From: a virus
IMG/VR virus record: IMGVR_UViG_3300002052_000007
Coordinates: 1-44,761 of that record
Strand: one strand, 5' to 3'
DNA: 44,761 nt
Shown here: positions 1-44,761 of the stretch, one piece after another
Layout: each line of letters begins with the position of its first letter
Position numbering within the stretch: the stretch's first letter is position 1
Position numbers and translations under genes: made by a program
Notes under the pieces: model-generated
The model's input: only the letters and a program-made list of their open reading frames with translations
Databases searched by the model: none
Told to the model about the DNA's origin: nothing

Positions 1-94
1 TTCATGACTCCCCTCACGGTTGATGTTGTCTTGCATGATAATAATATAAAAAATATGAACATCCTTGTCAATACCTTTTTTAAATTTCTCTAAA
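1..94. repeat. Left copy of 94-bp terminal direct repeat
   Basis: Bases 1-94 are identical to 44668-44761. The repeat starts inside the start region of the XRE-like gene and covers its promoter, so joining the ends gives a continuous, sensible promoter-gene arrangement. The simplest reading is a circular or permuted genome assembled with an overlap, giving a 44,667-bp unique circle. A true short terminal repeat on linear virion DNA is possible but cannot be told apart from sequence alone. Confidence 0.95.
43..71 (-). promoter_or_regulatory. Strong leftward promoter of the XRE/recombination operon
   Basis: On the minus strand TTGACA (66-71) is followed by a 17-bp spacer and TATATT (43-48), a near-consensus sigma70 promoter. 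In the second terminal copy it is at 44710-44738, directly upstream of the XRE-like gene starting at 44672. The predicted leader is about 30 nt and carries a GAGGGG SD. Since genes from 44.7 to 37.3 kb are all leftward and mostly overlapping, this promoter probably feeds the whole recombination/replication operon. Confidence 0.8.
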
Positions 95-101
95 CAGAGG
101 G

Positions 102-128
102 AGAGCGTTGCAAAGATAGAGACAGAGC
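102..128 (+). repeat. Direct repeat A (GCGTTGCAAA-type), left of attP-like core
   Basis: The word AGCGTTGCAAA followed by a GACAG word 10 bases later is found here and again at 301-325, in the same orientation, on either side of the tRNA-like core at 191-210. The arrangement resembles arm-type integrase sites. The AGAGCGTTGC part also occurs inverted at the late promoter (6055-6080), so a regulator-binding site is the alternative. Confidence 0.55.
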
Positions 129-190
129 TTTCAGATATTGAACTGCTAACAGGCAGCAATCAGGACAGTTAAGTTTTGTCATTTATTTTT

Positions 191-210
191 TTCGAATCCC
201 ATCGCCCCGA
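191..210 (+). other. attP-like core: 3' end of a tRNA(Pro)-type gene
   Basis: These 20 nt fit the last 20 positions of a tRNA: a T-loop (TTCGAAT), the 3' strand of a T-stem (CCCAT), the 3' acceptor strand (CGCCCCG) and discriminator A, followed by T6. An acceptor stem of CGGGGCG paired with CGCCCCG and discriminator A is typical of tRNA(Pro). No 5' half is present upstream, so it is not a working tRNA. Phages integrating into tRNA genes carry such a 3' fragment as the att core. No integrase is recognisable in the window, so the call stays tentative. Confidence 0.55.
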
Positions 211-233
211 TTTTTTATTTTACAGGGAAAGAG

Positions 234-266
234 CTTCTACCCCTGGGGAAATTCGTTTTGTAGAAG
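234..266. other. Inverted repeat between attP-like core and repeat B
   Basis: CTTCTAC (234-240) pairs with GTAGAAG (260-266), enclosing a small CCCCTGGGG palindrome. It lies between the tRNA-like core and direct repeat B and may be a protein-binding or transcription-ending structure. There is no clean U-tract on either strand, so I do not call it a terminator. Confidence 0.35.
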
Positions 267-300
267 TCCCTCTTTGTCCCCTTCCTGGCCCGAAAATCTA

Positions 301-325
301 AAAAGCGTTGCAAAAATGGTGACAG
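301..325 (+). repeat. Direct repeat B (GCGTTGCAAA-type), right of attP-like core
   Basis: Second copy of the motif at 102-128: AGCGTTGCAAA, then a GACAG word 10 bases later. It sits immediately downstream of the stop of the RHH gene that ends at 328. See the copy at 102-128. Confidence 0.55.
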
Positions 326-327
326 TT

Positions 328-519
328 TTACTTCTCAATTCTGATTGTAAAATCCTTGCCGGAGTCCATCTCTTCAAGGAACCATTCCATAATCCTGACC
401 ATCATCTCTGTAAGAGTCATCCTGTTTTTCTTGGCAATCTTCTTAACCTTTGTCTTCAGGTGTTTCTTATCTTCCGGCAGCCGAAGGACAATATCGGGAT
501 TCATTTTTTCTCTGACCAT
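328..519 (-). CDS. Arc/CopG-type ribbon-helix-helix-like small protein
   Basis: 63 aa. The pattern of a short strand (PDIVLRLP), a Lys-rich helix and a second helix (LTEMMVRIMEWFLEEM) fits the ribbon-helix-helix DNA-binding fold seen in Arc, CopG and many phage regulators. The ATG has a good SD (GGAAGG). It is the last gene of the leftward early operon, next to the attP-like/promoter hub, so a role in controlling that hub is plausible. The operator is not known. An antitoxin role is the alternative, but no toxin-like partner is adjacent. Confidence 0.6.
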   Translation of the reverse strand: MVREKMNPDIVLRLPEDKKHLKTKVKKIAKKNRMTLTEMMVRIMEWFLEEMDSGKDFTIRIEK

Positions 520-533
520 AATTCACCTTCCTT

Positions 534-773
534 TCAAATATTTACATCATCCTCTGGATTCCAATGAGCAAGAGACTCGATGAACCTAGAGAACACCTCT
601 TTATAATAACTTGAGTTTGGATTAACATCTTCGACATTCGCCATTCTTCCTGCTGTGTGGATCTTTACTATTTTTCCCTTCCAATAGATAGGCGGTTGAC
701 CAGGAAGGGCTTCGTTCACCCTAACAATTTCGCCAACCTGGAATCCTGTTTTTGTTTTGTAATGGTGATCCAT
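534..773 (-). CDS. Small early phage protein, unknown function
   Basis: 79 aa, with strong SD (GGAGG) before the ATG and its own promoter at 789-816. The middle (GEIVRVNEALPGQPPIYWKGKI) alternates hydrophobic and polar residues like a small beta-barrel of SH3/KOW type, followed by an Asn/Tyr-rich acidic tail. I do not recognise a family. Its private promoter suggests strong early expression, as for host-takeover proteins. Confidence 0.65.
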   Translation of the reverse strand: MDHHYKTKTGFQVGEIVRVNEALPGQPPIYWKGKIVKIHTAGRMANVEDVNPNSSYYKEVFSRFIESLAHWNPEDDVNI

Positions 774-788
774 GTTTCCTCCTTTATT

Positions 789-816
789 ATTATACTAATA
801 ATTATCAGCCTGTAAA
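789..816 (-). promoter_or_regulatory. Early leftward promoter P1 (TTTACA-16-TATAAT)
   Basis: On the minus strand TTTACA (811-816), 16-bp spacer, TATAAT (789-794), then an SD and the ATG at 773. The -35 and the first half of the spacer (GGCTGATAATT) match the promoter at 3666-3693 almost base for base. Spacer conservation beyond the sigma70 hexamers suggests an additional regulator site. Confidence 0.8.
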
Positions 817-825
817 CCTCCTTTG

Positions 826-1026
826 TTAAACTTGTGCAAACAAAGAAAACCTGTCGTCCTCGATCAGCTCGATATGTTCCAGGCATAGCCAAAGATATAC
901 ATTCCTTCCATCCCTGAACTTGAGGACGAGGATCTTTTTGTGTGCCGATTTATAGCAGTCCGACACACAGCACATAGACTTAGAGTTTAGGTTTGTGTGC
1001 TTAGCCAAGTTGTCCTCCCTTGTCAT
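826..1026 (-). CDS. Small Cys-rich early protein
   Basis: 66 aa. It carries CC-x3-C-x3-H and a later C-x2-H (LCLEH), a set of ligands that could bind zinc. The ATG at 1026 overlaps the TGA of the upstream 52-aa gene (ATGA), indicating translational coupling. An internal Met just before the Cys cluster is an alternative start. Unknown function; one of many small metal-finger-like proteins here. Confidence 0.6.
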   Translation of the reverse strand: MTREDNLAKHTNLNSKSMCCVSDCYKSAHKKILVLKFRDGRNVYLWLCLEHIELIEDDRFSLFAQV

Positions 1027-1181
1027 TCCTCAACGGAGAACTGATACCCGAAATGATCTCCGTCTCTTTCTTCCTCGGGAATAAAGGTCTTGATAAAATT
1101 CTCCAATTCTTCGATGAAACTCTCGACCTTTACGCCTTCCCGTAAGTTAAGCCACAGGTCATCAAAGATAACCGTTGCCAT
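1023..1181 (-). CDS. Short acidic protein, 52 aa
   Basis: Reads MATVIFDDLWLNLREG through to a GYQFSVEE C-terminus. It has an excellent SD (AAAGGAGG) seven bases before the ATG and couples to the next gene by an ATGA overlap, which makes it convincing despite its length. It is acidic, with an amphipathic helix (ESFIEELENFIKTF). Unknown function. Confidence 0.7.
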   Translation of the reverse strand: MATVIFDDLWLNLREGVKVESFIEELENFIKTFIPEEERDGDHFGYQFSVEE

Positions 1182-1196
1182 GAAATCCTCCTTTGT

Positions 1197-1277
1197 TTAA
1201 TTTTCTTTGCTCATCTCCCACGTTGCCCATATAATGACGACACAGAAGATGACCACACCGCCCATGAGTATCGGCAT
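1197..1277 (-). CDS. 26-aa single-span membrane peptide
   Basis: Reads MPILMGGVVIFCVVIIWATW then EMSKEN. Nearly all of it is one hydrophobic helix with a charged C-terminal tail. The SD (AAAGGAG) is good and the spacing to the next gene is 15 bp. Membrane micro-proteins of this size in phages can tune lysis or affect host membrane functions; here the role is unknown. Confidence 0.55.
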   Translation of the reverse strand: MPILMGGVVIFCVVIIWATWEMSKEN

Positions 1278-1307
1278 TTTCTCACTCCTTTAAAATCTAA
1301 CGTGTTA

Positions 1308-1490
1308 TTATTTAATTTCATCCACCTCCCAGGAATGAGGACACTCCGGGAAATCCTTTTCCATTGCCTCGCTCATGTGTGGCATACTGGCAAATGGACA
1401 GAAAAATTTAAGAATCAATTCGCACTCAGCCTGCCATTGATCCTCACATCTAGCAAGAGGACAGACCATTTCTTTTTTCTGTTTTTCCAT
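1308..1490 (-). CDS. Small Cys-rich protein, 60 aa
   Basis: Has five Cys and two His (CPLARCEDQWQAEC, then CPF and CPH), consistent with a small zinc-binding protein. The SD is moderate (GTGAGGAT). It lies directly downstream, in the direction of transcription, of the structured non-coding tract at 1513-1758. Unknown function. Confidence 0.5.
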   Translation of the reverse strand: MEKQKKEMVCPLARCEDQWQAECELILKFFCPFASMPHMSEAMEKDFPECPHSWEVDEIK

Positions 1491-1512
1491 CTAATCCTCA
1501 CTAAATTTTATT

Positions 1513-1758
1513 TTGCCTTTAGGCAATCGCTTGAACCTTCGAGTGATCGAAGACTCAAGAGAGAGCCTAATGGCTCCCATCTGACCTGTAACAAGCCTTG
1601 CTTAGTTATCAAGGGATAACGCAGATCAGTTTGACAACTTGTCCCAACAGCACCGTAAACGGTAACTGGCGACCCACCCCGAAAGGCCCGACTAATCAAC
1701 ACGACTCGGGAGGATATTGCCTCAGCTTATCAACTGAGATCAGCTTGTCAGAGATCAT
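1513..1758 (-). ncRNA. Hairpin-dense non-coding tract, candidate structured RNA
   Basis: About 245 bp without a credible gene but with successive perfect short hairpins, several with four-base loops: 1513-1526 (TTGCC/GGCAA), 1537-1552 (CTTCGA/TCGAAG, with an outer TTGA/TCAA), 1563-1576 (GAGCC/GGCTC), 1605-1620 (GTTATC/GATAAC), an ACCG/CGGT stem near 1652, a CCCGA/TCGGG stem near 1687-1710 and CTCAG/CTGAG near 1720-1738. It lies between two leftward genes, so it would be transcribed leftward as leader or processed RNA. It matches no RNA family I can name. Confidence 0.4.
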
Positions 1759-1764
1759 GCAGTT

Positions 1765-2232
1765 TTATTTTTTGTCAGACTGACCGGAACTGACACGCAC
1801 TTTCGCAGATCGCACGCCCTGTTTACTCTGGACAGGGAAAGCACCCCGACTTTCCGGAGCGTCATCAAGCATTACTTTTTCCGTCTTTAACGCTCGAACA
1901 CCACGACGTTGAGAATGTTTAGAGAAGTAAGACTCAACGTCCACTCTCAAACGATGAGCCTTTATGTATGGAGGGACAACGCCCACACATAGGAGGATAC
2001 CTTCCGGCAACCCCTCTATAATCCCATAGAACTTAAGCATAAAATCAGAGTCATCCAACTTGCAGTAATATCTATTGTTTGCCCTATATATATATGGACA
2101 GTTTAGGCAAGCCTGTTTAAATCTGGATAGATCAGGATAGATGATATATTTAACGTATCCATTCCGCTTGAGTCCTTTAGAGGACTGAATCACAAACGGT
2201 TTAGGTAACTGAAAATTGCAATGTTTACGCAT
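1765..2232 (-). CDS. Unknown early protein with Cys pair
   Basis: 155 aa. It has a C-x2-C (ACLNCPYIY) and a later Cys (YYC) in the first half, then a basic Ser/Arg/Lys-rich tail from about residue 105. The only SD-like sequence, GGGGA just before the ATG, sits inside the right arm of a perfect hairpin (2235-2251), so translation may be gated. It follows the ArdC-like gene in the operon. I do not recognise the family; the basic tail suggests nucleic-acid contact. Confidence 0.6.
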   Translation of the reverse strand: MRKHCNFQLPKPFVIQSSKGLKRNGYVKYIIYPDLSRFKQACLNCPYIYRANNRYYCKLDDSDFMLKFYGIIEGLPEGILLCVGVVPPYIKAHRLRVDVESYFSKHSQRRGVRALKTEKVMLDDAPESRGAFPVQSKQGVRSAKVRVSSGQSDKK

Positions 2233-2234
2233 AG

Positions 2235-2251
2235 TGTCCCCATAGGGGACA
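2235..2251 (-). promoter_or_regulatory. Hairpin sequestering the SD of the 155-aa gene
   Basis: TGTCCCC (2235-2241) and GGGGACA (2245-2251) are perfect 7-bp arms around ATA. In the leftward mRNA the 3' arm GGGGACA ends two bases before the ATG at 2232 and contains the only SD-like GGGGA. A second pair, GGACA/TGTCC at 2268-2280, lies in the end of the ArdC-like gene. Confidence 0.5.
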
Positions 2252-2259
2252 AGCCACCC

Positions 2260-3171
2260 TCAGAAGAGGACAGCTTGTCCCTTCATTTTTTGGGAGACCT
2301 CAACTTTCTCAAGTAAAGGATAGACTTTCCTCAGAATCTTGTCGGCGACAGAGATAATCTTGATCGAGTGTTCCTTGACCTTTTCTTTCGTCCCGTTCCA
2401 ATGCCCTAGATAATACTTTGCCCCTTGATTATCTAGCCCGATACATGCCCCGACAATATAAGCGACAGACTCCGCTTGTAATTCCCTCTCATCTCTAGGT
2501 GTAACTTTATCGTCCTTTTCCTCTGGATGCCCTAGCAGGACATGAGCTATCTCGTGAAGATAACAAGCCACTTCTTGAGCCTTATTCTTTCGCCTGGATA
2601 GGACAATTTTCTTGCCGTTAGTGTATCCATCCTGGACGCCCTGAGAGTATTCGACCGGAACATCAAATTCAGAGGAAAGAAGATCGACCGTCAGAGAGTC
2701 GGAACCTTTAACGAGAGTGTTGCCAATATCAAGATCATCCCCATCCGTTTGAGAATAGTCGAACACATGAACCGGAATAAATCCTGTGATAACTTTCTTT
2801 TCGTATTCGTCTTTAACTTCCGGTTCGTCATCCTCTGATGTATCATCGGAGACAATCTTCTTGAGGACATACTTGGAAGAGACCATCGGAGCCAGTATCC
2901 AGATCGCTTTACTTCCCTTCTTGACATACCGCCCGACTCTTTTCCATTGATTGAACCCTGCAACCAAAGAAAACTCTGGACACTGAGACCAAATAAGGAA
3001 AAGGTTAGACAGCGAATAATTATGAAACCCTGACCGCCAACGATCAGCGAACATCCTCAACTTTTCCTCATCTGTCACAATCTCACTTGTCAAATCCTTT
3101 AATTGAGACACCAAGAGCTTTTTCCGCTCTTTCTTGCTGAGACTTTCTTGTTGAGTCTCAGAGCCTAACAT
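2260..3171 (-). CDS. ardC: ArdC-like antirestriction protein (ssDNA-binding domain plus zinc metallopeptidase)
   Basis: 303 aa. The N-terminal half (about 15-140) has the pattern of the ArdC N-terminal ssDNA-binding domain, including a Trp/Lys-rich stretch (FNQWKRVGRYVKKGSKAIWILAP). The C-terminal half has an HExxH zinc site (HEIAH 206-210, continuing VLLGH) and a third ligand E234 (ELQAESVAYIV), as in ImmA/IrrE-type metallopeptidases. ArdC proteins from plasmids and phages protect incoming DNA from restriction. A charged insert (109-125) separates parts of the N-domain. Its start overlaps the upstream stop by 7 nt, so the two genes are coupled. Placement behind promoter 3666-3693 suits early anti-defence. 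Antirestriction activity is inferred from the family. Confidence 0.8.
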   Translation of the reverse strand: MLGSETQQESLSKKERKKLLVSQLKDLTSEIVTDEEKLRMFADRWRSGFHNYSLSNLFLIWSQCPEFSLVAGFNQWKRVGRYVKKGSKAIWILAPMVSSKYVLKKIVSDDTSEDDEPEVKDEYEKKVITGFIPVHVFDYSQTDGDDLDIGNTLVKGSDSLTVDLLSSEFDVPVEYSQGVQDGYTNGKKIVLSRRKNKAQEVACYLHEIAHVLLGHPEEKDDKVTPRDERELQAESVAYIVGACIGLDNQGAKYYLGHWNGTKEKVKEHSIKIISVADKILRKVYPLLEKVEVSQKMKGQAVLF

Positions 3172-3635
3172 TTAGCACCCCCTAAAATTTTATTTGACCT
3201 GTCATCCTCAGAGTCGGAGAGGTCAACCACCGACTGAGAGAGGACTTTTGTCCCCTCTTTCGACTGGAGAATCTTTCGCCACACGACCGGATTAAGCCAG
3301 GGATCAAGATCAAATATCCCTTGACCAAATGCACGATTGCTTTTTGGGATAATGAGATCACCGGAAAACCTGTCCATATAAATGTAATTCCGGGTGTAGT
3401 GATGTTTGAACGCAACAAAATTGCCTAAGAAATTCATAAACATGAACTCACTAGCCGAACCTATGCGGCCAACACCATCGGAAGTATCAAGAACCACCGA
3501 CTTCAAAGACTGATCGAACATGGAAAAGTACAACCGGAACAACCCAAGCGAAAGATTGACGCATTGAATAGAGTCACGAAACGTGACCACATCCCGAGTG
3601 AATGAAGGAATTGAAATTGTTTCCGACATTTTCAC
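3165..3635 (-). CDS. Unknown early protein coupled to ardC-like gene
   Basis: 156 aa, first gene of the unit behind promoter 3666-3693. SD GTGAGGTG before the ATG. The sequence has mixed hydrophobic strands and aromatic residues (FVAFKHHYTRNYIYMDRF) and a Ser/Asp-rich C-terminus. I see no diagnostic motif. Coupling to the ArdC-like gene makes a shared anti-defence function a reasonable but untested guess. Confidence 0.65.
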   Translation of the reverse strand: MKMSETISIPSFTRDVVTFRDSIQCVNLSLGLFRLYFSMFDQSLKSVVLDTSDGVGRIGSASEFMFMNFLGNFVAFKHHYTRNYIYMDRFSGDLIIPKSNRAFGQGIFDLDPWLNPVVWRKILQSKEGTKVLSQSVVDLSDSEDDRSNKILGGAKC

Positions 3636-3665
3636 CTCACTTTTAAATTTTTTTCCCTCAAGTCA

Positions 3666-3693
3666 ATTATATCACAAATTATCAGCTTGTAAA
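3666..3693 (-). promoter_or_regulatory. Early leftward promoter P2 (TTTACA-16-TATAAT)
   Basis: On the minus strand TTTACA (3688-3693), 16-bp spacer, TATAAT (3666-3671), then the ATG at 3635. The block 3677-3698 is nearly identical to 800-821 at promoter P1, including the spacer half GCTGATAATT. Confidence 0.8.
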
Positions 3694-3779
3694 CCCCCCT
3701 GATAAAAATATTTTTGGAGTGAGGAAAAATCCAGGAAAGATCAGAAAAAAAATCAAGATCAGAGACCGGACCCCCATCC

Positions 3780-4172
3780 CCCCGCGCACGCGCATTAAAA
3801 AAAATGATTAATGTTTTTTTATTTTATTTTTTTATTTTTTTATTATTTTTCTTTATTTTTTAATCACCCCAGGAAATATTAATTTAATTATTTTTTTATA
3901 TTTAATTTTATTTTCTGAAAATTCGCCCCCATTAAATAGGACTATCCTATTTAATAGAGCCTTATTTCCTATTTTTCACACCCCTCCACAACCCCCCTAT
4001 TAAATAGGATTATCCTATATAATAATTAAGAGCCTCAACTAAAGGGAGTATATCCTATTCTTCTAGTAGTGTCCTATTTAATAAGATATTCCTAGAAGAT
4101 AAGATATATCTATATTTATAGGCTTTCTCTTATTTCTAGGTATGTCCTATTTAAATAGGAATATCTTATTGC
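3780..4172. other. Candidate replication origin: AT-rich tract with palindromic repeats
   Basis: No gene is visible from 3636 to 4483. From 3795 to 3910 there is an extreme T-tract (repeated TTTTTTATT words), as in a DNA-unwinding element. It is followed by repeats of TCCTATTTAAT and its complement: a perfect 11-bp-arm palindrome at 3931-3955, a near-perfect one at 3998-4024, a single half-site at 4072-4080 and a perfect 16-bp palindrome at 4145-4160. A 13-bp inverted pair (4080-4092 and 4158-4170) encloses the last block. This architecture fits an origin or a multi-site regulator region. Confidence 0.5.
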
Positions 4173-4351
4173 ATTTTTTTTTCTTATTTCGTTTCCACTT
4201 AAAATTAAAAGGCTACCGCAAAATTTATTTATCTTTACTTTTCTTGACCCCTCTATCGCTTATAACTCCCTGATTTATCAATAACTTAGGAAATATTATG
4301 TCGCATAATAGTTATTATGTAAACTCTCCCCCTAATTTAAAAAAGCTGCCC

Positions 4352-4422
4352 TGCATACGGGGGAAATCGCTCGATCCTGGGGGAAAATGGGGCTTTTTTC
4401 CGAGACCCCCCTTTGGTATGCA
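4352..4422. other. Long inverted repeat with G-tracts downstream of the A-rich block
   Basis: TGCATAC (4352-4358) pairs with GTATGCA (4416-4422), with G5 and C6 tracts just inside. The word GGGGGAAA recurs at about 4359, 4379 and 4470. Since leftward transcription from 5.9 kb reaches this point, it may end or weaken that transcript before the candidate origin. Confidence 0.4.
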
Positions 4423-4483
4423 TCCTCCCTAGCTCTGTATTTTTGATATTTTTCTATTTAAGGTTTTTTTGGGGGAAAATTAA

Positions 4484-4681
4484 TTATTTTTTTAATTTTG
4501 GAGGCCAGGAATAATTTAATTCTTCAAATAATTTTTGCCAGAAATTTTCAGCAGTCATATTTTTCAGGCAATTTTTGCAAAAGGCGTAATCATTTCCAAT
4601 CATCCCTATGGCAATTCCAATTCTAGGGATAAGCATATTTTTTTCGCTTCCACAAAAAAAACAATTTAATTTTTCTTCCAT
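4484..4681 (-). CDS. Small zinc-finger-like protein
   Basis: 65 aa with two Cys pairs (CFFC at 8-11 and CKNC near 35-38), the usual four-ligand arrangement of a zinc ribbon, and an aromatic C-terminus (NYSWPPKLKK). SD GAGGAAAA precedes the ATG. It is the last gene of the very A-rich leftward block. Function unknown. Confidence 0.65.
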   Translation of the reverse strand: MEEKLNCFFCGSEKNMLIPRIGIAIGMIGNDYAFCKNCLKNMTAENFWQKLFEELNYSWPPKLKK

Positions 4682-4700
4682 TTTTTCCTCTATTTTTTAT

Positions 4701-4937
4701 TTATTTCAGGAGGAAGTCTTTAAATTTTCTTTTTTTAAATTTAATAAAATAGCCTTTTTCGTTGTAGAGGGTGCCGTCGAAGGTGTATCTGAGGATTTTC
4801 CATTGGAATAAAAGAATTGGGAGATTGGGGTTTGAGAATTTTTGTTTTTTCAGATTAATTATTTTTTTTTCGAGTGCTTGTCTGCCGATTAATTTCCAGT
4901 AGATATATTTTCCGAGGAGATTAAAATTAATTTTCAT
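4701..4937 (-). CDS. Lys/Ile-rich small protein
   Basis: 78 aa, strongly basic (Lys-rich) with aromatic residues. The start overlaps the previous gene's end by 11 nt and has no clear SD, so it may depend on translational coupling. The coding strand is exceptionally A-rich, which inflates Lys, Asn and Ile, and open frames are easier to find in such DNA. Moderately likely to be real because it packs tightly into the operon. Confidence 0.45.
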   Translation of the reverse strand: MKINFNLLGKYIYWKLIGRQALEKKIINLKKQKFSNPNLPILLFQWKILRYTFDGTLYNEKGYFIKFKKRKFKDFLLK

Positions 4938-5112
4938 TTTTTATTTTTTTTAATCCGTCAGCAAGGTTTTTACTTTTGATGTTATAGATGCTAAAGAAAA
5001 CAGCGTTTGGGTCTTTTTTCAATAATTTTTTTATTTTTTTGTATTGTTTTCGGATTTTTTTCATTTTAATTTTATCGGGAAAAATATTGTCGTCGATTAT
5101 TTTTTTATTCAA
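4927..5112 (-). CDS. Lys-rich small protein with TTG start
   Basis: 61 aa starting at TTG with a good SD (AGAGGAG). About a quarter of residues are Lys, with Lys/Ile-rich helices. Unknown function; possibly nucleic-acid binding by charge alone. Same A-rich composition as its neighbours. Confidence 0.5.
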   Translation of the reverse strand: MNKKIIDDNIFPDKIKMKKIRKQYKKIKKLLKKDPNAVFFSIYNIKSKNLADGLKKIKNEN

Positions 5113-5142
5113 TTTATTTCTCCTCTGTATTTTTAATTTTTT

Positions 5143-5346
5143 TCATTTTAATTTTTCCCGTGTTCTTCTGGCGGATTCTTTTATTTTTATAAATTCTTCT
5201 TTAATTTTTTTTATTTCATTGGCTGTGTAATTGTGATGGACAGCTCTCAGGGTATTTTCTATTTTTTCCAGAAAGATAATTATTCCGACGTTCCGAAAAT
5301 ACCTTACAAAAAAGTCTTCGTCACTATTAATTAATTTTTCTTTCAT
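5143..5346 (-). CDS. Helical charged small protein
   Basis: 67 aa, predicted mostly helical (EKIENTLRAVHHNYTANE, then a Lys/Glu helix). Start overlaps the preceding gene by 20 nt. No family recognised. It belongs to the A-rich early block. Confidence 0.5.
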   Translation of the reverse strand: MKEKLINSDEDFFVRYFRNVGIIIFLEKIENTLRAVHHNYTANEIKKIKEEFIKIKESARRTREKLK

Positions 5347-5527
5347 CTAATTTTTTTCCGCAGAAGGGGCAGAAATTAATTTTTTGAGGTTCTCCTTTTT
5401 CGATGATAACCATTCTGTAGAAATTTTCATCCATGAACATAGTGACGGTATCTCCGAAAATCCACCAATTTTGAAAATCCTCGCAGCAAAATTCAGCTTC
5501 TATTAATTTTCCTGTTTTTTCTTCCAT
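5327..5527 (-). CDS. Small zinc-ribbon-like protein (CC ... CPFCGKKL)
   Basis: 66 aa. A CC pair near residues 14-15 and a C-terminal CPFCGKKL knuckle form a four-Cys site. CPFCGKKL is a typical zinc-ribbon half that I know from many small phage proteins of unknown role. Strong SD (AAGGAG). Confidence 0.7.
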   Translation of the reverse strand: MEEKTGKLIEAEFCCEDFQNWWIFGDTVTMFMDENFYRMVIIEKGEPQKINFCPFCGKKLDERKIN

Positions 5528-5540
5528 TTTTTTCTCCTTT

Positions 5541-5747
5541 TTAATTCCACCAAATGTATCCCCCCGGCTCCCAGGTTATGTGAATCAGGTGACTAAGGCA
5601 CTCGTCGCAGCAGAAACCGTGCTTAAAGGCCGTGAGATTGTCGATCTTGGTCCTTCTCTTGCAGAGAGAGCAGACATGGCTCATTTCCTCGAGCTGGATC
5701 TCCCTGATCCTTTCCCTGAGCTTCCGGATTTTCTCTTTCTCGTCCAT
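5541..5747 (-). CDS. Small zinc-finger-like protein, first gene of leftward operon
   Basis: 68 aa. A charged N-terminal helix (residues 1-20) is followed by CSLC and CCDEC pairs, a zinc-finger-like layout ending in an aromatic tail. The ATG has no SD. Its first 14 bases (from just before the ATG) are repeated exactly 139 bp upstream, at the predicted transcription start, with a hairpin element between. An ancestral gene may have begun almost at the promoter and been separated from it by insertion. Confidence 0.6.
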   Translation of the reverse strand: MDEKEKIRKLRERIREIQLEEMSHVCSLCKRRTKIDNLTAFKHGFCCDECLSHLIHITWEPGGYIWWN

Positions 5748-5888
5748 TTTATAGGCAGTCGGGGAGGCCGTCTCTTAAGAAGATCATAAGACAAAGCGTC
5801 CTTTTAAGCCAGAAATACTGGCAAAGCCAGAGACAAGGCGTCCCGACCTTCCGGCCTCCCCACGTTTTAAGGGTTTTCTCGTCCATTT
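5736..5888. mobile_element. IR-bounded element between 14-bp direct repeats (possible MITE-like insertion)
   Basis: The 14-bp sequence TTTCTCGTCCATTT occurs at 5736-5749 and 5875-5888. Between them is a GC-richer segment bounded by perfect 10-bp inverted repeats GGGGAGGCCG (5761-5770) and CGGCCTCCCC (5852-5861). Inside are further small stems (CTGGC/GCCAG around 5810-5840) and a repeated GACGC-TTGTC word. Direct repeats outside inverted repeats are the signature of a transposed element, although 14 bp is long for a target duplication. It encodes no transposase and forms the 5' leader of the leftward early operon. An RNA regulatory leader is the alternative. Confidence 0.45.
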
Positions 5889-5894
5889 GATCTA

Positions 5895-5922
5895 AGTATA
5901 TCATAGCATTTTTTTTTGTAAA
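5895..5922 (-). promoter_or_regulatory. Early leftward promoter P3 (TTTACA-16-TATACT)
   Basis: On the minus strand TTTACA (5917-5922), 16-bp A-rich spacer, TATACT (5895-5900). The predicted start falls at about 5888, on the edge of the upstream 14-bp direct repeat. It drives the A-rich early block. It shares -35 and spacing with P1 and P2 but not their GCTGATAATT spacer. Confidence 0.75.
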
Positions 5923-6025
5923 CACCACAAAGTATTGACATGGAAGGCAATGGTTTTTTTCATCAATATATAGTAGCAAATAAATGACTTAACACACCAT
6001 ATAGCACTAGAAGGCAAGCAAAAAG

Positions 6026-6054
6026 TTGACAATAATATTTTTTGCACCTATATG
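6026..6054 (+). promoter_or_regulatory. Late rightward promoter (TTGACA-17-TATATG)
   Basis: TTGACA (6026-6031), 17-bp spacer, TATATG (6049-6054), 43 bp before the terminase small-subunit start. It is the only convincing promoter at the head of the 31-kb rightward operon. Consensus -35 with imperfect -10 suggests an activatable or repressible promoter. Confidence 0.65.
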
Positions 6055-6080
6055 TAGAGACAGCATGAGCAACGCTCTAT
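6055..6080 (-). promoter_or_regulatory. Operator-like site at the late promoter
   Basis: On the minus strand AGAGCGTTGC matches the core of repeat A at 102-128 and lies over the predicted start of the late transcript. TAGAG at the left and CTCTA at the right make the segment partly symmetrical. A shared regulator acting at the 0.1-0.3 kb hub and at the late promoter would explain it. Confidence 0.4.
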
Positions 6081-6096
6081 ATATGGTGGTGCGAGA

Positions 6097-6651
6097 ATGA
6101 TATTGATGGTTGGCGATATGCCAGTTATCGTCGACGGGAGGGAACCTGTACCCCGGGTTTACCGCTTTCACCTCAAGAAAAAGAAGGATTGGAAGAACAA
6201 AATCGAGAACAAACCCTTCTCAAGGCTCGATTCCAGGCAACAGAAGGCCCTTCAGCTCTATAAGGCTTCGGGGTGTGACGAAAGCAAGAAGGCCGAAATA
6301 GGGAAGATGGTAGGTTATTCCCCTGGATATGCTCGTCAGGCCATGGATAAACTCTTGAAGAGGAAGAAAATCCAGAAGTTGCTTGATAAGAGGGCGCCAG
6401 ATACGAAGATCGCCAACGAATTAACGCGTCTGGCCTTTGAATCTGAACATCCGCTAAGTAAGGTCGGAAAGCCAGATAATTCAAATCGGCTAGGCGCACT
6501 CAAAGAGATCAACAAGATCAAAGACAATTATCCTCCCAAGAAGGTGGATATAAGGGCCATAACCGCAAATATCGACCTCACACCAGCCGATCATGCTGCT
6601 TATCAGCAGTTCCTTGATTTGAGGATGGAGGAGGATGAACAAGGGGATTAG
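6097..6651 (+). CDS. Terminase small subunit-like protein
   Basis: 184 aa. Residues about 45-105 carry a helix-turn-helix of the TerS type (KKAEIGKMVGYSPGYARQAM, then LLKRKKIQKLL), in which the DNA-binding helices precede an oligomerisation region. It is first in the late operon and overlaps the large subunit by 17 nt, the standard terminase order. TerS recognises the packaging site and recruits TerL. The SD is weak and several in-frame ATGs follow within 25 bases, so the start is uncertain. Confidence 0.75.
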   Translation: MILMVGDMPVIVDGREPVPRVYRFHLKKKKDWKNKIENKPFSRLDSRQQKALQLYKASGCDESKKAEIGKMVGYSPGYARQAMDKLLKRKKIQKLLDKRAPDTKIANELTRLAFESEHPLSKVGKPDNSNRLGALKEINKIKDNYPPKKVDIRAITANIDLTPADHAAYQQFLDLRMEEDEQGD

Positions 6652-8287
6652 AGGGCTGCCGCCAGAGCTTCCTTCCTTACGGGGAAACGAACAATGGTGG
6701 ATCCACAAAATCCTAACAGATCTCTTTTTCGTAAACAAAGTCGTCCTTCACCACGGAAAAAAGAAAGAATACCGGGACCTGAATTGGGTCCATAAGAAAC
6801 TTTGCGATTTCATCCAAAAGCACCCCAACATCCAAAAACTCGTCCTCATCTTCCGTGACGGGCTAAAAAGCTCTATTGCCAGGGGAAAGCTCATCCAGTG
6901 GTTCCTTAAGAAACGCTATAAGAGGGAAAGGGGAAAGGCGTTTATGTACTGCGGAATCGCTGACCTGGCTGAAGACCACCTGGACAGGGTATGGAAAGAG
7001 CTTGTCAGCAACAAAATCATCCAATACCTTTTCAACGATTGGATGGAAGATAATGAGCTGGCCCCTCTTATACCCAGGAAAAAGAGTGATTTCGAGTCTT
7101 GCTCTCACGACAAGGGTATCCGGTACAAGGGGATAGAGATAGACATAGGATCCCCCGAGAAGTCGCTAACCGGGCATCACTACGAGCTTGGTATCAACGA
7201 CAACTTGGTAAACGAAAAAAACTCCGAATATTCCGAACAGAGAGCAAAGATTGTTAGGAGGTGGCAGGCACAGGAGCCAATCCTGGCAGAAGACGCAGAG
7301 GAGATCATCTTCGAAACTACATGGTATCCTGATGATCTTTCAGGAACCGTTCTCCACCCTGAGGGCAAATATGATTTCCGTCAGCTGAAGGGCAAGGTCG
7401 CCCATGTATTCGAAGCCGATTCAGGCTATTCTGTCTTTTACTGTCCGGCAGAAGACGCAAAAGGAAACCCCGTATTTCCAGAGAAAGTCGATCGGAAGTA
7501 CCTAGACAGAAAAAGGGCGAAGATGGGATCCTACCTGTATTCTGCCCTCTATCTCCTTCAGCCCGTCGCGGATGAGGATGTCATTATCAGGCGCTCATGG
7601 ATTAAGAATTTCATTGAACTCCCCGATCCATTCGTTAGAAACCTTGTCATCGATATGGCAGGCACGAAAGGAAGGGGAAGCTCATATACGGGAGTATCTT
7701 TCGGTGATTGGTCAGCCGACAGAAAACTTCACCTTCCCTGGGCAGATAAAGATAAACTCAGTCCATTAGAGGTCGTCTCTTGGATCATAAAGATCATTCT
7801 TTGGTCTAAGAATAAACTGAAACGCCCTGTATCGAATATCGGAATCGAGAACGAGAAGTATGGGATATTTCTTTATGAACACCTGACAATTCTCGAGAAA
7901 GTAAAGAAGAGGTTCGGTATTAATGTTTTTCTTTTGAACCAGGATTCTCTGGACGGGACGATTAGAAACTGCCCATCCGACAGGAAAGTCGAAGACCTCG
8001 TACCTAAATACGAACAGGGATTGATCCTCTCGGCAAAGGGGATGAAGGAGTATGAGGATGAGGTCACTTCTTTTTACAAGGGGAAACTTAAGGGAACGGA
8101 CATTCTCCATACCATCTTTTATCACTTCAAACTTGAACACATGTCCATTCCGAAGAAGGTCGAAAAGGCTGTTTTAGAGCCTTGGCGCCAGGAGGTTGTT
8201 CCCTGCGATCCAACTTTTCTGAAACAGCTAAAGGCTGACCAAGCTCAGAGAAGGCATCGTTACGACCAAGCGGCAAGTATGTTTTAG
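6635..8287 (+). CDS. terL: Terminase large subunit (packaging ATPase-nuclease)
   Basis: 550 aa, strong SD (GGAGGAGG). An N-terminal ATPase region has a Walker A-like stretch (FRDGLKSS, about 74-81) and a later GINDNLVNEKNS segment aligning with the usual DDLVNE Walker B region, where the second acidic residue appears to be Asn. The C-terminal RNase H-like nuclease begins at about residue 336 (VIDMAGTKGRG, with D340 as a likely metal ligand). TerL pumps DNA through the portal and cuts it. The Asn may be a real variant or a misalignment; the overall call rests on length, domain order and the TerS-TerL-portal context. Confidence 0.85.
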   Translation: MNKGIRGLPPELPSLRGNEQWWIHKILTDLFFVNKVVLHHGKKKEYRDLNWVHKKLCDFIQKHPNIQKLVLIFRDGLKSSIARGKLIQWFLKKRYKRERGKAFMYCGIADLAEDHLDRVWKELVSNKIIQYLFNDWMEDNELAPLIPRKKSDFESCSHDKGIRYKGIEIDIGSPEKSLTGHHYELGINDNLVNEKNSEYSEQRAKIVRRWQAQEPILAEDAEEIIFETTWYPDDLSGTVLHPEGKYDFRQLKGKVAHVFEADSGYSVFYCPAEDAKGNPVFPEKVDRKYLDRKRAKMGSYLYSALYLLQPVADEDVIIRRSWIKNFIELPDPFVRNLVIDMAGTKGRGSSYTGVSFGDWSADRKLHLPWADKDKLSPLEVVSWIIKIILWSKNKLKRPVSNIGIENEKYGIFLYEHLTILEKVKKRFGINVFLLNQDSLDGTIRNCPSDRKVEDLVPKYEQGLILSAKGMKEYEDEVTSFYKGKLKGTDILHTIFYHFKLEHMSIPKKVEKAVLEPWRQEVVPCDPTFLKQLKADQAQRRHRYDQAASMF

Positions 8288-8295
8288 GAGGAATT

Positions 8296-8568
8296 ATGGA
8301 TGCGACTATTCTCTTTTTCATCGCCCTCATCGTGACAATTTTAGTCCTTGGGGGGGTAATCGTCTTTCTCGTCATCTACCATCAAAAGGAGAAGGAGGAA
8401 ATTTTCAATCGCTACATGTGCAAAGACTTCGGGGAGTATCAATACAACAAATTGGAGTATCCAGAATTTGTCGAGATGAAGAAAGAGGCCCTAAAGCAAA
8501 AGATGGATAAAGAAAAAAATATGACCGAAGCGGAGAGAAGGGCAAAAGAGGCAGCAAAAAGTTTTTAG
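8296..8568 (+). CDS. Small single-span membrane protein in packaging module
   Basis: 90 aa. An N-terminal transmembrane helix (residues 4-28) is followed by a charged cytoplasmic-type helical tail. Strong SD (AGGAGG). Sitting between TerL and portal is unusual for a membrane protein, and its role there is unknown. Confidence 0.65.
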   Translation: MDATILFFIALIVTILVLGGVIVFLVIYHQKEKEEIFNRYMCKDFGEYQYNKLEYPEFVEMKKEALKQKMDKEKNMTEAERRAKEAAKSF

Positions 8569-8577
8569 GAGAATTGA

Positions 8578-10533
8578 ATGGCTGAAAAACCCATCCTGAT
8601 CAAACCGCAGCAGCAATCCCCCGATCAGAGGGAAGCCGTTGAAGAGTCTGAATACTATTGGGAAAAGCATCCCGTAGTCACGAATTATTTCCCCTACTGG
8701 AAGGAGTACATCGCCTGGTTCTACGGAAATCAGTACACATGGGCAAACATGGATTCAGGGATACTTGAGGACATATCTAAGAAGGTTGACCGGGAATACA
8801 AGAACGTCTATAACCGAATCCTGCCAATGATCCGGCAGCTTTGGGGGGAGATTTTATACCTTCATACGTTTTATGTCGAGCCCAATACTTCTCAATCAAA
8901 AGATGTCAAAGCTGGCAAGTTGGGGTCCAGGGCCATTGAATACACGAATCTGAACGGGAAATTCCTGTTCAAGCTCAATCACCACGCAAAACTTTGGGCA
9001 TTGGTCACAGGAAACGTCTATTGGAAAGAGTTTTGGAACAAGCATCTCGAGGGAAAGATAGACGATGGAAAAGGAGGAGTGACAACGCAGCCGGGAGATG
9101 TCGATTTCAATTATGTCAATCCTTTCCTGGTAAGGGCAGACCCTTACGCAATCGAAAGGAAAAATCAGAGATGGGTCATAGAGGGACAGGAGCTTCCAAA
9201 AACATCGGTTGAGAGGATGTTCAACCTGAGTCCGGACAGCCTTCCTGCAGACAGGCTGAAGGTTGAAGACGTTGATCTTCTTGCCATGGGTCACAAAAAG
9301 CCGGAAAAAGAGGAAACGGTCATCCTTATGAGGAGATATTGGAGACCCATGGATAAATGGGAAAAGGGCAGATACATGGTAACAGCAGCAGGCTGCATCC
9401 TCTATGACAATGCAAGCCCTGTTCCTAATGCTGACCTTCCGATTATCCAAATCCCAGGGATCCTTCCAATCCTGAATCAGCAGTATTACGACAGCCCTGT
9501 AAGGATAGCGCAGCAGTCGCAGCGTCAGCTTAATAGATTCGGTTCAATCATAGATAGCCATATTGAAAACTACAGGCTGAAGGGCATGATCCCAAGGGGA
9601 TCACTCGACCCGGAAGAATTTGAAAGATATGTCCGGGCGGATGTTGAATATGTCATATACAATCCCACAGGAGGGGGAAATCCCTACTGGCAGCAGCCTC
9701 CTGCACTTCCAGAGATAATCATGCGCTGGCTGATGTTCATGGAGAATGAGATTGAAACAGAAACCTCAGTAAGAAAGGTTAGTTATGGACAGCTACCAAA
9801 ATACGCTCAGAGGGCATCAGGTGTGCTATTCGAGCGAATGAAGGGGCAGGACGTAAGCGTTCTTGTGCCGACTGTGGATGCCATAGATGACGCCATGAAG
9901 GACGCCATGACAATAAGGCTGAAGCTGATGCAGAAGCATTACAAGGAACCTGGAAGGCTTATAAGGACAACAGGGAGAAGCAGACAGACGGTAGAGATAT
10001 TCCTGAAGGACACAGATCTTGAGAACAACACAGATGTCCGGGTCCAGAGTGGAGTGGACTTCTTTTCTCAAAGGCAGGAGAGGAAAGAGGCGATTGTTTC
10101 TCTGGCAAAAGAAGGCTACATAGCAATGGACGAGGCTTTGGAGGCAATGGAATACAAAGGACTTGAGGAATTGACAGAAGAGAAATTCATCGACCGCAGA
10201 TACGCATACAGGATCATTGACCTCATAAGAGAAGGAAAGCCTGCGCCCGAAGTAAGCGAAGACGACAACCATCAGGTTCACTACGACATTTACAACACGG
10301 AAAGGAAAAAAGAAGAGTTCGAGCTTTGGGGAGAGGATGCAAAGGCAAAACTGATGACTCGCATCGCCGAGCATAAAAAATATATACCAACGATAGGGGA
10401 AGAGCCAATAGAAGAGGGGGAGGTTCCCCCTGAAGAGACAACCGCAGCAGCTCCCGCTGAGATCGCACCTACAGCAGAGGAGCTAATAGCTGCTATGGCC
10501 CTTGGACCCGAAACCGAAGCAGGAGGATATTAA
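8578..10533 (+). CDS. Portal protein
   Basis: 651 aa, follows terminase and precedes scaffold and capsid, the canonical portal position. Features that fit podovirus-type portals are an early aromatic-rich clip/wing region (YWKEYIAWFYGNQYTW), a long central alpha/beta region, and a helical C-terminal part (ERMKGQDVSVLVPTVDAIDD, then VDFFSQRQERKEAIVSLAKEG). The C-terminus is acidic and Ala/Glu-rich. Twelve copies would form the DNA channel at one capsid vertex. I infer the P22-like size class from length only. Confidence 0.85.
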   Translation: MAEKPILIKPQQQSPDQREAVEESEYYWEKHPVVTNYFPYWKEYIAWFYGNQYTWANMDSGILEDISKKVDREYKNVYNRILPMIRQLWGEILYLHTFYVEPNTSQSKDVKAGKLGSRAIEYTNLNGKFLFKLNHHAKLWALVTGNVYWKEFWNKHLEGKIDDGKGGVTTQPGDVDFNYVNPFLVRADPYAIERKNQRWVIEGQELPKTSVERMFNLSPDSLPADRLKVEDVDLLAMGHKKPEKEETVILMRRYWRPMDKWEKGRYMVTAAGCILYDNASPVPNADLPIIQIPGILPILNQQYYDSPVRIAQQSQRQLNRFGSIIDSHIENYRLKGMIPRGSLDPEEFERYVRADVEYVIYNPTGGGNPYWQQPPALPEIIMRWLMFMENEIETETSVRKVSYGQLPKYAQRASGVLFERMKGQDVSVLVPTVDAIDDAMKDAMTIRLKLMQKHYKEPGRLIRTTGRSRQTVEIFLKDTDLENNTDVRVQSGVDFFSQRQERKEAIVSLAKEGYIAMDEALEAMEYKGLEELTEEKFIDRRYAYRIIDLIREGKPAPEVSEDDNHQVHYDIYNTERKKEEFELWGEDAKAKLMTRIAEHKKYIPTIGEEPIEEGEVPPEETTAAAPAEIAPTAEELIAAMALGPETEAGGY

Positions 10534-10796
10534 TGGGTGAAATCCAAGAATTTGTTAACATCAAGGAAATCGCAGACCTTTTAAACTACAGCGTTGACGA
10601 GATCGAGGAGCTAATGGAAAGGAAGCTCATTCCTTACCATACGGACCTGGAAATTCTGACGCCTACGGGTGTTAGATTTTACAAGCTAGCCTTCCCGAAA
10701 CAGGTCGTTCTTTCTCAGATCAAACCAAGAGAAAAGAAGAAGGTCGCAAAAACAGCAAAGAAAACGGAACCTAAAAAAGAAGAGGAACCGTTTTAA
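10533..10796 (+). CDS. MerR/excisionase-type winged-helix small protein in capsid operon
   Basis: 87 aa. Residues 7-55 (NIKEIADLLNYSVDEIEELM, then RKLIPYHTD) match the helix-turn-helix-17/excisionase pattern, followed by a Lys/Glu-rich tail ending EEEPF. Its ATG overlaps the portal stop. A DNA-binding protein between portal and scaffold is unexpected; it might act on packaged DNA or regulate late genes. Its EEEPF end resembles the SSB-tip motif of the replication proteins in this genome. Confidence 0.6.
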   Translation: MGEIQEFVNIKEIADLLNYSVDEIEELMERKLIPYHTDLEILTPTGVRFYKLAFPKQVVLSQIKPREKKKVAKTAKKTEPKKEEEPF

Positions 10797-10821
10797 AAAT
10801 TTCTAATAAAGTGAGGTAAAC

Positions 10822-11910
10822 ATGGGAGAAGAGACTGCCAAAAAGGAACAGACTGAAGAGTCGTCCTCTGAGGAACAGACAGATAAGTCGTCTAAATTTG
10901 GTGGCTTAAAAGGCGCTCAGGACGCCTATATTGAGTCCATAAAAAAGACTCAAGAGGCAAAAAAAACTGAGCAAAAAGAGGAAGAAGACACCTGCATTGA
11001 ATGTTCGGCTTCAGAGGAGGAGTTGAAGGTCGAGAAAAAGGCCGGAAAAGAGACATTAAAGCCACAGTTCTTTATCGCTACCGAGGACGGGAAAATTCTC
11101 AAGCCCTTGGTGGGGAAGGCTCGAGGAAAGGATTATATTCCAGACAGCGAGGAGAAACTTCAAGCCTGGCTGAATCTAGGAATCGTCTCAGACGAAGAGC
11201 TTTCAGCGATCAAAAAGGAACGGGAAGAGATGGAAAAGGTCAAGCCCTTCATTGAAATAATCACACAAGCCCACAAAGAAGGAAGGCTGGTGATTAAGGA
11301 CGATGAGGAGCAGGGGGTAAAGAAGGAAGAAGAAACAGAAGAAGAGGAAGACACAGAATACGTTGATCCCAAAGTCAAGGAGCTAAAGGATAGGCTTAAA
11401 GAGCTGGAGTCCAAATTGGATAAGGGAGAAAAAGAAAGGGAAAAAGAAAAAGAGACTCAGCTCAAGGCTTTCATAGAGGAACACAGAGGAAAGATGAAAA
11501 AGGAAATGGAGGACTTCAGGGCAGAAAAGTATTTCGGTGCCGATATTTATCTTGACGATAAGCCGGAAGGAATCCCTCTTAATGTGTGGGATCTAATGGC
11601 TGCCTTGGACGAGAAGGGAGAGCCGAAATACAGCCTTGAGGAAGCCATGAAGATTTCTCATGAAAGCCAGTTGAAATTCATTGAGAAGTTTTTAACCGAC
11701 CATCCAGACGCTATTCCGAAAGTTAGGGATAAGATTATAGGGCAGCATTACAAAGAGAAGGAAACAAGGGAAGAAGCTCCCGAAGGACCCCCAGGAGAAA
11801 CCCCGGCCATTCCGAAGAAAGAGAAGCCTAAAGTTAAGGGCCTCCAAGACGCAATCGACCAGTTCAACAAATACTACAAAAGCAAACAGAAGGCAGGTGA
11901 AGCACACTAA
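10822..11910 (+). CDS. Scaffolding protein
   Basis: 362 aa, very rich in Glu and Lys with long predicted coiled coil (about 150-235), immediately before the major capsid gene. That composition and position are typical of phage scaffold proteins, which shape the procapsid and then leave. The C-terminus (KVKGLQDAIDQFNKYYKSKQ) is a basic helix, like the coat-binding end of P22-type scaffolds. No protease motif seen, so a fused maturation protease is unlikely. Confidence 0.75.
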   Translation: MGEETAKKEQTEESSSEEQTDKSSKFGGLKGAQDAYIESIKKTQEAKKTEQKEEEDTCIECSASEEELKVEKKAGKETLKPQFFIATEDGKILKPLVGKARGKDYIPDSEEKLQAWLNLGIVSDEELSAIKKEREEMEKVKPFIEIITQAHKEGRLVIKDDEEQGVKKEEETEEEEDTEYVDPKVKELKDRLKELESKLDKGEKEREKEKETQLKAFIEEHRGKMKKEMEDFRAEKYFGADIYLDDKPEGIPLNVWDLMAALDEKGEPKYSLEEAMKISHESQLKFIEKFLTDHPDAIPKVRDKIIGQHYKEKETREEAPEGPPGETPAIPKKEKPKVKGLQDAIDQFNKYYKSKQKAGEAH

Positions 11911-11928
11911 TTTCTAAGGAGGTCAGAA

Positions 11929-13188
11929 TTGGCTTTTACAGTTGAAGACGAAGATAAACTCTTCGAAGATTTTCTGACGCCCGGAGTTGAGGAAGAGATA
12001 CGGCAGGAGTCGAAGCTGTGGGATCAGGTTGATTTTTCGGACGATCTTGAAATGGGTGGATATACATTCCGCCAGAAGGTCAGGATCAAAACATCACAGG
12101 CAGCAAGGGCTTCTAATGTTGACGATTATCCTTCAGCTCAGGAATCGACACCAGCAGAGGTTCTTGGTTACCTGAAACGATCAATGATGTTCGCTCTCGA
12201 GTTCTCGGGATTCGCTCTTGAGACGGCCTTGAAGAAAGGGACGGGAGGCGCGATGATGGCTCCGTTCCAGTTCGAGGAAAGCGGAATCATGATCACGGTC
12301 CGGGACGACCTTTCTCGTCAGCTAATGTGGGACGGCTCTGGAAGGCTTTGTCAGGCCAAAGGAGCAGGCTCTACATCACCTACGCTTATCGTGGATAGCC
12401 CTTATATGAAAAAGCAGCCAACAAAGTTCCTGAAGGAAGACAGGGTGATCGACGCATACGACCCCGCGGACGACAGCCACGACATCAACAGCATTGCGAT
12501 AAGCACGGTTGATTCCGAAACCCAGGTGACGCTTGAGTCAAATCAGACCTGGGCAGACGACTGCTGGATCTACAATGAGGACGTTTGGCGAAAAACAGAG
12601 GCAGCCGGAAAGGGTGAGATGATGGGTCTTTTGGGGATCTGTTCCGATGCAGACCCGCCAACAGGTGCGCTACAGGGATTGGACGTTTCTACCTATCCTA
12701 TGTGGAAAGCATGGGTGTGGGGCAACGGTGGAACCCCAAGGCCGCTCAGTGAAGACCTGCTCATCCTTGCGGTCCAGAAAGCGAAGAAGTGGGGGAACAT
12801 CGAAAATATGTTCATGCTCATCACAGAAAAGATCGAAAGGGTCTGGATTTCGTATCTGAGGACCTACAAAGAGATCGACACAAACATTCTGTGGGGAGGC
12901 TGGCACGCAGTACCGTTTTACTATGGCGGCAAGCAGATTCCTATGGTCCCTGACGAGTACATCCCCGATGGAAAGATACTCGGGGGAGACAAGACAAAGC
13001 TGACTATCTATGTGACTCAGAAAGGAAAATCGGTCACATGGGAGAAAGGCTTGTACGGTGGTGGAAGGCTTCGCCAGCTCGAGGGTAAGAACAGGTACGC
13101 AGCTTACGGACACATCTTCGCCAATATGGGCGTCTCTGTGAGGAAAGCGTTCTTCCGGATTGATGACATTCAAGAGCCTGACGTTTAA
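11929..13188 (+). CDS. Major capsid protein (probable HK97 fold)
   Basis: 419 aa, starts at TTG behind a strong SD (AAGGAGG). It follows the scaffold and precedes a strong hairpin, as expected for the most abundant virion protein. There are regular Gly/aromatic-rich strands and a C-terminal segment (YAAYGHIFANMGVSVRKAFFRID) like the terminal strands of HK97-fold coats. It lacks an obvious N-terminal delta-domain, consistent with a separate scaffold. Confidence 0.8.
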   Translation: MAFTVEDEDKLFEDFLTPGVEEEIRQESKLWDQVDFSDDLEMGGYTFRQKVRIKTSQAARASNVDDYPSAQESTPAEVLGYLKRSMMFALEFSGFALETALKKGTGGAMMAPFQFEESGIMITVRDDLSRQLMWDGSGRLCQAKGAGSTSPTLIVDSPYMKKQPTKFLKEDRVIDAYDPADDSHDINSIAISTVDSETQVTLESNQTWADDCWIYNEDVWRKTEAAGKGEMMGLLGICSDADPPTGALQGLDVSTYPMWKAWVWGNGGTPRPLSEDLLILAVQKAKKWGNIENMFMLITEKIERVWISYLRTYKEIDTNILWGGWHAVPFYYGGKQIPMVPDEYIPDGKILGGDKTKLTIYVTQKGKSVTWEKGLYGGGRLRQLEGKNRYAAYGHIFANMGVSVRKAFFRIDDIQEPDV

Positions 13189-13200
13189 ATCTGAATAGAT

Positions 13201-13224
13201 GGGGAGGGGGATTATCCCCTCCCC
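13201..13224 (+). terminator. GC-rich hairpin after capsid gene
   Basis: GGGGAGGGG (13201-13209) and CCCCTCCCC (13216-13224) form a perfect 9-bp stem with a six-base loop just after the capsid stop. There is no U-tract, so it is more likely an attenuator or an mRNA-stabilising end that raises capsid output relative to downstream genes. Confidence 0.6.
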
Positions 13225-13242
13225 TTCAGGCAAGGGGGAGTT

Positions 13243-13650
13243 ATGAATCCGGAACGCTGTTTTGTAAAAGAGCTTCAGCTTATAGCACCAGGGGTATATC
13301 CGCTTTGGTTTGAGGATTACAAAAAATGGTTCTTGGTGAGAGACTATCATAGGAGAGTCCCGGGGATCACAGAATACAATCCGACTACCGGAAAGCATTA
13401 TATTGTTGAGCTTGTCCTTGAGGACGAACAAGGCAATCCCATACCCCTTGATGGAAGACTCCTTCATGCTCTAAGGCTTTTACGCTATGAGAAGTACACT
13501 TACAAGCTCAAAGAGCTTATCGATAGGAGAAAAGCCCCAAAAGAGAAGGAAAGAAAAAGAGCAAAGGAACAGCTTAATGAGCGAGCAAACGAGCTTCTCA
13601 AAATGGTGTATCGGCTGATGCACACAAAAACTTTTGACTTAGGAGGATAA
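13243..13650 (+). CDS. Small structural/assembly protein, unknown
   Basis: 135 aa. The N-terminal half is beta-like (GVYPLWFEDYKKWFLVRDYH); the C-terminal half is a long basic helix (RKAPKEKERKRAKEQLNERA). Good SD. Placement between capsid and decoration genes suggests a head-completion or capsid-associated protein. Family not recognised. Confidence 0.65.
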   Translation: MNPERCFVKELQLIAPGVYPLWFEDYKKWFLVRDYHRRVPGITEYNPTTGKHYIVELVLEDEQGNPIPLDGRLLHALRLLRYEKYTYKLKELIDRRKAPKEKERKRAKEQLNERANELLKMVYRLMHTKTFDLGG

Positions 13651-13651
13651 C

Positions 13652-14035
13652 TTGGATTTAGCACTACAAAGAAGAGACCTTTACCGTTTCCACGGTGGAA
13701 TCCAGAAGGTTCTCTATGAAGGGACGATCACAGCAGACGGGAATACAAAGACCTCGAATCCCGTTTATGTGATGCCATTCAAAGAGGGAACCTTTTTCAT
13801 CAACTGCACAGCAAAATCAGGGACAAACCCGACTCTTGATTTGTTGGTCATCACGAAGCAGCCGGGTCAGGATCAGTGGAATACTCTGGCCACATTCACT
13901 CAGCTCACAGATGTCGGCAGCGAAATGAAAGCAGTCGCAGCCAACCTAGGAGACACGATCGCGCTTATCTGGACGAAAGGTGGAACCACCCCGTCATTCA
14001 CGGTGAAAGTCACAGCGATCCTGAAAGTTTTTTAG
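13652..14035 (+). CDS. Capsid decoration-like beta protein 1
   Basis: 127 aa, TTG start with SD TTAGGAGG. Mostly alternating beta-strand sequence (FFINCTAKSGTNPTLDLLVI, and TPSFTVKVTAILKVF at the end). It resembles the next-but-one gene in size, composition and ending, suggesting a paralogous pair. Position just after capsid fits a head decoration or minor tail protein. Confidence 0.55.
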   Translation: MDLALQRRDLYRFHGGIQKVLYEGTITADGNTKTSNPVYVMPFKEGTFFINCTAKSGTNPTLDLLVITKQPGQDQWNTLATFTQLTDVGSEMKAVAANLGDTIALIWTKGGTTPSFTVKVTAILKVF

Positions 14036-14044
14036 AGCATGGAA

Positions 14045-14078
14045 GGGGAGTCTTCGGACTCCCCGAAATGCCATTTTT
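14045..14078 (+). terminator. UUCG-tetraloop terminator/attenuator
   Basis: GGGGAGTC (14045-14052), loop TTCG, GACTCCCC (14057-14064), then a short T5 at 14074-14078. A perfect 8-bp stem closed by the very stable UUCG tetraloop. The stem-to-T-tract gap is 9 nt, so read-through is expected; it probably steps down expression from head to tail genes. Confidence 0.6.
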
Positions 14079-14090
14079 AAGGAGGTTGAA

Positions 14091-14477
14091 ATGATGCCAC
14101 TTTCTAGGCTGAAGTTCCTTGAAAGCGATTATGAGGTCCCGATAAATACAACAGCGGTCGATGGATCTCAGTTTACTTCAAAGCAGATTCCGATCGGGCT
14201 TACGAAGAACGCATCCCTGACATTCTATGTCAAAGGTGATCACGCAAGCTGCTCGAAGGACCTTATCTTTAAGTTTGCGGCCTTTGATTCTCTCAGAAAT
14301 CAATGGGATACCATAGAGTTTTTATCTGTGAGCGTTGCGGCAAATGGGACAAGCGTTGTCCAGAAGACTATAGCAATCGCACCCGACACAGAGAAGATCA
14401 AACTTCTTTCCGTACAGAATCAAGAGACAGTCGCAGGATACACGGTTGATGTGAATGTATCGATTTTCCTTAAATAA
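14091..14477 (+). CDS. Capsid decoration-like beta protein 2
   Basis: 128 aa, probable paralog of the 127-aa protein encoded at 13652-14035. It has the same beta-rich pattern (LTFYVKGDHASCSKDLIFKF) and the same closing strand (YTVDVNVSIFLK). SD GGAGG. Two adjacent ATGs; either could be used. Confidence 0.55.
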   Translation: MMPLSRLKFLESDYEVPINTTAVDGSQFTSKQIPIGLTKNASLTFYVKGDHASCSKDLIFKFAAFDSLRNQWDTIEFLSVSVAANGTSVVQKTIAIAPDTEKIKLLSVQNQETVAGYTVDVNVSIFLK

Positions 14478-14498
14478 AGATTTTATTTGGAGGAAAAA

Positions 14499-17400
14499 TT
14501 GAAGAAGACACTCTTATTTTTAATCCTATTTCTGTCTGTATTTCTGTGCGGATTCGCAACTGACTACTACGTTAAAAACGGGGGAAATGACGGAGCAGCC
14601 GGAACTTCTGATGGAACGGCCTGGGAGACGATAGCAAAAGTCAACTCCATGATGGGGTCGTTCAGTCCCGGGGATAATATCTATTTCAAAAGAGGAAGTA
14701 CGTGGTCAGCCGATACCCTGGAAATAGAATGTTCAGGTTCAAGCGGATCAATTGTCAAATTCGGAGCATACGGAACTGGCAATCTTCCGGTTATTTCGGC
14801 CTTTACCACAACAGGTGCAGACACCTGGGGGAATATGGTCGAAGTTGGAGCTCTCGATGTTTACCGATACGATTCATCCTACCCGACCTATATCTGCATG
14901 GAAGGCACGACTTTCCTCACTTATCTTCTTTGGGATACCGATGTATCAACGACGTTCAATGGAGCGAGTCAGGGATCGTGGAGCAGGAATGGGAATTACA
15001 CTTATGTTTGTTGCACAGATAATGCTGATCCTGACACCCACACGATGTATATTCCCTATTCTAACACATCTCCGGCTTATTCATGTATCTGGCTTTATAA
15101 TGATGTTAAGTATGTGACAGTTGAGAATCTTGAATTAAAAGGGGCAAATCAGAATGGGATCAAAGTCCGCAATTGGGGAACGAATGATTCAAACAACATT
15201 ATCTTGAGCGGCCTAACCGTCCGGTATTGTGGAACGACAGGAATCCAAATTTGTAATGATTCGGGGGGATCGACTTATAAAGTTACGAATGTCACCGTCC
15301 AGAACTGCCTTTCTTCCTACAATGCCTATCACGGAATTGCGCTTCTTGGAAGAGTTGAAAATATTACTGTCACCGGGAATACCGTTCATCATACTGGATG
15401 GGATAGGGAGCAGGGAATAGATACCTGGGGTGGACATGGGATTTCTATGTATGGCTCAGTTAGCGACCGCGCTCCTACGAATTGCATCATAGAAAAATGT
15501 GAAGTTTATAATATTTACGAGGAATCGGATGGAGGAGAAGGAACCGGGATTCAATTTGACGATAATACAAACTACTGTACGATTCGGTATAATCATATTC
15601 ATAACTGTGAGGGGGCCGGGATCCTTTATAATGGACCGAATAATACTTCTTATTACAACATAATTGATACCTGCTATACAGGTGTAGGGACGTATGGTGC
15701 GGGAATTTATTTTTTGAATGGAAATGGGGGAAGCGCACACAACAATGTTGTCTATAATTGTAAGAATGGAATTACTTTTGCGGTAGAGAGTGGAGAAACC
15801 GTAACCATCCGGAATAATCTTGTTTTCGAGAGTGATGTTTACGACTTTCGTTGGATATGGTCCTCCACCTACGGTACGGTAAATAGCAATAATAATTGTA
15901 TTTACAATTCTACCATTGCGCTAAATTTCCTTGACTGGCATTTAGGAAGCGGGGATGAGCAGGACTTGGCAGAATGGCAAACTGATACGGGCCAGGATGC
16001 CAACTCTACGGATTCAGATCCGTCTGTTGTCAATGCGGCTGGTGGCAATTTTCATCTATCATCTGATTCTTCTCCATGCTATGAGGCTGGAACAGATGTT
16101 TCCCTGACCCCTGATTATGATGGAGTTACAGTTCCCCAGGGTACTTATCCAGAGATCGGAGCTTTTGAATATACAGGAGGGGGGAATCAGCCAGATTTTC
16201 CAAATATCTATATCGACTCATCTTATGGCGATGGTGGAGTCGGTTCTCAGGCTGACCCCTACAACGATTTGAGCGACATAAACTGGACTACGGGTGGAGA
16301 TAATTCTATTTATGATTATTATGCAGGCTCACCAACTGCGAGTGTTAAAATTTACAGTAAACGAGATGGGCTGTGGCGAGAAATGTTGATTACCGGATGC
16401 TCTGGTACGGAAACATATCCGATAATTATTACTTCATACGGAAGCGGAGATAATCCGTTAATATTGGGATCAACTGATGCCGACATCGCTGGAAGCTGGT
16501 CACGATACGATTCCCAAAATATCCTCCATGCCGGATATTTCGAGGATAATGATTTATCAGAATGGGATTCGAGTCCGGCAGAGGGTAGTTCGACCATTGC
16601 GGCAGATGCAATGGCAAAAAATGTTGGCAGTTATGGAATGAAAATCGTGTTAGCCGCAGATGACGATGCTTATGTTCACGAGGCGAATGCCTTCGCAAAC
16701 CAGACTGAGGCTTATGTTCGTTTTTATATCAATTTCCAGGCGACATCTCTAGCGGCTAGCGAACAAATAATTTTAGCGGCTGGCTATAATGACACACAAT
16801 CTGAGCTAACGTGGTACGTATCTTATTTTGAATCTGGGGGAACAGAATATCTTTTGTTGTCATTATTAAAAGATGATGATTCCTACGACACGTCCATTGT
16901 ATGGGCTTGTTCTAGCATTATAGATCAAGCATGGCACGAGATAAAGGTTCGCTGGAAAGCTGGTGCTGGGGCAGACGGCGGTGGACAGCTTTGGGTAGAT
17001 GGGACAAGCAGGGGGTCAGTTTTTACGCTCAATGCAAACGATGGCAGAACCGGGGATTATCTCGTTGGCGGCTATCTCGTTGGTGCGAACTCAACGGCAA
17101 CCCTCTATTTTGATGACATCATTGCGGCAACATCTGATATCATGGATATTATTTGGAAGACGGCAAATGGTTCCTATACGATAGACCCGAGTTTTATCTT
17201 CTATGATACAAACGCCACATTAACCAGGGCAACTGCCGTTGAAACATTTGCGGAATTAACGACAAATTGGTACTGGTGGTACGATAGCGGGAATGATTTC
17301 GTTGCCCTGTGTCATAATGCGGGAAATCCTGCCGGGCAAGCCGATGGGATAGAAATTCCAAAAAGACATTATGGTGTTTTTACCGATGAAGACTACATAA

Positions 17401-18341
17401 CGGTTGATGGTATAGATTTTAAATATGTAAGAACATCGGCTACTGCCTCTGGTGCAAATGGCTCTTATTTAACAGTGCAAAATTGCGATATTCAATATTG
17501 TAGTTTTGCTGCTTATGTAGACGGTGGATATGCAACCATCACAAACAATACCATAAACCATCTTTACCCATACGATCCGTTTGAGGCATTGCCGTATGGG
17601 GCAATCGGCATCTGTTTTTGGAGTGGAAATAATACGGCGTCTTATAACACAATCCAGAACTGCGATATCGATGGAACATTCGGGCATGCCTTTGAAATAA
17701 ACGCCTCATCGAGAGCTTGCAATGGCAATAAAATTCATCACAACTATGTTAATAACACTTTCATTTTCCTTGAGTGCATCGGCACTTTGGCAACAGACCA
17801 AATACATGATGCGGAAATTTATTATAATATTTCATATAATACGCCATATTTTTTAAGTCTTCATTTTGATGATGACCCGATTGGGTATCCCGCAGATATA
17901 GATAATCTGACAGCGTATAATAATACTCACCATGATCCACTGACGAGGGCATCTAATGCTTATGGACCTTTTCTTATTTTGGGAACACCCATCGCAGAAG
18001 GCCTTATTATTAAGAATAATATAGTTTATGCTTGGAAGGTTGATTATATTTACTACTCCAACCCAGGTACATTTACAATAACCCATACCAACAACTGTTA
18101 TTACAGAGTTGATTCAGGCTCTACGCAACTTGGAATCACACTTGATGGTACTGAGTTTGAGTCAGAGCCGCTTTTGACCGACCCTGCCAATGGGGATTTT
18201 ACTCTGCAATCTATTTCGCCTTGTATAGACGCTGGTACAGATGTTGGGCTGACAGAGGATTATGAAGGAAATCATTGCAGCACTGGGAAAAGGGCCGTAT
18301 CCAGATATAGGAGCGTTGGAATTTCAGAGGAATTAAGATGA
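14499..18341 (+). CDS. Giant beta-helix/laminin-G-like virion protein with N-terminal signal peptide
   Basis: About 1280 aa from a TTG at 14499, chosen because SD GGAGG is 5-9 bases upstream. The N-terminus (MKKTLLFLILFLSVFLCGFA) is a textbook Sec signal, rare for virion proteins. Then come right-handed beta-helix repeats (about 25-570), a jelly-roll/laminin-G-like domain (about 680-870) and a second beta helix. The two helices end in related sequences, SPCYEAGTDVSLTPDYDG and SPCIDAGTDVGLTEDYEG. The second is followed by out-of-frame residues; the expected GPYPDIGALEF is encoded in the other frame from 18274. Likely a receptor-binding or polysaccharide-degrading tail protein. The laminin-G-like domain recurs in the fibre protein encoded at 18880-21168. 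Confidence 0.75.
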   Translation: MKKTLLFLILFLSVFLCGFATDYYVKNGGNDGAAGTSDGTAWETIAKVNSMMGSFSPGDNIYFKRGSTWSADTLEIECSGSSGSIVKFGAYGTGNLPVISAFTTTGADTWGNMVEVGALDVYRYDSSYPTYICMEGTTFLTYLLWDTDVSTTFNGASQGSWSRNGNYTYVCCTDNADPDTHTMYIPYSNTSPAYSCIWLYNDVKYVTVENLELKGANQNGIKVRNWGTNDSNNIILSGLTVRYCGTTGIQICNDSGGSTYKVTNVTVQNCLSSYNAYHGIALLGRVENITVTGNTVHHTGWDREQGIDTWGGHGISMYGSVSDRAPTNCIIEKCEVYNIYEESDGGEGTGIQFDDNTNYCTIRYNHIHNCEGAGILYNGPNNTSYYNIIDTCYTGVGTYGAGIYFLNGNGGSAHNNVVYNCKNGITFAVESGETVTIRNNLVFESDVYDFRWIWSSTYGTVNSNNNCIYNSTIALNFLDWHLGSGDEQDLAEWQTDTGQDANSTDSDPSVVNAAGGNFHLSSDSSPCYEAGTDVSLTPDYDGVTVPQGTYPEIGAFEYTGGGNQPDFPNIYIDSSYGDGGVGSQADPYNDLSDINWTTGGDNSIYDYYAGSPTASVKIYSKRDGLWREMLITGCSGTETYPIIITSYGSGDNPLILGSTDADIAGSWSRYDSQNILHAGYFEDNDLSEWDSSPAEGSSTIAADAMAKNVGSYGMKIVLAADDDAYVHEANAFANQTEAYVRFYINFQATSLAASEQIILAAGYNDTQSELTWYVSYFESGGTEYLLLSLLKDDDSYDTSIVWACSSIIDQAWHEIKVRWKAGAGADGGGQLWVDGTSRGSVFTLNANDGRTGDYLVGGYLVGANSTATLYFDDIIAATSDIMDIIWKTANGSYTIDPSFIFYDTNATLTRATAVETFAELTTNWYWWYDSGNDFVALCHNAGNPAGQADGIEIPKRHYGVFTDEDYITVDGIDFKYVRTSATASGANGSYLTVQNCDIQYCSFAAYVDGGYATITNNTINHLYPYDPFEALPYGAIGICFWSGNNTASYNTIQNCDIDGTFGHAFEINASSRACNGNKIHHNYVNNTFIFLECIGTLATDQIHDAEIYYNISYNTPYFLSLHFDDDPIGYPADIDNLTAYNNTHHDPLTRASNAYGPFLILGTPIAEGLIIKNNIVYAWKVDYIYYSNPGTFTITHTNNCYYRVDSGSTQLGITLDGTEFESEPLLTDPANGDFTLQSISPCIDAGTDVGLTEDYEGNHCSTGKRAVSRYRSVGISEELR

Positions 18342-18369
18342 CACCAAAAGAGATAAGAAGGAGGTTTAA

Positions 18370-18822
18370 ATGATAGAAAATCTTTTTTTGATTTTAACGC
18401 TTTGCCTGATCTTTGGTATGGCAAAGTGGTGTGACGAGGGCGAAACTGACGTTGGCGCCGTTTACTTGAAACAGTCATCTAGGGCAGCCGGATTATATCT
18501 TGGTTTATATCTTGATACATCCGAACCAGGTGAAACGGCAACCTTGGCGAGCATAACAGAAATATCCGGGAATGGCTACGCAAGGATCCAGCTTTTGGAT
18601 GCTGATTGGACTGAACAGGCTACAAAGGGAGAGTATAAAAATCTTGAGAAGACCTTTACGGCATCCGGTGGCAACTGGGGCGATGTGTATGGTTATTTTA
18701 TCTGTGATGTTGCCTCTGGAACAAGTGGCAATCTATTGGCTGTTGAAAATTTCTCAGATGGTCCCTATACCGTCAATGACGGATGGAGTGTGAAGGTTAC
18801 GGCCACTGTGACAGCAAGCTGA
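18370..18822 (+). CDS. Beta-rich tail-associated protein with hydrophobic leader
   Basis: 150 aa. Residues 1-17 (MIENLFLILTLCLIFGM) are a hydrophobic leader; the body starts with MAKWCDEGETDVGAVYLK, which would itself make a normal N-terminus. The SD (AAGGAGG) fits the upstream ATG at 18370. The body is a beta-rich domain (LGLYLDTSEPGETATLASIT) like small phage tail proteins. With the previous gene, this is the second late protein with a signal-like start. Confidence 0.55.
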   Translation: MIENLFLILTLCLIFGMAKWCDEGETDVGAVYLKQSSRAAGLYLGLYLDTSEPGETATLASITEISGNGYARIQLLDADWTEQATKGEYKNLEKTFTASGGNWGDVYGYFICDVASGTSGNLLAVENFSDGPYTVNDGWSVKVTATVTAS

Positions 18823-18831
18823 TAATTGCAA

Positions 18832-18867
18832 ACAATTAATTCAAACAGAGGAAATAAAATTAATTGT
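18832..18867 (+). other. Inverted repeat before fibre gene
   Basis: ACAATTAATT (18832-18841) and AATTAATTGT (18858-18867) form a perfect 10-bp AT-only stem around a 16-nt loop containing an SD-like AGAGGA. It lies just before the SD of the fibre gene and could modulate its translation or mRNA processing. Confidence 0.4.
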
Positions 18868-18879
18868 TAGGAATTTAAT

Positions 18880-21168
18880 ATGCTTCTTCATTTAAGTCGT
18901 TTTGAAACTGGCGATCTTTCCGAATGGGATAGCTATACAGAAGAAGGCAGCTCGACCGTAACGGCAAATGCCACTTCAAAACGAAGCGGAAGCTATGGAC
19001 TTGAAGTTGTTGCCTCTAATGATGATGATGCGTATGTTACGGAAAACGATGCTTTTTCAGATCAAACAGAAGTTTTTTCTAGAATCTATGTTAATTTTAA
19101 CTCTGTTTCACTCGGAACCGGAGAAGCCATTGGTCTATATTATGCCCGAAATGATGCCTTAACTGAGGTTCCTTTTTATCTTGCCTTATTAGAAAATAGC
19201 GGAACGACATATCTTTTACTTGGAATTTTAAAGGACGATGATTCTTATGACTACTCTATTGTTTGGGCCTGCTCTAGCATTATAGATCAGGCATGGCATG
19301 AGATAAAGATTCACTGGAAAGCCGGAACCGGAGCGGATGGCGGTGCAGAGCTTTGGGTGGATGGAACAAGCAGGGGGTCAGTTTTCACATTAGATTGTAA
19401 TGACGGGAGAGTTGGATCTCATCTTATCGGGGCTTATCAAGTTGGTGCTAATAGTTCTATTACTGTTTATTACGATGATATCAGAATATATGATTCGATA
19501 TCTCTTGTCTGGACTTCAAATAATAGTGGCGGAAGTACGGTAAATTATATCACTCTTACAAAACCATCGGATGTCGAGACTAACGACCTTCTCATTCTGA
19601 TAGTGGGGAGCGATGATTCCAATGGTGGTGATTGGCAGGATATTTCTGGTTGGACAAAAATCATCAACTATGCCAATACAAATGCAGATGCCTCTATGGG
19701 TGTTTATTGGCGTATTGCGACTGGTTCCGAAGATGCGACAATTAATGTTTATCAAAATTCTGGCAATAATGACGAGATGTTCGGATGGTATATCAGGATT
19801 CGTGGGGTTAATACATCAAGCCCAATTAATATTGTTGGCACTCCAGATTATACTACAAGTGGAGCTAACCATACGATTGATGCCGTAAACACAGATGTCG
19901 ACAACTGTTTAGCCTTCTATGTATTGTCTTTCGATGGGGGAGATGGTGCGCCTTTTAACGAATCAGATTCCGGCTGGTCGGAGGAAGACGAGGAAACTTC
20001 TGGGACTGGATCAACCGATGCTTGTGGATGTTGGGGTATCAAAGAAATGCCCATTCAAGGGTCTACTTTAAATGTCGTTGTTGCTTCAACTGCTAGTGAT
20101 GGTGCTGTATATGTTCAGTTTGCCATTGAATTAGCCGTTGCTGAAAATGAATTTGTTTATACAGGCGATATTGATATGACTCTTATTCCGTCTTATCTTT
20201 CTAAAATGAATTATCCTTATAGTGGAAGTATACCGATTACTATGATTCCGGACTATTCTTCCAAACTGGAGGCTGTTTATTCCGGTATTCTTCCAATGAC
20301 AATTCTTCCGTCTTATCAGTCTTCATTTGAAAAACCTTATAATGGAAACATCCCTATCGGCATTGCGCCAAGTTATCTTTCAAAATGCGAGATGATTTAC
20401 GATGGGGTAATTCCGCTTTCTCTACTCCCGGCGTATAGTTCTAAAGGGGAAATGTTATATGCTGGTGATATTCTGATGGCTTTATCGCCAAGCTATGTCT
20501 CCGTTTTAGACAGGATTTATGCTGGAAGTATTCCGGTATTGATAACACCTAGTGCAGATAGTCTTAAAGAATATCCTGGATATAACGGAAATATCCCCCT
20601 GGTCATTCTTCCGGCTTCAGAATATGGCCTTTCGGTCATCTATCAATATGATGGGGCTGTTCCAATAGCCTTAGTTCCGAGCTATTCATCCATCTTGGAT
20701 GCTGTCTATGATGGGGATATTCAGATATCACTATTGCCATCTTATAGCTCTAAAGGCGAAATGCTTTATTCCGGTGACATTCCTATTGTGTTATCTCCAT
20801 CTTATATTTCGTCAGCAGAAAAGTCATATAGCGGGGTAGTTCCGATTATATTGACTCCAAATTCTAGTTATTCATTAGAGGCTTTAAACGAGTTTCTTTA
20901 TCAAGGGAATATCCCAATAGTCCTTTCGACAACATCTAATTATTTGAAGGAATATCCAAGTTATGACGGAAGCATTTTGATCATGATTGTTCCAGCTTCA
21001 GATTATTTGTTTACACTATCGCATATCAAGACAGAAATTATAAGGCTTGAATCTATTCGAACTATATCTGTTTCAGATAATTCATTAAGAACTATTTTAT
21101 TTGAAGGAGAATCAAAAAGAACAGAAATTGTTTCCTTAAAATCAATAATTGAAACAGAGGAGATATAG
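18880..21168 (+). CDS. Tail fibre: laminin-G-like domain plus 14-copy YxGxIPI repeat shaft
   Basis: 762 aa. Residues 6-205 are a jelly-roll/laminin-G-like domain strongly related to the one in the protein encoded at 14499-18341. Residues about 207-425 form another beta domain. Residues about 427-710 are some 14 tandem units of 20-24 aa with consensus Y-x-G-x-I-P-I-x-L-x-P-S-Y-x-S-x-x-E. Units 5-8 resemble units 10-14 (SSKGEML and LKEYP recur), showing a block duplication. Regular Tyr/Gly/Pro with alternating hydrophobics suggests a fibrous beta shaft, such as a beta-spiral. Putative tail fibre; the C-terminal 50 aa are charged and Ser/Thr-rich. Confidence 0.7.
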   Translation: MLLHLSRFETGDLSEWDSYTEEGSSTVTANATSKRSGSYGLEVVASNDDDAYVTENDAFSDQTEVFSRIYVNFNSVSLGTGEAIGLYYARNDALTEVPFYLALLENSGTTYLLLGILKDDDSYDYSIVWACSSIIDQAWHEIKIHWKAGTGADGGAELWVDGTSRGSVFTLDCNDGRVGSHLIGAYQVGANSSITVYYDDIRIYDSISLVWTSNNSGGSTVNYITLTKPSDVETNDLLILIVGSDDSNGGDWQDISGWTKIINYANTNADASMGVYWRIATGSEDATINVYQNSGNNDEMFGWYIRIRGVNTSSPINIVGTPDYTTSGANHTIDAVNTDVDNCLAFYVLSFDGGDGAPFNESDSGWSEEDEETSGTGSTDACGCWGIKEMPIQGSTLNVVVASTASDGAVYVQFAIELAVAENEFVYTGDIDMTLIPSYLSKMNYPYSGSIPITMIPDYSSKLEAVYSGILPMTILPSYQSSFEKPYNGNIPIGIAPSYLSKCEMIYDGVIPLSLLPAYSSKGEMLYAGDILMALSPSYVSVLDRIYAGSIPVLITPSADSLKEYPGYNGNIPLVILPASEYGLSVIYQYDGAVPIALVPSYSSILDAVYDGDIQISLLPSYSSKGEMLYSGDIPIVLSPSYISSAEKSYSGVVPIILTPNSSYSLEALNEFLYQGNIPIVLSTTSNYLKEYPSYDGSILIMIVPASDYLFTLSHIKTEIIRLESIRTISVSDNSLRTILFEGESKRTEIVSLKSIIETEEI

Positions 21169-21456
21169 ATGCTTGAAAATAAAATATATGTCGATACCGT
21201 TGGTTTAATTATTGAAATAGATATGGGTGAAGATTTAACTGGGGCAACTGGCTTGGCATTTGAAGTAAAAAAGCCAGATGATTCTTTGGATAGCTGGACT
21301 CCCTCAATTTATGACAGTAATTATCTAAGATATACTACCCAAAACGGGGATTTGGATAAACCGGGCATTTATAAAATTCAACCTAAATTTACATTGTCAG
21401 GATGGACAGGGCCATGTAATACAGTCGTTATCCTGGTTTATGGCGAGTATCAATAG
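21169..21456 (+). CDS. Small beta protein, baseplate/fibre accessory-like
   Basis: 95 aa, begins right after the fibre stop. The pattern IIEIDMGEDLTGATGLAFEVKKPDD resembles the first strands of baseplate-upper-protein-type domains, where a Leu-Thr-Gly-Ala turn precedes a strand. The remainder alternates strands and ends VVILVYGEYQ. Probably an accessory to the fibre. Confidence 0.55.
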   Translation: MLENKIYVDTVGLIIEIDMGEDLTGATGLAFEVKKPDDSLDSWTPSIYDSNYLRYTTQNGDLDKPGIYKIQPKFTLSGWTGPCNTVVILVYGEYQ

Positions 21457-21467
21457 GGGAATTAAAA

Positions 21468-22163
21468 ATGACTAGAGTAGAGATAAGAAAGTTGGTAAGG
21501 GGATTGATTTTTGAGTTTACCGAAGCCCCTGAAGGATTACTTCAGGATGATGCAAGTGGATCAGAGCTTGATCTCAACAGTCTGATCAATCTATCTCTCG
21601 AGAAGGTGGAGCTTGATTTGATTCCATACATCCCGAGGGAATTTAGAAAGCCGAAATTGATCTCTATTACAGCAAACAAGAGGGAGTACACGGTCAAAAG
21701 CGGTGGAGACATCAATATTTCAGACTTCCTGGCCTTTGAGAATATCTTCCATAATGAGACAGGGCAGAAGCCGCAGGGACTTCTTTTTGTCCATCCAGAT
21801 CAGATATATCGATACGCAAATGTAGGGGAGAAAGGAGATCCCCGTGTATGGAGTTATGAGGAAAGGAACGAAATCGCCTTTGATCCTACTCCATCTGCAA
21901 CGATAGCAGACAGATATAAGTCTTTTTACTTCTATAAGATTCCCGACCTGACAGACGATGCTCACATTCCAGAGCTTCCGGCCCCGGCCCACTTGCTTGT
22001 GGCGATAGATGCAGCTCGTCAATGTCACCTGATTGACGAGGAGAGCATGACAGAGCTTGATAAGAGATATGCGACTCGATTTAACTCCATAACAAGGACA
22101 ATATCGATCGAGCCAAGCATATCTGACAGATTCAGGGAGAAACTTACTAGGCAAATAAGATAA
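21468..22163 (+). CDS. Head-to-tail adaptor protein (P22 gp4-like position)
   Basis: 231 aa. Helical N-terminus (EIRKLVRGLIFEFTEAPEGL, then LINLSLEKVELDLI), a beta-containing middle and a helical C-terminus fit podovirus adaptor proteins that form the ring under the portal. It is followed with a 1-nt overlap by the large hub-like protein, matching the adaptor-hub order of P22-like tails. SD is weak. Confidence 0.65.
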   Translation: MTRVEIRKLVRGLIFEFTEAPEGLLQDDASGSELDLNSLINLSLEKVELDLIPYIPREFRKPKLISITANKREYTVKSGGDINISDFLAFENIFHNETGQKPQGLLFVHPDQIYRYANVGEKGDPRVWSYEERNEIAFDPTPSATIADRYKSFYFYKIPDLTDDAHIPELPAPAHLLVAIDAARQCHLIDEESMTELDKRYATRFNSITRTISIEPSISDRFREKLTRQIR

Positions 22164-25066
22164 TGAAGTCTTTGTATAGGAAAAGATTTTGGGACCTTGG
22201 GGGGAATCTAAACGAAATTGATCCTCCTGGTGAAATTCCAGAGAAAGACGTTATTGAATGTGAGAGCTGGAAGGTCCATGAAGACGGGAAAAGTAGGGTG
22301 AAAAGGCCAGGGTGTACGAAGTTGGACGCGGATTACAATTTTTATGGAGAAGCCATAAGAGGTATTCAAGAGTACAAAGACCCGGATAATCACAAGAAGA
22401 TAAATGTCATAACAGAAAGGGGGATATGGCAGCGCAAGGGAACAATCTCATTTACGAGAACATTCTTAGAAGGACAAGCGCTTTATGAGACAAATCTTAA
22501 GAAGTTATTCATCTTTGATGACAAGCTGGCAATTATAAAGCTCTATGATGGGACACCAAATAATGCGGTTCAGATATATGTGTCAACAGATGGGAGTTCT
22601 TTTTTAGTAGAAAATTCCGCTTCCTCACTCGATAACGTAAGCCTGGATCTCTCAGCTAAAGACGCCATTGTTTTTAATGGATCTGTATGGATTGCACTAG
22701 GTAGAGATAGCGGATACTCAAGTCCAGGACTAATCTATAAATATACCAAGGGAACGGGATGGTCAACGCAACTGACATCTCATTCAAACCTTATTGCATG
22801 TAGCATGGCATCCTATAAAAACAGACTTTGGGTTCTGACCTATGATTCTCCATCTGGCAACGATTTGTGGAGAGTCCACTACTTAACTCCTCCTAGCACA
22901 TGGGCAGAAGTCACTGACTTTGATGGGTCAGCTAATATAGATTCAAATACAACAACATTGATTAAAGAGCTTTGCCACAGATTTGGTCAGCTCTATGTTT
23001 GGGACAATGACCTGTATCTTTTTGTCACAGTTTACAGCTCTGCTAAATCAGATTGGACGTGGCAGATATGGAAACTTCACATGCCATTAGATACAGATGT
23101 TCCGAAGTTCAACAAGATTTTTGATAGCGCGGATTATGATGAGAAATATGCCTTCGCATCATTCGCTGAGTTCGATGGAAAGCTCTATGTTGTCGGAGTC
23201 GCGCTTACGGCTGGTGGGGCTTATGATAGTGGGAATAGAAGGCTTTATCGTTCTTTGGATATTAAAACTTGGGAGGTTCTTCAAACTCAGCCAGGTGGAG
23301 GTCTTCCATGTTCAGAGGTGATATTTGATGGAAGGCTTTATTATAACCTTCGATACCCCCCAACGGGAAGCGAGACATCAAAGATTTCTACCTATTGGAC
23401 GATAGACGAGGGGATTTATGATGAAGGATTAATATCTACGAATCCGTCAACTCAAAATAGTGGGGGAATGTGCGTCTTCAGGGGTGATTTATTCATAGGG
23501 AAATGGAAGGAGATATACAAGAGGGAAATAAACAGTTACACATGGACAAAGATTTACGAATCAGAGCAAATGCTGAAGGTTCCTTCTGATGGAGTCGTTT
23601 ACAAGAGAAGGCAGATTGTAGGAGGGTTTGAGTCGAATCTTCTAGTTGAGGGAGACAAGGTATTTCTTCTCGGTATAAAGGCTCCATTGACAGCTCCATC
23701 TGTGGCTGTGGGATCCTCGGGAAACCTGACGGGGAAATATAAGTATCTGATCACATTTTACAGAACGGGCAACTATCCCTGTGAAAGCAATCCATCTCCT
23801 GAATCGGCAGAAGTAACACCTAGCGCTCAGAAAGTGGACCTTACTAATATCCCCGTATCACCTGATGGAAAGGTAAACGCCAGGAGGATTTACCGGACTC
23901 TGGCAAACGGAGAGAAGTTTTACTGGCTTGCAGATATAACCAATAATGATGCTACAGCCTATGAGGACAACCTGAGTGATGCTGACATTTTAGAGAGTGA
24001 GGAAGTCAGCTACAACAGGGGGATTCCCAAGGAAGGAAAGTTTTTCGAGATTTGGGATGGGAAGCTCTGGATAGCAGGGAATGAAGAATTTCCTAATGAC
24101 TTATTCCGAACAAACGCAGGCACACTGGAAGAAGCCGCTAGCACTAATATAATTCCGGTTGAGAGAAGAGAGGCAGATAAGATTAAACAGATAAGGGCTT
24201 ACGGAGAGGATCTTTATGTTTTCAAGGATAAGACGAATTTCAAGGTTGAGAAGAAGGGAGATAACCTATATGAGATCAATGCTTTACCTCAAGGAATAGG
24301 ACTAGAAGCCGCACATTCTGTTGAGATTTGCGACTTGCTTATGATCTGGAAGTCTGATTTCGGGATTGAGGTATTTAATGGAGAGATGTGCTTCCGGCCT
24401 ATAATGTCGAGGTTCATCAAAAGGACCCTTGGATCAATAAACAGGGATTTCATTGATAGGTGCGTTTCTGGAAGTAACAGGGAGTTCAGCGAATACTGGC
24501 TGTCAATACCGACAGGAAGCAATGAGGAACCTGATAAGGTTGTTGTTTTTGATTATCTTGGGATGAGATTTTCTATATATACATTCCCAAAGAAGATGAC
24601 AGCGTTCGCAACGATAAGCGGACCGAACAATGAAAGGCAGTTCATCTCGGGAACTGACGATGGAAATATCTACATTCAAAACTCCGGACACAACGATGAC
24701 GGTTCCGCGATCTCCTCAAATTTCAGTACGCCATGGATAAATGTATCAACAGAGAAGGAGCTCTGGAACATACTAAGGAAAATGTTCATCCGGTATATCT
24801 TGCCGACAAACAAGACAATAACGATGAATATATACAGGGACTTCAAGAAAGATGCCATAGCGACAATTTCTCTTCCTGGAAGCACTCCTTCGACAACGCC
24901 AGAGATAAGGAACGAGATCATGAAGAGGATTGCTTTAAGAGTCTCTGGATATGATATGAGGTTCGAGTTTATAAACAATGAGGACACAGGGGGTGAGTGC
25001 CGAATTATTGGGTTCAGCACATACTTTCACAGGAGATTGCCCAAGAGGTCAGTAAAGGCTGATTAA
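22163..25066 (+). CDS. Large tail hub / DNA-stabilisation-like protein
   Basis: 967 aa. Opens with a motif seen in such proteins (GRMVKxRxG-like VHEDGKSRVKRPGCTKL). The middle contains many aromatic-rich blade-like units (WVLTYDSPSGNDLWRVHYL, FDGRLYYNLRYP, WDGKLWIAGNEEF) suggesting one or more beta-propellers, followed by a fibronectin-like strand region (GKYKYLITFYRTGN). P22 gp10, the podovirus hub, is a propeller but about half as long. The call rests on fold impression and adaptor adjacency. Confidence 0.55.
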   Translation: MKSLYRKRFWDLGGNLNEIDPPGEIPEKDVIECESWKVHEDGKSRVKRPGCTKLDADYNFYGEAIRGIQEYKDPDNHKKINVITERGIWQRKGTISFTRTFLEGQALYETNLKKLFIFDDKLAIIKLYDGTPNNAVQIYVSTDGSSFLVENSASSLDNVSLDLSAKDAIVFNGSVWIALGRDSGYSSPGLIYKYTKGTGWSTQLTSHSNLIACSMASYKNRLWVLTYDSPSGNDLWRVHYLTPPSTWAEVTDFDGSANIDSNTTTLIKELCHRFGQLYVWDNDLYLFVTVYSSAKSDWTWQIWKLHMPLDTDVPKFNKIFDSADYDEKYAFASFAEFDGKLYVVGVALTAGGAYDSGNRRLYRSLDIKTWEVLQTQPGGGLPCSEVIFDGRLYYNLRYPPTGSETSKISTYWTIDEGIYDEGLISTNPSTQNSGGMCVFRGDLFIGKWKEIYKREINSYTWTKIYESEQMLKVPSDGVVYKRRQIVGGFESNLLVEGDKVFLLGIKAPLTAPSVAVGSSGNLTGKYKYLITFYRTGNYPCESNPSPESAEVTPSAQKVDLTNIPVSPDGKVNARRIYRTLANGEKFYWLADITNNDATAYEDNLSDADILESEEVSYNRGIPKEGKFFEIWDGKLWIAGNEEFPNDLFRTNAGTLEEAASTNIIPVERREADKIKQIRAYGEDLYVFKDKTNFKVEKKGDNLYEINALPQGIGLEAAHSVEICDLLMIWKSDFGIEVFNGEMCFRPIMSRFIKRTLGSINRDFIDRCVSGSNREFSEYWLSIPTGSNEEPDKVVVFDYLGMRFSIYTFPKKMTAFATISGPNNERQFISGTDDGNIYIQNSGHNDDGSAISSNFSTPWINVSTEKELWNILRKMFIRYILPTNKTITMNIYRDFKKDAIATISLPGSTPSTTPEIRNEIMKRIALRVSGYDMRFEFINNEDTGGECRIIGFSTYFHRRLPKRSVKAD

Positions 25067-25067
25067 A

Positions 25068-26435
25068 ATGGAAGCCGATAAGTATAGAGAATTTATCGAG
25101 GACACAGGTAAGACCAAAAACCTGAAGAGAAAGCCAGGAGGAGTATTCCATAAGCACATAATGGATTTTACAGATTGGAGAAACACAGAAGAGAATTTTA
25201 AGACGGCAGGGAGAGCGGAGATCGGAGACCTAATCACAAAAAAGCCGTTCATCGACATAAGATCATACGGCAGCATCAGTTCAAATATGGCTGATATAAC
25301 ATCTTTTATCAACGAAGCCGTGAGAGACCTGTCAGAAGACAACTCCGTGATATTCCTACCCTCTGGTTCATTCATCATTAGGGAGCAGGTTAGGCTCGAG
25401 AATCTTACGGGAATTGAAATAAGGGGATGCGGCAAGGCAACTAAGATTTTCTATGAAGGTAGCGACTATTGCTTCCTGCTCAATAATTCCAAGTTCTGTG
25501 TCATGAGAGACTTTGCGATTATGTCCGACAATGGAGTGAAGGTCACGGTGGAAACAGGAAAGACCTCCATTGAGAATGTATTTAAGTGCCTTTACTTCCA
25601 GGGGTCTAGTAGGGGTATAGCTGGAAGTAGAGGAATTTTATTTGACGCACCCGGAGGAAGTCCTGGTGCAAATTTTTTCAATACAGTTGAGAGCTGCTAC
25701 TTCACTCAACTTGAGACAGACATAGAGACATCAGGCAACGCAAACCAGCAAAATCTGAGGGGAAATAGATATGTCCAGTATTGGAAGGCGATTATCATTA
25801 ATTCTGACGAAAATGAAATCGAGGGAGGATTCTTTCATAATGCAGCAGGGGACGCAACTCCAACATACACTTATGCAGTTACGATCAAGTCAAATAAGGG
25901 ATTTAATAGCATCAACGGACTTGTCGGTGAGGCTGGAAATTATTCCAAACCATACCTGATTGAGTCAGGAGCAATGCACAATACGATTCAGATCCAGAAT
26001 AACTTTACACACGGGGGAGACAACAATTCAGGAAATTTTTTAAACAGTATTCTATCAAGTGGTACTTGGTATATGGGATCTGACATTCAGTTGGACGACA
26101 GGAATCTTGCAGGGAATGAGATCACGTTGAATGATGACCAAGCCGCGTCTTTTACGCCTGGGAATGATGTTGGAGCGATCCTGATATTCGGAAGAGGAAG
26201 CGTTTACAGTGATTGGTGGATACTCGCTTCCTATCGGGTGACGAGTGCAGGAACGCAGTTCTGCTACAAGATGAGCGGAGCTGCAAATTTCGATGTGGCG
26301 ACAGGAGCCTTATCGGGTACGACCGGGACAGACACGCATTGTACGGTAAGCGCGAATGGATCGGATGGAAAGATTTACATCGAGAACAGGAGAGGTGGTG
26401 CCGTGTCTTTTGGATACGTCTTATTCGGGAGGTAA
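25068..26435 (+). CDS. Tailspike with pectate-lyase-type beta helix
   Basis: 455 aa. The N-terminal 45 residues are a short attachment-like segment, then DIRSYGSISSNMADITSFIN starts a pectate-lyase-3-like right-handed beta helix (IFLPSGSFIIREQVRLENLT, then IEIRGCG), continuing to about 330, with a beta-sandwich-like C-terminus. Such proteins bind or cleave surface polysaccharides. Active-site acids cannot be placed by eye. Confidence 0.7.
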   Translation: MEADKYREFIEDTGKTKNLKRKPGGVFHKHIMDFTDWRNTEENFKTAGRAEIGDLITKKPFIDIRSYGSISSNMADITSFINEAVRDLSEDNSVIFLPSGSFIIREQVRLENLTGIEIRGCGKATKIFYEGSDYCFLLNNSKFCVMRDFAIMSDNGVKVTVETGKTSIENVFKCLYFQGSSRGIAGSRGILFDAPGGSPGANFFNTVESCYFTQLETDIETSGNANQQNLRGNRYVQYWKAIIINSDENEIEGGFFHNAAGDATPTYTYAVTIKSNKGFNSINGLVGEAGNYSKPYLIESGAMHNTIQIQNNFTHGGDNNSGNFLNSILSSGTWYMGSDIQLDDRNLAGNEITLNDDQAASFTPGNDVGAILIFGRGSVYSDWWILASYRVTSAGTQFCYKMSGAANFDVATGALSGTTGTDTHCTVSANGSDGKIYIENRRGGAVSFGYVLFGR

Positions 26436-26436
26436 T

Positions 26437-27672
26437 ATGAGCAAGTTTGATAAATATTGGTTTTTTGGTGTAAACAGCCTGTGGTGTAAGTTCTGGAAGA
26501 TTTTCGGATTAGGGAGATTCTGCATTTATAAACCAGAAGAGCCCGTTCCTCCCCCAGGGCCACCCCCGCCGGAACCCCCTCCCCCCGAGCCTCCTCCCCC
26601 ACCTCCGCCAGCACCAGGAAAGCATAAGCTGGCAAAAGCAAAAAGATATGCACCAGGGAAGAAGGCTTTGTCTCCATGTCTTATTCCTCAGTTCGGATTC
26701 GCTAAAGTCATTAAGGACAAGGACGCAGAGGACTTTGCAGACAGGTTTGCTTTTGAGGGATGGGGAAACTTCATGCGTTTATTTGTGGCTGGTAATTGGG
26801 AACCTGAGTGGCAAGACAAAGATATGATGCACATGCCTTATATGAAACTTTCTGGAAAGTTCGCACTAACAAGGAAGAACCCGGCTCACTTCGATTGCCT
26901 TTGGAGAAGAGGAGATTATCTTGTCGATAGATACATCATGCCAATGCTAACTCTCCTTGATAACTGTTCATTGAAAACTAGAAAGCCGGGACATTGGCGT
27001 ACTCATTGGATGAATGGCGACAATAATGTGAACGGTACATCAAACGAAGCCTACAGTCAGACACATTGGTATGAATATGACGGAACGCACCCGAAGCATG
27101 AGGAGCGTCCTGGAATGAAAAAGACAGGAGAGTTCCTTGTGGATCTCTATGGATATGTTCTTGAGGAGGCAAAGAAGAGATGGGGTCATTTTTTCCTTGT
27201 TGAGATAGGGAATGAGATAGATGCCAAGAACGAATACCACACGATCATGAGGGAGTTCATTGATTATGTTCTCAAGCAGGGAGATTTGGACGGGAGAGTA
27301 TTTACTTCAATGGAACACGACAGCGAGACCGATCCTGAAGAGAATTTCTATTCATCCAGGACGGTCAATAAGATGTGCATACCGATTATCCACAAGATAG
27401 GGAATTTTCAGGACTACCAAAGACGAAAAGCCTTGGTCAAAGGAATGAGGCATGGGGCAAGCCAGGATGGACAGCCGCCTATAAAAACAGCCAAGGAGAC
27501 GAAAGAAAACGTTCTGGCCATTCTAAAATCCGATTCCGTTCTTTTCGAGGGCAATCTCAGACCGATAGAGTGGCCTAAGATTTGCGGTGGGGAAACATGG
27601 TCTCTTAAAGACCTTAAATGGGAATTATTTTGGGCTTATTCAGAAGCCTTTGATGAATATTTATCTGAGTAA
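26437..27672 (+). CDS. GH5-like glycoside hydrolase with proline-rich linker
   Basis: 411 aa from an ATG behind SD GGAGG. An aromatic N-terminal anchor (residues 1-28) is followed by a linker of about 25 residues that is nearly all Pro with Glu and Gly (30-58), then a catalytic-like domain. FLVEIGNEIDAK places a Gly-Asn-Glu acid/base motif at about residue 260, and a later CGGETW supplies a candidate nucleophile Glu, as in GH5-type (clan A) TIM barrels. The neighbours are tailspike and ejection-type genes, so it probably works on the virion to cut host polysaccharide. The substrate is unknown. Confidence 0.55.
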   Translation: MSKFDKYWFFGVNSLWCKFWKIFGLGRFCIYKPEEPVPPPGPPPPEPPPPEPPPPPPPAPGKHKLAKAKRYAPGKKALSPCLIPQFGFAKVIKDKDAEDFADRFAFEGWGNFMRLFVAGNWEPEWQDKDMMHMPYMKLSGKFALTRKNPAHFDCLWRRGDYLVDRYIMPMLTLLDNCSLKTRKPGHWRTHWMNGDNNVNGTSNEAYSQTHWYEYDGTHPKHEERPGMKKTGEFLVDLYGYVLEEAKKRWGHFFLVEIGNEIDAKNEYHTIMREFIDYVLKQGDLDGRVFTSMEHDSETDPEENFYSSRTVNKMCIPIIHKIGNFQDYQRRKALVKGMRHGASQDGQPPIKTAKETKENVLAILKSDSVLFEGNLRPIEWPKICGGETWSLKDLKWELFWAYSEAFDEYLSE

Positions 27673-27683
27673 GGAGGAATAAG

Positions 27684-28034
27684 ATGGCAGGAGTACCAAT
27701 AGCAGCGGCAGCTGCAACAAAGATTCCTTGGAATATCTTATTGCCTATAGCTCTTTCTTTTGTTGGAGGTCTTTTCGGAAAGGACGAGAACGAAGAAATG
27801 ATGGAAAGGGGAATGGGCATGCAGCAGCTTTTGAGAGGAATGGGCATGAGAGCGCCTTATCAAAGTCCTTTCACAAAATCGGCAGACACAGCAGTCTTCA
27901 ACTACATTTTGCAGAATTTGCAGAGGTACGGAAATTTTGGATTCCCCTCAGGGATGCAGATGGACTTGAGCTTTCTGGAAGACTTGGCTGGATCCTCGAA
28001 AGGCGCAACAGGAAGGAGGGTGAAAATAACTTAA
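27684..28034 (+). CDS. Small internal-virion-like protein
   Basis: 116 aa. An Ala-rich start and a hydrophobic helix (IPWNILLPIALSFVGGLFG), then Met/Gly-rich and helical sequence. Small membrane-active proteins at the head of the ejection module of podoviruses (compare T7 gp14) have this look. Assigned by position. Confidence 0.5.
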   Translation: MAGVPIAAAAATKIPWNILLPIALSFVGGLFGKDENEEMMERGMGMQQLLRGMGMRAPYQSPFTKSADTAVFNYILQNLQRYGNFGFPSGMQMDLSFLEDLAGSSKGATGRRVKIT

Positions 28035-28046
28035 AGGAGGCCGGAT

Positions 28047-29252
28047 ATGGCTAGAGTAAGGGGAGAATGTTATCAGAAATGTTTTGATGAAACAGGAGGA
28101 AGAGTTGGGTCTCCGGAGTTTGATGAATGTATGGAAAGATGCGAAAAAGGTGCGGTTGAGCCGCCTCCGGGACCAGGTCCAGAAGAGTCTAAATCGCCAT
28201 GCAAAGCAGGGGGATACCTCGGAAAGCAGATAAAAAGAGGGACGGACAGATATTTCCTGATAACACCATGCAGGGACGGATATAAGCCCGTAAAGGCTGC
28301 CGACGGAAAGATATGGTGCTGTAAGGAAGATGCGGGGAAGGAAGAAAAAAAAGAAGAAAAAACAGAAGGAGTTTGCGAAGGTGGATACAAACTTGCCAGC
28401 AGCCCTATTCAGCCTTCAGGTGGAAAGATATGGACGGACAATCTTATAACAGCAGCCATGGGATTTATCAGGAATCCGGGTGTTGAGGGGCATGAGCTTT
28501 ATAAAGAAGGTAAATGGTACAACATCGAGGATGTCCACAACGCGATAAGGAATAATACACTAGGAAGTCTTGTTGGAAGAGAAGGAGGAGCCTGTAAGAA
28601 AGGATACAGGAGGAAGGTCATAAATGGAGAGGAGTGGTGCTGCCCGGAAGCAGAAGGTGGAGGTGGGGGAGGGGGAGGTTCAGGTGAGTTTGAATTTTCC
28701 CCTGGATTGATGGATATGCTGGAAAAACTGAGAGGAAGGTTTGATTACTTTATGGAATATCCAAGGGGAACAACGCCAGAGGAAAGACAGGCAGTTATAA
28801 ACTACATGGTCGAGGGTATAAGGAAAGGAGAGAGGGGAAGGATTCAATCTGTAAGGGATCTCGTTTCGAGAATGGGTCTTTTCGGAAGTGGCATCCAGCT
28901 TGAGGAAGAAGCCAAAGAAAGGAGATTGACAAGAGAGCTTGCTTCTCAGGCAAGGGAGAAAGTTGGATCAGAAGAGATTGACCGAAGGTTTAGAGAGCTG
29001 ATGGAGACAACGGGTATGTCAACAGGCATATTCAATATCATGGCAACGATCGAGCAACTTAAGGAATCTTTGAGCGCAGGCAGAAGAGGAGAGGGAAGAG
29101 AGTCGTTGAATCAGCTTCTTTCCTACCTGTCCCTTATTATGGGAGGAGGATCAAACTCATACTGGCAAGCGATTATGAATTACATTATGCAGGGAGGTGG
29201 TGGTGCCGATATTTGGGATTGGCTTCCTTACATGAGCTACTATCTGACATAG
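28047..29252 (+). CDS. Cys-rich internal virion protein
   Basis: 401 aa. The N-terminal 200 residues contain a CxxxC...CxxxC motif and repeated CxxGYx(7-9)GxxWCC units (CRDGYKPVKAADGKIWCC and CKKGYRRKVINGEEWCC). A Gly-rich linker (about 205-212) leads to a helical C-terminal half. Cys pairs this regular suggest zinc or disulfide knuckles. It lies in the ejection module; exact role unknown. Confidence 0.55.
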   Translation: MARVRGECYQKCFDETGGRVGSPEFDECMERCEKGAVEPPPGPGPEESKSPCKAGGYLGKQIKRGTDRYFLITPCRDGYKPVKAADGKIWCCKEDAGKEEKKEEKTEGVCEGGYKLASSPIQPSGGKIWTDNLITAAMGFIRNPGVEGHELYKEGKWYNIEDVHNAIRNNTLGSLVGREGGACKKGYRRKVINGEEWCCPEAEGGGGGGGGSGEFEFSPGLMDMLEKLRGRFDYFMEYPRGTTPEERQAVINYMVEGIRKGERGRIQSVRDLVSRMGLFGSGIQLEEEAKERRLTRELASQAREKVGSEEIDRRFRELMETTGMSTGIFNIMATIEQLKESLSAGRRGEGRESLNQLLSYLSLIMGGGSNSYWQAIMNYIMQGGGGADIWDWLPYMSYYLT

Positions 29253-29261
29253 GAGGGATAA

Positions 29262-30176
29262 ATGCCGAATACAAGAAGATTCCACACATTCATGACTAAA
29301 TTTGTACCCATGCTTTTACAGCAGAAATTCCAGGAAGAACAGGTCAAGAGGTGGCTCGAGAAAAGCCTTCAGGAATACGAGGCATACGGCAAGCAACAGG
29401 AAGAAGTCCAGAACAGGGCATTGATGAACACAATCATAGAGCTTTTTGTAAAACAAGGAATGAAAGGCGCCGAGGATTTAGACCTGCCACTTCTAGGAGG
29501 GCTTGAGAGGTTGAAGCAGACAGGGGTCGGGGAAGCATATCCAGAGCTAAGGCTTCCAACGCCCACAACCACTTATGAGGAAGCGACAAAGCCTTTTCAG
29601 GAATTGGCATCACAATACGTTGCCAGCCAGGAAGGAGTTAGGATGCCTGAAGCTCAGGCAATCATAAACGCGATAAGGCTCAAAGGATCAGACTTCCTTA
29701 CTGATTGGGTTAAGGAGGTTGCAGAAACAAAACAGAAAGAGGCAGAGAGGGAAGTAAGGAAAGGAGAGCTTACAGAGACAGAGGAGTCTAGGAAGCTGAG
29801 AGAAAAAGAGCTTACACAGCGAAAGAAAGAATATGTGGCCGGGGAGAAGGGAGAAAAGAAAACTTCTGAGCTTGCAGATGATCTTGAAGAACTCAGCAAC
29901 GAAAGGTGGGAAGCGATAAGTGATATTGCAGACCTTGATCCAGACATTGATGAAGATAAATACAAGACTATCAAGTCAAAGATTCTTAATCTTAACGATA
30001 AAATAAAATCGTTGAAGGGAAAGCTGAAATCCGATCCTGATAAAAGGCACGCAGAAGCGGCAAAGGAGATCAAGAAACAGGGCTATTCAAAGGAGGACAT
30101 CTTTAAAGATGAGGGTCTTATGAGGTGGATAGACGAGAACGGTTTATCTCCATGGATCCTTTTGGAGTATTTCTAA
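29262..30176 (+). CDS. Helical internal virion protein
   Basis: 304 aa, almost entirely charged helices (KFQEEQVKRWLEKSLQEYEA, then long Glu/Lys coiled coil at about 155-270). It is between the Cys-rich protein and the giant ejection protein, the place of T7 gp15-like components. No enzymatic motif seen. Confidence 0.5.
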   Translation: MPNTRRFHTFMTKFVPMLLQQKFQEEQVKRWLEKSLQEYEAYGKQQEEVQNRALMNTIIELFVKQGMKGAEDLDLPLLGGLERLKQTGVGEAYPELRLPTPTTTYEEATKPFQELASQYVASQEGVRMPEAQAIINAIRLKGSDFLTDWVKEVAETKQKEAEREVRKGELTETEESRKLREKELTQRKKEYVAGEKGEKKTSELADDLEELSNERWEAISDIADLDPDIDEDKYKTIKSKILNLNDKIKSLKGKLKSDPDKRHAEAAKEIKKQGYSKEDIFKDEGLMRWIDENGLSPWILLEYF

Positions 30177-33100
30177 GTGTTTGGACAGGAAGAGCAGTCT
30201 CTTTTCACGCCTTTAGCACCAAAGGGACAGGTCCCTACATTGGAAGAAAAGGCAGGAAAAGAGCAGCTCTTCACTCCCTTGGCTAAGAAGGAAGAGGTTC
30301 CACAAATCGAGCCAGAGCCTTTAGAAGAGGTCGAAGAGAAAGCTCCGTCATTCTTTGAAAAAGTCAAAGGATTAGCAGGAGATATAGGCGAGCGCCTTAT
30401 AACTTCAGCGAAACATCTAGGATCAATGCCTAAGATTATGGAGGAAGAGGCAAAGAAAAGGCTGAGAGAGATACAGGAAGAAAGAGCTGCTGTTAGTCCT
30501 TACAAAGCTCCGGCCATGGGAGTGCCTTCAGAAGCCTTAAGGGAAAGACTGGAAAAGGAAGGAAGGCTAGAGGACATAGCTATGTATAAGCAGGCAAGAG
30601 AAAGGAAAGAAGAGCCTTCCGTTGTAGAGGGAGGTCTGTGGTCCCGCGATCCGAAGATCAATGAATTATCAAACAAACTTTCATATATCCTTCCTTGGTG
30701 GTTGACGGGATTCGCAAGTCCTGTTTTTGTTGCCACTTATGAGGCAGTAAGACAAATACCTAATATTGCTCTAGCTTTGAAGGAGAAAAGCGAATACGAT
30801 CCGATTGCTCAAAGGTATCTTGAAGAACTTGGGTCTGATGAGTTTTGGGGAGGTGCAGCCAAGGCCCTGTCTTCCTGGGCTATAGATAAACCTTATAGGG
30901 GGATAGTTTCCGATCCGGAAAATTTAAGAACAGCAGCCAGATTTGGAGAAGAGGCAATCAGATTGATAGTCTCAGGTATGGCATCAGGCAAGATGACAGA
31001 AGCATTTAGAGAAAGAAATGTGAATACAGCAGGAAGGATGATGAGATCAGCAGGATATAGCGAAGCTGAAATACAGCAAGTGATGAATGATCTTAGAGCA
31101 ATTCCTCTGGAAGACTTTCAAAAAGAAATTGAAAACATGCTTTTGTTAAGAAGGGGCAAACCAATAAGGCCGACAATAGAGCCAACGCTTCCCGGTGAGC
31201 AACCTATTGTACCTGCGGTTGCCGCGGAAGAAGCGATCCCAAGAGCGCCAAGGAGAATAACTCCTCCTGTCTCGAGATACGCCACGGAAAAGACCGTATT
31301 TCCTCCTGGAATGACAGAAGCCGAAAAGGTCGCATTTGCATACGAGGAGGCCACAGGAAGGGCAGCACAGGAGACCGTGATAAACGTGAAGCCTCAAGCT
31401 GATGGTTCCATTGATGTGACTGTAAAACGGCCTGTAGTGGCTCCTGAAGCGCCAGAATCGGCAAAAGAACTGGCAATGGGGGCTTTCTTTGCATCCAGAG
31501 AGGCTCATCCAAGGATTCTATATAAGCAGATCGTGAACTCTGAGGCTGTAAAAGAGGGCATTGTGACCCCGGATGAGCTTGTCAAGTATGTTGAGTCCAG
31601 GGGAAAAGAGGTTGTTGATAAGCCGGTTACTAAGCCGCCGAAAAAAACCGCAGCTTTAATAGGATTTCAAGATCCATTATGGCAGGCAATAGCTGATAGA
31701 GGTGGAGTCGCTCCTGACAGAGACTTCAGCAGAAACTATCTGATCAAAGACCTTGGAATCCCCTCAAGAATTGTTAGAAAGTCCGGCATGAAGATGGACG
31801 AACTATCAGCTTCTCTTTCAGAGGAAATGCCAAGGATAGAGGACAGCCGGGATCTTGAGCGTATTCTTTTGGAAAAGAAAGGAGCGCCAAAAACACCAAC
31901 AAAGAAGGCAGAGAGGGAAGAGCTTGAAAGAAGGGCAGAGGAGGAATATGAGAAGTTCAAAGAGGAGGAGATTGCAGGATTTCCGCCTGGGATGGAGCCA
32001 ACCACTGAACAGGTAGCCGAGCAGAAGGCCATACATGAAAAGGCAGGGAAGGCTTTTCAGGAAAGCATGGATAAGAAGTATGCCGAGCTTACAGGCAAAA
32101 AGCCATATATCAAGGATGGGAAAATATTGGGAGAATTTTGGCGTGATCCGGATAAGGAGGTTCCTCAAAAAGTATTGGATGCAGCACCCAGTTATGATGA
32201 GTTCATGAGAATCTTCAATAAGCATAAAGATGATCCAGAGTTTATGAAATTCTTTAGAAAGATCAAAGACGAAGATAATTTCAGCAATTTAATAAAGACC
32301 TGGCCTGCCAAAGAATCTTACGGAAAGTGGATGGAAAAAGCCCGTGAGAGCCGATCTAAGGGCTATTTAAAGCAGTTAGAGCTGTTTTCAGAACAGAAAC
32401 CAGAAGAAAGTGCAGAGCTTTTCAGGGAAGAACCGATCTTAAGAGAAATAGAAAAGGCAATATCCGAAGGCAAAGACCTTACCGAAACACAGAAAGGATA
32501 CCTGGAAAAGCAGGGATTGTATGAATTTGGCCCTGAAGCAGATGTTACAGAAAGAGTTGTGTTGCCAGAAGTTAAGTCAGAAGCACCCGTAAAAGGCGCA
32601 AGGGTGAAGTTAGCAAGGGTGTCAATCGAGACTCCAACAGGCAGCATGTACGACATGGGATATGTGACAGAGGACTTTCTTGATAGGGTGACAGATTATG
32701 CTAAAGATTTAGGGCTTCAAAGTAAGGTCCGGGTAATGGAGAGGAGGGAAGGCACATGGCCCTATGGTAGTCATTTTGCACCTCTTGAGCAGGCAAAGTA
32801 TATGCAGGGGATCATAAAAGATGTGAAGAAGGTCCCCAAGAAACAATGGCAGGAGTGGGAGAAATACTCCGGCTATCCATTCACTAAAGAGGTAAGGGAT
32901 GCGATTGACAGGATAAAGTCTAAGAGAGGGCTTAAGAGAAGAGTCGAGATAGAAGAGCTGAGGGCAGAACTTCAGAAGACGGATAAAGGTAAAGTTGAAT
33001 GGATGTTCATAGAGACAGAGCTTAAGCTGAAAGACAAAAGGAAGCCTTCATTTAACAGGGCTTATAAGGCAGCTAAGAGAGCTATTGTCGATACAAGCGG

Positions 33101-35618
33101 AAACGTCAAGAAGGACCTTTTGAAAGACCTTGGGGTCCTTGGTAAAGAGGCTGTCATGGATCATGACCTGGCAGCCGGAGCATCTTCTAAGGCAGAAAGG
33201 CTTTACGAGAAGGCTTCTAAGTCGATATACAAAGGGCTTTCTAAGGATGAAGAGCAGCTTTTGAACAGGGCGATTTACCTGAGAAGACAGATCGCTATTT
33301 CAAAATACAGGACAGAGGTTACGCCTGAGACAGAAGCAGAGCTTATGGAGGAGCCAGCAGAGGGAGAGAAATTTATAAAGCATCCACATGGACTGACGGC
33401 AAGAGAGCATGAAGAGTATCTCAAAGATATTCCTGAAGAGATAAATAAACTTGCAGACCTTTACTTCAAGGAGATGGAAAAGGTTCTGGATCAGCTTTTG
33501 GAAGAGGGCCTTATAAATGATACGACACATGACAGTTTAAAAAGCAAGGGCGATTATTCTCCTCGAGTATTCATTCAACACATCGATCCAGAGAGGACAT
33601 ATTCCATAAGCGGAAAGCTGATTACTGTCCCTAGCAGCGGCCTTAAAGCTCTGGATGAGGGAAGCTATCAGGTAATGGAAACAGACTCAAGAAAGCTCCT
33701 CTCACAAGTCATCTCAAGGACTCAGAATGTGATCTTCAGGAATAGGGCGAATGTATCTGCTTACGAGCTGGCAGAACAGATTCCGGAGAACGGTATATTC
33801 AGGCTTGCAAAAGTATCAAAGACGACAAAAGAAGGAAAGCCTGTCTATGCCAAGGCTCCTGCAGGATGGGCGAAGATAAAGGCTATGGTTGACGGAGAAC
33901 CTCAAGAGTTTATGGTGATAGATAAATATGCAAAGGAATGGCTGACGAGGGATCCTTTGATCGATGAGCAGCTCGTCAATATCATAGGTTGGCTTTCAGG
34001 AAGTAAGATACTCAAGCCAATGGCAACAGGTCTTAATCCAGGATTTGCAGTCACAAACCTTCCGAGAGACATCGCGCACATCTGGATCACAACATCTGAA
34101 TACTCATCATTCATGCCTAAGTTTATTCTTCAAATGTCAAGGGACCTTCTGGCAACGGTCGGAGATGCGATGGCCAGAAAGGGAAGGTGGATCGATTATC
34201 TGGATGAAGGCGGTGGAATGTATTTCCTGACTCATCAAGGCAAGACAATAAAGACAAGGAACCCCGCCTTGAGAAAACTTCAGGATGTTCTTTCTTATGT
34301 TGGAGAGACTTCAGAGATATGGACAAGGATAGCACTCAGAGAGAGGGCTTTAAGGCAGGGAAAATCCCCGAAGGAAGCGACATGGACCGCTCGAAATTAT
34401 CTTGATTTCAGCCAAGGTGGAAATGTGTCAAAGGCTTTGGATGCCGGAATCCCCTACCTCAATGCAGGAATCCAGGGAACAAGGGGAATCTTCAGGGCTT
34501 TGGGAGATCGTCCAGCTGATACACTCTGGAAGTTCGCACAGCTTGGCGCTTTGGCAGCTGGTCTTTATCTGGCAAATCATTATGCCCATAGAAAAAATTA
34601 TGCGCGGGTCCCTGACAGGGAGAAAGTCAATAATTTCGTAATCATGACTCCCTACAAGGTCACAGATAAAAACGGAAACGAGAGATGCCTCTACTTCAAG
34701 ATCGCAAAGGACCAGGGACAGAGAATTGTCTGCACAATATTCGAGAATCTTATGAAGAAGTATCTAGGAGAACCTGTTGATGGGGATCAGATAGGTCAAG
34801 CAATACAAGAATTTATTCCGATCATCCCATCGCAGAATCTTCCTCCATCGATCGATGCAATGTTAGGATACTTTGCTAACAAGGACTTTTGGAGGAATGA
34901 GGATATATGGAAAGGGCCTAAAGTAACGCCGAGAGAAGAATACACGGTCTATACACACCCGGGACTTGTTGAGCTAGGCAAGAAGACGGGATTGTCTCCT
35001 GAGAGGATTAAATATGTTCTTCAGCAATTCTTCACCTATGGGAATGTTTATACATCTCTTGTTGGAGCAGGGCTGAACAGTGTAATCGAAGGCCAGCCAG
35101 AAAAAGACAAGAGGAAGATCAAGGCAGAGGTCGTTACGAATCTTCCGATAGTAAGGAGGTTCGCTAAACTTACCCCACCTTATTCTGAGGAGCAGCTTAA
35201 AAAGGTTGAGAAGGCTGCTACAGAGGAATCAACAAGGAGATACAAACAAAGGCGAGAGCTTCAAGAGATGTCAAATGAGTTTTACAGGAAGCTAAAGGAT
35301 GAGAAGGTGACGGATAAAGACCTTCTTAAGAAGATTAAGGTCTTCATAAAAGAACAGCCGAAAGAGGATCAAGACAGGCTTTACCAATGGTTCAGGAAGT
35401 ACGAGCTTGTCTATGACATACCTGATAAATCCTGGTGGTTGGACCTTACAGATATGCCTCCCGAAGCAAGGGCAACAGTATTCTGGACGAAGTACATGGA
35501 GTCTGATAAAGACGAGAGAAAAGACCTTGTGCAGCTGGCAAAGAGGATTCCTGGTGTATGGTCTGATAGATTCTACAAGAGATTCAAAATACTCCTGAAG
35601 AAAAGCAGAGAGGAATAA
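30177..35618 (+). CDS. Giant ejection/polyvalent-type internal protein
   Basis: 1813 aa, GTG start adjoining the upstream stop. An N-terminal helical part has a hydrophobic stretch (LPWWLTGFASPVFVATYEAV). The Pro/Glu-rich middle contains short possible domain modules (GRDFSRNYLIKDLGIPSRIV-like and YKQIVNSEAVKEG). The C-terminal 600 residues look like the large-polyvalent-protein-associated domain LPD38 (NPGFAVTNLPRDIAHIWIT, ARNYLDFSQGGN, GIPYLNAGIQGTRG). Polyvalent proteins are injected with phage or plasmid DNA and often carry anti-host modules. This makes it the best candidate for an entry-time effector. No lytic transglycosylase motif identified. Confidence 0.65.
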   Translation: MFGQEEQSLFTPLAPKGQVPTLEEKAGKEQLFTPLAKKEEVPQIEPEPLEEVEEKAPSFFEKVKGLAGDIGERLITSAKHLGSMPKIMEEEAKKRLREIQEERAAVSPYKAPAMGVPSEALRERLEKEGRLEDIAMYKQARERKEEPSVVEGGLWSRDPKINELSNKLSYILPWWLTGFASPVFVATYEAVRQIPNIALALKEKSEYDPIAQRYLEELGSDEFWGGAAKALSSWAIDKPYRGIVSDPENLRTAARFGEEAIRLIVSGMASGKMTEAFRERNVNTAGRMMRSAGYSEAEIQQVMNDLRAIPLEDFQKEIENMLLLRRGKPIRPTIEPTLPGEQPIVPAVAAEEAIPRAPRRITPPVSRYATEKTVFPPGMTEAEKVAFAYEEATGRAAQETVINVKPQADGSIDVTVKRPVVAPEAPESAKELAMGAFFASREAHPRILYKQIVNSEAVKEGIVTPDELVKYVESRGKEVVDKPVTKPPKKTAALIGFQDPLWQAIADRGGVAPDRDFSRNYLIKDLGIPSRIVRKSGMKMDELSASLSEEMPRIEDSRDLERILLEKKGAPKTPTKKAEREELERRAEEEYEKFKEEEIAGFPPGMEPTTEQVAEQKAIHEKAGKAFQESMDKKYAELTGKKPYIKDGKILGEFWRDPDKEVPQKVLDAAPSYDEFMRIFNKHKDDPEFMKFFRKIKDEDNFSNLIKTWPAKESYGKWMEKARESRSKGYLKQLELFSEQKPEESAELFREEPILREIEKAISEGKDLTETQKGYLEKQGLYEFGPEADVTERVVLPEVKSEAPVKGARVKLARVSIETPTGSMYDMGYVTEDFLDRVTDYAKDLGLQSKVRVMERREGTWPYGSHFAPLEQAKYMQGIIKDVKKVPKKQWQEWEKYSGYPFTKEVRDAIDRIKSKRGLKRRVEIEELRAELQKTDKGKVEWMFIETELKLKDKRKPSFNRAYKAAKRAIVDTSGNVKKDLLKDLGVLGKEAVMDHDLAAGASSKAERLYEKASKSIYKGLSKDEEQLLNRAIYLRRQIAISKYRTEVTPETEAELMEEPAEGEKFIKHPHGLTAREHEEYLKDIPEEINKLADLYFKEMEKVLDQLLEEGLINDTTHDSLKSKGDYSPRVFIQHIDPERTYSISGKLITVPSSGLKALDEGSYQVMETDSRKLLSQVISRTQNVIFRNRANVSAYELAEQIPENGIFRLAKVSKTTKEGKPVYAKAPAGWAKIKAMVDGEPQEFMVIDKYAKEWLTRDPLIDEQLVNIIGWLSGSKILKPMATGLNPGFAVTNLPRDIAHIWITTSEYSSFMPKFILQMSRDLLATVGDAMARKGRWIDYLDEGGGMYFLTHQGKTIKTRNPALRKLQDVLSYVGETSEIWTRIALRERALRQGKSPKEATWTARNYLDFSQGGNVSKALDAGIPYLNAGIQGTRGIFRALGDRPADTLWKFAQLGALAAGLYLANHYAHRKNYARVPDREKVNNFVIMTPYKVTDKNGNERCLYFKIAKDQGQRIVCTIFENLMKKYLGEPVDGDQIGQAIQEFIPIIPSQNLPPSIDAMLGYFANKDFWRNEDIWKGPKVTPREEYTVYTHPGLVELGKKTGLSPERIKYVLQQFFTYGNVYTSLVGAGLNSVIEGQPEKDKRKIKAEVVTNLPIVRRFAKLTPPYSEEQLKKVEKAATEESTRRYKQRRELQEMSNEFYRKLKDEKVTDKDLLKKIKVFIKEQPKEDQDRLYQWFRKYELVYDIPDKSWWLDLTDMPPEARATVFWTKYMESDKDERKDLVQLAKRIPGVWSDRFYKRFKILLKKSREE

Positions 35619-36199
35619 TGCCAAGGCCATACAGGGTTTTGATTGATCCAGGACACGGAGGAAAGGATCCTGGCGCTTTGAACAAAAAGCTAGGCATCAA
35701 AGAGAAGGACATTGTTCTATCAATCGGAAACATTATGCAGAGTTTTGTTATCAGAAATGACTACCTGTTCAAGCCTTACATGACGAGAGAAGAAGACGTT
35801 TTCATATCTCTAAAGGAACGCTGTGAGATGGCAAAGTATTTGAGGGTTAATGTTTTCTTGAGCATACATACAAACGCAAGGCCAATGAAGGGAAAGTACG
35901 GAATAGAGATAGAGGCATGGTGTTTCCCGGGATCAAAGAAAGGAAGAGGGTTTGCACAAACATTGATAGATTATCTTAAGATCAGCCTTACGGAAATGAT
36001 ACCGTTTTATGACAGAGGAGTAAAAGAAAAGGCTTTTTATGTTTTGAAACACACTCCAATGACAGCCGCGCTTGTTGAGTTAGGATTTATATCTGACAAC
36101 GAGGAGGCTTTGTTTTTGGATGATAGGGATACTCAAAATAAAATGGCCATTGCCCTGGCCGATGGCTGCGAATACTTCCTTGAGGGAGGAGAGATATGA
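35618..36199 (+). CDS. N-acetylmuramoyl-L-alanine amidase endolysin
   Basis: 193 aa, Amidase_3 fold. Zinc ligands and catalytic Glu are visible: DPGHGG (H13), Glu29 in the KEKDI segment, LSIHTNA (H84), and VELGFISD (E154). It cleaves the amide bond between N-acetylmuramic acid and L-alanine in peptidoglycan. No cell-wall-binding domain, so the length is the bare catalytic domain. Its start overlaps the preceding stop; the holin-like gene follows with an ATGA overlap. Confidence 0.9.
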   Translation: MPRPYRVLIDPGHGGKDPGALNKKLGIKEKDIVLSIGNIMQSFVIRNDYLFKPYMTREEDVFISLKERCEMAKYLRVNVFLSIHTNARPMKGKYGIEIEAWCFPGSKKGRGFAQTLIDYLKISLTEMIPFYDRGVKEKAFYVLKHTPMTAALVELGFISDNEEALFLDDRDTQNKMAIALADGCEYFLEGGEI

Positions 36200-36405
36200 A
36201 CGATAACAACAACAAGAAAAGTTGGAGAAGGCTGACGATCGGATTCATTTGGTATCTGTCTTTTATGGGAGGATTCTTCTATCTGGCAGCACATGGGCAT
36301 ACGATAGAGTTGATCCAGCTATTCGTCTTTGTTCTGACGCTTGGCAGCCTTTTCTTCGGTGGATTCATCACAGCCACAGACATCCTTGAAAGGTTGAAGA
36401 AATGA
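36196..36405 (+). CDS. Holin-like two-span membrane protein
   Basis: 69 aa with two hydrophobic helices (about 15-33 and 42-60), a short charged N-terminus, ATGA overlap with the amidase and with the spanin-like gene. The context amidase-holin-spanin is the classic lysis cassette. Family not identified. Confidence 0.65.
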   Translation: MNDNNNKKSWRRLTIGFIWYLSFMGGFFYLAAHGHTIELIQLFVFVLTLGSLFFGGFITATDILERLKK

Positions 36406-37007
36406 AGTTTCTGGACAAGATAAAAATTCCTTTGATTGTAGGAGGGCTTGCCGTAGTCCTTCTGATCGTCATCCAGATAAGGAGCTGCATAAATGAGAAC
36501 AGAGTTAGAGAGTCTTCAGTCATACAAGGACAGTATGAGGCATATAAGGAGGAGGTCGAGAAAGAAAAAGAAGGTCTCTTCAAAGAGAAAGAGGATGTGG
36601 AGAGACAGGTCAAGAACCTGAAAGCTGCCATATCAGAGCTTACAGAAAAGACAGAGAAGTACAGGGAAGAGATCAAGATCAAGGACAGCGAACTTGAAGA
36701 GCTGAAGGGCCAATTCTCCCTGATCGATGACGAGACACAGCTTGATAAGGCTTTGAAGGGATGGGAGGCTGCCGAAGCTAAGGCTGTAGGATGGGAGAGG
36801 GCATTTAATCTGAAGGATGATTATTGCAAGAAGCTGGAAGCACAGCTCGAGATGAAAGACAATCTTCTCAAAATAGCCGAGAGTGTCATCTATGCAAAGG
36901 ACAAAGAGATAAGGGGGATGAAGATCAGCAAGACAATAGAGAGGGTTATTACATGGCCCATTGCTGGATATGGAGTATTCAAAGTCTTCCAGGGAGCTTT
37001 GAAATGA
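36402..37007 (+). CDS. Spanin-like membrane-anchored coiled-coil protein
   Basis: 201 aa. An N-terminal transmembrane helix (9-27) is followed by a long charged coiled coil (about 40-170) and a C-terminal hydrophobic segment (ITWPIAGYGVFKVFQG). That architecture is like inner-membrane spanins (Rz), which bridge to the outer membrane in Gram-negative hosts. No embedded or separate lipoprotein Rz1 is obvious, so the spanin call is tentative; it would imply a diderm host. Confidence 0.55.
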   Translation: MKFLDKIKIPLIVGGLAVVLLIVIQIRSCINENRVRESSVIQGQYEAYKEEVEKEKEGLFKEKEDVERQVKNLKAAISELTEKTEKYREEIKIKDSELEELKGQFSLIDDETQLDKALKGWEAAEAKAVGWERAFNLKDDYCKKLEAQLEMKDNLLKIAESVIYAKDKEIRGMKISKTIERVITWPIAGYGVFKVFQGALK

Positions 37008-37288
37008 ATCTAAGCGGAATTGGAACAGAAGGAGTAATTGCTGTTGTTCTTTATATCATAGTAAAAGATGGATTAATTCCTCTAATCAAAAAGATGAACG
37101 GAAGGAATAAGATTGGCCTTGAGAAGTTTTACCAGGAGTGGAATGATTTCAAGTTAGAGACTTTTCAAAATTACAAAAATGAGGTCAAAGAAAGGTGCGA
37201 CAAGAGAGGTGGTGCTTCAAGAACAAAGAGACGGGGCAGAGGATTTGTGCGGATACAAAGGAGAGGGCCGTCGCTGCCATGCACTTGA
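37004..37288 (+). CDS. Small membrane protein, end of late operon
   Basis: 94 aa starting at the ATGA overlap at 37004. One transmembrane helix near the N-terminus (EGVIAVVLYIIVKDGLIPLI), a helical middle and an Arg/Gly-rich tail. The tail (last 27 residues) looks out of frame because a convincing small protein is encoded in another frame over the same bases (37195-37335). It could be a frameshifted gene or two overlapping genes. Confidence 0.55.
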   Translation: MNLSGIGTEGVIAVVLYIIVKDGLIPLIKKMNGRNKIGLEKFYQEWNDFKLETFQNYKNEVKERCDKRGGASRTKRRGRGFVRIQRRGPSLPCT

Positions 37289-37335
37289 GGTATCATGTTG
37301 AGGGTGGTGGGAAGGTTACAAGAGCCAAGAAGTGA
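37195..37335 (+). CDS. Small Cys-containing protein overlapping end of preceding gene
   Basis: 46 aa from a GTG at 37195: begins (M)RQERWCFKNKETGQRICADT and continues KERAVAAMHLRYHVEGGGK. It overlaps 37004-37288 in another frame and has a GAGG about 10 bases upstream. WCFKNKETGQRIC looks like a beta-hairpin with Cys pair, common in very small phage proteins. It ends 4 bp before the convergent gene. Confidence 0.45.
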   Translation: MRQERWCFKNKETGQRICADTKERAVAAMHLRYHVEGGGKVTRAKK

Positions 37336-37339
37336 AGCG

Positions 37340-37543
37340 TTACTTATTTTTAGATATCGGCTGCCGGGAGCTCGCGTCCGGACGTCTCTTTTTAGTAACG
37401 TATGCTTTATAGGCTCTGTAATGGGCCTGCTTACAAGCCGGAGAACAAAAACCGTCTCTGCCCTTGGGGACATGAGCCCTATATGGCTTACTACACCATC
37501 GACAATGTTTAAGCGTTTTCCAGTTGGCCCACCATTCAGTCAT
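37340..37543 (-). CDS. Small treble-clef zinc-finger protein
   Basis: 67 aa from the ATG at 37543, chosen over an upstream GTG because GGAG lies at good SD distance. CRWC and CSPACKQ form the classic four-Cys pattern of small phage treble-clef fingers (H-C-x2-C ... F-C-S-x-A-C). The C-terminus is basic (KKRRPDASSRQ). Convergent with the late operon. Probably nucleic-acid binding. Confidence 0.7.
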   Translation of the reverse strand: MTEWWANWKTLKHCRWCSKPYRAHVPKGRDGFCSPACKQAHYRAYKAYVTKKRRPDASSRQPISKNK

Positions 37544-37604
37544 GTTACTGATCTCCACGATCGTGAAATTCCGGGAGAAAGTTGCCCTGGAATTGAGTAA
37601 CGCA

Positions 37605-38036
37605 TCATCCCTCCAACCTGTAAAACTTTCCTCTTATGATCTTACCGCAGTCTTTCAATCCATCATCTGTCAGTTTCTTTATATGAATCTCCCCCGGCTT
37701 CTTCTTCTGCCATAGCTCTACCTTACAGAAATTAAAATTCCAGGGAACTTTTTGCATCTCTTTCTCCCTTTTGGTGACAGCGCTATGCTCTGTGGCCTGG
37801 ATATATACTGGCTTGTGGAAGGGTAGAATCACGATAAGATCGATGCAGCCGAATATGTCATTGCGCTGAGAAACCCAAACATCTTTTAATTCGCCCGTCT
37901 TTTTATCCCTGACTTTTATCAGCTTTGCCGCTGTCTTTTGATTATGAATAGAGGCATCGGGATGATGATCCTTGATCCACTTTTCACACCAATTCTGAAA
38001 CTCGTTACCCTTGCGGCGAGTGGATTTTTTCTTCAT
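37605..38036 (-). CDS. Holliday-junction-resolvase-like PD-(D/E)xK nuclease
   Basis: 143 aa from the ATG at 38036 with SD AGGAAAAGG; a further-upstream ATG lacks an SD. RKGNEFQNWCEKW supplies the first Glu, NDIFGCIDLIVI the catalytic Asp, and VYIQATEH the third strand (Gln/Thr in place of the usual ExK Lys). This layout is that of Hjc-like resolvases used by phages and archaeal viruses to clear branched DNA before packaging. The substituted third motif means activity is not certain. Confidence 0.65.
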   Translation of the reverse strand: MKKKSTRRKGNEFQNWCEKWIKDHHPDASIHNQKTAAKLIKVRDKKTGELKDVWVSQRNDIFGCIDLIVILPFHKPVYIQATEHSAVTKREKEMQKVPWNFNFCKVELWQKKKPGEIHIKKLTDDGLKDCGKIIRGKFYRLEG

Positions 38037-38208
38037 ACCTTTTCCTGTCATAGCATAAAAAAGCTGTTAAACCCGGGACATTGTATTGAGGATTATTGCA
38101 GACTTTAAATATAGGACAGGTCTTACAAAGGGGATGATAACCATATTCTTTCTTCCGATATGATTTAAGTTTTTTAGCCAACAAAACTCTGAGAGGAACA
38201 TGTTTCAA
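38005..38208 (-). CDS. Small Cys-rich protein upstream of the nuclease
   Basis: 67 aa with C-x2-C-x6-C (CKTCPIFKVC) and a further Cys (LCYD). Basic N-terminus. It overlaps the nuclease gene by 32 nt. The iron-sulfur or zinc-like Cys spacing is suggestive only. Function unknown. Confidence 0.6.
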   Translation of the reverse strand: MKHVPLRVLLAKKLKSYRKKEYGYHPLCKTCPIFKVCNNPQYNVPGLTAFLCYDRKRYEEKIHSPQG

Positions 38209-38209
38209 T

Positions 38210-38449
38210 CTAGTGATCCTTGCCTAAGAACCTCTTAAGCTCCTCTGTTTCTTTCTCCCATTGCTTCTTCTTTCCCATTAGAAGGGCGAATAGATTCTTG
38301 CCCAATTCCATTATATGTTTAAGGACAAGCTGCCTTATTTGTTCGGGAGTCTTTCCCTCAACATCTTTCCTCATAAAGTTGAACGCTAAAGCTCCCGATA
38401 CGTTATTCTCAGACTTGCCTAGCTCTTTGACTTTAATTGTATCGGCCAT
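38210..38449 (-). CDS. Small helical protein
   Basis: 79 aa, SD GAGGTG. Helical and charged, ending KETEELKRFLGKDH. No motif recognised. Confidence 0.6.
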   Translation of the reverse strand: MADTIKVKELGKSENNVSGALAFNFMRKDVEGKTPEQIRQLVLKHIMELGKNLFALLMGKKKQWEKETEELKRFLGKDH

Positions 38450-38452
38450 AAT

Positions 38453-38815
38453 TCACCTCAAGATTGCATTGAAGTTATCTTTAACCGCCATAACTCTAAA
38501 GACAGTAAAGACGACAACTGTTATGACTCCCAGGACTTTGTTCTTTTTGTAAACAAAGTCGAAAAATCTATCTGCCAGGTAAAGCTCTAATGTTTTGATT
38601 CCACAGAATAAAGAAGGCGATCTCCAATATAGGTTCGTTATTTTGTTTAGCTCTTTGAATCTTAGGTCCTGGCTTACCGAGAATGTCGTCCAGTAATCCA
38701 GGCAAGCGGCAGCGGTATAAGAAAGTCTCAGGGCCTTGAACCCTGGATCCTCATAGGGATAGAGGTGAAAGGAGATGACGAGAGTTACCGCTGCCACTAA
38801 GCCTAGATTCCTCAT
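38453..38815 (-). CDS. Membrane protein with signal-like start
   Basis: 120 aa. Hydrophobic N-terminus (residues 3-18), a central segment with conserved-looking aromatic/Cys residues (AAACLDYWTTFSVSQD) and a C-terminal transmembrane helix (about 93-112). Start overlaps the upstream stop by 1 nt. Unknown; with the next gene it forms a membrane-protein pair inside a replication operon. Confidence 0.6.
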   Translation of the reverse strand: MRNLGLVAAVTLVISFHLYPYEDPGFKALRLSYTAAACLDYWTTFSVSQDLRFKELNKITNLYWRSPSLFCGIKTLELYLADRFFDFVYKKNKVLGVITVVVFTVFRVMAVKDNFNAILR

Positions 38816-39159
38816 TATGTTTCTTTTTTGGGGAACAGATAGATTCCGTTAGCTGCAAGTGTGACAAGGACAGTCAGGATCAATGCTCTCCACCATAGAA
38901 ATCCTAGTCCAAATTCATATACGAGGACTGCCGCAGCCGAAACGAAAACGGATAGAACTCGAACAGCAATGCCCTGCATTTTGAAAAAGGTTTTGATCAC
39001 TTGGACGATTCCTAAAACGGAAAGACCACCGATTCCTGTCATGAAGATGACAGATGCAGCATTGAGATAAGACTGAATGTCAATCTCAACATCTTGAGCA
39101 AGAGCGACAAGAGGAACGATAAGAAGCAACATAACGAAGAACATAAAAAACTTTTTCAT
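38815..39159 (-). CDS. Membrane protein with Sec-type signal peptide
   Basis: 114 aa from the ATG at 39159, chosen because SD AAAGGAGG precedes it and the sequence then opens with a perfect signal peptide (MKKFFMFFVMLLLIVPLVALAQD). Three transmembrane helices follow (about 34-54, 66-82, 88-108). Holin-like in size and topology, but a signal peptide plus three spans is unusual. Might act in the envelope, for example in superinfection control. Confidence 0.6.
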   Translation of the reverse strand: MKKFFMFFVMLLLIVPLVALAQDVEIDIQSYLNAASVIFMTGIGGLSVLGIVQVIKTFFKMQGIAVRVLSVFVSAAAVLVYEFGLGFLWWRALILTVLVTLAANGIYLFPKKET

Positions 39160-39232
39160 TTTTACCTCCTTTGATTCTTTTGTAAATTGAATATATGTAA
39201 ACCACTTCCTCCACTCCTCTTTCGTTAGTTTT

Positions 39233-39562
39233 TCACTCATCATCTCTCTCCTTTTCCTCTACATGTCCCGACTCATAAACATCCGCTATCATCATGGCAA
39301 AGTTGGCAACATCAGCACATTCTTTTATAACCTTTACTTTCGTTTCCTTAAACTCAATAGCCTTAAAAAGCTCCGCAATTTCTTCATTCAACCTTCCGAG
39401 CAACCAAAAGACACCCTCTTTTTTCCATCCAGGTCTGTCTAAATGTTTATTAAGTGCTGATTTCATCTGTTCTGCAAACCAGTTGACTGTTCGTTCTATC
39501 ATTTCCTTTTGATATGTTTGCCTTGCTATTTCAGTGTATTTTTTTATTTGTTCTTTTCGCAT
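39233..39562 (-). CDS. MazG-like NTP pyrophosphohydrolase
   Basis: 109 aa. RLNEEIAELFKAIE (E60, E61, E64) and KECADVANFAMMIAD (E81, D84) form the paired EExxE...ExxD metal site of MazG-like all-alpha NTP pyrophosphatases. Phage MazG homologs hydrolyse non-canonical NTPs or alarmones and may tune host metabolism. Start overlaps the upstream 59-aa gene. Substrate not predictable from sequence. Confidence 0.75.
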   Translation of the reverse strand: MRKEQIKKYTEIARQTYQKEMIERTVNWFAEQMKSALNKHLDRPGWKKEGVFWLLGRLNEEIAELFKAIEFKETKVKVIKECADVANFAMMIADVYESGHVEEKERDDE

Positions 39563-39723
39563 CGCTTATTTCCTAAGATAGAATCGGGAGTATCTTCATC
39601 CATATTCCAATCCTCTTCTTTAACCAACTCACAGACATGGTTGCACTCACGACAGCGAGTCACCACTTCCCTCCCATATCGCCAGAAGAACCACTTGGCA
39701 CCGCAACAGTCAGAGACTCTCAT
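39544..39723 (-). CDS. Small zinc-ribbon protein, 59 aa
   Basis: Begins MRVSDCCGAKWFFWRYGREV and has CCGA plus CRECNHVC, a four- or five-Cys zinc ribbon. The ATG overlaps the TGA of the loader-like gene (ATGA) and its end overlaps the MazG-like gene, so it sits tightly in the operon. Small zinc ribbons with a CCGA start are frequent in phage replication modules. Function unknown. Confidence 0.7.
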   Translation of the reverse strand: MRVSDCCGAKWFFWRYGREVVTRCRECNHVCELVKEEDWNMDEDTPDSILGNKRCEKNK

Positions 39724-40229
39724 TTCTTACTCTCCAAAAGTTTGCCCTTGTCTTCTGTCAGCCTTTTCTTATCCTGCTCTTCAGCCATCATCATCTTGTA
39801 AACACCTATGAAGTGATGCCTGTCAAAAGTATTGTTAGGGTCTGTTTCTCCGAAGTCTCTCCAACTTCCAAAGGCAATCTCTATCGCCCTGTTCAGGGTT
39901 TCATTTTCAGAAGGGTAGGAAGAATTAAAGGCCAACCTACAGGCTTCGTTCCAGAGCTCCAAGCCCTCAAGATCATGCTTGTTCTCGTCAATTCCAAGAT
40001 ATGCAAGGAAGTCCGCGGGAAGAGGAAAGGCATGGATCCTTTTTGTGAAAGCTATCTTTTCTGCAGCGTCTTCAATGTCCTCTATGCAGAAAGGCTCGAG
40101 AATCTTTTCATAGAATCTAACTTTCCTAGAAGAGATCGGCTTCTCCGGACAGAAAGTTTCCTGCAGCATCGCCATTACTACAGCAAAGCGTTCAGAACGG
40201 GTCGGAGTTTTCTTCTCTTCTCTTTTCAT
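39720..40229 (-). CDS. Phage replication/helicase-loader-like protein
   Basis: 169 aa from the ATG at 40229 (SD AGGA). Helical, with FYEKILEPFCIEDIEDAAEK and HAFPLPADFLAYLG as landmarks; this resembles the DUF6475-type proteins found beside phage replisome organisers. In that position such proteins are thought to help load host DnaB. Overlaps the organiser gene by 38 nt. The role is inferred from neighbours. Confidence 0.6.
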   Translation of the reverse strand: MKREEKKTPTRSERFAVVMAMLQETFCPEKPISSRKVRFYEKILEPFCIEDIEDAAEKIAFTKRIHAFPLPADFLAYLGIDENKHDLEGLELWNEACRLAFNSSYPSENETLNRAIEIAFGSWRDFGETDPNNTFDRHHFIGVYKMMMAEEQDKKRLTEDKGKLLESKK

Positions 40230-40785
40230 CAAGCCATCCTTTGATGCCATTAAAATTATCTTTCTTTGCCTTCAACCATAGCTGATCAAACTTCTCCCTC
40301 AGCTTCGCCATGCTGAGAATGTTTGACTTCCAAAAGGAATCAAACTGAGAGAAGTCGATCATAGCCTTAATCTCTTCTGCGGTCCGACCATCCCTCTCCC
40401 TCATCAAGCGACAGGAATTGATCCAATCGCCCCTCCGCTTCAACGTCAGGTTCTTTACGATGGAGCTATTAGGATTGTTCTCGATCATTAGCTTCACAAG
40501 GTATTCTGTCAGCTCGACATCAATACTATTTTCTTCATGTTTGTTTGCAGGAATAGGTTCAATGACCTTTGTGTCATCATTGTCGATCGGCTCTTCTCTT
40601 TTTGATTCAACAATCTTTATGGACTTAAGTACCTCGGCCCTCTCAGATTCGATCTCTAGGATTTTCTCTTTAGCCTTTTCTATCTTATTCTTCTCGTTTG
40701 TGATCTCGTTATTTAGCTTCGTCAGGTGGGTGTGGAGGGTGTTGTAAACCGTATCCATCTCACCGAAAAGATTTTGTTCATCCAT
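40192..40785 (-). CDS. Replisome organiser-like replication protein with SSB-like C-terminal tip
   Basis: 197 aa. N-terminal coiled coil (10-60), acidic linker, then a C-terminal helical domain. The FWKSNILSMAKLREKFDQLW segment is a hallmark of the C-terminal part of phage replication initiators and organisers. The protein ends NSDPF, the same tip as the SSB encoded next to it (DDPF). No N-terminal winged helix is visible, so origin binding is unproven. SD AAGGAG. Confidence 0.65.
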   Translation of the reverse strand: MDEQNLFGEMDTVYNTLHTHLTKLNNEITNEKNKIEKAKEKILEIESERAEVLKSIKIVESKREEPIDNDDTKVIEPIPANKHEENSIDVELTEYLVKLMIENNPNSSIVKNLTLKRRGDWINSCRLMRERDGRTAEEIKAMIDFSQFDSFWKSNILSMAKLREKFDQLWLKAKKDNFNGIKGWLDEKRREENSDPF

Positions 40786-40796
40786 GATTTATCTCC

Positions 40797-41195
40797 TTAA
40801 AAGGGATCGTCTTCAAGTTTAGTGATCTCCTCTTTTTCAGGCTTTAGAGGAGAATCCTTTGTCATAAAAGTTATATGTTCTGCTTCTATTTCTACCCTTT
40901 CTTTTCTTTCTCCATCTTTGTGCCAAATTTTTCTTCTCAATTTTCCCTCAATGCTAACTCTCATGTTTTTTTTTAGGAATTTTCTGGCTATTTTAGAATT
41001 ATTTCCCCAGGCAACTATATTGTGATATTCAATATAAGGCTTAGACTTTCCCCTGGCATAAAATAACTCAAGAGTAGCAAGCTGAAAGCCTGCCCACATT
41101 CTTCCTCCATCTTTCATTTCTCCCGTCTTTATCTCAGAAGATACAAAACCTATAAGCATGACTTTATTAAGGGAGTTGTAATCGGTCTTTCCCAT
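40797..41195 (-). CDS. ssb: Single-stranded DNA-binding protein
   Basis: 132 aa. OB fold (NKVMLIGFVSSEIKTGEMKD, IEYHNIVAWGNNSKIARKFL, MRVSIEGKLRRK) and an acidic C-terminal tip LEDDPF typical of bacterial SSBs, which recruits host repair and replication enzymes. The linker is very short. It lies between the exonuclease and the organiser genes, in the recombination module. SD is poor, so translation is probably coupled to the upstream gene. Confidence 0.9.
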   Translation of the reverse strand: MGKTDYNSLNKVMLIGFVSSEIKTGEMKDGGRMWAGFQLATLELFYARGKSKPYIEYHNIVAWGNNSKIARKFLKKNMRVSIEGKLRRKIWHKDGERKERVEIEAEHITFMTKDSPLKPEKEEITKLEDDPF

Positions 41196-41197
41196 TC

Positions 41198-42109
41198 TTA
41201 GAACGGATCAGGATATGGCAAGTCCTTTGGTATTTTGACAAGCTGCTTTTTCGCCTCCTTTTTTTTCTCTTTTTTCTTTTGTTTGATCTCAGCGGAAATC
41301 TCTTTCGCATCCTCGAGAGTATGCCATAGAAGACAGAGGTGTCCGAACTGAGCGAGGTGTTTCCTGGTAAGATGTTTAGGATACTCTGCAAACTCATACA
41401 TGCCTGTTTCTTTGTCGAGCCTTAGAATCCCAGTCCCATCTGTGTATGTACCAGGGTTTCTTTCCTCATAGGCGTGATCATAACCGGCTACCTGAATCTT
41501 CATGTCGTCATAGATGCCACTTGAAGATTTGACGTCTATAGTTAGAAGCCTCTTGTTGTAAAGGCCAGTAACGTCAAGCCTGCCACCGTATCCCCGGAAT
41601 GACTTGCTCCATACTGTGACCTCTGTCATGACCGGGCGAAAATCATTGTTCTTTATCCAATCAATCAAACCGTTTACAGGAGCATATATGTCAGGATCGA
41701 CTTCTCCGACTTCGATGTCGCTGTTCTTTATCATCTGGCTGAATATCATCTTGGCTATGTCGTGTACTCTGGATCCTTTATCTCTCTCCAACTTTGAAAT
41801 CTTTTCATGTTCAGCCTTTGCTTCCCTGTAAAAAGCTCCGAGGTCCATGGAGGTTATGTCTTCAAAAGTCAGCTCACCATCTTTTATTCTCTGGATTTGA
41901 TTGACTGCATAAGCCGCTGTGATCTTTGCAGACCAATACATAAGGGGACGGGATTTGTCTAGGAGTCCTGTTACTGTGCTGACCCGGGGGACTCTGCGAC
42001 CATTTAGATCAGGTATTTCGTATTTGTTCCCGTTCTCAACGACTGAAATATTATGGCTCTTCGAATTGTTCTTCTGATTCGTCTTCTGGCCATTCTGTTT
42101 CAGGGGCAT
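41198..42109 (-). CDS. RecB-like PD-(D/E)xK exonuclease with SSB-like C-terminal tip
   Basis: 303 aa. Nuclease landmarks: VHD (H116), TEVTVW (E163), GRLDVTGL (D179), TIDVKSSSG (D192, K194) and QVAGYDHAY (Q206, Y210), the order expected of RecB/Cas4-family exonucleases. The upstream gene is RecT-like, so this is an exonuclease-annealase pair analogous to RecET. The C-terminal 40 residues are Lys-rich, then end PYPDPF. It overlaps the RecT-like gene by 59 nt and has a strong SD (AAAGGAGG). Confidence 0.8.
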   Translation of the reverse strand: MPLKQNGQKTNQKNNSKSHNISVVENGNKYEIPDLNGRRVPRVSTVTGLLDKSRPLMYWSAKITAAYAVNQIQRIKDGELTFEDITSMDLGAFYREAKAEHEKISKLERDKGSRVHDIAKMIFSQMIKNSDIEVGEVDPDIYAPVNGLIDWIKNNDFRPVMTEVTVWSKSFRGYGGRLDVTGLYNKRLLTIDVKSSSGIYDDMKIQVAGYDHAYEERNPGTYTDGTGILRLDKETGMYEFAEYPKHLTRKHLAQFGHLCLLWHTLEDAKEISAEIKQKKKEKKKEAKKQLVKIPKDLPYPDPF

Positions 42110-43286
42110 ATTCTTCCTCCTTTTTCCTTTCTTTTTGTTCTTTTTCCCATGTTGCCCATGCAGAGAGGACCCATTCCCATTTATCCAACAACATCTTGAG
42201 GTGTTCTGCCTTGCCTAAAGAAAGGCTGAGGTGATTGTATTCGTTGAACTCAACCCATTGATATTCTTTGCCCTCTTTCTGTTTCTCGATCTGGAAGTGA
42301 TATAGAAAGTCTTTTAGGCTTTTGTATTGTTCGCGGAAATTCTTTTCATTTGTGGAGCGCAGCTTTATATCTTCCTTTATCTGGCTGACACAGTAATCAA
42401 CCATCTCTTCTTCTGTCATTTGAGAAGGATCGCCCTCTTCAGGTAAAGGTTTTTCTTCGGGCTTCTCAGACTCCGGCTTTTCCTTTTCAGCTTCAGGTTT
42501 GGGTTCGGTGATAGGACTTTCCTCTTTAGCCTTGGCTTTCTTCTTAGGAGGACGACCGCGTTTCCGCTTTGGCTTTTCCTCTTTAGGTTCAACCTTGGCA
42601 GGTTCTTCTTTTGGCTTTGCTTTTTCCTCTTCCTCTTTCTTTTTTTCCTCTTCCTCTTTCTTTTTTTTCTTCTCAGCTTGGGCATTGTCAAACTTCTTGG
42701 CTTCCCTGAAAGCTCCGGCATCATGTATCTCTTCCTCGATATAAAGACCAAGAGCTGCCGCAGGATCGTATGCTCTCTGACCTTTTGCAACACAACGCCA
42801 AAACAACATCTCTTCTGGATAGTTTAGCCAGTTATCCTTTTGTGAAAGAGACATGCCTTTGCTGTCTTTGATCCTTCTTGCGTCCTCAATGGTGAACGCC
42901 TCTATCCAAGGATCCTTCCCTGGCTTTTCAAACTTTATTTTACAAACCTCTTTTGTCTTCTCAACTATTGAGACGTTGACACCTCTTTGTTCAAGAAGAG
43001 CCAGGAGTACCTTCGCTTCAATGCAGAGCCTTCCTCTTACAACGCTCATGGTTTGAAGCGCGATTACTGGCTTTATACCAAGCTCTCTTCCGTACTCGAT
43101 TACAGCAAGAGCTTGATACTTATCTGAGATTTGAGGAAACATCTTTGACTGAGCCAGACCGGAAGCGATATACATCAGGTTCCGGGCATCGGGTAAATCA
43201 TCTTCCCGGACAGCAGGTGATTTCTCCTGTGGTTGCTCTTCCCTTTTGACGATCTCAGCATTTACGACTTTTTCTTCTTCTGACAT
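42051..43286 (-). CDS. RecT-like ssDNA-annealing protein
   Basis: 411 aa. Residues about 25-195 have features common in phage RecT-like proteins: ALQTMSVVRGRLCIEAKVLL, DNWLNYPEEMLFWRCVAKG, then QRAYDPAAALGLYIEEEI. A long Lys/Glu/Pro-rich disordered insert with an AT-hook-like PKRKRGRPPKKKAK lies at about 205-300, followed by a helical C-terminal domain ending EEQFEEP. It anneals complementary strands after the exonuclease. The AT-hook-like insert is unusual for RecT. Confidence 0.75.
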   Translation of the reverse strand: MSEEEKVVNAEIVKREEQPQEKSPAVREDDLPDARNLMYIASGLAQSKMFPQISDKYQALAVIEYGRELGIKPVIALQTMSVVRGRLCIEAKVLLALLEQRGVNVSIVEKTKEVCKIKFEKPGKDPWIEAFTIEDARRIKDSKGMSLSQKDNWLNYPEEMLFWRCVAKGQRAYDPAAALGLYIEEEIHDAGAFREAKKFDNAQAEKKKKKEEEEKKKEEEEKAKPKEEPAKVEPKEEKPKRKRGRPPKKKAKAKEESPITEPKPEAEKEKPESEKPEEKPLPEEGDPSQMTEEEMVDYCVSQIKEDIKLRSTNEKNFREQYKSLKDFLYHFQIEKQKEGKEYQWVEFNEYNHLSLSLGKAEHLKMLLDKWEWVLSAWATWEKEQKERKKEEEYAPETEWPEDESEEQFEEP

Positions 43287-43484
43287 TTATTTCTCCTTTC
43301 TGTTATATTCTTTGCACATCTCAGCTAATGCTGAAAAAAATCTTTCTCTATATGAGTTATAATCAATAGAATCAACATTAATAAAACCCAAAGCAGGAAA
43401 CTGAAAAACAGCTTCTTCAACTCTAATATTAAGATAGCAGTGATAACTGTATTTGCAGTTATAGCAGCTTTTAGGCTCCATCAT
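43287..43484 (-). CDS. Small Cys-rich protein
   Basis: 65 aa. CYNCKYSYHC near the N-terminus (C-x2-C-x5-C) and a C-terminal Cys suggest a metal-binding finger. The SD overlaps the upstream stop (TAAGGAG). Unknown role, first of the recombination genes' neighbours. Confidence 0.6.
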   Translation of the reverse strand: MMEPKSCYNCKYSYHCYLNIRVEEAVFQFPALGFINVDSIDYNSYRERFFSALAEMCKEYNRKEK

Positions 43485-43492
43485 TTTTCTCC

Positions 43493-43699
43493 TTAATTGA
43501 AGTTATAAAAATCCCAATACCAAACCCAAATATAATCCCAATAGGGTATGGCATTTTTGATAATGATAATTGGGGGCGGCTGCCCTCCCCCGATGCCCTG
43601 ACTGCGTGGATAAACACAACACGAAACTCCCGCCTTACGAAAAGCTCCGCATTTCAAAGAACTGAAGAGGGATAAATTTACATCATTAGCAGCCCTCAT
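43493..43699 (-). CDS. Possible small aromatic-rich protein
   Basis: 68 aa behind an SD-like AAGGGGG. The stop overlaps the next gene's SD and the spacing is operon-like, but the composition is odd: an aromatic tail (YWDYIWVWYWDFYNF) and a Gly/Pro stretch over a GC-rich inverted repeat (43571-43590). It could be a chance reading through non-coding DNA. Confidence 0.35.
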   Translation of the reverse strand: MRAANDVNLSLFSSLKCGAFRKAGVSCCVYPRSQGIGGGQPPPIIIIKNAIPYWDYIWVWYWDFYNFN

Positions 43700-43710
43700 G
43701 ACGTACCCCC

Positions 43711-43833
43711 TTATAGACTCCTAACCCAAGCAAAAAACAAATATGCCACCAAAACAACGCCACCAAAGGCGCATAGGCAGCAGAAAAGAAAGATAATGAA
43801 TCCTAACCACCTTGGAATAAATAGCGTTTTCAT
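43711..43833 (-). CDS. 40-aa membrane protein
   Basis: Begins MKTLFIPRWLGFIIFLFCCL and remains hydrophobic through AYLFFAW to VRSL, giving one or two spans with a basic start. SD GAGGTGA. A 15-codon open frame (43838-43885) ends just upstream and could act as a coupling leader. Unknown membrane function. Confidence 0.55.
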   Translation of the reverse strand: MKTLFIPRWLGFIIFLFCCLCAFGGVVLVAYLFFAWVRSL

Positions 43834-43978
43834 CCGATCACCTCATAAACGAAGCGATGAGAGGCTTTCTAAGCCACGATCTCATCCCTATCTATACTCA
43901 GGTATTAGCAATAACTAATTATTTAATCCTGCCTTGTGCGGCATTGGAATCCGTGGCATTGACATTCATTCACTGACC
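43834..43978. other. Intergenic region with short palindrome
   Basis: Between the 40-aa gene and the 91-aa gene. It holds the 15-codon frame above and a small palindrome ATTAG-N6-CTAAT at 43904-43919, near a weak promoter-like stretch (TATAGAT on the minus strand). A repressor site is possible; evidence is thin. Confidence 0.3.
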
Positions 43979-44254
43979 TTATTTTGCGACCTGATTAGAA
44001 ACGCTTGTCAAAAGACCGTCTGCTCCGGTAAGGACTCCCCTGATGACACAAAGGCGATGTATAATTACTTCAAGTTTTCCAACAGAGGGAACTTCGTCTT
44101 TACTTGCTTCTTTTTCTGCCACCCCACCTAAAAGAGAATCGTGAATGTCATAGCTCTTTCCTCTGATTCTCTGAGAAATCTCTGCCAAGTGATTGATCTC
44201 AGAAAAAATTCTGTCAATCTTTGATTCACTTTTTTCATTAGCACATCCGTCCAT
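43979..44254 (-). CDS. Small helical protein
   Basis: 91 aa from the third codon Met at 44254 (SD AGGAG six bases away; the first ATG is too close to it). Helical, with KIDRIFSEINHLAEISQRIR and VIIHRLCVIRGVLTGADGLL. It couples to the excisionase-like gene. Function unknown. Confidence 0.6.
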   Translation of the reverse strand: MDGCANEKSESKIDRIFSEINHLAEISQRIRGKSYDIHDSLLGGVAEKEASKDEVPSVGKLEVIIHRLCVIRGVLTGADGLLTSVSNQVAK

Positions 44255-44256
44255 AA

Positions 44257-44478
44257 TCATCTCCTAATAAGTTTTATTTTCTCGATCTTAACGCTGGCAG
44301 GCTCGGGAATCTCCTTTCGCTCTAGCCAACGGATGAGACTATCCTTGCGAAACCTTATCTTGCCACCTTTATTTATCCGGATATGTGGTATCGCTTCGCT
44401 GTTGACAAGACCATAAAGGTCATTCTTTCCAATCCGCAGAAAAAGACAGGCTTCTTTGAATGTGAGAATTTCCATCAT
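44257..44478 (-). CDS. Excisionase/MerR-type helix-turn-helix protein
   Basis: 73 aa. EILTFKEACLFLRIGKNDLY, then INKGGKIRFRKDSLIRWLER, is the helix-turn-helix-17/excisionase signature: a winged helix with a basic recognition wing. It lies next to the attP-like site and XRE gene, where an Xis would be expected. Without an integrase it may instead be a regulator. Start overlaps the XRE stop (ATGA). Confidence 0.75.
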   Translation of the reverse strand: MMEILTFKEACLFLRIGKNDLYGLVNSEAIPHIRINKGGKIRFRKDSLIRWLERKEIPEPASVKIEKIKLIRR

Positions 44479-44672
44479 TTTTCTTCTGGATAAACAAAAA
44501 GCTCCTCAACCGCGCAGCCCAAAGCCCGGGCAATCTTCATTCCTGTTGGAAGAAGAGGGATAACTTTTTCCTGGACTATTCTGTTAAGATGCTGAGGTGA
44601 TATACCCGCTTTGTTTGAAAGCCAAAACTGAGACTTGCCCTTTAACATGAGCTTTTGTCTTATTAAATTCAT
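44475..44672 (-). CDS. XRE/Cro-type helix-turn-helix regulator
   Basis: 65 aa from the ATG at 44672 (SD GAGGGG). KSQFWLSNKAGISPQHLNRI is a standard XRE helix-turn-helix, followed by IARALGCAVEELF, the closing helices. It is a single domain without a dimerisation or cleavage domain, like Cro. First gene behind the promoter at 44710-44738, and probably autoregulatory. No larger CI-type repressor is present. Confidence 0.8.
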   Translation of the reverse strand: MNLIRQKLMLKGKSQFWLSNKAGISPQHLNRIVQEKVIPLLPTGMKIARALGCAVEELFVYPEEK

Positions 44673-44761
44673 GACTCCCCTCACGGTTGATGTTGTCTTG
44701 CATGATAATAATATAAAAAATATGAACATCCTTGTCAATACCTTTTTTAAATTTCTCTAAA
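44668..44761. repeat. Right copy of 94-bp terminal direct repeat
   Basis: Identical to 1-94. It contains the leftward promoter (44710-44738) and the SD/start of the XRE-like gene, giving that gene its complete control region in the window. See the left copy. Confidence 0.95.

Follow-up and report, generated by a model that had tools for sequence, protein, structure and literature searches.

An attP core of the tRNA-Pro(CGG) type and an integrase stub in a metagenomic phage that was probably once temperate

Mycobacteriophage TM4, a Cluster K phage, is non-temperate among temperate relatives and has lost its integration segment (PMC3203893). In TM4, as in the phage described here, the integration genes of a central segment are gone and a Xis-like gene has been kept (PMC3203893). 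In TM4, the integrase gene and attP are inferred to have been lost together, in a segment of about 3.5 kb (PMC3203893), whereas our phage retains attP and the tail of the integrase and also lacks the repressor gene. Phage D29, when compared with L5, is another lytic phage that arose from a temperate ancestor by deletion of a lysogeny segment (described in PMC3203893). Its 3.6-kb deletion took the repressor (PMC3203893), while the phage analyzed here lacks its integrase too. The Oenococcus phage OE33PA, as our phage in the reading proposed below, is virulent, with an inferred temperate ancestry and a damaged integration system (PMC6256464). It is a mirror image of our case, since its integrase and repressor are present and attP was not found (PMC6256464). 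Recombination at Ms6-type T-loop (class II) tRNA sites needs identity between the attP and attB cores; in Ms6, as in the phage described here, the T-loop TTCGAA from the 3′-end of a tRNA forms part of the attP core (PMC1762012). Ms6 uses a mycobacterial tRNA-Ala and has a functional integrase (PMC1762012), whereas our sequence has a tRNA-Pro(CGG) core that starts at the T-loop and no integrase. A literature search for phages with attP but without an integrase found no such paper, and TM4 appears to be the closest parallel. With TM4 as a near parallel and the T-loop cores of Ms6, the kind of event considered here is already known from cultured phages; what is special is its legible footprint and the host group.

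The stretch of DNA analyzed (the window) is the 44,761-nucleotide virus record IMGVR_UViG_3300002052_000007. Its first and last 94 nucleotides (1–94 and 44668–44761) are identical and represent a single copy in the real molecule, a 44,667-bp circle. An independent and near-identical contig, IMGVR_UViG_3300027901_000016, spans the circle junction and shows no differences from window positions 1–1000. Elsewhere, this contig has about 61 extra nucleotides near 18266, and the patch at 36632–37209 is 84% identical, with about 111 nucleotides extra in the second contig. Two neighboring late-region genes share a 300-nucleotide duplicate (16788–17087 and 19150–19449, 71% identical). An AT-rich region of about 850 bp (3640–4480) has no evident genes. 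Partly palindromic repeats that resemble one another, TAGGACTATCCTATTTAATA and its variants, occur in it at 3937, 4005 and 4064, and it could serve as an origin or for partition. Phage records gave no megablast match to the first 20 kb of the window, and tblastn with the TerL and portal proteins gave distant matches only.

Positions 191–210 of the plus strand read TTCGAATCCCATCGCCCCGA, followed by TTTTTTATTTT. This sequence is an exact tRNA 3′-end, consisting of the T-loop TTCGAAT, the T-stem strand CCCAT, the acceptor strand CGCCCCG and the discriminator A, and no tRNA gene surrounds it. ARAGORN detected no tRNA genes in the window, and the tRNA 3′-end geometry without a 5′ half described in a first-pass annotation of this DNA was confirmed. 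The 20-mer occurs once in the window, and no chance matches with up to three mismatches were found in 100 shuffles. When 84,980 prokaryote species genomes were searched, it was present in 18 stretches. Eleven of them lie in tRNA genes and, re-read in context, all 11 proved to be tRNA-Pro(CGG) genes that end exactly in the 20-mer, as expected of the tRNA(Pro) att core that had been proposed; the remaining seven stretches have no tRNA gene at the matching position. The 11 matches in tRNA genes come from MAGs labelled Aminicenantes or, in one case, Acidobacteriota. Within the class that was searched, the 20-mer is present in 11 of 142 genomes, as a single copy in each. The 31-mer composed of the core and the downstream T-run had no exact genome match. 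The same 20-mer ends a tRNA with a CTA (amber) anticodon, possibly a suppressor tRNA, at positions 3443–3522 of a 91-kb phage contig.

In the CP070750 chromosome the similarity continues for 41 nucleotides past the end of tRNA-Pro(CGG), and window positions 191–251 match at 82%. Over the host-like stretch at 211–251 (plus strand), 30 of 41 positions are identical to the CP070750 flank, compared with 5–16 of 41 in ten other genomes, and none of 20,000 shuffles equalled this value. Another Aminicenantia genome (G035) includes a phage contig, C214, with a terminase about 52% identical to that of the window and collinear genes. The 20-mer in their tRNA-Pro(CGG) genes, the CP070750 flank and the collinear phage contig in the class make it very likely that the phage host is an uncultured Aminicenantes bacterium. 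With window positions 1–20000 as the query, no prophage of this phage was found at the nucleotide level in the 11 genomes tested.

The profiles PF00589 and PF00239 produced no match in six frames at E ≤ 10 in either the window or the second contig, while the controls were positive, in agreement with the previous statement that the genome has no recognizable integrase. Next to the core, instead of an integrase gene with a match to either profile, there is a 27-codon stub alone, SKQRESVAKIETELSDIELLTGSNQDS, at 89–172 (plus strand), with a TAA stop at 170–172, 18 nucleotides before the core. Using a profile of eleven integrase tails of relatives, the stub ranked first among 1661 stop-terminated C-termini of the phage with E = 0.0023 (runner-up, 2.3), a somewhat optimistic value since the profile was picked after the stub had been noticed. 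The alignment is short, a single aligned stretch of 16 residues; for comparison, integrase tails of relatives end in ..EQRKGVAKIGEYFREFLPK (genome G033) and ..EQRRGVAKIEEYFGVLLPK (G012). With a profile covering the entire integrase the stub failed to stand out, ranking fourth (E = 3.1). Relative to the core, the stub sits where the end of the gene sits in relatives with an intact integrase, and its position beside the core is independent support for its integrase origin. To judge from the sequence, these last 27 codons are all that remains of the integrase in the window.

A nucleotide sequence from the integrase tail of genome G025, GTTGCAAAAATAGGGACA, matches the window at only two places when up to three mismatches are allowed (0.01 expected), both on the plus strand and both with two mismatches: at 107–124, inside the integrase tail, and at 307–324, on the opposite side of the core. 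These repeats, which like the stub at 89–172 had been overlooked in the first-pass annotation, are probable integrase arm sites. Similarly placed repeat pairs were found in G156, L125, L127 and, weakly, L138, and no significant pair was found in G161, G163 and L130. The integrated forms in G033, G025 and G012 have no repeat pair, and host DNA lies on the far side there.

The genes on both sides of the core were compared with those of relatives. A cro-like XRE repressor of 65 amino acids is encoded at 44475–44672 (minus strand; PF13443, 1.7e-7), its ATG at 44672 being window position 5 on the circle, and it is homologous to the head gene of the early operon in G156, G161, G163 and L138. The promoter of the cro operon, as read from the sequence of the minus strand (43–71; TTGACA at 71–66, 17 nucleotides, TATATT at 48–43), is intact. 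The excisionase-like gene that had been reported nearby was verified at 44257–44478 (minus strand), where an HTH_17 protein is encoded (PF12728, 2.5e-14; NCBIfam TIGR01764 "excise" above the cut-off; PHROG 66). Flanking attP, a predicted Arc-like DNA-binding protein (328–519, minus strand; PHROG 582, 8.3e-5) has a homologue at the same position in contig C214 of G035 (46%), and Arc-like proteins are also found there in G156 and L138. An ArdC-like antirestriction protein (2260–3171, minus strand; PF08401, 1.2e-10), with homologues in C214 of G035, G145, G161 and L138, served as a synteny anchor. When the cI-like proteins of the relatives were compared with the window, the only meaningful match was at the cro position, and the stretch that separates cro from the Arc-like gene holds no plus-strand gene of cI size. 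Repressors are a diverse group, and the genome may encode one at some other place.

The relatives were gathered by scans with alignments of the capsid and of the terminase large subunit (6635–8287, plus strand, in the window; PHROG 38, 1.5e-41), and their terminases are 40–56% identical. Three of them, G156, G161 and G163, have a tyrosine integrase in the interval that separates the cro-like gene from the Arc-like/ArdC side, with a tRNA 3′-end, a different tRNA in each, beside the integrase stop. Their integrases were used as queries and retrieved more integrases in Aminicenantia genomes and virus records; a tRNA 3′-end was located about 3–90 nucleotides from the integrase stop in all 15 integrase loci examined. 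A complete lysogeny arrangement in the orientation of the window was found in L138 (IMGVR_UViG_3300035659_001161), where the order is Exo, RecT, HTH_17, cro (6974–7168, minus), cI-like (7357–7593, plus), int (8001–9065, plus), tRNA core (about 9101), Arc-like (9238–9420, minus), ArdC and terminases. The window has the same order minus cI and int, and the distance from the cro start to the end of the Arc-like gene is 2070 nucleotides in L138 versus 323 in the window, a gap of about 1.75 kb. G156, G161, G163 and L138 thus share a complete lysogeny module at the place where the window has a stub. The module is also common to L125, L126, L127 and L130, which show no terminase of the window's family and therefore support the anatomy of the att region and not the phylogeny.

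The first-pass annotation had regarded a lack of host tRNAs with this 3′-end, or collinear related phages without the fragment, as evidence against an attachment core. Such a host tRNA exists. Some collinear relatives do lack the fragment (C214 of G035, G145 and G152), and these lack the integrase as well; a tRNA 3′-end is present at the place of the fragment in each of the relatives that carry an integrase. G152, which has no integrase, is 85% identical in its Arc-like protein and 65% in its terminase to the integrase-bearing L138, which suggests that the integrase was lost on separate occasions. The terminase tree is compatible with more than one number of integrase losses.

A related element provided an example of integration. 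Contig C141 of the Aminicenantia genome G033 has a complete tRNA-Pro(CGG) gene at 17270–17345, followed by an integrase gene at 19460–20521 and then a displaced 3′-end. An exact 28-nucleotide repeat, AGGGGTTCGAATCCCCTCGCCCCGACTT, at 17320 and 20553 bounds this 3.2-kb element. An attL/attR-type integrated copy at the tRNA was thus seen for the G033 element, and none was found for the window phage. The arrangement shows that an integrase of the relatives' family has used tRNA-Pro(CGG) in Aminicenantia, with a core whose T-stem is slightly different from that of the window core. Both G033 and G025 have an integrase with a tRNA-Pro-type core, and G012 has a decayed one. In the G012 locus the frame of the related integrase is broken by a TGA and adjoins a decayed tRNA-Pro-like core; it is another integration module going to ruin.

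We consider it highly probable that a temperate phage integrating at tRNA-Pro became virulent by loss of its lysogeny module and that its attP is a relic. The ancestor would have been a temperate Aminicenantes phage with a tyrosine integrase acting on the host gene for tRNA-Pro(CGG), at its T-loop/3′-end, and the copy of the tRNA 3′-end in attP would have restored the split host gene. Deletion of about 1.75 kb, spanning the DNA between a point immediately upstream of the cro promoter and the final 27 codons of int, would have cost the phage its cI-like repressor and some 92% of int, while sparing cro, the xis-like gene, the core of attP, the two arm-like repeats and the gene for the Arc-like protein. 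The putative junction is at about 89–92, with the intact cro promoter directly beside it. Having lost int and cI, the phage alone would be unable to integrate or establish repression and would be virulent. One deletion of cI and most of int is the simplest account, and we infer from the sequence both this single-deletion origin and a virulent way of life. The extent of the deletion and its being the only one are estimates, since none of the relatives found, which are 40–56% identical to the window phage in terminase, is a close sister that carries an integrase. The first-pass annotation had proposed that the phage integrates or once integrated. With an integrase stub and no cI-like gene, the second wording fits better than the first. 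Similarly, of a recombinase that is unrecognized, lost or supplied in trans, the lost one is supported by the stub, which has the cro promoter on one side and the core on the other; supply in trans is improbable.

The exact core and near-intact repeats could mean that the attachment site is still in use, with a prophage or satellite in the same cell, likewise specific for tRNA-Pro, providing the integrase in trans. The exactness of the core, the presence of both arm-like repeats, the retention of the xis-like gene and the integrases with tRNA-Pro-type cores in Aminicenantia just described are all compatible with this alternative. However, the T-stem of the tRNA-Pro cores found differs from that of the window core, an integrase alone would not suffice for lysogeny as no cI-like repressor was found, and a recent loss accounts for an intact site without selection. 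We therefore regard this explanation as unlikely, and it is likewise doubtful that attP is under selection in a phage lacking int and cI that enters tRNA-Pro(CGG) by borrowing the integrase of resident prophages.

Several small proteins of the phage have no family match, which leaves some room for an unrecognized recombinase in a phage that is still temperate. This is very unlikely because the PF00589 and PF00239 searches were silent, there is no unexplained mid-sized gene beside the core, and the position occupied by int in the relatives holds only the stub in the window. The 20-mer could also be what is left of a tRNA gene encoded by a phage, and not an attachment core, as the 91-kb phage does encode a tRNA ending in the identical sequence. 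We give this reading hardly any weight: the 5′ half is absent, the fragment lies beside the integrase stub and between the repeats, the similarity to the host flank continues past the tRNA end, and the ends of other tRNAs occupy the same place in the integrase-bearing relatives. Loss of the lysogeny module from a temperate ancestor remains the preferred explanation, and the remnants in the window (integrase stub, core, and xis-like and cro-like genes) give the phage the appearance of one recently turned virulent.

The attachment site ties a metagenomic phage to Aminicenantes, and the comparison suggests that one integrase family has several tRNA genes of Aminicenantia as its targets. In a class known here from MAGs only, the change from a temperate to a virulent life style would have left a legible footprint in the form of the stub, the core and the arm-like repeats. 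An attP without an integrase, in such a case, is better read as the sign of a missing module than of an unknown recombinase.

Follow-up and report, generated by a model that had tools for sequence, protein, structure and literature searches.

The C-terminal tip of Escherichia coli single-stranded DNA-binding protein (SSB), the SSB-Ct, reads DDDIPF. Pockets that receive SSB-Ct tips bury the terminal Phe, hold its carboxylate on a basic lip and seat the Asp residues on a basic ridge (PMC10164576). Phages provide two further points of reference, both centred on annealing proteins: in phage HK620, stimulation of Sak4 annealing acts through NDYPPF, the last six residues of the phage SSB (PMC5928155), while Redbeta residues 178-261 contact lambda exonuclease and, potentially, the SSB of the host (PMC9512822).

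Here, we describe a phage locus in which Asp-Pro-Phe (DPF) forms the C-terminus of three consecutive minus-strand products: an exonuclease, an SSB and a replisome organiser. The window—by which we mean the whole stretch of DNA analysed, an IMG/VR virus record of 44,761 bases—begins and ends with the same 94 bases, a terminal repeat which makes it very probable that this phage genome is complete. The same operon is present in a near-identical IMG/VR contig.

Three adjacent products ending in Asp-Pro-Phe

Reading along the minus strand from 43286 to 39720, the operon encodes a RecT-like protein, the exonuclease, the SSB, a DnaD-like organiser and a small loader-like protein (Table 1). It thus holds a RecT plus exonuclease module, with the RecT-like annealing protein adjoining a RecE/RecB-type exonuclease, as judged from PHROG assignments and a fold match. 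The genes for these two proteins overlap by 59 bases (window 42051-42109).

Table 1. Coordinates, assignments and C-terminal ends of the features discussed (window positions).
Feature	Coordinates	Strand	ORF	Match or basis	C-terminal end or codons
RecT-like single-strand annealing protein	42051..43286	-		phrog_4171, 1.1e-18	EEQFEEP
RecE/MGME1-fold exonuclease	41198..42109	-	303 aa	phrog_298, 2.6e-24	KIPKDLPYPDPF
Exonuclease DPF codons	41201..41209	-			GAT CCG TTC, then TAA; protein end ...LPYPDPF
SSB	40797..41195	-	132 aa	PF00436, 2.6e-16	tip LEDDPF (...KLEDDPF)
SSB DPF codons	40800..40808	-			GAT CCC TTT, then TAA
DnaD-like replisome organiser	40192..40785	-	197 aa	phrog_2514, 4e-24	tip NSDPF (...EENSDPF)
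Organiser DPF codons	40195..40203	-			GAC CCG TTC, then TGA; overlapping downstream gene reads another frame
Helicase-loader-like protein, probable	39720..40229	-		position and weak resemblance
Small accessory protein	10533..10796	+	87 aa	between two head-region genes	KKEEEPF

An initial annotation of the window had reported DPF ends on these three proteins, and ORFs and codons agree with it exactly; its protein names also hold against the SSB, organiser and exonuclease families in Table 1, and ‘RecB-like’ is right for the exonuclease in the broad nuclease sense, given a fold that matches MGME1 and RecE. It had further stated that the tips use different codons, which is true of the Pro and Phe codons of the SSB, but the exonuclease and organiser both use CCG TTC. 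Recent DNA duplication of the tails, which it had discounted, can be rejected, since the sequences before the tips are unrelated in all three proteins. Each protein carries the terminal Phe, with its free carboxylate, and the penultimate Pro that characterise an SSB-Ct docking tip, preceded by acidic residues that amount to EDD in the SSB, EENSD in the organiser and a single D within the last six residues of the exonuclease.

The AlphaFold2 model of the exonuclease (mean pLDDT 86) found its best Foldseek match among solved structures in human MGME1 (1.7e-8), with RecE also matched (8.6e-5). Its last helix spans residues 245-289, after which block-averaged pLDDT is 70 (residues 291-300) and then 54 (residues 301-303); in this model the tip sits on a low-confidence, probably flexible end beyond the folded core. 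Two bases separate the exonuclease stop from the start of the SSB gene and the tip codons contain no obvious ribosome-binding site, so the sequence of this end is not imposed by the gene that follows.

Alignment shows that the organiser has a coiled coil and a C-terminal domain but lacks the N-terminal domain seen in its longer relatives. Its tip codons overlap the start of the loader-like gene, which we placed at ATG 40229, with AAAGGA upstream; if that start is right, the two genes share 38 bases (window 40192-40229). The loader-like protein had no Pfam match, and showed weak, non-significant similarity (E 0.08) to the product of the post-organiser gene in a Desulfobacteraceae genome.

A fourth protein, encoded elsewhere in the window, does end in EEEPF as the initial annotation claimed, but its tail is Lys-rich and it has no counterpart in the only related phage found, a fragment recovered by a terminase search (L289/G580, 47% identity), where homologues of the genes flanking it adjoin each other. 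On both counts this gene adds little.

A possible docking motif and its receptor

The DPF ends are real and probably form a functional docking motif, for which any receptor named here is a candidate only. Our leading interpretation, held tentatively and at a little under an even chance, is that they are a selected, SSB-tip-like docking motif whose receptor is most likely phage-encoded or phage-tuned. What we infer under it—binding, the identity of the receptor and any effect on replication—would run as follows. The exonuclease and organiser would display the tip of the phage’s own SSB on flexible C-termini, and all three proteins would fit the same type of pocket, predicted to enclose the final Phe, with its carboxylate resting on a basic lip and the Asp set against a basic ridge. 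By analogy, the best candidate receptor for the exonuclease may be the C-terminal region of the adjacent RecT-like protein, which would take freshly resected single-stranded DNA (ssDNA) from the nuclease and then use the same pocket to be placed back on ssDNA coated with SSB, holding exonuclease and SSB in turn. For the organiser, the receptor would be the partner that the SSB tip engages at the origin or fork, perhaps a loader or primosome protein.

The RecT-like protein itself has no DPF tip; it carries a Lys/Glu-rich linker followed by a C-terminal region, for which no sequence relative was detected among the fetched loci. Residues 285-411 were modelled as three helices, at a confidence (pLDDT 53) too low for comparing the fold with the three-helix Redbeta C-terminal domain. 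Counting against a docking motif are the scarcity of acidic residues in the tips, most marked in the exonuclease, and the overlap of the organiser tip codons with another gene.

The initial annotation had instead proposed mimicry of the host SSB tip, with docking on generic host partners such as PriA, RecO, RecQ or DnaG, which we consider rather unlikely. SSB-Ct pockets do read a terminal Phe, a penultimate Pro and acidic residues (PMC10164576), and no replicative helicase or primase was recognised among eight early-region genes scanned against libraries, so the phage probably does use host replication proteins. However, the residue at position -3 departs from the canonical tip. Among 43 other SSB tips this position is occupied by L (32), I (4), P (2), V (2), N (1), M (1) or A (1) and never by Asp, and five bacterial SSBs from other genomes that end in Pro-Phe have Ile or Val there, whereas the exonuclease, SSB and organiser of this phage all have Asp and all lack the usual hydrophobic residue. 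The exonuclease and organiser tips also lack the canonical Asp cluster, and when 3,830 non-SSB proteins are scored with an SSB-tip profile built from 27 distinct SSB ends they come 53rd and 46th, respectively. Docking on host SSB partners is weakened accordingly. The two tips resemble the SSB of their own phage more than the canonical SSB tip, and the Asp common to all three suggests that a phage-matched receptor is to be favoured over generic host pockets.

Rarity of the ends and their absence from relatives

Coincidence, or a short-lived convergence without function that left two three-residue ends among about 60 genes, also appears unlikely. We gauged how rare such ends are in loci fetched mostly by homology to the organiser or exonuclease. 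Among the unique non-SSB genes outside the window, which were cut by a crude longest-ORF caller and include some that are not real, a [DE]PF end occurred once in 3,769, while a loose tip—a final Pro-aromatic pair with an acidic residue in the six positions before it—occurred in 28 (0.74%). Under the strict definition (a rate of 2 in 3,770), the probability that both immediate neighbours of one SSB carry such an end is ~3e-7, and that at least two of its six nearest neighbours do so is ~4e-6, rising to 1.6e-4 on multiplication by the 37 tipped SSBs surveyed. The corresponding values for the loose tip are 5.5e-5 and 8e-4 for one SSB, the latter not negligible over 37 SSBs. Within three genes on either side of those 37 SSBs, 2 of 212 neighbours carried a loose tip, both of them in this window, and we therefore rejected any general rule that SSB neighbours carry tips. 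The DPF pattern is thus rare and unlikely to have arisen by chance, yet each match spans just three residues and the estimate depends on how strictly a tip is defined.

The relatives, however, count in favour of coincidence. Within viral contigs, close homologues of the exonuclease, organiser and RecT-like protein were absent, and the only matches were near-identical copies of this phage. A Pro-Phe end was seen in none of about 55 exonuclease relatives (about 45 distinct sequences in one set and about ten in another), all of them remote at about 20-30% identity. The presence of an organiser relative in a Desulfobacteraceae genome led us to scan 395 genomes of one phylum, which yielded a single remote exonuclease relative, without the tip; no exonuclease relative was found in the related phage fragment recovered by the terminase search. 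Organiser relatives, at best about 50% identical over part of the protein, included 113 unique sequences, of which 101 lacked even a loose tip; the other 12 comprised that of this phage, a Bacillaceae mobile-element group (EDELPF, EAEMPF) and a group from lactobacilli (YDLPY). We rejected the DLPY ends of Companilactobacillus organisers as SSB tips, in view of their terminal Tyr and PLYD context. At this remote range, the check on tip conservation went against the proposal in the initial annotation, with the exonuclease relatives and most organisers lacking a tip while the SSB keeps its own. Moderately close relatives are available in just one family, the Bacillaceae elements, where the end varies between ELPF, EMPF, ELPY and ADLL. 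Against coincidence stand the strict estimates given above and the inclusion in the match of an Asp at -3, unusual for SSB tips. What survives of the ‘selected tip mimicry’ that had been proposed is that chance is an unlikely source of the pattern, that the exonuclease tip lies on a probably flexible end and that SSB-type tips are found again on other phage replication and recombination proteins; tipless relatives weigh on the other side, and its host-partner component is the part that has lost ground.

It is improbable that the OB fold of the phage’s own SSB receives the tips and so draws the nuclease and organiser into SSB assemblies as clients. Such an arrangement would require no further receptor, and the C-terminal peptide of E. 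coli SSB does bind its OB domain, driving dynamic condensation; however, ssDNA strongly blocks this interaction in E. coli (PMC11947617), so that recruitment to SSB-coated ssDNA through the OB fold would be weak. Some other role for the ends, such as shielding the proteins from C-terminal proteolysis or satisfying a coding constraint imposed by overlapping genes, is highly improbable: the organiser end does share bases with the gene that follows, but no start codon or obvious ribosome-binding site falls within the exonuclease end, and the same residues are reached from three different upstream sequences.

Should the DPF ends instead be a selected docking motif with a phage-matched receptor, SSB-type tips on non-SSB proteins would offer a simple rule for the assembly of phage replication and recombination machines, and the tip would be a sequence signature that predicts partners.

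SSB-type tips on other proteins and comparison with known systems

Other phage DNA-processing proteins also carry SSB-type tips, and this recurrence is the point most worth following. The top 18 of the 3,830 non-SSB proteins on the SSB-tip profile came from other elements and were for the most part organisers, annealing proteins, Gp3-like factors and SSB-like DUF669/phrog_378 proteins. A limited search found no published description of SSB-type tips on non-SSB phage proteins, although one may exist. It is conceivable, if doubtful, that the SSB tip serves phages as a portable plug, by which nucleases, organisers, annealing proteins and others share one docking pocket, and that in this phage plug and pocket have co-drifted to a private DPF version.

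Several families illustrate the range of these ends. Three Gp3-like factors (L167:5243-5944, L170:5475-6182 and L226:5255-6028) end in SSB-type tips (DEPPF, EAPPF), two of the three matching PF18897 (recombination directionality factor-like); the related factors in L004, L179 and L180 lack such tips. Members found of the phrog_3290 single-strand annealing family (L278:356-1006, L272:13-411 and L294-L297) all end in EEEPPF or DEEEPF and are 88-100% identical to one another. A protein of 344 aa (L050:872-1906), whose operon also encodes a RecB-like nuclease and an organiser, ends in LDDGVPF; it had no PHROG or Pfam match and looks by eye like an annealing protein.

The DnaD-like organisers of Bacillaceae mobile elements (L110, L115, L122 and L252) likewise bear SSB-type tips (EAEMPF, EDELPF), but they differ from the organiser described here in lying beside a DnaC/IstB-like loader, with no nearby SSB gene in the fetched loci, and in having a long conserved tail with a variable end. 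A related organiser (L101/L233) ends in EADLL, and that of L252, which has a different core, in EEELPY, so the end is not strictly conserved. The L252 tail travels with a DnaC/IstB-like loader that is 59-62% identical to that of L115. One organiser tail and loader are joined to two different organiser cores (L115:7533-9286, L252:793-2591), a hint that the tail and the loader act as a unit. Directly upstream of the tipped organiser in L122 lies a gene for a 62-aa coiled-coil-like protein (L122:1178-1366) that ends in IEDLPF.

Compared with the SSB-Ct of E. coli, the ends described here share the terminal Phe, the penultimate Pro, one or more upstream acidic residues and a position at the extreme C-terminus, but this phage also carries the tip on a nuclease and an organiser, with Asp at -3 and fewer acidic residues. 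Lambda Red likewise sets an annealing protein beside an exonuclease, one domain of the former contacting the exonuclease and potentially SSB (PMC9512822); its exonuclease is not known to carry a shared tip. In the present phage, by contrast, the exonuclease fold is closest to MGME1 and RecE, and the RecT-like protein has a C-terminal region without a detectable sequence relative. HK620 offers a phage annealing protein stimulated through the end of an SSB (PMC5928155); there the tip is on the SSB, whereas in this phage it is found on the neighbouring proteins as well.
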